Origin: a virus
Direction: 5' to 3' (one strand)
IMG/VR virus record: IMGVR_UViG_3300037585_001784
Span: 1-29,543 of that record
Length of the DNA stretch: 29,543 nucleotides
The translations under genes were made by a program, and so were the position numbers. Numbering within the stretch: position 1 is the first letter of the stretch; each line of letters starts with the position of its first letter. Shown piece after piece: positions 1 through 29,543 of this stretch. A model generated the notes under the pieces. That model ran no database searches. It worked only from the letters and a program-made list of their open reading frames with translations, and was not told where the DNA came from.

Positions 1-865
1 AACAATAGAAATAGAATACAGAGAGAAGGTTAACAAACCTGACGGTGGCGTGATGATACGTGCTATGGTACCGGGGATAACAAAGGATTGGCCTATGCCC
101 CTACACCTAACACCAGAACAGGCTGAAGCATTGGGTGATCCAACGTCTGGTGCAAGGTTCAAGGTTAAACTTGTACAGAGCAGCCTAAAGGATGGTAAGG
201 ATGGCTCATGGCCTTCAGACTTCTGGTATAACGTAGCGATATTCGAGGGTGTGGTTGACGAAAGGAACATAAAGAAAGAATCTTTCCTTGACTCAGTCAA
301 ATCCGCCAGCAGCGTAGCCACTGACATGCCAAAGGTAGTGCCAACAGTACAAGCACCATCAGCTACTGGATTAATAAAGGAAGAAGAACTTAGTCAGAAG
401 GATAGGATAATAGTTCAGGAGATAGCCCTGAAGTTAGCCTTTGAACAAACAAGTGGAGATACTCTAGAGGAACATGTGTATAACGCAAGTCTGTTGTATC
501 CAAAGATACTAGATGTATTCTACGGTAGGTTTAAAGCTTCACCTCTAGTAGAGGAAGCATCCAAGCAAGGTGCAAAGATAGTAGAGATAAGACCTGACGA
601 TAAGCCAGAAGAATCCTCATTAGATAATGCTGAGTGGGATTACAAGCAACCAAAGGAACTCAAGTCGAGATCATCCTTTGTTGAATACATGCAAAAGTGT
701 GGATGGTCTATGGACGATGTAGTTAGATGGTTGGGTGTTAAAGAACTTGAAGACTACGTATCCATAACAGGTAACGGTTACATGAAGGCGGCTAAAACAT
801 GTAAAGATAAAGCATTAGAAGAAGGACTAGAACCACCAGAAGATTTTAGACAGGAGAAAAAATAA
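1..865 (+). CDS. Hypothetical phage protein of the recombination module, 5' end outside the window
   Basis: The reading frame is open from base 2, with no stop before an internal GTG at 50 and ATG at 53. The 16 codons before the GTG read as plausible protein (TIEIEYREKVNKPDGG). No good ribosome site precedes the GTG, so I treat the gene as truncated by the left edge. I do not recognise the family. The first ~80 residues look beta-rich with Gly/Pro turns, compatible with an OB-like fold, followed by an acidic linker and a helical C-terminus (MDDVVRWLGVKELEDY region) that could be a small helical DNA-binding or docking domain. The exonuclease gene starts 3 bases after its stop, so an accessory or ssDNA-binding role beside that enzyme is possible. 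That is inference from position only. Confidence 0.7.
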   Translation, partial: TIEIEYREKVNKPDGGVMIRAMVPGITKDWPMPLHLTPEQAEALGDPTSGARFKVKLVQSSLKDGKDGSWPSDFWYNVAIFEGVVDERNIKKESFLDSVKSASSVATDMPKVVPTVQAPSATGLIKEEELSQKDRIIVQEIALKLAFEQTSGDTLEEHVYNASLLYPKILDVFYGRFKASPLVEEASKQGAKIVEIRPDDKPEESSLDNAEWDYKQPKELKSRSSFVEYMQKCGWSMDDVVRWLGVKELEDYVSITGNGYMKAAKTCKDKALEEGLEPPEDFRQEKK

Positions 866-868
866 ACA

Positions 869-1810
869 ATGGAAGAAACACGAGAGATGATAAAGGTTTG
901 GCCTCGTAAAGATATATCGAGAGAAACCTACATGACGAGAGTAACAAGTAAACGTGGTGCAGGTAGGGGGTATGAACTAGAAGGTGCAGTAGCAATGTAT
1001 CCTTCTGTTACACACATACTATCCTACACTACAGTTAAACATGCACTACCCCAATGGTATGCAAAGAAGGTAGCCGAGAAGGCAGGAGAACATTGGAAAA
1101 ACGAATACAAGCCAAGACATGATACTCCAGTAGATGAGTTCATAAAGGATATCAAGTCTGCACCGAGTGAAGAGTTCAAACATGCGGGTAAGATAGGTAC
1201 TCAAGCACATGACCTAATTAACAAAGCAATCAGGTACAAGATGGACAACCCCTATACCGAATGGTCAGAAGTTGGAGAGGAAATGTATCAACTTCGCCCC
1301 GATGCTTTGTCTTTGCATACTGAGGTGGCAAAGGCGTTTGATAATTGGCTAGTGTTTATCACGGCTAACTACCCGGACATGGTGTTCCTTGAGACAGAGT
1401 TTGCTACCTACATAGACGGATATGTTCCAGACCCGGCTGTTCCGGGTGCTAAGAAATTCAATCTACCTCTTTATGCAGGTACAGTAGATGCAGTTGGACT
1501 TACACCTGATCACAAGTTAGTAGTGTTTGATTGGAAGACAGGCTCAGGTATATATGATGAGGCTGGATACCAAGTAGCTGCTTACTGTCATTCTATATGG
1601 AACGGCAACAAACAACTGGCTGACATATACGGTGGTATATCAGGTGCAGTTGTCAGGCTATCCAAGACTGATGAGGAGTTTGAGGTAAAGACTATAACCG
1701 ATTGGGAAAAACCAGCGTTGGTATTCAATACAATGTGTTCATTGTATACTCAACTTTCCTATAGTGTGTTCGACAAGAAGGAAAGAAAGAAGAAGGTATC
1801 CAATGCATAA
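869..1810 (+). CDS. PD-(D/E)XK exonuclease, Cas4/RecB-like
   Basis: The 313-aa protein carries the motifs of RecB/Cas4-type nucleases in order: GxxxH as G110-T-Q-A-H114, Asp in GTVDAVG (D207), the DxK signature DWKTG (D221, K223), and QVAAY (Q235, Y239) from the QxxxY motif. Such enzymes bind Mg2+ and degrade or resect DNA ends, and phages use them for recombination and replication-fork processing. There are no four cysteines for the Fe-S cluster seen in true Cas4, so it is closer to phage RecB-like exonucleases. ATG at 869 is preceded by AGGAG about 11 bases upstream; ATG at codon 7 is an alternative start. The neighbouring helicase and RusA-like resolvase support a recombination role. The family call is strong; in vivo polarity and substrate are unknown. 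Confidence 0.88.
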   Translation: MEETREMIKVWPRKDISRETYMTRVTSKRGAGRGYELEGAVAMYPSVTHILSYTTVKHALPQWYAKKVAEKAGEHWKNEYKPRHDTPVDEFIKDIKSAPSEEFKHAGKIGTQAHDLINKAIRYKMDNPYTEWSEVGEEMYQLRPDALSLHTEVAKAFDNWLVFITANYPDMVFLETEFATYIDGYVPDPAVPGAKKFNLPLYAGTVDAVGLTPDHKLVVFDWKTGSGIYDEAGYQVAAYCHSIWNGNKQLADIYGGISGAVVRLSKTDEEFEVKTITDWEKPALVFNTMCSLYTQLSYSVFDKKERKKKVSNA

Positions 1811-2042
1811 CGACAGAGTAAACTCCTGTCCTGAACTAGACTATCCCCACACTTCCTTATGGTGTGGGGGTTGTCATTCTAGGCAGCAGGCAGCACGCAT
1901 CGCTAACGCTTTAGAGGATCTAGTCAGTAAGTTATCTACTGAAGAAGGTACTCTGGAGATGAACATACATAAGGAACAGAAGAAGTACATACCACCCAAG
2001 CCAAGAGAAGATAAACAAACCTTTAAAGGAATAGACGTATGA
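1803..2042 (+). CDS. Small Cys-containing hypothetical protein
   Basis: This is a 79-aa protein. I chose ATG at 1803, which overlaps the end of the exonuclease gene by 8 bases and has an AAGAAGG ribosome site just upstream; an in-frame ATG at 1764 lies deep inside the exonuclease gene and is less likely. Cys9 and the cluster C21-G-G-C24-H25 suggest possible metal binding but are too few for a defined zinc finger. The C-terminal half is charged and helical (residues ~28-60), ending in a Lys/Pro-rich tail. Its stop overlaps the next start (ATGA), indicating translational coupling to the ATPase. Function unknown. A strong inverted repeat lies within its first third. Confidence 0.65.
   Translation: MHNDRVNSCPELDYPHTSLWCGGCHSRQQAARIANALEDLVSKLSTEEGTLEMNIHKEQKKYIPPKPREDKQTFKGIDV
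1843..1871 (+). other. Inverted repeat / RNA hairpin inside a coding region
   Basis: CCCCACAC (1845-1852) and GTGTGGGG (1862-1869) are exact reverse complements around a 9-base loop. The stem extends by one T-G wobble and one A-T pair to about 10 bp. It is not followed by a T-run, so it is not a standard intrinsic terminator. It lies 32 bases after the exonuclease stop codon and may act on the mRNA, or may be fortuitous. Confidence 0.6.
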
Positions 2043-3310
2043 GTATAAAAGAAACCTTAATGGTTGGGTATCATAAGTATGAGTTTGAGGATGAAGGCAT
2101 CTCTATAACAATGGAGAAATTCCGGGAAAGAGATGGCAACCTTATGGGAGACATGACAGTGGTAGCAGACCCTACCAAATATGTTGACCTAAGTAACTCA
2201 CACATAATAACCCAACGACAGAACATGTCTTCTGCTAGATCTAAATCAGAGATAGCAAAGATACTTAAAGCAAGACTCGATACCCCGGACTGGGAATCAA
2301 TTATCGAATATGTATGTGTTAAGAGCATGAGGAAGCATAGAGAGGGTCACCCCTTAGTGAAGATAGGTAAACTAGAACCACGCAAGGAAGTACCCTATCT
2401 TCTGCACCCTTTGATTAGAAGAGATGTACCCTTAATACTATATGGAGAATCAGGGATAGGTAAAAGCTACGTGTCTCTCTTTCTGTCTTTGCTGATTACT
2501 GAGGAGATATCAGCCGTAGGCCTGACCCCCCTCAAGGGGAAGATACTATACCTGGACTGGGAAGACGGTGAACAAAACTTAGATGAACGACTCAAGGCAC
2601 TGGCTTCCGGTCTAGGCATAGAGACTCCCGAACTATGCTACCAGTATATGGATGGGCCGTTCAATGACAACGTACATACCATAGCCAAGCGTATAGCAGA
2701 TGAGAAAGCTGACATGATTATAGTAGACAGTAAGGGTGCAGCCGTAGGTGGTCGCATCAATGAAGCTGATACTACCGTACAGCTATTCAACTCCATACGC
2801 TCACTTAGGATCACATCCATAGTGATTGACCACGTTGCCAAGCAGTCAGCCATAGGCCCTATAGGTAGTACGTACACCGTAGCTGAAGCACGTAATGTGT
2901 GGGAGATGAGGGCAAGCAAGACTATAGCAGACAACAAACTCAGGATAGGCTTCTATCATAGGAAAACAAACATGAGTAAGAAGCATCAGCCTTTTGCCCT
3001 AGAGTTTATCTTTGAAGAAGATGCCAACGAGATTGTTCAGTCTGTCAAGGTAGAACAGGCAGACGTAACAGAAGATGCAGATACTAGAGCCGCACTACCA
3101 TTGGTAGAAAGAATAAAGATATTCTTAAGTGACCAGATTGAGCCAACCGGACAGTACCAGGCCATATCTGTTGAAGATATAGCAGAAGCCTGTGGGTCTA
3201 GACCCGGCACAGTTAGGGCCAGGCTATCAGAGAACGTAGACAAGGATGGGTATTGGGAGAAGGCAGGTACTGGAGAATATAAATACAAAGATAAGGAGCC
3301 CGCATGGTAA
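2039..3310 (+). CDS. RepA-like / AAA_25 P-loop ATPase, putative replicative helicase
   Basis: This 423-aa protein has a Walker A motif GESGIGKS at residues 136-143, a DWEDG segment at 173-177 typical of RepA/AAA_25-type ATPases, a Walker B strand MIIVD at 226-230 and a later VIDHVAK strand-loop (262-268). This matches RecA-fold hexameric helicases of the plasmid RepA (DnaB-like) group, which unwind DNA at replication forks. The C-terminal ~60 residues (ISVEDIAEACGSRPGTVRARL) look like a winged helix-turn-helix for DNA binding. ATG at 2039 overlaps the previous stop, with AAAGGA upstream. No primase or polymerase gene lies in this window. The family is well supported; use as the main replicative helicase is inferred. 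Confidence 0.85.
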   Translation: MSIKETLMVGYHKYEFEDEGISITMEKFRERDGNLMGDMTVVADPTKYVDLSNSHIITQRQNMSSARSKSEIAKILKARLDTPDWESIIEYVCVKSMRKHREGHPLVKIGKLEPRKEVPYLLHPLIRRDVPLILYGESGIGKSYVSLFLSLLITEEISAVGLTPLKGKILYLDWEDGEQNLDERLKALASGLGIETPELCYQYMDGPFNDNVHTIAKRIADEKADMIIVDSKGAAVGGRINEADTTVQLFNSIRSLRITSIVIDHVAKQSAIGPIGSTYTVAEARNVWEMRASKTIADNKLRIGFYHRKTNMSKKHQPFALEFIFEEDANEIVQSVKVEQADVTEDADTRAALPLVERIKIFLSDQIEPTGQYQAISVEDIAEACGSRPGTVRARLSENVDKDGYWEKAGTGEYKYKDKEPAW

Positions 3311-3567
3311 TTAAAATAAAAGGATACAAAAGGTTTGGTTTGCCAGAAGATTGGCAAAAGAGTATGACTCTTGATGAATTGAAAGATCATTTTAATATGC
3401 TAGCTAAAGATGCTAAGGAAATACATGGTTTGTTAGATGAACTTGTATGGGGTGGTCATATAGATAAAGTACGTGATCTTTCTGGCCGTCTATTTCCTAA
3501 GATAGATAAAGATTGGAAAAAGGATGATGATGATGCAGTTGGTATTATCCTCGTGGAAGGAGAATGA
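3304..3567 (+). CDS. Small acidic hypothetical protein
   Basis: An 87-aa soluble protein with no motif that I recognise. It has a basic N-terminal strand (VIKIKGYKRF), a helical middle (TLDELKDHFNMLAKDAKEIHGLLDEL) and an Asp-rich tail (DDDDAVG) before a hydrophobic end. The start is set by AAGGAG 6 bases before ATG 3304; the gene overlaps the ATPase gene by 7 bases and the next gene by 4 bases, so it is part of the same operon. Its codon choice looks more A/T-ending than that of its neighbours. Function unknown. Confidence 0.65.
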   Translation: MVIKIKGYKRFGLPEDWQKSMTLDELKDHFNMLAKDAKEIHGLLDELVWGGHIDKVRDLSGRLFPKIDKDWKKDDDDAVGIILVEGE

Positions 3568-3962
3568 TGAAAACAATAGTAGAGATACCTCACTTACCAA
3601 GCTTTGACCTTAACCCTAATGCTCGTGTGCATTGGGGTAAGAAGTCAGAGGCAAAGAGAAACGCTAGAGACATCATGATGGCTGCCCTTAAAGATAAGGA
3701 CAATCCAGTACATATACCAAACGAACCCTATGAAGCTGCGATATTAAAGATAGAGTTTGTTGCAGGTTTCAAGGATAGACAGAGAAAGAACAGAGACATG
3801 GATAACTTATTGGCATCAGCCAAGCCATACATAGACGGACTTGTAGATGGGGGTGTGCTTGTAGATGATACCGCAGTACGCCTACGCTATGAGTTGGTCT
3901 ATCGATTTGGAGAAGAAGCAAAGATGGTATTCACAGTAACTAAAAAAAGAAGGAGATTCTAA
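3564..3962 (+). CDS. rusA: RusA-like Holliday junction resolvase
   Basis: The 132-aa protein matches RusA endonucleases in length and motif order: N-terminal NPNARVHW, then NRDMDN (D78, D80) and GVLVDDTAV (D101, D102). These are the Asp residues that bind Mg2+ in RusA enzymes, which cut four-way DNA junctions symmetrically as dimers. The chain ends in a very basic tail (TKKRRRF). Two adjacent ATG codons (3564 and 3567) follow GAAGGAG; the second has the better spacing, giving 131 aa. In this operon it would resolve replication or recombination intermediates before packaging. Family assignment is strong. Confidence 0.9.
   Translation: MMKTIVEIPHLPSFDLNPNARVHWGKKSEAKRNARDIMMAALKDKDNPVHIPNEPYEAAILKIEFVAGFKDRQRKNRDMDNLLASAKPYIDGLVDGGVLVDDTAVRLRYELVYRFGEEAKMVFTVTKKRRRF
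3951..3962 (+). repeat. 12-base repeat carrying a ribosome site, copy 1
   Basis: AGGAGATTCTAA sits directly before the ATG of the helix-turn-helix gene at 3963. The identical 12-mer lies at 4151-4162 directly before the GTG of the next gene. The copies are exactly 200 bases apart. In copy 1 the final TAA is the stop codon of the RusA-like gene. Confidence 0.75.
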
Positions 3963-4166
3963 ATGAATAAAGAAAATGAACAACCACCCAAACAAAAATT
4001 AATCAGTATCAAAGACCTCGTTGACCGATGGGGATGCTCTCGACATTTCATCTGGAAGAAATGCAAGTCTGGAGACATACCTGCAAACAAGATTGGGGAA
4101 CGATGGCTTATCAATCTGTCCTGGGTAGAGGAATACGAGGACAACATGATAGGAGATTCTAAGTGA
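3963..4166 (+). CDS. Excisionase-type helix-turn-helix DNA-binding protein
   Basis: This 67-aa protein contains a MerR/excisionase (HTH_17-like) domain at about residues 13-57: a first helix ISIKDLVDRW, recognition region CSRHFIWKKCKSG, and the wing/strand DIPANKIGERWLIN followed by VEEY. Such small proteins bind short DNA sites as excisionases, transcription regulators or packaging/replication accessory factors. No integrase is present in the window, so excision is not implied; a regulatory or recombination-accessory role is as likely. ATG 3963 is placed by the AGGAG of the repeat just upstream. It ends in a 4-base overlap (GTGA) with the next gene. Confidence 0.8.
   Translation: MNKENEQPPKQKLISIKDLVDRWGCSRHFIWKKCKSGDIPANKIGERWLINLSWVEEYEDNMIGDSK
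4151..4162 (+). repeat. 12-base repeat carrying a ribosome site, copy 2
   Basis: Second copy of AGGAGATTCTAA, here inside the last codons of the helix-turn-helix gene and in a different reading frame from copy 1. It provides the ribosome site for the GTG start at 4163. Confidence 0.75.
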
Positions 4167-4387
4167 GATCAGATTATGTTATTAGAGAAAAGAACTGTAA
4201 TAAATGTGGTGGGAATATAATCTTTAGGCAAGACGAGAAAAGCTATTGCTATTATTCCTGCCTACAATGTGGCGGAACTAAAGAACTAGGACATGCCAAA
4301 GTATTAGGCTATGCCGAACCTGTTAGTACAATTAGTAAAAAGATGAGCATCCACCCGGATGGGTTAAGAGGCTTTCTGCTTAATTAA
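4163..4387 (+). CDS. Small zinc-ribbon protein
   Basis: A 74-aa protein with four cysteines spaced as a zinc ribbon: C12-x-x-C15 and C33-x-x-C36, each followed by Gly-Gly (NKCGGN, LQCGGT), with C29 as an extra Cys. Zinc ribbons of this type bind nucleic acid or protein partners; the target is unknown. The start is GTG at 4163, fixed by AGGAG in the 12-base repeat and by overlap with the previous stop. It is the last gene of the rightward operon, and its final 24 bases overlap the 3' end of the convergent leftward gene, so the two transcripts meet here. Confidence 0.7.
   Translation: MRSDYVIREKNCNKCGGNIIFRQDEKSYCYYSCLQCGGTKELGHAKVLGYAEPVSTISKKMSIHPDGLRGFLLN
4337..4361 (-). terminator. Possible terminator of the leftward (late) transcript
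   Basis: Read on the minus strand, CATCC-GGGT-GGATG forms a 5-bp stem, followed a few bases later by TTTTT (the A-run at 4337-4341). It lies just past the last leftward gene (stop at 4364), where a terminator is expected, but the stem is short and the T-run is not immediately adjacent. Weak candidate. Confidence 0.3.
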
Positions 4388-4549
4388 CTGAACCTTTTTA
4401 ATGATGACCCACATCTGTGACATGATGGCTGACTTCTCTTTCTTAGAGAGTTGGCCGTCACTCACAGAATTCTGAACTACCGTAATCATTTCGATTGCCG
4501 GCTCCAACAAATCCTTGTACTTCAATGCTAACTTGATTGCCTTAAACAT
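4364..4549 (-). CDS. Small hypothetical protein at the end of the late operon
   Basis: A 61-aa soluble, mostly helical protein with Lys-rich ends and no transmembrane segment (helices around residues 3-28 and 35-58). ATG at 4549 is preceded by GAGGAGGGG, a strong ribosome site. Its start overlaps the end of the 33-aa membrane gene by 8 bases. It belongs to the small-protein run next to the holin-like gene, but nothing in its sequence reveals a function. Confidence 0.6.
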   Translation of the reverse strand: MFKAIKLALKYKDLLEPAIEMITVVQNSVSDGQLSKKEKSAIMSQMWVIIKKVQLIKQKAS

Positions 4550-4643
4550 AGTAACCCCTCCTCTTTGTTATGTACTTACGTAGCAATACATAGGTGCTTA
4601 CACCTGTTGCTACTATCGTTAATGCTTTTGCTAACTTCTTCAT
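4542..4643 (-). CDS. 33-aa single-span membrane microprotein
   Basis: Direct translation from ATG at 4643 gives 33 codons before TAA at 4542. The protein starts MKKLAKALTIVATGVS and continues into TYVLLRKYITKRRG, i.e. a short basic N-terminus, one hydrophobic span (about residues 7-21) and a basic C-terminus. AAGGA lies 6 bases before the start. The start is 2 bases after the stop of the holin-like gene, and the end overlaps the next gene by 8 bases. This tight packing and good ribosome site argue for a real gene. A holin-regulator or accessory lysis role is possible, but position is the only support. Confidence 0.6.
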   Translation of the reverse strand: MKKLAKALTIVATGVSTYVLLRKYITKRRGYYV

Positions 4644-4645
4644 TT

Positions 4646-4921
4646 CTAATCCTTATTTTTACCAAATACACTTCCAGTTATTATCGCACCAAATGATAAG
4701 TGAAACAATCCACCGCCCTTCAATGTGTTAGGTTCATGCTGCGAAACCAATTTTTTTAAGTATTCCATTTGCACCATAGGATCTTCGATCTCCTGTAGAT
4801 GACTCATATAATCAGCTAGATCTAATCCCATTCTTGCTACCCCATAATAGATAGGCACTAACATAAAGTCGTATATGCAAATTATCAAGTACACAGTTAC
4901 GACTATATTTCGCCATATCAT
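4646..4921 (-). CDS. Holin-like membrane protein
   Basis: The 91-aa protein has a transmembrane segment at about residues 5-27 containing YLIICIYDF then P23, an amphipathic charged middle (31-62) and a second hydrophobic stretch near 70-87 (TLKGGGLFHLSFGAI) before a Lys-rich end. The WR..VYL.IC.YDF..P and GGGLFHL.FGAI patterns resemble, from memory, phage holins annotated as three-TM or GTA-type holins. Holins permeabilise the inner membrane at the end of infection. The start overlaps the preceding stop (ATGA), with AAGGA upstream. I am fairly confident it is a membrane protein and moderately confident it is the holin. Confidence 0.65.
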   Translation of the reverse strand: MIWRNIVVTVYLIICIYDFMLVPIYYGVARMGLDLADYMSHLQEIEDPMVQMEYLKKLVSQHEPNTLKGGGLFHLSFGAIITGSVFGKNKD

Positions 4922-5850
4922 TTCACGCTTATATTCCTTTCAGTATTCCCCACAGAACTAAGTGACCGTGTCTTAACGGTACTTCCCAATACGAAACTGG
5001 CACTATCTATACCTGTGCCGTCCCCTATTATCAAGTCCTTTATGGTCACGTTACTACAGGCTATGTCCTGTATGTCTATAGGGTTCTTACTTCGTATATT
5101 CTCAAACGTGATGTTACCCACCGTAGATGTACTGCTACCAGTAGACACTACTATGCGGTCAACATCAGACCCAGATGCTTCAGGCACGCTCAGAGCACCA
5201 CGATCTGAACCGAACCTGTAGTCAACCGGGTCTGAGTTTAACGTGGGTGTAATTGAGAATCCGTCAGCTACTGTACTACTTACATATAAATTATATGCGG
5301 TACTTGAATTAAATCTGAGTGATGGTGCGATTATATTTTGAAGTAATAGATTCTCACATAGAATCTTAGCACCAGTTCCGTCCGTGTTATCCACCTGTAT
5401 AGCATATGTAACCCCACTATCTGCCCCTACATTCATATCTTTGAAAGTTAAATCACTTACTATGCTGCCGCCTATGTTAATCTGTAGCGTTTGTGTCTGA
5501 TCCTTTATTTCTTCCCCTACCGTGAGCTCCACAAAGCCTAGCTGTTGTGTACCAGCCACATCATACATCCCTGATTCGGGATACATAGGTGCCTGAACCA
5601 CACCGGCTATAGAAAAGTATATGGCTAGGGATAAAAGTGCTGTACTGGCTAGTATAGAGCCAAAGATGATAGCTGATGTCTTGCCTTTAAGGTTGAACCC
5701 TGAGAACTTAGGCAGTTTCAACCCACCTATCTTAGGCGTGTCAACATTCGCCATCTCTGGAGCCTTTACGGACGGCATCTTAACGGTAGGTAGTTTTAAT
5801 TTCCTACCTTTGATTACAAATATTATCTTATTCCAAAAATTCTTATTCAT
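4918..5850 (-). CDS. Membrane-anchored protein with large beta-rich outer domain
   Basis: A 310-aa protein of no family I recognise. Residues 1-57 are basic with repeated Pro/Lys motifs (LKLPTVKMPSVKAPEM), residues ~59-83 form one strong transmembrane helix, and residues 85-310 form a beta-rich Asn/Thr/Ser-rich domain with short repeating strand patterns (NITFENI, NVTIKDLII) reminiscent of a right-handed beta-helix. By the positive-inside rule the N-terminus would face the cytoplasm and the large domain outside. It sits between two small membrane proteins in a probable lysis region, so a role in envelope disruption or surface modification is possible. GGAGGT precedes ATG 5850. Confidence 0.75.
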   Translation of the reverse strand: MNKNFWNKIIFVIKGRKLKLPTVKMPSVKAPEMANVDTPKIGGLKLPKFSGFNLKGKTSAIIFGSILASTALLSLAIYFSIAGVVQAPMYPESGMYDVAGTQQLGFVELTVGEEIKDQTQTLQINIGGSIVSDLTFKDMNVGADSGVTYAIQVDNTDGTGAKILCENLLLQNIIAPSLRFNSSTAYNLYVSSTVADGFSITPTLNSDPVDYRFGSDRGALSVPEASGSDVDRIVVSTGSSTSTVGNITFENIRSKNPIDIQDIACSNVTIKDLIIGDGTGIDSASFVLGSTVKTRSLSSVGNTERNISVK

Positions 5851-6100
5851 CTTTACTACCTCCTAATTTCCAGAGCTCTCCTAACCCTGCTGATACTGGT
5901 ATAGTCAGTACTGCTAGTGCCGTTAACAAACCTTCAATTGAATCCAGGGTTTGTGGGTTGGATGATGCACTCCATATGATCCTCGCACCCAAGAACAACC
6001 ACGTAAAAACTACCGGGGCAAAGATCACTAGTATTATTAGTTCTCTACCTGTTAGTTGTGCTGAACTTTTATCCTCTTTACTCTTCTCTTTATCCACCAT
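5843..6100 (-). CDS. Two-span small membrane protein, possible holin/antiholin
   Basis: An 85-aa protein with a highly charged N-terminus (MVDKEKSKEDKSS), two hydrophobic spans (about residues 20-44 and 56-76) separated by a short polar loop, and a charged C-terminus. This is a common class II holin topology, but the sequence is not one I recognise. The ATG at 6100 has no strong ribosome site and lies inside the end of the upstream 57-aa gene (11-base overlap), suggesting translational coupling. It overlaps the next gene by 8 bases. Membrane location is confident; function is inferred from size, topology and place. Confidence 0.7.
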   Translation of the reverse strand: MVDKEKSKEDKSSAQLTGRELIILVIFAPVVFTWLFLGARIIWSASSNPQTLDSIEGLLTALAVLTIPVSAGLGELWKLGGSKDE

Positions 6101-6263
6101 TATTCCACACTGCTATTCCGATTATGATAGTTGCAATACAGTTTACACCAAGTAATATCATTATGCCTAATAGCATGGTATCCATGCCACCTATCGTACC
6201 TCTAAGCCTACCCATGTCTGACCTTAAGTCTGAGATAGAATTTACCAATTGTTGGATATCCAT
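6090..6263 (-). CDS. 57-aa coiled-coil plus transmembrane protein (XhlA-like architecture)
   Basis: Direct translation from ATG 6263 gives 57 residues before TAA at 6090. The first ~25 residues are polar and helical (MDIQQLVNSISDLRSDMGRL); residues ~29-52 are a continuous hydrophobic span (MLLGIMILLGVNCIATIIIG). A short helix followed by one membrane span near the C-terminus is the layout of XhlA-type phage haemolysin/holin-associated proteins, although I claim only the architecture. The start lies 2 bases after the stop of the 68-aa gene and the end overlaps the next gene by 11 bases. There is no clear ribosome site, so it probably depends on re-initiation. Confidence 0.65.
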   Translation of the reverse strand: MDIQQLVNSISDLRSDMGRLRGTIGGMDTMLLGIMILLGVNCIATIIIGIAVWNNGG

Positions 6264-6265
6264 GA

Positions 6266-6472
6266 CTAGCTAGGAGAGAAACTCGAATACGATACTGATT
6301 GCCTACCCTCATCGTAAGACCTTACTCTAGCAGTCAGTACGTTAACCAACCTTGCTTTTAGATAAGCTGCATCTATAGTTACTGCGTTACCATCTCCGTC
6401 ATCAGTAGCAAATGCTGCCTGTGCTGTAGCATATTCTGCATCACTTAATTCTATTGATATTGTTACTGCCAT
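6266..6472 (-). CDS. Small hypothetical protein after the fibre gene
   Basis: A 68-aa protein with a beta-strand start (VTISIELSDAEYA), an acidic Gly/Asp turn (TDDGDGNAV) and a helical segment (IDAAYLKARLVNVLTARVRSY), ending in a Ser-rich tail. GGAGGT is placed 5 bases before ATG 6472, directly after the fibre gene. It could be a fibre-associated or virion protein; I do not recognise the family. Confidence 0.65.
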   Translation of the reverse strand: MAVTISIELSDAEYATAQAAFATDDGDGNAVTIDAAYLKARLVNVLTARVRSYDEGRQSVSYSSFSPS

Positions 6473-6473
6473 G

Positions 6474-8978
6474 TTAAACCTCCAAGGCTTCTAGCTTTTG
6501 TCGTAGCTGTTTATTTTCTTCTGATAATCTATCTAGCTTGTCTGCTACCTGTATCAAAGCACCATGATGTAACATGGATAGCTTTGTTGTATTAATCATG
6601 GCTCTTTGTTTGCCGTTTTCCATATGCCAAGAGTTTTTACCAATAATGCCTACTGTTTCTAAATATTTTCTACGCTCTGTTTGTCCCTCATCTTCTCTAA
6701 GAAGTAACTCTTGTTCCATACCTTTAACTAATCCAAGGTCATCTTCTTTATCGTATGTAGTCCATTCAACATCAGCGTGAGCAGAGCCTTCTATGTCCCA
6801 AATGAACCTAACAGTACCACCGGGACCTCGGACAGTTAATAGATTGGCATCAGTACCCGGAGTAGTTACACTAGTGCTTCCATCATATGTCTCACAACGG
6901 ATTACTACATGAGAGTTAGCATTTACATCTTTAGCAGTATCATCTGTAGTAGCTGCCCCAACAAGTTGCATTCCTCTTTTAGCAGATGAATAACCTTTTA
7001 ATACTAATCCACCTTGGGTGCTACTTGACTTTCCTATAAACCCATAGGTGTCAGATTCTGTTTTAGCAGTCATATCATGACCACTTCCGTCTGCATCAGT
7101 TCCACCAAAGTCACTAGCTTTAAGTGTTATTATTTCACCTTCATTACCTGCCGCATTTATAGTAAGCCCTATAGTCTGATTGGAATTGGCAGTATCGCCT
7201 ATAAATAATTTCGGCACACCTGCTAATATCAAATCATCTTCTGATTCATCCCATAACATATATGAGCCGGCAGTTTCCCCAAAGAACTTAACATCTTTTC
7301 CATCATCGTCTACACCTACGGTAACTGTATCAGTAAAGGTTTTTGCTCCAGTAAAGGTTTGTGTTCCACTTAAATGTGCTGTATCTGAATCAAGATACGC
7401 AGAAGCAATTGCAGTGCCGTTCCAAGTACCTGCACTAATAGTACCTAGGGTAGTTATGAGGCTACCCGTTACTATGTTAGTTCCACCTATGGTAATCGCA
7501 TCAGCTTCTAACGTGCCATCAAAGTATGCATCCTTAAACTCAAGAGCATCGGTTCCCAAATCCACAATAGCATTAGAAGATGGAGTTAAAGCTCCATCAG
7601 TTAATGTAAGTTGGTCTTCACCACCAGCTCTAAACCTAATATTATTGTCAGTAGTGAAATCTATATCGTTGTCTGCATCTCTACCAACAACTAAACTTGC
7701 ATTAGTTATTGTTGTAATGCCTGTTTGTGCTCCTGCAAGAAGTACCTGCGTACCTTCAACCGTGATTGCTCCAGAACCTGACCTAGCAATAGTCGTATCA
7801 CTAGCATGACCTAGCTCTATATTTCCAGAGGTTGTAATAGTACCTGAACTGACAGTGCCAAGACCACTGACATTACCGCTGGTATCAAACGTATAGTTAC
7901 CATCTGAGAGTGTACCGGATAACGTGATATTTGTTATACCGGTCAAAGCACCATCAAATTCTACTGCACCGTTGATGTCTACTGTAGTGTCTGACGTAAT
8001 TGTAAGTACACCGTCAGAAGACTGGTGTATGAATGTACCTGTATCCCCAAAGGTTAATTTATTGGTTGAATTTAGAGTTAAGCCAGTACCATCTGTATGT
8101 GTTAACGTGGTATCGTTATCTGCTCCAAATCCTAGAACAGCAGAATCGCTGTTCAGTTTTAAGTCATTGCTTACTAGAACTGCGGTAGAAGCATTAAGAT
8201 CTATAGTTGCTTCTCCATCAATAGTCATAACACCGTCTGATGATTGATGTATGAATGTTGCAGTATCACCGAACAATATCTTCTCGGTACTATTCATAAG
8301 TATTTCATCAGAGAACTGGAAGTAGTCCTCATCTTCCATCCATGTGATTACACCATCTGCTGTATTGGCATCAAAGGTAAGGGATATATCTGTGTCTGCA
8401 CCTGATCCTATAGTCAGAGAATCTACGTTCATATCGAATGACATAGCAGCAGCATCACTTGATGTGATTGTCCATACCTTGGTAAGGGTTCCTGCCTTCA
8501 TGACATCGAACTCAATCTGTCCATCCTCTGTACCATCTGTTACATCTTTAGCAACAACAGTCATACGTCCATATTCAATCAATTCTGCTGCACTATTTGC
8601 CAGCTTAAAGGAAGTATATATCTCATCATCGTCTGCTCTGGTAGTATTAGCACCGCTGAATACAGCTACCTGATTAGCTGCGTTATTAGTGAGGTTTGTG
8701 AACGTAGCAGCAGGTCTTGTGTTACCGTTATCATTACGTACATCGAGCTCTCTAAGAGATATTTCATCATTCCATTTAATATATCTAACAGATGTACCTG
8801 CTGAAATCTTTACATCGTACTTACCTTCTGCAATGCCATCAAAATCCCACGCACCGTCACTATCTGTAGTATCTGTGGCTATTACTGTAGTAGTTCCTGC
8901 CGTTAAAGCCTGTACTGTCGCATCGCTTACGGCATCACCGTCATCTTGGTATAAATTTCCTTTTAAATTAATAGTCAT
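6474..8978 (-). CDS. Tail fibre / receptor-binding protein
   Basis: An 834-aa protein. Residues ~1-75 look like a carboxypeptidase-regulatory or CNA-B-type beta-sandwich (LKGNLYQDDGDAV, DSDGAWDFDGIAEGKYDV). The long middle consists of Asp/Thr/Gly-rich short beta repeats typical of phage fibres, with a clear duplicated unit GDT-x-TFIHQSSDGV near residues 234-259 and again near 309-334. Near 440-490 is a pattern (IVDLGTDALEFKDAYFDGT) widespread in phage tail fibres. The last ~35 residues form a Leu-zipper-like coiled coil (DRLSEENKQLRQKLEAL), suiting a trimer. GGAGG lies 7 bases before ATG 8978. It presumably binds the host surface. The fibre class is well supported; the receptor is unknown. 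Confidence 0.8.
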   Translation of the reverse strand: MTINLKGNLYQDDGDAVSDATVQALTAGTTTVIATDTTDSDGAWDFDGIAEGKYDVKISAGTSVRYIKWNDEISLRELDVRNDNGNTRPAATFTNLTNNAANQVAVFSGANTTRADDDEIYTSFKLANSAAELIEYGRMTVVAKDVTDGTEDGQIEFDVMKAGTLTKVWTITSSDAAAMSFDMNVDSLTIGSGADTDISLTFDANTADGVITWMEDEDYFQFSDEILMNSTEKILFGDTATFIHQSSDGVMTIDGEATIDLNASTAVLVSNDLKLNSDSAVLGFGADNDTTLTHTDGTGLTLNSTNKLTFGDTGTFIHQSSDGVLTITSDTTVDINGAVEFDGALTGITNITLSGTLSDGNYTFDTSGNVSGLGTVSSGTITTSGNIELGHASDTTIARSGSGAITVEGTQVLLAGAQTGITTITNASLVVGRDADNDIDFTTDNNIRFRAGGEDQLTLTDGALTPSSNAIVDLGTDALEFKDAYFDGTLEADAITIGGTNIVTGSLITTLGTISAGTWNGTAIASAYLDSDTAHLSGTQTFTGAKTFTDTVTVGVDDDGKDVKFFGETAGSYMLWDESEDDLILAGVPKLFIGDTANSNQTIGLTINAAGNEGEIITLKASDFGGTDADGSGHDMTAKTESDTYGFIGKSSSTQGGLVLKGYSSAKRGMQLVGAATTDDTAKDVNANSHVVIRCETYDGSTSVTTPGTDANLLTVRGPGGTVRFIWDIEGSAHADVEWTTYDKEDDLGLVKGMEQELLLREDEGQTERRKYLETVGIIGKNSWHMENGKQRAMINTTKLSMLHHGALIQVADKLDRLSEENKQLRQKLEALEV

Positions 8979-8979
8979 A

Positions 8980-9387
8980 TTAACCTCCGAGAGCTCCTAG
9001 TTGTGAATGATCTCTATATTTTAGTGCCTCTTCTACGTGCCATTTTGCATCACGTAAAAGGTCATCATCATCAAGAAATACCAACGTCATTCCCTGTCCG
9101 GCAAGTTGTGCTCTAGCCATTAAGTCTCTGGCTTTTGTTTCAACACCGAACTCATAATGATAATACACCCCCTGTACGTTGATTGCCAAGTCCGGAGGAT
9201 TATCAAATAAAAAATCTATTATCATACCACCCTTTTGGAGCCTTCCACCTTCTAATGGGGACTGGTATGTAAAATCTGAATTGGGCTGCTTACCCAACGA
9301 TATGAGAGTTGTATAACAAAGGTACTCAGGCTTACTTCCTTCCCAATCGGGAGGAAGTTCTATGTCATTGTAGTTTTGAGTAGTCAT
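8980..9387 (-). CDS. Small protein with a Vsr/DUF559-like nuclease-fold pattern
   Basis: A 135-aa protein whose central pattern follows small restriction-endonuclease-like folds: GGMIIDF with D58, a strand LAINVQG (68-73), a Tyr/His segment YYHYE with H77, a helix with K85, D88 and R92, then TLVFLDDDDLL (101-111). In DUF559/Vsr-like enzymes the central strand usually carries an acidic residue (as in IEVDG); here Asn70 and Gln72 replace it, so catalysis is doubtful. It lies among tail genes, between a 98-aa structural protein and the fibre, adjacent on both sides, which favours a virion-associated or assembly role. Fold assignment is by eye only. Confidence 0.6.
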   Translation of the reverse strand: MTTQNYNDIELPPDWEGSKPEYLCYTTLISLGKQPNSDFTYQSPLEGGRLQKGGMIIDFLFDNPPDLAINVQGVYYHYEFGVETKARDLMARAQLAGQGMTLVFLDDDDLLRDAKWHVEEALKYRDHSQLGALGG

Positions 9388-9684
9388 CTATCCATCCACT
9401 ACAGCTATCCAAGCTAACTTATCACCATTGGTAGCTGCATCTGCCCATAATGTAGAAAATAATATACTTCCACCTATGTCAGCAAAGTTGATTTCAATCT
9501 CATTACCTGCAGACAATTCATATCCCAGAGCTGAAGTTATACTTCCTGCTATACCTAGATATGCTATGCCTGAATTTGCTGCGAGTGCCTTGACCTTTAT
9601 CCACAATACACGGCTAGTAGTATTGGAAAGCTGTACTTCAGTACCTGCTGTACTGACTGTTGTTGTACTGTTTTTTACTATCAT
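9388..9684 (-). CDS. Small virion structural protein
   Basis: A 98-aa, Cys-free, beta-rich protein (KNSTTTVSTAGTEVQL, SRVLWIKVKALAAN) with Ala/Gly-rich turns and almost no charged residues. This composition is typical of small capsid or tail decoration proteins and of the N-terminal virion-attachment parts of fibres. The ATG overlaps the end of the 685-aa gene by 4 bases (ATGA-type coupling), and the stop abuts the 135-aa gene. The structural role is inferred from composition and location. Confidence 0.65.
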   Translation of the reverse strand: MIVKNSTTTVSTAGTEVQLSNTTSRVLWIKVKALAANSGIAYLGIAGSITSALGYELSAGNEIEINFADIGGSILFSTLWADAATNGDKLAWIAVVDG

Positions 9685-11738
9685 GGTTCCACCAGCATTA
9701 TTGTACTTGATCCCCTCTCGTCATAGCCTGTAGACTCCAGTCCGGTAGCAGAAGTGACATCTACATAGTAGTTTCTGTTGGTACTATCGTCATCTCTGAA
9801 CGTAAACTCTACCAACGTACTGCTTTCTATTGCAGATATGAGAGCTGACCTAAGTTGTTTGGGAGTCTTGCCTTTATAGTCTCTGTTTAGACTTACACCC
9901 ACCTGATGCCCCCATTTAGCATCTAATTTCTTTCTCCATATCAAGGTCATAGACACTACATCAGGGCTATTTTTTAGATAGTTAGCCTCACTTGTAGTGG
10001 TTGACCTAGCGAGAGTTAGTTTGAACTTGATAGATCTAAACTTTTTACCTATAGGATTATTGCTACCATCCCTAAACGAAAATTCAGTTATTCCTGATGT
10101 TGTTCCAAGGGTTGTACTTGTTATAGTACTGATATCATCACCAGAACTATCGGTAAAACTTGAATAGCTTTCATTATAATCAGTAGCATATTGAACCTGT
10201 ACAGTTTCTTTGGTAGATAAATCCTGTGTTTCAACCTTTAACTCTAATGCTAATTTATCTATCTCACTCTGTCCTGCATTGAACCAAGGAGTCTCATGTA
10301 CTCCTGAAGATTTATACTCAAATTCTGTAACCTTAGAGGGGTTTATGATATCTACAGGTAGCTTCATATAATATACCCTGTCATTAAATCCCCACCATAA
10401 TCTATAATTTTCATTCACATCAGAGTATGCATTGGAAACGTGCATGGCATCTATCTTTCTACCTGCGGTAGATGCTACCCACTTAGCTTCCCACCCTAAA
10501 TCGTTATATCCAAGTATAGAGCTGTATCCTGAAGCGTTATCTATAACAGGAGAGCCGAAATGGTGCATACTCCACTGATATGGAACACTATCAGTCGATG
10601 TAACTGTGGGATTTGTAGTAGAATCTACGCCTACCAGCAACTCATTATGAGTACCTTCTGCAAGCATTATAGTTCCTCTATTATCAGTGGGTAGACCGTC
10701 ATCTCTGTCCGGCCCTACAACAGTAAGTACGGCATTGTTAGATCCGTTGATATATTTGTATAATCCTAATCCACTGGGGAAATATATACTGTCACGCCAC
10801 CTGGTAGTGCCTTTTCCAGCGTGTGGATGAAAAGGAAAATCCATTTCTGTCTGTACAAACTTAGCGTGCATGACATCATGTGCCCATAATCCCTGCTTTG
10901 TAGCTGCATATAATATAGGCTCACCACGTGTATCTCTAGCTACAAATAATCCTGTTACATACCCTTCAGGTAGAGGTAAAAGGGCATCATCTGTCTCTGT
11001 TCCGGGTGTTATTGCGTGCCATAGCTGACCCGCATAAGATATACCCCATAACTTACCATCCCATTCTGCAAGGTACTTGGTATCTTTAGCATCGTTAGTC
11101 CATGCGGCATTACTACTTCCGTCATAACTAGGAACAGTAGCATAACTATACCCAGTTCCGTTACTGTCATAATGTGCAAGTACAAGGTAGTTATTATTAG
11201 ACCTATCGGTAAAGTTTAGAGAATCTGTTACCTGGTCAGGAACTCCAAAGCTATCGCTTCCGTTAACTCCTATAGCCTGATCTGCTACCCTACCATCCCA
11301 CCAATAATCTGATGCATTATTATATACAAATATCTTTGGAGATTCAGATATACTACCGTTCCATACGGCATATATCTTGTCTTTAAACTCAGTTATGGCT
11401 GCTATTCCAGTACCTACACCTGATTTTACAAGTCCGTGTGCATGGGTATCTGTTGCGTTTGCATAGTTTCCAAGTACTAAATGATTCTTATATCTAAGCT
11501 GACAGTCACTCCACCATGCTCTATTAACCTCTCCACCTTCCATCCTGTCTATACCTATGCCACCACGCCAGTCAGACCATGCTATGATGGATGACCGTAA
11601 CTGTGAGTCCTTACTGGTATCACCTATGACTACCTTACTTGGGTATATAGACGCAAGTACGCTCTGTACAGGACGTTCTATAGGGAAATAGGTTTCGTTG
11701 AGATATATCTCATTTGGAGATACTACCTTATTAGCCAT
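9681..11738 (-). CDS. Large tail protein with beta-propeller-like repeats
   Basis: A 685-aa protein rich in Trp, Tyr, Gly and Asp. The region ~90-400 shows recurrent strand-turn units such as ITEFKDKIYAVWNG, YLAEWDGKLWGISYAG, GEPILYAATKQGLWAHD and RWRDSIYFPSGLGLYKY, as in beta-propellers. The C-terminal third (from ~480) changes to a beta-sandwich-like region (TEFEYKSSGVHETPWFN, TEFSFRDGSNN) and ends with strands FTFRDDDSTNRNYYVD. I know of no enzyme signature in it. Start and previous stop share one base (TAATG). It is probably a tail hub or baseplate protein that supports the fibre; this rests on size, composition and gene order. Confidence 0.7.
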   Translation of the reverse strand: MANKVVSPNEIYLNETYFPIERPVQSVLASIYPSKVVIGDTSKDSQLRSSIIAWSDWRGGIGIDRMEGGEVNRAWWSDCQLRYKNHLVLGNYANATDTHAHGLVKSGVGTGIAAITEFKDKIYAVWNGSISESPKIFVYNNASDYWWDGRVADQAIGVNGSDSFGVPDQVTDSLNFTDRSNNNYLVLAHYDSNGTGYSYATVPSYDGSSNAAWTNDAKDTKYLAEWDGKLWGISYAGQLWHAITPGTETDDALLPLPEGYVTGLFVARDTRGEPILYAATKQGLWAHDVMHAKFVQTEMDFPFHPHAGKGTTRWRDSIYFPSGLGLYKYINGSNNAVLTVVGPDRDDGLPTDNRGTIMLAEGTHNELLVGVDSTTNPTVTSTDSVPYQWSMHHFGSPVIDNASGYSSILGYNDLGWEAKWVASTAGRKIDAMHVSNAYSDVNENYRLWWGFNDRVYYMKLPVDIINPSKVTEFEYKSSGVHETPWFNAGQSEIDKLALELKVETQDLSTKETVQVQYATDYNESYSSFTDSSGDDISTITSTTLGTTSGITEFSFRDGSNNPIGKKFRSIKFKLTLARSTTTSEANYLKNSPDVVSMTLIWRKKLDAKWGHQVGVSLNRDYKGKTPKQLRSALISAIESSTLVEFTFRDDDSTNRNYYVDVTSATGLESTGYDERGSSTIMLVEP

Positions 11739-13234
11739 TAACTAACCATCCTTACGTTTCTAAGCATAGGGAAGGCACGTTTACTCTGCTCTGATATACC
11801 GAACCAGAAAGCAGCCTGTTGTCTGCGTGCATCCGGGTCTGTAGCAGGCCCGCCTGATGCAGAAGATAGTGCAAAAGCAGTAGCCGTAGCTATAATATAC
11901 TGATCGTCTATCTCACTTGCAGTAGAGTCAGCACTCAATAGAGCTGGCTTTTCTCCACCTACTAACTTCAATAATTTATACGATGCAAGTGATTTGAAAT
12001 AAGAATCAAATACTATATCGTTAGATTCTTTATCTATTTTCCATAGATTTCTAGGTACTTTCTCCCACTGAGCAGAGTCGTTTCTTACAACCCTGATGTC
12101 ATCTAGCCAGATAGTACAGGCTCCAAGGTCTGTAGTGTACTTTAAACCTATAGATATTATTGCAGTATCTAGCTCTGGATTACCTAGTTTAACCCTAAAG
12201 AATGTCCAAGTATCATCCTTAAGAATAGGAAGACTAAGTGTTTCTAGTACACTTACACAATTAGCCGTGTCATCAAGTAGTATCTGCAAATCTCCTGCTT
12301 CAGTGGCAGTTCCACTACTTCTTGTAATCTTAGCCCAACCCTCTAAGTAGTCATATTTACTGATATCTTTGCTTGTTATGGAGTCTGTTACTATATTACC
12401 TGCTCCACCACTTGCTGAAATTATAAACTTATTAGATGCAGTTCCCTGCTTTTTATCTTCTGTGTCAGTTACCGGATATATAAGAACATCAGCACCGTCA
12501 GAGTGTGTAGCTGCGGTAGTACTGTTTGCTCCTCTTGAAACTGTCAATGTATTAGAAGAGATACTACTTATAGACATCTCTTCTGAACCTACTGTTATAA
12601 CTTGGTTAGCTCTTAATGTAGTAGCAGAAGTAACGGTTACAGAAGTAGCTGTTGCATCACTAATAGCACCGTTTAATGTAGTTGTTATTAAAGTTGTAGA
12701 CTCATCAAGGGTATCATTTAGATTGAGTAAGGTAGTAGAGTCCACCTTATCCCGGAAGTATATATCCTGAACCATAGACAACCCTGAAGGTACGTCAAAT
12801 CGTAATTGCCTACCATTAGAGTGTAAATCCAGTTTTTCTACGGGGTCATATACGTGTCCTGTAGCGTTGATTACTGCTTGGTTTATCATGTCATGGATCA
12901 TGTCTGGATTGTAATCCATATCCCATAACTCGTATGAATCCCCATCAGCAGTAGCTATTATAGTATCACCTTGTCCTGCAACAAATGTTAGTGTAGTACT
13001 AGATGCTGTGTAATCTGTTACTCTTGCTATATCACCGTCATTACTACCGGAAGTAAATACTATCCACTTACCCTTATGTTCATCATCTCCACCTATAATT
13101 GTAGTAAGAGATGAATCTATAAGAGTGACTGTATCGCTTGCAGTAGTAGTAACTTCACCTATACGCATGGCTCCTAGGTTATAGCCAATACTCTGGCGTA
13201 ATTCTTTACGTGTCCGTCCCTGAATTGTAGGCAT
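11738..13234 (-). CDS. Head-tail adaptor-like / tail protein with a carbohydrate-binding-like domain
   Basis: A 498-aa protein. The N-terminus (RTRKELRQSIGYNLGAMRIG) followed by a beta region and a helix pair (DYNPDMIHDMINQAVINATG) resembles, from memory, adaptor-like proteins common in marine and freshwater phage metagenomes. A Thr/Ser-rich beta linker spans ~175-255. Residues ~265-390 look like a jelly-roll: SKYDYLEGWAKI, DTWTFFRVKLGN and CTIWLDDIRVV are typical of carbohydrate-binding or galactose-binding-like sandwiches. The C-terminus is helical (RRQQAAFWFGISEQSKRAFP). GGAG lies 8 bases before ATG 13234. It may link the portal ring to the tail while contacting glycans; both roles are inferred. 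Confidence 0.65.
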   Translation of the reverse strand: MPTIQGRTRKELRQSIGYNLGAMRIGEVTTTASDTVTLIDSSLTTIIGGDDEHKGKWIVFTSGSNDGDIARVTDYTASSTTLTFVAGQGDTIIATADGDSYELWDMDYNPDMIHDMINQAVINATGHVYDPVEKLDLHSNGRQLRFDVPSGLSMVQDIYFRDKVDSTTLLNLNDTLDESTTLITTTLNGAISDATATSVTVTSATTLRANQVITVGSEEMSISSISSNTLTVSRGANSTTAATHSDGADVLIYPVTDTEDKKQGTASNKFIISASGGAGNIVTDSITSKDISKYDYLEGWAKITRSSGTATEAGDLQILLDDTANCVSVLETLSLPILKDDTWTFFRVKLGNPELDTAIISIGLKYTTDLGACTIWLDDIRVVRNDSAQWEKVPRNLWKIDKESNDIVFDSYFKSLASYKLLKLVGGEKPALLSADSTASEIDDQYIIATATAFALSSASGGPATDPDARRQQAAFWFGISEQSKRAFPMLRNVRMVS

Positions 13235-13256
13235 TTAATAACTCCATAGGAGCCAA

Positions 13257-13358
13257 TTAATACTTTAACTTTGTCATCTTCTTGCCAGTCTTCTTGGCAT
13301 AAGCCTTTGCCTTTTTAGGTTGCTTTTTAAAAGTACGCTTCCCAACTTTAATCGGCAT
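13257..13358 (-). CDS. 33-aa Lys-rich basic microprotein
   Basis: Direct translation from ATG at 13358 gives MPIKVGKRTFKKQPKK, then AKAYAKKTGKKMTKLKY and TAA at 13257. Thirteen of 33 residues are Lys, with one Arg and no acidic residues. A strong ribosome site (GGAGGA) lies 6 bases before the start, and the gene overlaps the end of the 63-aa gene by 11 bases. The sequence avoids stops and fills the gap between two structural genes. Such a peptide could bind encapsidated DNA or an acidic virion surface. Existence is likely; function is speculative. Confidence 0.65.
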   Translation of the reverse strand: MPIKVGKRTFKKQPKKAKAYAKKTGKKMTKLKY

Positions 13359-13539
13359 TTTCTTCCTCCGATTCGTTACAGCTACAGGACTTCTCCTTTA
13401 GTTCTTCAATCTCTTTTTGTTGTTCACCAAGAGTTCTACTAAGAGCAGCTATCTGCAACTGATATTTACCAGCCTCAGTATTGAGTACTGACTGTACATC
13501 ATCGTTTGTAATATTAATTGACTTAGGTTCTGTTGTCAT
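13348..13539 (-). CDS. Small coiled-coil hypothetical protein
   Basis: A 63-aa protein with a heptad-rich helix at about residues 14-48 (VQSVLNTEAGKYQLQIAALS, then QQKEIEELKEK), a Cys-Ser-Cys motif at ~51-54 and an acidic tail (ESEEENAD). This would form a short coiled-coil dimer or trimer. It sits among virion genes and overlaps the 33-aa gene by 11 bases. A chaperone or virion glue function is possible; nothing more specific can be seen. Confidence 0.65.
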   Translation of the reverse strand: MTTEPKSINITNDDVQSVLNTEAGKYQLQIAALSRTLGEQQKEIEELKEKSCSCNESEEENAD

Positions 13540-13550
13540 AAAATCTCCCC

Positions 13551-13913
13551 TTATTTTATAGACTGATAGAGTATCTTATTATTGCTACTCTGTCTTCTCT
13601 TTTTAAAGTTCTTTCTGATATCATCAAGAATCTTTCCTATTTCCTTTCTCTGGCTAACAGTAGGAGCCTTCTTACTACCCTTTGCTCTTACTTCATTAAA
13701 CCAGGTCTCTGCTGATTGGGCTGCCATATCTTCTATATGTGCAGGATCCGTATAGTCATCAGCTAGGATCTTTATAATAGTCTTCTTACCTGTCTCCTTA
13801 TCTTCAAGTCGAAAGGTATGAGTAACTACTCTTTCCCCGGTTTCTGCATTGTACCCACTAGGGGTAGTATTTAATTTAACTACCCCCTGTGGTGTCCATA
13901 AGTCTGTAGTCAT
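13551..13913 (-). CDS. Hypothetical protein of the head-tail region
   Basis: A 120-aa protein with a beta-rich first half (QGVVKLNTTPSGYNAETGER, THTFRLEDKETGKKTIIKIL) and a basic helical second half (RKEIGKILDDIRKNFKKRRQ). No known motif. The start shares one base with the stop of the decoration-protein gene (TAATG), so the two are translationally coupled and probably needed in step. Head completion or tail assembly is a guess from position. Confidence 0.65.
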   Translation of the reverse strand: MTTDLWTPQGVVKLNTTPSGYNAETGERVVTHTFRLEDKETGKKTIIKILADDYTDPAHIEDMAAQSAETWFNEVRAKGSKKAPTVSQRKEIGKILDDIRKNFKKRRQSSNNKILYQSIK

Positions 13914-14674
13914 TACTGTATGTTTGCTTTGATTAGCGAGTATTCAGTATCTGCACCAACAGTATTTCCCATGTATCCAACTATAGTACCTTCTGCATCA
14001 TCATCAGAATCTAAGGCTTCAACAGCACCGTCTAACGTATCGTTAGCTGCAACTACTGGTAATCCTATTGTAATAGCTCCATTACATAGAGCCATTGTTA
14101 GACCCTTCACACACATCCATCCGAAAGAACCTGATGCGACATCAGAAGCACTCCACCCAAGAGGGGATCCTACTATAGCATCATGCTGGTAAATCGTTGA
14201 TGAAAGGTACGGATTAGCTGCTAGTCCACATTGAATGGCTGAAGCACCTGCAGAGATAGCATGTACAAAACCATCTTCTTCATCAAGTGTGATAATGACC
14301 GTGTTATCGTCAGATGCATCGTGAGCAGGATGAGATTTAATCCTATACATATGACCTTCTTCACCTATGTCATTAAGTATAAGCCACCCATCTTTGTACT
14401 GATCCTTAGTTAAGTCTGTAGTTGGAACTTCTAAGCTTACAGTAGTATCTCCCACTGAAATATCTGCACCTGTAGTTACAGTTATATCACGGTCGTGAGC
14501 TGCAACTGCAGCGGGTTGCATCAGTAGCAAACCAGCAGTTATAGCCTCGCCTGCTTTATAGTACTTAAATTCTCTATCATCAATCTGCATTTGAGTACCC
14601 AGTTTATGTTTTTGAGAGGTGGTAACTGTTTTCTCCCACCCATATTTACCCATTATCGACTGTGGAAATGACAT
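13913..14674 (-). CDS. Probable capsid decoration / head structural protein
   Basis: A 253-aa protein lying two genes after the major capsid gene. It is Gly/Ala/Val/Thr-rich with a beta-strand pattern (ITAGLLLMQPAAVAAHDRD, GWLILNDIGEEGHMYRIKSH, DNTVIITLDEEDGFVHAI), a C-terminal half of short strands and acidic turns (EALDSDDDAEGTIVGYMGN). These features match decoration or head-spike type proteins that coat the capsid lattice. GGAGG is 9 bases before ATG 14674, and a promoter candidate, inverted repeat and 5' hairpin lie in the 95-base gap upstream, consistent with high expression. The exact family is unconfirmed. Confidence 0.65.
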   Translation of the reverse strand: MSFPQSIMGKYGWEKTVTTSQKHKLGTQMQIDDREFKYYKAGEAITAGLLLMQPAAVAAHDRDITVTTGADISVGDTTVSLEVPTTDLTKDQYKDGWLILNDIGEEGHMYRIKSHPAHDASDDNTVIITLDEEDGFVHAISAGASAIQCGLAANPYLSSTIYQHDAIVGSPLGWSASDVASGSFGWMCVKGLTMALCNGAITIGLPVVAANDTLDGAVEALDSDDDAEGTIVGYMGNTVGADTEYSLIKANIQ

Positions 14675-14699
14675 ATTAATATGCCTCCTATTTATATTA

Positions 14700-14714
14700 C
14701 AGGGTCAAGCCCTG
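14700..14714 (-). promoter_or_regulatory. 5' leader hairpin before the decoration-protein gene
   Basis: CAGGG (14700-14704) and CCCTG (14710-14714) pair perfectly around a 5-base loop. There is no following T-run, so it is not a terminator. It lies between the promoter candidate and the ribosome site and could stabilise the transcript's 5' end. Confidence 0.5.
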
Positions 14715-14726
14715 CGACCAACCGAT

Positions 14727-14754
14727 ATTTTACTATAGACTAACGCTCGGTCAA
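14727..14754 (-). promoter_or_regulatory. Sigma-70-like promoter before the decoration/tail gene group
   Basis: On the minus strand, TTGACC (14754-14749) and TAAAAT (14732-14727) are separated by 16 bases, close to bacterial sigma-70 spacing. It lies in the longest late-region gap, about 50 bases before ATG 14674. Confidence 0.55.
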
Positions 14755-14760
14755 TCGTTA
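14741..14760. promoter_or_regulatory. Inverted repeat over the -35 element (possible operator)
   Basis: TAACG (14741-14745) and CGTTA (14756-14760) are exact inverted copies separated by 10 bases, and the -35 candidate lies between them. The spacing fits a dimeric regulator bound over one helical turn. Arms of 5 bases could arise by chance. Confidence 0.4.
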
Positions 14761-14769
14761 CACGTCAAT

Positions 14770-15093
14770 CTATTTTTTCTTAACAAACTTTCCGTTCTCG
14801 TCTCGATTGAGTGTAGATGCAGCTCTCTCTCTGCACCATCTACACTCACATGTATCACTAGGAGGCCATTGGAACAAACCAATCTTAGCCTTCTTTAATG
14901 TGTAATCAGGACTACCGGGTACGTTCTCTATGAAAGTACCTACGTCAAACACTATATTCCCTTTAATATCTAATGCAGGCTTATGCCTGTATAAGGTTGT
15001 TTTAGGTTGCCATTCATCCATATATTTAAGTGAATAGCCAATATCAACCAACTCTTTCTTCATTTTATTATGTTCGGTTATTCCTGTTACCAT
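14770..15093 (-). CDS. Small CxCxxC hypothetical protein after the capsid gene
   Basis: A 107-aa protein with an N-terminal basic helix (TEHNKMKKELVDIGYSLKY), a central beta region, and a C-terminal C82-x-C84-x-x-C87 cluster (TCECRWCRER) followed by a Lys-rich end. Three closely spaced cysteines suggest metal binding or disulphide linkage, perhaps completed across subunits. The ATG lies 2 bases after the capsid stop, so it is co-transcribed with capsid. Function unknown; a capsid-associated or assembly factor is plausible. Confidence 0.65.
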   Translation of the reverse strand: MVTGITEHNKMKKELVDIGYSLKYMDEWQPKTTLYRHKPALDIKGNIVFDVGTFIENVPGSPDYTLKKAKIGLFQWPPSDTCECRWCRERAASTLNRDENGKFVKKK

Positions 15094-15095
15094 TA

Positions 15096-15959
15096 TTAAC
15101 TCGTTGCAGGAGCAGCAGCATCAAAAGTAAGAGGTGCACCACGGCTGTCATCAAGTTCAAACACACCATAGTCAGAAGTCATTACGATTTCTGTTGCCCT
15201 TAAAGAAGCGTCTCTCTGTCTTTCAGTCTTAGTCGTTAAACTATTAAGTACAGCTAATGCAGATTTATCAGCTATTACACCTATTGCATCATCACCACTA
15301 CTTGTTGACAAGTTTCCATCTTCAAAGATAGGAACATTGTTAAGTGGTCGTATACCACTCCAGAAGTTGCCGAGTAAATCCTCAGACCAACCTTTTGGAA
15401 TTGCATACTGAGATGCTGTTACAGCACTACTTGCTATATCAAACACAGCATTTGGATGCTGAAGTATATATAGCTGACTGCCGAACTTGTTTGCTTTAGC
15501 GTAAGCAATCGCTGCTGCAACAAAGGCTAGACTCATATCTGTGGCATTTGCTCCAAGAGTAGTACCTCCGTTAAGAGCAGAATACAATGCATGAACATCT
15601 GTATCCTTTTTTCTAGCCATACCGTCACCCAACTGCCTGCCTATAATAGACATTACGTTGACTGCCGATTGCCTTAGAAGTTTATCCGTAATGATAACTT
15701 TAGCCCCTACTTCAGACGCAGTAAGATCAACAGTTGTCATTCCGATTTCTTCTTCGTCTACTATGTCCTGACCATCGACTAGGTCTGACATAGTCATCTG
15801 TCCTACTTTAGGGACAGTCACTTGCTTCTCGCCTTTTCCAAGGCTAAAACTCTCTATAAGAGCCATAGCAGGTGCGTTGTGTTCCTCGGTGTACCGAGCA
15901 GCACTTATAATTATTTTCTGGGCATTTTCTAGATTCCCAGTTGTCGAAGTCTGTGGCAT
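15096..15959 (-). CDS. Major capsid protein (HK97-fold type)
   Basis: A 287-aa protein directly after the Gln-rich scaffold-like gene. It shows the layout of compact HK97-fold coat proteins: a helical N-arm (ENAQKIIISAARYTEEHNAP), a segment resembling the E-loop (KQVTVPKVGQMTMSDLVDGQ), the spine helix and P-domain strands (EVGAKVIITDKLLRQSAVNV), and an Ala-rich A-domain (YAKANKFGSQLYILQHPNAVF) with the late motif GIRPLNNVPIFEDGNL, typical of coat proteins that contact neighbours. The C-terminal region (TEIVMTSDYGVFELDDSRGA) ends in a short Ala tail. GGAGGT sits just before ATG 15959, partly within a small hairpin. Strong by gene order and sequence character. Confidence 0.85.
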   Translation of the reverse strand: MPQTSTTGNLENAQKIIISAARYTEEHNAPAMALIESFSLGKGEKQVTVPKVGQMTMSDLVDGQDIVDEEEIGMTTVDLTASEVGAKVIITDKLLRQSAVNVMSIIGRQLGDGMARKKDTDVHALYSALNGGTTLGANATDMSLAFVAAAIAYAKANKFGSQLYILQHPNAVFDIASSAVTASQYAIPKGWSEDLLGNFWSGIRPLNNVPIFEDGNLSTSSGDDAIGVIADKSALAVLNSLTTKTERQRDASLRATEIVMTSDYGVFELDDSRGAPLTFDAAAPATS

Positions 15960-15960
15960 G

Positions 15961-15979
15961 ATTACCTCCTATTGGTAAT
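15961..15979 (-). promoter_or_regulatory. Hairpin holding the ribosome site of the capsid gene
   Basis: ATTACC (15961-15966) and GGTAAT (15974-15979) are reverse complements with a 7-base spacer. On the mRNA the capsid Shine-Dalgarno AGGAGG lies in the loop and 3' arm, one base from the start codon region. It could tune capsid translation. Confidence 0.45.
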
Positions 15980-15984
15980 AGATT

Positions 15985-16749
15985 TTAGCCTAGTCCGGCA
16001 GCACGTCTGGCTGCTGCTTCGGTTTGGGAGTTTCTAACCCCCGAGTTATACTGATCTAAGAGTTCGTCCTCAGAACCTGATGCACTTGCAGCAGGTTGAT
16101 TAGTATCAAATTGTTGTGGCTGGACTTGTGCTTTCTTGAGTGCATCAAGTTCAGCTTTAGTCTGCCTTAGTTCCTGTATCCTTTTAGCTTCAGTCTCCAT
16201 ATCCTGTGGAGTACCGTGTTTCTCAAGAGAAGGCATATCATCAAAACCTAATCCATATTTCTTTGCAAAAAACATGGATGCATTTCTCTGTCCATCCCTA
16301 AACTCCTGCTGTTGCTTCAACTGTTGCTGTTGCTGCTGAGACTGCTGCATCTGTGAAACATAGTTTTGAGCTACGGTCTGTGCCTGGTCGGGCATCCAAC
16401 CCTGCTCTTCTAGTTGCTTCTGATATGCAATAGCCTGTTGTTGAGCTTTGTTTTGAGCATCAACGTCAGCAAGATACTGTAACTGCTGTTGCTGTTGAGC
16501 AATAGTCTGTTGTAGATTAGCCATTCTACTTGGTTCAGCTACGGGCTCTTGAGTCTGTACTGGCTCCCCCTGTTGTACAGTCTCAGGTTGCGGTTGAGCT
16601 GCTTCTGGTTGATTAGTAACCTGGGCAGTATCCTCCGCTACAGGCTGTTCAGTAGTTTCTGCTACCGGCTCCTGCGTAGCTGTTTCTACCTGTACCTCTG
16701 ATTGAGGTTCGGGTGTCACTTCTACTATTTGTTCATTTTCTGTAACCAT
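15985..16749 (-). CDS. Scaffold-like protein, Gln/Glu-rich
   Basis: A 254-aa protein composed of an acidic Glu/Gln/Pro/Val-rich first third (TEQPVAEDTAQVTNQPEAAQ), a long Gln-rich coiled-coil middle (QQTIAQQQQQLQYLADVDAQ; SQQQQQQLKQQQEF), and a C-terminal helical part (ETEAKRIQELRQTKAELDAL) ending in Arg/Ala-rich sequence. This composition, the size and the position directly before the major capsid gene are what phage scaffolding proteins show: an internal core that guides capsid assembly and then leaves. Underlying DNA has CTG/TTG low-complexity tracts. GGAGGG lies 6 bases before ATG 16749, and a strong promoter match lies just upstream. Confidence 0.8.
   Translation of the reverse strand: MVTENEQIVEVTPEPQSEVQVETATQEPVAETTEQPVAEDTAQVTNQPEAAQPQPETVQQGEPVQTQEPVAEPSRMANLQQTIAQQQQQLQYLADVDAQNKAQQQAIAYQKQLEEQGWMPDQAQTVAQNYVSQMQQSQQQQQQLKQQQEFRDGQRNASMFFAKKYGLGFDDMPSLEKHGTPQDMETEAKRIQELRQTKAELDALKKAQVQPQQFDTNQPAASASGSEDELLDQYNSGVRNSQTEAAARRAAGLG
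16313..16350. repeat. CTG/TTG low-complexity tract in the scaffold gene
   Basis: Imperfect tract of TTGCTG/CTGCTG triplets encoding a poly-Gln run; a similar shorter tract lies near 16480-16500. It is a candidate site of triplet slippage. Confidence 0.6.
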
Positions 16750-16770
16750 ATATTCCCTCCATTATTTCAA

Positions 16771-16799
16771 ATTTTAGTTACACTAAGTAATATTGTCAA
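16771..16799 (-). promoter_or_regulatory. Strong sigma-70-like promoter before scaffold and capsid genes
   Basis: On the minus strand, TTGACA (16799-16794, exact consensus) and TAAAAT (16776-16771, one mismatch) are separated by 17 bases, the optimal spacing. It lies in the 56-base gap between the 1529-aa gene and the scaffold gene, about 20 bases before the scaffold ATG, so it would drive scaffold and capsid. The -10 hexamer is the same as in the candidate at 14727. Confidence 0.65.
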
Positions 16800-16805
16800 C
16801 GTCTA

Positions 16806-19800
16806 TTATCCTTTATACAATTCCTGCAGCAATGGTTTTTTCTGCCTTTCTTGTTGCTCCAGAGCCTGTCTTTTTTCTCTTACAGATTCGGGAACACGCC
16901 TTTCTTCTGCACCAAATCCTTCAACAAATGGACTTCCCGAACTTCTTAGTTTTCTAGCCATGTCGTATTTAACCTGAGTTATATACGGTAAGTGAGGAAG
17001 AATATTTTCCGGTATATTTATATCATATGCGTTCATTCTAACCCATGCTAAAGCCATAGATGCCTCTGGATGAGCAGATTTCTGAAGACTATTTTCAAAC
17101 GAATCCAGCATCTTATTATATTCATCAGCTCCCCGTGCTCCAGACCTTATCTTTCTCCACTCTGCAAGTTTTCTATTTTTAAAGTCCATCTGCTGTAGTT
17201 CTTGTTCAGTAATATCTTTCCATTCCTCTCCATACATAGACTGGTCTTTTCTGGAAAAGAAGTCAGAACGTATAGAAAAGAATAGGTCACCTATTTTGCT
17301 TCTTACTGCATCTGGGACACCTTTTATATTCTGCATCTCATAACTTTGAATCCATTCATTTACAGACATAGTTTGACCACCGATAGTCAGTCCTATAGTA
17401 CCTATATTGTTTATAGAATCCTGTTCGTTTCTATTAAGTTCTGCAAGTTCCCCGGTTAATCCGGAAGTTCTTTCCATACCTCTTGCAGTCTCTTTTTCTC
17501 TTCCTATCTGCTTAACCGTCTGTTGTGTCACTATACCGGGTTCTTTGCCCATCTCTGGTAATTCTTCATACCCCAAAGGAGATTCCCATGCAGAGGTAAG
17601 TTCTTTGGCTATATCCTCTTTAGTTATATATGTAGATGTACCTATACCAAATGTTTCTGCGATACCCGCACCTGCTATTCTAAGATAAGCATCCCATCCG
17701 GCTCTACGTTCTGAAGGATCTACTCCAATTCTCTCTGCCATTTCTGCAGGAACCATAGGGGTTGCATATTCGTCATAAGCATCATGTATAGTTTCTATCA
17801 TCATTGGAACTACCATCTGATACCATAAGCTACTTTGTGTATATGCAGGTTTTTTCATGTCTGTCCATATATCTGCATCCTCACCAAAGAATCCCTCTCC
17901 TGTTATAGCATATTTTTTAACTGCCTGTCCTGCAGGAGAAAACTTTGATACGGCAAATCTTCCTAGAACATCTAGCCTGTCTACATCCATAGTCTTTCCC
18001 GTAGTGGTTTCTCTTTCTCCTGATGCTGTTTGAGCTACTGCTTTTGCCAAAGGAGCATAACCAGCCCATATATCAAATGTAGTATTTCCTATCTTAACCT
18101 TTCCAAAGTCACTTGCATTAGGATTTATTCCTGCATCTGCTCCGGGTATAAAGTATTTAAAGAAAAGCATAAGGCTTACACCGGTACCTACCCATGAAAC
18201 AAGTCCTGTTGACACACCTGATATTGCTGCTCTAGCCGTAGAATTACCCATTTTTCTTGAAGCCATCATGGCAGAATAGGGAAGTCTTATACGTGAAGTT
18301 AAAAATCTTGGTGACCATAGAAATGCGTTCATCACAGAATAAGTTGTCTTTGCCCAATGACTTCCATAGGCATCTGTCATTGCTCTAGGCAATGGGCCTC
18401 TTCCAGTAGCATCATTTATAAATTTAGCATTCCAACTTAATGCATCCCAATACTCTGGGTCTTTCCTAAATGAAGACATCTCTTTACCTGCGTTTCTCAT
18501 TACCATCTCATAGTCTCTAACACGATTCAGGAACGTATCAAAACGTAACTTATTACCCATAGTCACATACGCTCTTTCAGATGCCCTTATATATGGAATA
18601 CCACGTACCAAGGCTGACTGAAATTCATCTTCTCTAGCTGTTATATTAAGCATGCCGGTCACGTCTGTTAAATCTAATCCTGCCCTTTGAGATACAGGAT
18701 ATAACTCATGATTTTTAATTGAATTATCAACTACAAGTGCAACCCGTTCTCCACCCGGTAATGCAGTTTTAAGCATCATATTAAAAGAACTTTTCCATGC
18801 TTTGGGATCATGTGCTAGCAACACCATTCCCTGCCTAAAAGCAAACGATAGGTCAAATGATGCTCTAAGACTTTTGGGTAAGGATATTAGATTCCATATA
18901 AGTTCCTGTGGAGTAGAGTTTCCTATTCCTTTTAATCCAAGCACACGCCCAACAGGAGCAAGTGCACTCATTCCCGGTATTCTAGATAATCTATTTGCAA
19001 TGGTGCTTACTCTTTTAGCTAACAGAGCTTTACCTACATTAGGGCCTAATAAAGTCGCAAGCTGATGTATAGCATATTCGTTTGGAATAGTACCTAGATT
19101 AAAGATAGAATGAAAAGCCTTTATTGAATCATTCAGAGCATAAGGGCCAGCAAGTCCACTGCTGCTTACTGTTTGCCCCTTACTTATAGCCTCTGCTTGT
19201 AACTCTTCTAGTCTTGTTTGTATACGATCCCATTCCTTCTGTGTGTTAAATTTTCCAGAACGTAATCCCTGCAGCATTTCATCATCAAGCCGATTAAACA
19301 TTCCTGTATATGCTTTATTATTATAAAGCTCTTCAAAGGCTGCTTCAAATACATCCATCATCATCCTGTGTACTTCTTCAGGATTATCTAATATTTCCCT
19401 TAAAGGCTTATCCATTTGATGGGGGCCTAGTCTACCTACCAGAACTCTTAGGTTAGTCTTATATAATGAAGCTGCAGTAATATCATCTCCGGGAAACAAA
19501 TTCCTCATGTTACCCATAAGAGCTTTAGCCCCTTCAGTTAGTTGTCCTCCTCTAGCTAGTTCTCTAGCTTCATAAGATGGTTTGGTAGCGGTAATAGCTT
19601 TAGACATAGGCTCTATAAGGGTATCATATATACCATCAATACCTACTGACTCAGCCCAGCTTACGCCACGCTTGTATTCCGGTGCAGCAAATTTTGTAAG
19701 TGCCGGTACAAACCTAAACCATTTAGGCCCATGTACATCAGTAACTATTGCCTTTAATGTATTTTTCCAAGATATTTTTTCTTGCCCTTCTGCAACACCA

Positions 19801-21395
19801 GTTCTTGTTAATTTCTCAAACATTTTTGAACTGCCACCATGCATTGATATAACCATATTTTCACCTGATTGAAGAAGTTCAGGAGACTCTTTTGCAGACG
19901 GAACTATTTTACCGTTTATATATCCTTTTATAGGTTTAGCTTTAAAGAAAGGAGTTTCAAATGCTTGTACATTAAAACGTGCAGCTTCTATTTCTTCTGC
20001 TTCACTTATGTTTCTAAGTGCCTTATTTCGGATTTCAGAAGCTGTTTCAAATCTACCAACTGATGCACCAAACATATTTGACTCAGCTTCATCCATGTTC
20101 TTTGCAAAAGAATTAAATATATCCAGTTGCTCTGCTTCACTAAATAATCGTTTAGTATTTCTAGTAAGCATTAAAGCAGCTAGTTTATCTGGGAGTATGT
20201 GTACACCACTTAACTTCTGAGGGCTACTTAAAAGAGATCTAAAATTATCAATTGTGGCTTGTTCTGACGGGCCAAGTATATCTTTTGGATTAATCCATCT
20301 TTCGCCCTCTACACCAGCCGGACGATATTTCATTGAACTTTCTCTTGGTCTAGCTACAATAGGAATGTCTGGAAGGTCAAACTTTTTAAATCTTTCGGGT
20401 AATATATCTGGTTTTTTTATTTCCAGCCCCTCAAGCACATCTTTGGTTCTAGCTAGTGGAGTCAATCCCTCACCTTTAGTTACATCGAAAGGCATCCTTT
20501 GTTGTTCTGCTATATTAATCGCACGTTGTCCGGGTAATAATTGCTGTTGAATTGGTCTTATGCCAAGACCTTCTGCCATCTCACGTCCTAGTCCTTCTGC
20601 AGCTTGTTGTAACTGAGTACCTGGAGTTTGTGTAGGTAATGGAATTGGATATAAAGTAGGGTCGGCAATATCCATTACACCTTGTTGTAAAGGTCTTGCC
20701 GCTTTAGCAATAGGCGGAATAACATTAAAGGGAATAGCTAGTGCCTGAGTAGTAGGTTGCGTAATAGGTGGAGTAGGAATATTATCTGCGGCTTTTCTTA
20801 AGTCTGTTTCAGGAATATTGAATCTTTTAAACCAAGAAGGAAGAAGTTCTACATTAGTTTCTGCTGCAGGCTTCAGAGCCTTTGCAGCTAGTCCTGTACC
20901 ACGCAGGGCTTTTACTCCCCTGATTCCCGCTCCAACCACCTTGCCTATTCCGGCACCTAATGCCCAATCCAAAGGATTAAATACACTTGTTCCTATCTCC
21001 TGCCACCACGGACGTTCCTCAAATCTCTTCTCTAGTATTTTTCCTGTTTCGTATAAATGTTTGGCATATTCAGGAGAAGTTCCTATGCCTACGGGGCCTG
21101 CTTTAAACGCACCAAACTTTTCTGCTATCTCCTTATTCATCTTCCTACGTTCAGCTATTATTTTTCTTGTCTCTATTGCTCTTTCACCACCGCCACCTAT
21201 ATAAGGAATACTTTCAGGTATCAAGCCTGTAGCCAGAGAATAAGCCGCTTCAGGCATTGCCTCAAAACCTAGGTTCCATACGTCTGCGGCAATAGGCATT
21301 GCACGTTCCATTACCTGTGTGGTAACTCCCTTCTGCCTATCTTCCTCAAGTCTTTTTATTGAGTTGTCTACGTATTCCTGTGATGGTCTTCCCAT
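16806..21395 (-). CDS. Giant internal virion / polyvalent protein (LPD38-like)
   Basis: A 1529-aa protein, the largest gene in the window. Residues ~1-160 contain helical and Gly-rich patches (YSLATGLIPESIPYIGGGG, EIGTSVFNPLDWALGAGIG) that may touch membrane. Residues ~170-400 are Pro/Gln-rich and variable. Around 850-1000 are LISLPKSLRASFDLSFAFRQ, then SERAYVTMGNKLRFDTFLNR, and around 1090-1115 NPNASDFGKVKIGNTTFDIW. From memory these match large polyvalent proteins of phages carrying an LPD38-type domain. A hydrophobic span (SGLVSW-like, VGTGVSLMLFFKYF) lies at ~1055-1080. The last ~300 residues are charged and helical. Such proteins travel inside the head and are thought to act at or after ejection. 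Domain naming is moderate confidence; the virion role is inferred. Confidence 0.75.
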   Translation of the reverse strand: MGRPSQEYVDNSIKRLEEDRQKGVTTQVMERAMPIAADVWNLGFEAMPEAAYSLATGLIPESIPYIGGGGERAIETRKIIAERRKMNKEIAEKFGAFKAGPVGIGTSPEYAKHLYETGKILEKRFEERPWWQEIGTSVFNPLDWALGAGIGKVVGAGIRGVKALRGTGLAAKALKPAAETNVELLPSWFKRFNIPETDLRKAADNIPTPPITQPTTQALAIPFNVIPPIAKAARPLQQGVMDIADPTLYPIPLPTQTPGTQLQQAAEGLGREMAEGLGIRPIQQQLLPGQRAINIAEQQRMPFDVTKGEGLTPLARTKDVLEGLEIKKPDILPERFKKFDLPDIPIVARPRESSMKYRPAGVEGERWINPKDILGPSEQATIDNFRSLLSSPQKLSGVHILPDKLAALMLTRNTKRLFSEAEQLDIFNSFAKNMDEAESNMFGASVGRFETASEIRNKALRNISEAEEIEAARFNVQAFETPFFKAKPIKGYINGKIVPSAKESPELLQSGENMVISMHGGSSKMFEKLTRTGVAEGQEKISWKNTLKAIVTDVHGPKWFRFVPALTKFAAPEYKRGVSWAESVGIDGIYDTLIEPMSKAITATKPSYEARELARGGQLTEGAKALMGNMRNLFPGDDITAASLYKTNLRVLVGRLGPHQMDKPLREILDNPEEVHRMMMDVFEAAFEELYNNKAYTGMFNRLDDEMLQGLRSGKFNTQKEWDRIQTRLEELQAEAISKGQTVSSSGLAGPYALNDSIKAFHSIFNLGTIPNEYAIHQLATLLGPNVGKALLAKRVSTIANRLSRIPGMSALAPVGRVLGLKGIGNSTPQELIWNLISLPKSLRASFDLSFAFRQGMVLLAHDPKAWKSSFNMMLKTALPGGERVALVVDNSIKNHELYPVSQRAGLDLTDVTGMLNITAREDEFQSALVRGIPYIRASERAYVTMGNKLRFDTFLNRVRDYEMVMRNAGKEMSSFRKDPEYWDALSWNAKFINDATGRGPLPRAMTDAYGSHWAKTTYSVMNAFLWSPRFLTSRIRLPYSAMMASRKMGNSTARAAISGVSTGLVSWVGTGVSLMLFFKYFIPGADAGINPNASDFGKVKIGNTTFDIWAGYAPLAKAVAQTASGERETTTGKTMDVDRLDVLGRFAVSKFSPAGQAVKKYAITGEGFFGEDADIWTDMKKPAYTQSSLWYQMVVPMMIETIHDAYDEYATPMVPAEMAERIGVDPSERRAGWDAYLRIAGAGIAETFGIGTSTYITKEDIAKELTSAWESPLGYEELPEMGKEPGIVTQQTVKQIGREKETARGMERTSGLTGELAELNRNEQDSINNIGTIGLTIGGQTMSVNEWIQSYEMQNIKGVPDAVRSKIGDLFFSIRSDFFSRKDQSMYGEEWKDITEQELQQMDFKNRKLAEWRKIRSGARGADEYNKMLDSFENSLQKSAHPEASMALAWVRMNAYDINIPENILPHLPYITQVKYDMARKLRSSGSPFVEGFGAEERRVPESVREKRQALEQQERQKKPLLQELYKG

Positions 21396-22027
21396 TAAAA
21401 ATATATATGTCTAGCTTTAGGACTATACCTAGCTGTAGACTCTCCTCTTTCACTTGGAGTTAATTTGCCATATCTTTTTGTAAACGGATCGGTTTCTAGA
21501 TAGTCAGTAAAGAACGTTGCATCTTCTGGTATTCCTTTACTCATCTGATCTTTTTGGTATCCAAGAAACTCATCGTAGATTTGCTCAAAGCTATTTTGGA
21601 AAAATCTTCTTTTGGCAGGAGACATATCACCGAATGCCTGTCCAGCTCCACTGCCATAGTAAGCCATCCGTGGTTCTACAAGATCTGGTGCAAGTGGAGT
21701 ATTAAAATTAGAAAAAGCATTCTGTCCAATGGTATTTCCAGCACCTAGGTCTGAATAACCAATACCAGTACCACCAAAACCTGTCTGTGCTGCAGGTCTG
21801 ACAATATTGCCTTGAGAGTCTATAGTCCAAGCAGGATTATCTCCCGTCCACCCACCTTCTTTGGTAAACTTATAGCGTTCCTTATCAAGCCTTGGGTCTT
21901 TAGGGTAATATGTACCATTTATATATACTCCCATAGTAGCTCCCGTATTTTGCCCTGTATTTACACCAGATGCAAAAGGTCGTGCCGGGTTTTGTGCATC
22001 CCATAAATCTATTGAAGTGTATGCCAT
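21395..22027 (-). CDS. Hypothetical virion-associated protein
   Basis: A 210-aa protein rich in Gly, Asn, Pro and aromatic residues (SGVNTGQNTGATMGVYINGT, AAQTGFGGTGIGYSDLGAG), looking largely disordered or loop-rich in its first 120 residues. A more structured helical part follows (SPAKRRFFQNSFEQIYDEFL), then a basic, Tyr-containing end. The stop region overlaps the start of the 1529-aa gene by one base, so the two are translated together. It may be a small partner of the large internal protein. No known family. Confidence 0.65.
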   Translation of the reverse strand: MAYTSIDLWDAQNPARPFASGVNTGQNTGATMGVYINGTYYPKDPRLDKERYKFTKEGGWTGDNPAWTIDSQGNIVRPAAQTGFGGTGIGYSDLGAGNTIGQNAFSNFNTPLAPDLVEPRMAYYGSGAGQAFGDMSPAKRRFFQNSFEQIYDEFLGYQKDQMSKGIPEDATFFTDYLETDPFTKRYGKLTPSERGESTARYSPKARHIYF

Positions 22028-22053
22028 AATCTATCCTCTATAAGCATTATTAT

Positions 22054-22803
22054 TTAAAATCCTTCTACCGGCATTCCTGAGGTTGGATACCGTGTTGGTG
22101 GACGTATAGGCATCAGCCTCCTAAATGGTACCCATGGTGGTAATGGATTAATTTCCTGTTGCATTTGTGGATACCCACGGTAACCTCTTTCTATTTGACC
22201 AGTAAATCCTCTAGGTGGTACAACTGCCGGGCCAATTCTGCTAGGAGTAGGATAAGGGTGCGTATAATCCCAAGGAATACCAGTACTATTTGGTTCAAAT
22301 GCACCTCCTGCCATCCACGGAGTTACATCAACCCCAACATCAGTTCCTCTACGAATAGTTGGGCCAGTCATGGGGCCTCTAGGAGTGTAAGGGCCCTGTT
22401 GCATGTTAGTCGACGGACTGCGGGTATAGTCATATGTGTAAGGTATAGGCGAAAGATTATTTTTAAACATCTGTCTGACTTCCGATAGCCCTAAAGGTGA
22501 AGGTGTAGGTAGTGCTCCTAACGGAGGCTTTGAAATAGGAGGTTGTTCCCTAGGAGTGTAAGGTAGTGCTCCTCCTAACGGAGGCTTTGAAATAGTAGGT
22601 TGTAAGTTTCTAAGTTGGTTTCTAAGTTGGTTTCGTCCCCAATCGCCAAGACCTTCTCTCATTTCACGTCCACCATATTGACTTGCGTATTCAGCGAAAG
22701 TTTCAGGACTTCTTTCTCTCCACTCTTCTCTAATACCAGTAGGAAGCCTATTGGTTCTTGCTCCCTGGGCTGCATCAAATCTGTCAACATAATTCATAGT
22801 CAT
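22054..22803 (-). CDS. Proline-rich repeat-containing hypothetical protein
   Basis: A 249-aa protein. The first ~65 residues are charged and helical (EEWRERSPETFAEYASQYGG) with a tandem QLRNQLRN duplication. From ~70 on it is Pro/Gly/Arg-rich with repeated motifs ISKPPLGGALPYTPRE and ISKPPLGALPTP, plus further YTPRG elements, giving an extended, disordered protein. Matching DNA duplications are present. It lies between portal-side genes and the giant internal protein. A flexible internal virion or linker protein is plausible; I recognise no family. Confidence 0.6.
   Translation of the reverse strand: MTMNYVDRFDAAQGARTNRLPTGIREEWRERSPETFAEYASQYGGREMREGLGDWGRNQLRNQLRNLQPTISKPPLGGALPYTPREQPPISKPPLGALPTPSPLGLSEVRQMFKNNLSPIPYTYDYTRSPSTNMQQGPYTPRGPMTGPTIRRGTDVGVDVTPWMAGGAFEPNSTGIPWDYTHPYPTPSRIGPAVVPPRGFTGQIERGYRGYPQMQQEINPLPPWVPFRRLMPIRPPTRYPTSGMPVEGF
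22507..22603. repeat. Two-copy direct repeat (about 40 bases) in the Pro-rich gene
   Basis: Copy A at 22507-22546 and copy B at 22561-22603 share AGGTAGTGCTCCT and CTAACGGAGGCTTTGAAATA; copy B carries an in-frame 3-base insertion. Each encodes an ISKPPLGxALP unit. A shared CTAGGAGTGTAAGG also recurs at 22379-22392 and 22550-22563. Confidence 0.8.
22606..22634. repeat. 12-base tandem duplication
   Basis: GTTTCTAAGTTG occurs twice in tandem (22606-22617 and 22618-22629), followed by a partial third copy GTTTC. It encodes the QLRN-QLRN repeat in frame. Confidence 0.85.
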
Positions 22804-22830
22804 AATTTATCTCCAATATATCTATTGTTA

Positions 22831-24780
22831 TTACCATCCTCTGCCCGGATAATCCATACCGAATGTCCTACTCCAAGGATTTTGTATTCCTTTTTGCCAA
22901 GCATATGCAAAAGGGTTATCGTATTGTAATTGAAAACCCTCTGGATATCCTAGGATTTTTCTTTGTTCTTGATACACATCTGATGCTATATCAAACTCTG
23001 GCCTATCTTCGGCAGGTATTGGATGTGTCCATTCTTCATAAGGTGTTGGATATTCGGACATAGTCCACTCACCAACATGGCCGGGAAATAGTCCCATCTG
23101 CTCAGGGGTCAAGGATGAAAATGGTCTAGGTGGAGTAGCTAGAAGGTGTTCCCGAGTTGCTTGGTCACCCCAAGGCAAAGAATCACTTTGATTAAGTATC
23201 TTGGCTATTCTATCCTTTGAAGTGGTTCCTAAAGATGAATCCCAAATAGTAGGTTTGGGTATATTTGTTTCGCCAATTGAACCAATAAGTCCCTGAGTAC
23301 CCTCAAGATCATATACTTCAGAAGGAGCAGAACCTACTGTAGGCAGTCCAGTAAAGGGAGTATAGCCTTGAAGCTGGTGGTCATAACCACTTGTATCTTG
23401 AATTCCCGGTATTACAGGAGTAAATGGTGAAACGTAATTAATATCTTTAGGATTTTCAGGAATTGGAGCATTGTCAAATATATTTGCTATATTAGCAGCA
23501 ATTGAAGCATCATCTCCACCAAAAGCCCCCGGTAATAAATCTGTGCTAGGCGTATATCTTGGTTCTCCTGTTTGGGTAAAGGGAAGATTCTTTTGTGTTA
23601 AATACTGTCTTGTAGCCATAGGTATCTCGGTAGAAATATCTTCTCCACCAAAAGACCCCGGTAATAAATCTGTGCTAGGCAGCTCCCCCCGTGTTCTTCT
23701 TGTCTCTGTAATACGGTCTTCATCTCCATATACTGTCGGTTCAAAATCAGCAATACTACCTGATTGTCCTTGATGTGTTTTTATATGGGTTGTACTTGCA
23801 GCAGTATTATCCGGTACAGTAGATTTACCCGGAGTTTCATTGCTTTCTCCTATAGAAGTGGCTTGTTTATTTGGGTCGGCTGCACCATCAGCAACCACTA
23901 ATGCTTTAGCTCCTTCTGCTGATGGAATATTTGTAGGTGCTGGAGGAATAGGTTTAGTTGCATCTCTAAACTGTTGACCTTCTACAGGCAAACCAAGTCC
24001 GTTAAGATTCCATCCACTAAATGCAAGATAGGCAATCCAATTCTGTGGAGTGGTTACAAGGTCAGGAAAGGCTCTTTCTATCCTAGATTTTTCCATATAA
24101 TACTGACGTACATATGCTTCCTTCATTTTAGGAGGCAGGGTTGAAATACCCATAACACCGAAAGCAATGGCATCTACTTGGGCTGTAGTTATTCGTCCAT
24201 ATGCTGTTTGTAGATTAGCATTGTCTGATTGGGAAGCAACGTGTTGATCAAACTGATTTAATATTTCGGCTCCACCCATAGCGTTAAATTGACTAGGATC
24301 TATAGCAGAAGGAATAAGACCTATATTTCTCATTGCTCTCATTCCATTTATCCAATCATCACGTTTCCACAAAGAGATTCCTGATTCTAAAAATTGTCTA
24401 ACAGTTCCTGTTGGTTCTTCTGCTGCCAAAGACGGAACACCAAAACCTCCTGCCCATCCTTCAAAGTCTCCAGTAGCTGGCATGATATATCCCAACCCCC
24501 ATCTACTCATTGCTTCTTCTCTCGGTCTATCCGCAGCCGCTTGGCCATAGTAACCCAAGCTCTGATAGTATGGGTCAGATAAAAGGGCTCGATCCCATAC
24601 TCTTCCCCATTTTTCGGGGTCTTCCATTTCCCTATACATTTGGGCTTCTGCAGGGGGTCTACTAAATGGAAGTTCATCTTGTGCAGGAATAGTTCCTTCT
24701 GCATCTAGATAATAATTTCCCGCTTCATCTTGCCATAAAGTTGAATCGGGTACTGGTCTTAATCGTCCTACTGCTACCAT
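22831..24780 (-). CDS. Hypothetical internal virion-type protein with disordered C-terminus
   Basis: A 649-aa protein. Residues ~1-280 are globular and helical with aromatic patches (DPEKWGRVWDRALLSDPYYQ, MKEAYVRQYYMEKSRIERAF). Residues ~285-640 are low-complexity, Pro/Thr/Ser/Gly-rich and probably disordered, with the motif STDLLPG(S/A)FGG(E/D)D present twice, 43 residues apart. It contains no Cys cluster or enzyme motif that I can see. The start overlaps the end of the 397-aa gene by 7 bases. Gene order places it between portal and scaffold in a block of unusual large proteins, suggesting an ejection or internal protein. Function not recognised. Confidence 0.65.
   Translation of the reverse strand: MVAVGRLRPVPDSTLWQDEAGNYYLDAEGTIPAQDELPFSRPPAEAQMYREMEDPEKWGRVWDRALLSDPYYQSLGYYGQAAADRPREEAMSRWGLGYIMPATGDFEGWAGGFGVPSLAAEEPTGTVRQFLESGISLWKRDDWINGMRAMRNIGLIPSAIDPSQFNAMGGAEILNQFDQHVASQSDNANLQTAYGRITTAQVDAIAFGVMGISTLPPKMKEAYVRQYYMEKSRIERAFPDLVTTPQNWIAYLAFSGWNLNGLGLPVEGQQFRDATKPIPPAPTNIPSAEGAKALVVADGAADPNKQATSIGESNETPGKSTVPDNTAASTTHIKTHQGQSGSIADFEPTVYGDEDRITETRRTRGELPSTDLLPGSFGGEDISTEIPMATRQYLTQKNLPFTQTGEPRYTPSTDLLPGAFGGDDASIAANIANIFDNAPIPENPKDINYVSPFTPVIPGIQDTSGYDHQLQGYTPFTGLPTVGSAPSEVYDLEGTQGLIGSIGETNIPKPTIWDSSLGTTSKDRIAKILNQSDSLPWGDQATREHLLATPPRPFSSLTPEQMGLFPGHVGEWTMSEYPTPYEEWTHPIPAEDRPEFDIASDVYQEQRKILGYPEGFQLQYDNPFAYAWQKGIQNPWSRTFGMDYPGRGW
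23513..23551. repeat. 39-base direct repeat, copy A
   Basis: A 39-base segment that is duplicated at 23642-23680 with a single base difference. It encodes the STDLLPGAFGGDD version of the motif. Confidence 0.9.
23642..23680. repeat. 39-base direct repeat, copy B
   Basis: Second copy, 129 bases (43 codons) from copy A, identical but for one base. It encodes STDLLPGSFGGED. The sequence between the two copies is not repeated. Confidence 0.9.
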
Positions 24781-25967
24781 TGTTGTTGCCTCCCTGCGGG
24801 TTCTAGTTTAAATCCCTGTTCTAGCATCTTTTCTTCTTGGAACTTCTGTGCTTCGCTCTTTCTTTCTGTCCAGTTAAATCCTCTATCCTTCCACTCGTTA
24901 AAGAGTTTTCTTCCTATAACCGCACTTGTTCCCGGTACTGCGTTAGGGCCGGAAATCATATTCATATCCTGCCCCATATTTTCTATTAGGAAACTATTTA
25001 CATTGTTTCTTAATTGATTTTCATAAGCTCTATTTCGTTCTTGACCTGCACCCCATCGTCCACTTTCTTTCCCAACTATCCATCCGACAACATCATTATA
25101 ATCACTTATAATCGAATTTGCCAAATTTAAATTGTCTTTTAATTCCTGTGTGGGTATATTTTGTTCTATTCCTAGTTGACTTACCTGTTTAACTATGTTT
25201 GGATCTGCGTTAATCATATCTTTAAACCCTTTGTTTTTAGATATAGAATCAAGAGCTGCACCCCACATAGCATTATTCCATGGCTTTACCTTTCCTTTAG
25301 AATAATCCTCTAAGTAATTTATATACGGCCTGTTATATGAACCTATAGTTTTTTCTATGTCGTACTGGTTACTAAGTCTTGTTAATTCTCTATCAGTTGC
25401 TTTTTTTGCATAAGCACCACGTGATTTATACCAAGAACTTTTATCTTTCCAGTAATCCACCATCATATTCTTACCTACATTATAAGTAGAAAAATCATCA
25501 CTAGCTTTTGCATCTATTCTTTGAGACATATCAGGAAGATCTGTCATCTTTATATTCTTTGCAGTAAATGTATCTCCATAATCCTGAAGTTCTACTTCTT
25601 GAGGTGGCATACCTGCCTGAGATACAGGAGCTGGTTGGCCGTAACCTTCAAAAACCTCTTCTCCGAACCTATTGCCAACCCATTCACGGACACGCATATC
25701 GGCAGGTTCGGTACCTATAGACCCCATCATTGCAAACGCAAATTGCTTGTGTAGGTCTTTATCATAGTCGGCCTGTCCTATCAAAGACGATACTGCACCT
25801 TTTATTCCTGACTTATATCCAGATGCCTCTACATATCTTCTGTATATATAATCGAGCCACTTGATATAGTCTTCGTCACTTACAACCTGTTCGCCCGGTT
25901 TGGCTTCAACCTGAAGTTCTGCTATTAAGTTCTGTACTTTCTGTCTTCTGGAATCTGGCGTAGTCAC
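24774..25967 (-). CDS. Hypothetical protein downstream of portal
   Basis: A 397-aa soluble, mainly helical protein (RQKVQNLIAELQVEAKPGEQ, DEDYIKWLDYIYRRYVEASG). A Gln/Pro linker at ~115-130 is followed by a Tyr/Lys/Asn-rich helical half, and the chain ends KLEPAGRQQQW. The start is GTG at 25967, fixed by GGGAGGATAGC upstream; it lies 1 base after the portal stop. It could be a portal-associated, head-completion or internal virion protein. No family recognised. Confidence 0.65.
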   Translation of the reverse strand: MTTPDSRRQKVQNLIAELQVEAKPGEQVVSDEDYIKWLDYIYRRYVEASGYKSGIKGAVSSLIGQADYDKDLHKQFAFAMMGSIGTEPADMRVREWVGNRFGEEVFEGYGQPAPVSQAGMPPQEVELQDYGDTFTAKNIKMTDLPDMSQRIDAKASDDFSTYNVGKNMMVDYWKDKSSWYKSRGAYAKKATDRELTRLSNQYDIEKTIGSYNRPYINYLEDYSKGKVKPWNNAMWGAALDSISKNKGFKDMINADPNIVKQVSQLGIEQNIPTQELKDNLNLANSIISDYNDVVGWIVGKESGRWGAGQERNRAYENQLRNNVNSFLIENMGQDMNMISGPNAVPGTSAVIGRKLFNEWKDRGFNWTERKSEAQKFQEEKMLEQGFKLEPAGRQQQW

Positions 25968-25968
25968 G

Positions 25969-27855
25969 CTATCCTCCCGGGCCGATAAGGCCCATACGTG
26001 CTAATCTCTCCCCTTCTGATAATGCTCCCGGTCTTGGCGTACCGGGCGGAACCATAGGCCCCATCGGTGGTGTAGGCATAGGCGGTGGAACACCCATAGC
26101 AGCGTTAGGCATCACCTCTGGAGGTAATCCCGGCCCACCCTGTGGAGCCATCATCATTTCCGGCGGCATTCCCTGTGGCATCATACCCGGAGGCCCCATA
26201 GGTGGCTGTCCCATAGGTGGCTGTGGTGGTTGAGGCATTGCTGCCTGCATCATCTGCATCTGTTGCTGCTGCATCTGCATTTGTTTATCATTAACTATCT
26301 TTAGAAGTTCACTAAAATAGAATCTGGCTAGGTCAGGTCTACCACGGTTTTCAAGACTCTGAAGTAAAGTCCAAAGCTGTGCTTCCGGCAGAGCTCTTTC
26401 TGCTGCCTGTTCTTTTAGTGTGTCTTCTATCTGGTCTGCATCCTGCATACCGAGTATTGTATCTCTTATGAATATATCAGGCAGCAAAGGAGTTTCTCCT
26501 TCTCTTGCTATTTGAGCCTGACTGTATTTAGACATATCATCCTGTGGCAGTTGAGATACCATAGTTACTTCAGGATCTCCACCTTTTTTAACTATATCAG
26601 GAGTAATCTCCTGTGAAAAATATGTTCTGTCTTTACCCATGCCGCTTACTTCTACGGCTTCAAAGCTACCTGACGCATATTGAGATGACAGCATCATGAA
26701 TATACTTCTGTATGCTTTTTCAAGGGCATCTATTCTGGGAGAAAGAACTGACTCTACGCCCTGCCTGAGTGTATTGATAGCATATCCAGACAGTTGAAAG
26801 TCAAGCTGTCCATATATTGAATAGGGCAGAGCTCCTCTTTGAATCTCTCCACTTAACTGTCCCATAAACGCCCCGGACTCTTTCGCCATATCCATCATGC
26901 CCAGAGGTTCTACATCTTCTCCCTGTGCCAAAGATATCTCTGTTCCTTCCTTGTAGGGATCTTCATCAAGGGTCTTTGTACCGTCTCTGGACTTAACCTT
27001 AAGTCCCTGCTTTCTACTTCTTGCTGTAAGTTCAAGCATAGTAGATAGCATAAAATTATTATTTTCATAGTTATTTCTATTGGCCCTGAATATACTTTCT
27101 CCTACATCTGATATAGCTTCACTGCCTATAACATCAGACTGTATAAGGGGATTTGCACCCACCATTCCAAGAAATACAGGTACTCCGTCATAGCCATGTT
27201 TGGTTCTTTTTTTCAGAATCTTATCATCCATTACGACATAGTTATCTTCCCTGTCATAAAAATCATATACATCTACGCCTGAATCGACTCCATGAGAGGA
27301 GGTATCTAGCTTAATACCGTACTGTTCTTTTATCTCGGTAGAAGTCTTTTTAATCTTATAGCACGCCCAGGTTAATCCGGTTGAGGATTCTCCCCAATAG
27401 GTATTAAGTGGATCCCAGGGGGTTATATCTATCGTAGTAGACCCGTCTTTTTCTTTTACAAGAAGGGTTCTTCCTGCGTACCACCCTCTTATGGTGGTAT
27501 ACCATGCCAATTGGTCACGTACCCGTGGAGTCATTCGCATACACAGATTATCGTCTGCTGCTTTTAAGGCACCTATTAGAAATCGTTCTTTATCGTTATT
27601 TATATCTCTTTGGTCACGTTCATTACCGCCTGCGGGGATTCTTATAATAAGTTCTGCTGCGGTTAAGAAGGTTATTATCTTATCTGCAAACACCTGTGGT
27701 TCGTTACTGGTATAGGACTGGTATCCGTCACCTGCATCGTAGGGATCCAGTCTATATAGCTTATGGTCTTCGTCCATCCTGTCCCGCATGGGGTAGGTGG
27801 AATCATGGTGGTCGTTTACAAGATTAATTATCTCTACTGGTTTTCTTTTTGCCAT
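25969..27855 (-). CDS. Portal protein
   Basis: I choose ATG at 27855 (628 aa) because it shares one base with the terminase stop (TAATG) and follows GGTGGAG; an in-frame GTG at 27864 would add three residues. The body (to ~residue 520) has portal-like layout: an N-terminal helical part with YTSNEPQVFADKIITFL, a beta-rich wing (DITPWDPLNTYWGE, DVYDFYDREDNYVVMDDKIL), and a long helical stem/crown region (QLSGYAINTLRQGVESVLSP). The last ~105 residues are a Met/Gln then Pro/Gly/Met-rich tail, likely disordered. Portals form the dodecameric ring through which DNA is packaged and ejected. Identification rests on position after TerL, size and layout. Confidence 0.85.
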   Translation of the reverse strand: MAKRKPVEIINLVNDHHDSTYPMRDRMDEDHKLYRLDPYDAGDGYQSYTSNEPQVFADKIITFLTAAELIIRIPAGGNERDQRDINNDKERFLIGALKAADDNLCMRMTPRVRDQLAWYTTIRGWYAGRTLLVKEKDGSTTIDITPWDPLNTYWGESSTGLTWACYKIKKTSTEIKEQYGIKLDTSSHGVDSGVDVYDFYDREDNYVVMDDKILKKRTKHGYDGVPVFLGMVGANPLIQSDVIGSEAISDVGESIFRANRNNYENNNFMLSTMLELTARSRKQGLKVKSRDGTKTLDEDPYKEGTEISLAQGEDVEPLGMMDMAKESGAFMGQLSGEIQRGALPYSIYGQLDFQLSGYAINTLRQGVESVLSPRIDALEKAYRSIFMMLSSQYASGSFEAVEVSGMGKDRTYFSQEITPDIVKKGGDPEVTMVSQLPQDDMSKYSQAQIAREGETPLLPDIFIRDTILGMQDADQIEDTLKEQAAERALPEAQLWTLLQSLENRGRPDLARFYFSELLKIVNDKQMQMQQQQMQMMQAAMPQPPQPPMGQPPMGPPGMMPQGMPPEMMMAPQGGPGLPPEVMPNAAMGVPPPMPTPPMGPMVPPGTPRPGALSEGERLARMGLIGPGG

Positions 27856-29201
27856 TATCTCCACCTTTTGACTTTGATTCTGTCCCTGCCCTCAATATAT
27901 CCGTAGCCATATCTTTCGACAAGCCCATAAATCAGTGCTTTTATACCGTGATTATGTTTATCTTCCGGAGTTTCTCCAACAATATTGCCTTCTCTGTCTG
28001 TTTTCCACCTATAAGTTCTGGTTTGTCCATCAAAAGGTGACGGAGCTGCACCAAATTCACTCAAAACTCCCAAACATCTGTTGTTTATTATAATATTCGG
28101 CTCTTTTGACAGCGGATCCGGCTTTAAAAATGATTTTAAACGCTCAGTTCCGTCATTTATTTTAACTTTTTCTGAAGAAAGGTACAATCCCGTCTCTTTC
28201 ATCCATATCTCTGCAGGTGCAGCCATCGCCTGGTGCTGATAGCCGGCAACGTCTATGACTCCGAACTGTACATCCTTCCACCACTCACGGGATTTACATA
28301 TATCTATCATCTCTTCTGTAACAAGGCCACGTTCATAGACTTCATCTATGACTACAACCTTATCGTCTATTATCTGTATAGCTTCAACGGCATAAGCACC
28401 GGCATAACCGGGATCCATCCATAGGTGTACAGGAGTATCTTCAGTATATTCTATATCTGCTATGTGCATATCGGCCCTGAACTCAGGAAACACCAGTCCT
28501 TTAGGCGGTGAAGGTATTCCTTCTATTCTTTCCATAAAGAAACTATCAGATGCTTCTCTTTCCAGCTTTAATATTTCAGGGTCTTGCCTTCCACCGGGGT
28601 ATAGATGCTGGTTAGTATAGCTTGGCAGTGAAAAACTCTGTTCATCTTCAGTAGGAACAGTCCACGACATATGCATTTGTGGATACCACCCCAGACTGCC
28701 CTCGAAAGTCCCTGCTAAAAACAGCCATCCACGTTTGGGAGCGACCCTACCACGGAGCCTGAAAAACGTCTCGAGGTCAAGCTGACTCGCCTCGCACCCG
28801 ATAATACCGTTCGGGGCACGCATAGCCAGAGTTCTGGGGTCTTTAGCTGATTTAGTCTCTATCCTGGTACCGTCTGCGAGTACAATCCTACCCGGATCTA
28901 CCCTTTTGGTAGTCTCTTTAAGTACTCCAAGCTTACCAAAGTCATCTACAAGATATTCAAACTCTGCTCTGGTACGTTCATAGTCTGCAGCAACAAGCCA
29001 GTACAGTCCGGGTTCTTCTGTTTCAGAAAATCTGGACAATAGATACTTGCTTGCAATCATGGATTTACCCGCCTGCTCACCGCCTGCCACCAGGATAAAC
29101 CTTTTTTTACTTTCTAAAATAGGGTTTTGTGCCTCAGTAGGCTCAAATCCAACCAGTTTATATATATATTCAGGTACGTTAACCTGAGTCTGGGTTGTCA
29201 T
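27855..29201 (-). CDS. terL: Terminase large subunit (packaging ATPase/nuclease)
   Basis: A 448-aa protein with Walker A at residues 40-47 (GGEQAGKS), a Walker B-like strand ending in acidic E137 (GIIGCEAS), a coupling-type GTF at 164-166, and a C-terminal RNase H-like nuclease with D263 (MDPGYAGAY), IDEVYERG near 285-292 and D317 (GVIDVAG). It drives ATP-powered DNA packaging and cuts concatemers. The last acidic site is odd: the usual DHxxDAxxY pattern reads NHGIKALIY here, with Lys where Asp is common. Start ATG 29201 follows GGGAG and overlaps the small-subunit gene by 23 bases. Confident by motifs and order. Confidence 0.92.
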   Translation of the reverse strand: MTTQTQVNVPEYIYKLVGFEPTEAQNPILESKKRFILVAGGEQAGKSMIASKYLLSRFSETEEPGLYWLVAADYERTRAEFEYLVDDFGKLGVLKETTKRVDPGRIVLADGTRIETKSAKDPRTLAMRAPNGIIGCEASQLDLETFFRLRGRVAPKRGWLFLAGTFEGSLGWYPQMHMSWTVPTEDEQSFSLPSYTNQHLYPGGRQDPEILKLEREASDSFFMERIEGIPSPPKGLVFPEFRADMHIADIEYTEDTPVHLWMDPGYAGAYAVEAIQIIDDKVVVIDEVYERGLVTEEMIDICKSREWWKDVQFGVIDVAGYQHQAMAAPAEIWMKETGLYLSSEKVKINDGTERLKSFLKPDPLSKEPNIIINNRCLGVLSEFGAAPSPFDGQTRTYRWKTDREGNIVGETPEDKHNHGIKALIYGLVERYGYGYIEGRDRIKVKRWR

Positions 29202-29543
29202 CTTTCAAGCTCCCGAACTTTTCTTTTAGAGCTTTCTTTTCCTCTTCCCACTTATTGACCGTTTTTTCTGCACCTTCGTTACTAGCCGTAGCTATAATGG
29301 GTTTTTCTATATTTATAACAGTGGGTTTAGACATCTTTCTTAGCTCTACTAAAACATCACGTGCTTCAGATGAACTGTCTGTCGTACCCTTATATTTCTC
29401 AGGTGCATTACCGTTAAGAAGGAATATAAGAAGTGTGGGATTAGCTTTATAATCCCTATTATCTGCCATTTCCTTAACCAATCCAAGAGCTATATCCTCC
29501 AGGTTCTCCACAAACCCCTGCCTTGCTTCTTCAAACCTCTTAG
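29179..29543 (-). CDS. terS: Terminase small subunit, 5' end outside the window
   Basis: The frame stays open to the right edge; an internal GTG at 29511 is unlikely to be the true start, since the preceding codons (KRFEEARQGF) continue a typical helix. Visible residues include VENLEDIALGLVKEMADNRD and NPTLLIFLLNGNAPEKYKG. The latter resembles the TLLIFLLK..PEKY motif seen in C-terminal parts of many phage terminase small subunits of the helix-turn-helix type. The small subunit recognises viral DNA and loads TerL. The N-terminal DNA-binding domain would lie off the edge. It ends in a charged tail (EEEKKALKEKFGSLKDD). Confidence 0.8.
   Translation of the reverse strand, partial: KRFEEARQGFVENLEDIALGLVKEMADNRDYKANPTLLIFLLNGNAPEKYKGTTDSSSEARDVLVELRKMSKPTVINIEKPIIATASNEGAEKTVNKWEEEKKALKEKFGSLKDDNPDSG

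What the first reader, a model, noticed from the sequence alone, without database searches (positions are those of the whole stretch)
16806..25967. A 9-kb block of five unusual proteins inserted between portal and scaffold
Portal is usually close to scaffold/protease and capsid genes. Here a 1529-aa LPD38-like protein and four unrecognised proteins (397, 649, 249, 210 aa), several disordered and repeat-bearing, separate them. This looks like a head-loaded ejection set, possibly a new internal-protein system delivered with the DNA.
Basis: partly seen in the sequence, partly recalled or inferred. Interest (0 to 1): 0.7.

Follow-up and report, generated by a model that had tools for sequence, protein, structure and literature searches.

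The report
Swappable DNA-ejection protein cassette in phages
In a large group of uncultured, apparently short-tailed viral contigs (related to marine phages), the genes between portal and scaffold most likely encode proteins carried inside the head and ejected with the DNA, and this stretch is swapped between phages as a block with sharp edges while the capsid genes around it stay nearly identical.

Summary
The five ORFs exist exactly where stated, on one strand, between portal and scaffold. They are not a one-off insertion. In all 31 related viral contigs where I could see the whole portal-to-scaffold stretch, the order is portal, one to four variable genes, a small conserved protein (homologue of the 210-aa ORF, mostly 104-134 aa), a giant protein (1401-2935 aa), scaffold, capsid. 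The five do not always travel together: only the small protein and the giant are universal. The giant's C-terminal half is conserved at profile level in nearly all relatives; its N-terminal half and the upstream genes turn over. Phages with 97-100% identical capsid proteins can carry giants 27-43% identical or undetectably similar, and in most such pairs nucleotide similarity stops within about 25 bases of the giant's stop codon. The phage looks short-tailed (nozzle-like 685-aa protein, no tape-measure gene), so the block is the best candidate for its ejection proteins, placed before the capsid gene instead of after the tail genes. LPD38 membership of the window's giant is not supported; one slot-mate has true LPD38. 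Virion location is inferred, not shown. New variant of a known kind.

The parts
16806..21395 (-). Giant protein, 1529 aa; C-terminal half (about residues 750-1490) is the conserved core, N-terminal half variable; proposed main ejection/internal virion protein
   Evidence: ORF; core matches relatives at 22-80% and other clusters by profile (win-c45 2e-54, win-c79 4e-35, win-MW202497 2e-17); predicted mostly helical but low confidence (pLDDT 60)
21395..22027 (-). 210-aa ORF; its last ~105 residues are the only other universally conserved member of the slot (homologues mostly 104-134 aa)
   Evidence: hhalign E 1e-37 to 1e-50 against 15 relatives; found next to the giant in all contigs with a full slot view
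22054..22803 (-). 249-aa proline-rich protein; lineage-specific
   Evidence: Among surveyed loci only in near-identical contigs and L003; 16% proline; position-equivalent unlabelled ORF in L118
22831..24780 (-). 649-aa variable slot protein, proline-rich
   Evidence: Relatives in L003, L022/L099 and a partial match in L045/L109
24774..25967 (-). 397-aa variable slot protein directly after portal
   Evidence: Relatives in L003, L010, L011, L022/L099, partial matches in L018, L012-L014, L045
16771..16799 (-). Promoter-like site (TTGACA-17-TAAAAT, 11 of 12) in the 56-nt gap between giant and scaffold; edge of the exchanged stretch
   Evidence: promoter-like sites in the region are at chance number overall; TTGACA recurs in the same gap of several relatives
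25969..27864 (-). Portal (by position), left border of the slot
   Evidence: Follows TerL; family of 15 homologues, 34-94% identity to the window; weak profile match to pelagiphage portals
15985..16749 (-). Scaffold-position protein, right border of the slot
   Evidence: Directly before capsid in relatives; same place as annotated scaffolds of HTVC111P/202P/026P
15096..15959 (-). Major capsid protein
   Evidence: PF25209 4.2e-9, phrog_267 2.3e-10; at least 566 related stretches in viral contigs
9681..11738 (-). 685-aa nozzle/tail-hub-like protein, indicates a short tail
   Evidence: AF2 pLDDT 73; best Foldseek hits Pa223 phage tail 9nwi_Y 3.6e-10 and VP1 portal-tail 8zkk_O 5e-10; T7 gp12 7boy 1.9e-6

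Best explanation
The block is the internal-virion (ejection) protein module of a short-tailed phage. Its members would be made with terminase and portal, enter the prohead at the portal vertex, and leave through the portal ahead of or with the DNA to help it cross the cell envelope, as T7 gp14/15/16 and P22 gp7/16/20 do. The 105-aa conserved protein and the C-terminal core of the giant would be the constant part; the giant's N-terminal half and the one to four upstream proteins would be the host-facing part, exchanged between phages as a cassette whose edges lie at the portal stop and at the giant stop. A promoter-like site just after the giant (in the window and some relatives) would let scaffold and capsid be made in much larger amount than the low-copy portal and ejection proteins. 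Shown here: gene order, universality of the small protein plus giant, profile-level conservation of the core, cassette replacement with sharp edges. Inferred: virion location, ejection, envelope role, promoter function, host-facing role of the variable part.
For: 31 of 31 contigs with a full portal-to-scaffold view have the small protein followed by a giant of 1401-2935 aa just before scaffold. Nozzle-like 685-aa protein and no tape-measure-sized ORF other than the giant and the fibre in the long relatives read. In MW202497, a circular complete genome, the homologous giant (profile E 2e-17) follows a protein matching virion-structural and Hc3 head-closure families and a 331-aa protein, the usual ejection-protein place. 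Slot-mate L063 (capsid 81% identical) carries true LPD38; the LPD38 giant gp69 of podovirus JC1 was found in virions by mass spectrometry (PMC9144972). The pattern 'small protein most conserved, large one diverges fastest while portal stays conserved' is that of known ejection proteins (PMC8954989). Cassette exchange: L071/L072 capsid 100%, giant 27%, DNA 99.6% identical from 22 nt after the giant's stop; L002/L022 96.5% identical from the giant's last bases; L079/L084 similar up to the portal stop and again from the giant's last bases.
Against: No proteomics. No sequence or fold match to any solved ejection protein; the giant core model is low confidence (pLDDT 60) and has no PDB match at E 1e-3. 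No clear transmembrane segment at a strict hydropathy cut-off in the window's giant, whereas gp14- and gp16-like proteins have predicted ones. No enzymatic domain in the window's block. The 685-aa match includes a beta-propeller, a common fold. Portal identity is mostly positional. Some contig junctions could be assembly chimeras.
Confidence: 0.7

Rival explanations
1. The giant is a polyvalent effector protein: packaged and injected mainly to disarm the host (anti-restriction or host modification), the N-terminal halves being different effector domains.
For: One slot-mate has LPD38, a polyvalent-protein domain; such proteins are proposed to be injected with DNA (PMC5512222); N-terminal turnover would suit an arms race.
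Against: No convincing enzymatic domain was recovered in 23 giants: beyond one LPD38, only AAA_17 (0.0014), DUF6809 (0.0021) and ATLF (0.0086) at marginal E-values. The window's protein has none.
Confidence: 0.15
2. The block encodes head-assembly or head-completion proteins (portal-vertex or minor head proteins, like the gene between portal and scaffold of the pelagiphages) that stay in the head and are not ejected.
For: Distant capsid relatives HTVC026P/111P/202P and Mae-JY09 have one or two genes in this position, one annotated 'head morphogenesis domain' in Mae-JY09.
Against: None of the tested block proteins or giant clusters matched those genes by profile comparison (nothing above the printing threshold); the pelagiphages have annotated tape-measure genes; turnover and size do not suit a purely structural role.
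Confidence: 0.12
3. The apparent cassette swaps are metagenome assembly artefacts at the conserved scaffold/capsid boundary.
For: Capsid and downstream genes are nearly identical in some pairs (L071/L072 99.6%), the situation in which assemblers join strains.
Against: In other pairs the flanks are clearly diverged (90-97.5%: L002/L037, L002/L022, L079/L084, L047/L074); identical giant+capsid combinations recur in separate assemblies (L018/L019/L139, L063/L064, L167/L168); the slot differs throughout the group, not only in a few pairs.
Confidence: 0.1

Closest known systems
T7/P22-type ejection (internal virion) protein modules
   Same: Adjacent genes with a small, best conserved protein and large, fast-diverging ones; gp15/gp16-like proteins vary widely in size while portal is conserved (PMC8954989)
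   Different: [quoted passage not shown] here they lie between portal and scaffold. No detectable homology; giants reach 2935 aa against 1337 for the largest gp16 in that review; no membrane helix was seen in the small protein while gp14-like proteins have two or more predicted
LPD38 / DarB-like polyvalent giants (podovirus JC1 gp69; Vibrio phage 1.232.O, PTXU04, D274 giants)
   Same: Giant protein, LPD38 near the C terminus, virion-associated in JC1; one slot-mate (L063) has true LPD38
   Different: The window's giant has no LPD38 match by HMM or profile; in those phages the giant sits late in the structural module, downstream of the portal/capsid or head-closure genes, and JC1 gp69 has enzymatic domains
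MW202497 (Manatee Spring phage) 1582-aa protein
   Same: Homologous core (26.5% over residues 831-1154, tblastn 2e-10; profile 2e-17)
   Different: Located after the capsid and head-closure-like genes, not before scaffold; the profile match covers only residues 744-1257
Pelagibacter phages HTVC026P/111P/202P
   Same: Capsid 28-33% identical; terminase-portal-(gene)-scaffold-capsid order
   Different: Annotated tape-measure genes; no giant and only one or two genes in the slot, with no detected similarity to the block

Membership tests
Podovirus ejection (internal virion) protein module | Encoded by a short-tailed phage | tested here: met
   685-aa protein best matches podophage tail proteins; no tape-measure-sized ORF other than giant and fibre in long relatives. 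Support, not proof: no micrograph
Podovirus ejection (internal virion) protein module | Cluster of adjacent genes with a small conserved and large variable proteins | tested here: met
Podovirus ejection (internal virion) protein module | Located downstream of capsid and tail genes (usual order, PMC10386132) | tested here: not met
   Between portal and scaffold in 31 of 31 contigs; only the MW202497 homologue is downstream. Position is usual rather than strictly defining
Podovirus ejection (internal virion) protein module | Sequence or fold similarity to known gp14/15/16 or gp7/16/20 | tested here: inconclusive
   No Pfam/PHROG/PDB sequence match; core model low confidence, no PDB fold match
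Podovirus ejection (internal virion) protein module | Predicted membrane-spanning segments in gp14- and gp16-like members | tested here: inconclusive
   No window over Kyte-Doolittle 1.6 in the window's block; single windows in L003, L079, L072 and MW202497 giants
Podovirus ejection (internal virion) protein module | Present in virions and ejected into the cell | not testable with these tools
   Needs proteomics and infection assays
LPD38 polyvalent proteins (PF18857) | Match to the LPD38 model | tested here: not met
   Window giant: none; core profile against LPD38 profile: probability 0.1%. Slot-mate L063: met, 1.9e-20
LPD38 polyvalent proteins (PF18857) | Several enzymatic domains in one polypeptide | tested here: not met
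   No domain above cut-off in the window's giant

The most novel reading that the evidence does not exclude
In this phage group the portal-scaffold interval is a dedicated exchange site for genome-delivery machinery: a constant 105-aa adaptor and a constant C-terminal core load any of many unrelated giant N-termini and partner proteins through the same portal and tail, so that phages change how they cross the envelope (and perhaps which host they enter) by swapping this cassette while keeping the same capsid.
Probability: 0.35. Interest if true: 0.7.

Novelty: new variant of a known kind. Interest (0 to 1): 0.56.

Why it matters
Ejection proteins are among the least understood parts of short-tailed phages and are hard to find by sequence. 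Here is a phage group (more than 550 related capsid and portal stretches in the collection) in which their probable genes sit in an unusual, fixed place and are replaced as a unit against nearly identical capsids. That gives natural swap pairs (L071/L072, L079/L084, L002/L022) for asking which parts are constant loading parts and which are envelope- or host-specific.

Tried and rejected
LPD38 for the window's giant: Pfam hmmscan, family search and profile-profile comparison all negative; by eye both have a helix, hydrophobic segment and hairpin in similar order, kept only as a lead. phrog_342 (internal virion protein with endolysin domain) in L021: short weak match (5e-4, 9.8 bits) and the family rings in 8 of 14 control genomes, not used. 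MuF/head-morphogenesis homology: no profile match. Paralogy of the window's 397- and 649-aa proteins: E 1e-3, probability 17%, not claimed; it is clear in other members (L030, L047, L056, L074, L077, E 1e-25 to 1e-62). Host: capsid scan of genome contigs found no relative. Fold search of the giant core: no PDB match at E 1e-3; four viral-library matches at E 1e-3 or better, none with an informative name. One all-pairs profile run timed out and was redone in pieces. A DNA-level search for the LPD38 region in phages found nothing. One alignment request failed on a frame error and was repeated. Literature searches found no description of an ejection module in this position, but the library holds only open-licence papers.

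Full report
What is there. The window is a 29,543-base viral record. On its minus strand lie, in transcription order, TerS (cut), TerL, a 631-aa portal-position gene, ORFs of 397, 649, 249, 210 and 1529 aa, a 254-aa scaffold-position gene, the 287-aa capsid gene, then 107, 253, 120, 63, 498, 685, 98, 135 and 834-aa genes. TerL and capsid are firm by HMM. The portal is assigned by place and family conservation; 15 homologues gave no PHROG match and the only outside support is a weak collinear profile match to pelagiphage portals.

Neighbourhood survey. Capsid, portal and giant queries brought in about 165 loci from IMG/VR contigs, extended where needed. By my count, 31 contigs show the full portal-to-scaffold stretch: the window, L002, L003, L018, L022, L030, L044, L045, L047, L056, L063, L064, L066, L071, L074, L077, L079, L084, L134, L139, L146, L150, L161, L163, L167, L168, L176, L180, L181, L188 and L189. 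A few of these are near-identical copies from other samples. All 31 have a giant (1401-2935 aa) directly before scaffold and a small homologue of the 210-aa ORF directly before the giant; for L163 and L079 the latter was found by HMM. In L079 and L084 the scaffold-position ORF (297-298 aa) was assigned by place and labelled by profile. Between portal and the small protein lie one to four genes that vary. So the slot is constant and the content is not.

What is constant. The last ~105 residues of the 210-aa protein align with 15 relatives at E 1e-37 or better. The C-terminal half of the giant (about residues 750-1490) matches relatives at 22-80% identity and, by profile comparison, nearly all other giant clusters; merging clusters stepwise links the window family with the largest family at E 2.6e-8. 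The exception is the L063 cluster, which shares short N- and C-terminal arms with the large family but carries a true LPD38 domain in between.

What is not constant. Median identities to the window over the surveyed contigs: capsid 82%, TerL 73%, portal 61%, 498-aa protein 61%, 685-aa protein 60%, scaffold 40%, small protein 33%, giant 28% where detectable (19 of 83), and the 397-, 649- and 249-aa proteins detectable by BLAST in only 3, 2 and 1 contigs. These percentages are over aligned parts only, and many contigs are fragments that could not show every gene. L045 is typical: TerL 88%, portal 79%, capsid 86%, but giant 22% over half its length and no BLAST match to the 397- and 649-aa proteins. 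Profile searches reach a few more.

Exchange. Among complete giants, pairs with capsid 97-100% identical can have giants 27-43% identical or without detectable similarity: L071/L072, L063/L066, L079/L084, L047/L074, L002/L037, L002/L022, L033/L056. Other pairs at that capsid identity have similar giants (L167/L176, 80%), so replacement is frequent, not universal. Nucleotide comparison places the edges. L071 and L072 are 99.6% identical from 22 nt after the giant's stop. L002 and L022 are 96.5% identical from the last bases of the giant. L079 and L084 are similar up to the last base of portal and again from the last bases of the giant. The window and L045 match in portal and again from the giant's last bases. 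For L047/L074 and L063/L066 the downstream similarity starts later, inside scaffold, apart from a short match in the L063/L066 gap. Divergent flanks in most pairs, and identical combinations in separate assemblies, argue against assembly chimeras as a general explanation, though single contigs may be chimeric.

The gap after the giant. In the window it is 56 nt and holds TTGACA-17-TAAAAT (16799-16771), one of the two best promoter-like sites in the 12 kb scanned; the total number of such sites equals chance (30 against 30.5), so the case rests on its place and on TTGACA recurring in the same gap of several relatives. In other relatives the gap is only 9-13 nt and holds just a ribosome-binding-type sequence, so a promoter there is not universal.

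Short tail. The 685-aa protein was modelled from 25 homologues (pLDDT 73). Its best Foldseek matches in the PDB are tail proteins of Pseudomonas phage Pa223 (9nwi_Y, 3.6e-10) and of Vibrio phage VP1 (8zkk_O, 5e-10); T7 nozzle gp12 is lower (1.9e-6). VIA-align ranks ordinary beta-propellers highest, so part of the match is a common fold. Long relatives (38-40 kb) have no tape-measure-sized ORF besides the giant and the fibre. Short-tailed phages of Gram-negative bacteria commonly carry ejection proteins (PMC8954989), and no other set of genes here looks like a candidate.

Outside comparison. MW202497, named a siphovirus by its depositors, has a portal and a head-closure-type protein by PHROG match and a homologue of the giant core after its capsid and head-closure-like genes. 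Three cultured phages with LPD38 giants also have them late in the structural module. [quoted passage not shown] JC1 gp69, with LPD38, is in the virion (PMC9144972). So the position between portal and scaffold is the unusual feature; rapid divergence and mosaicism are already known for ejection proteins, and variable islands are known in marine phages in general (PMC3909814).

Mechanism and limits. I propose low-copy expression with portal, loading at the portal vertex, and ejection through the tail, with constant loading parts (small protein, giant C-terminal core) and exchangeable host-facing parts. Only the genome anatomy and the exchange are shown. Virion location, ejection, promoter function and host-facing role are inference. 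The giant core has no confident structure or fold match, and no clear membrane segment was found in the window's protein. The host is unknown.

Verdict.

Noticed in passing
L030, L047, L056, L074, L077 portal-scaffold slots: The gene just before the small protein is a paralogue of the C-terminal part of the first slot gene of the same phage (hhalign E 1e-25 to 1e-62): slot genes seem to grow by duplication.
   Followed up: partly
window 11738-13234: The 498-aa tail protein is about 72 aa longer than most relatives (420-426 aa, including L002); part of it (residues 157-296) matches phrog_4406 and phrog_7578.
   Followed up: no
window vs L002: L002 is 98.2% identical to the window from TerL through the capsid and 107-aa genes, then only 77-85% identical: a second possible recombination point downstream of the capsid.
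   Followed up: no
L060, L066, L058 gap between giant and scaffold: TTGACA followed by a CCACATATTGTGG-type palindrome, operator-like.
   Followed up: no
window 2039-4166: By eye, an AAA ATPase/helicase-like protein, a RusA-like resolvase (3564-3962) and an HTH protein on the plus strand; not searched.
   Followed up: no
N-terminal part of giants (window residues ~127-165; L021, L051, L063): Recurring motif like PWWQ..G..v.[ND]P..[WL] roughly 120-260 residues from the N terminus, a possible shared element.
   Followed up: partly
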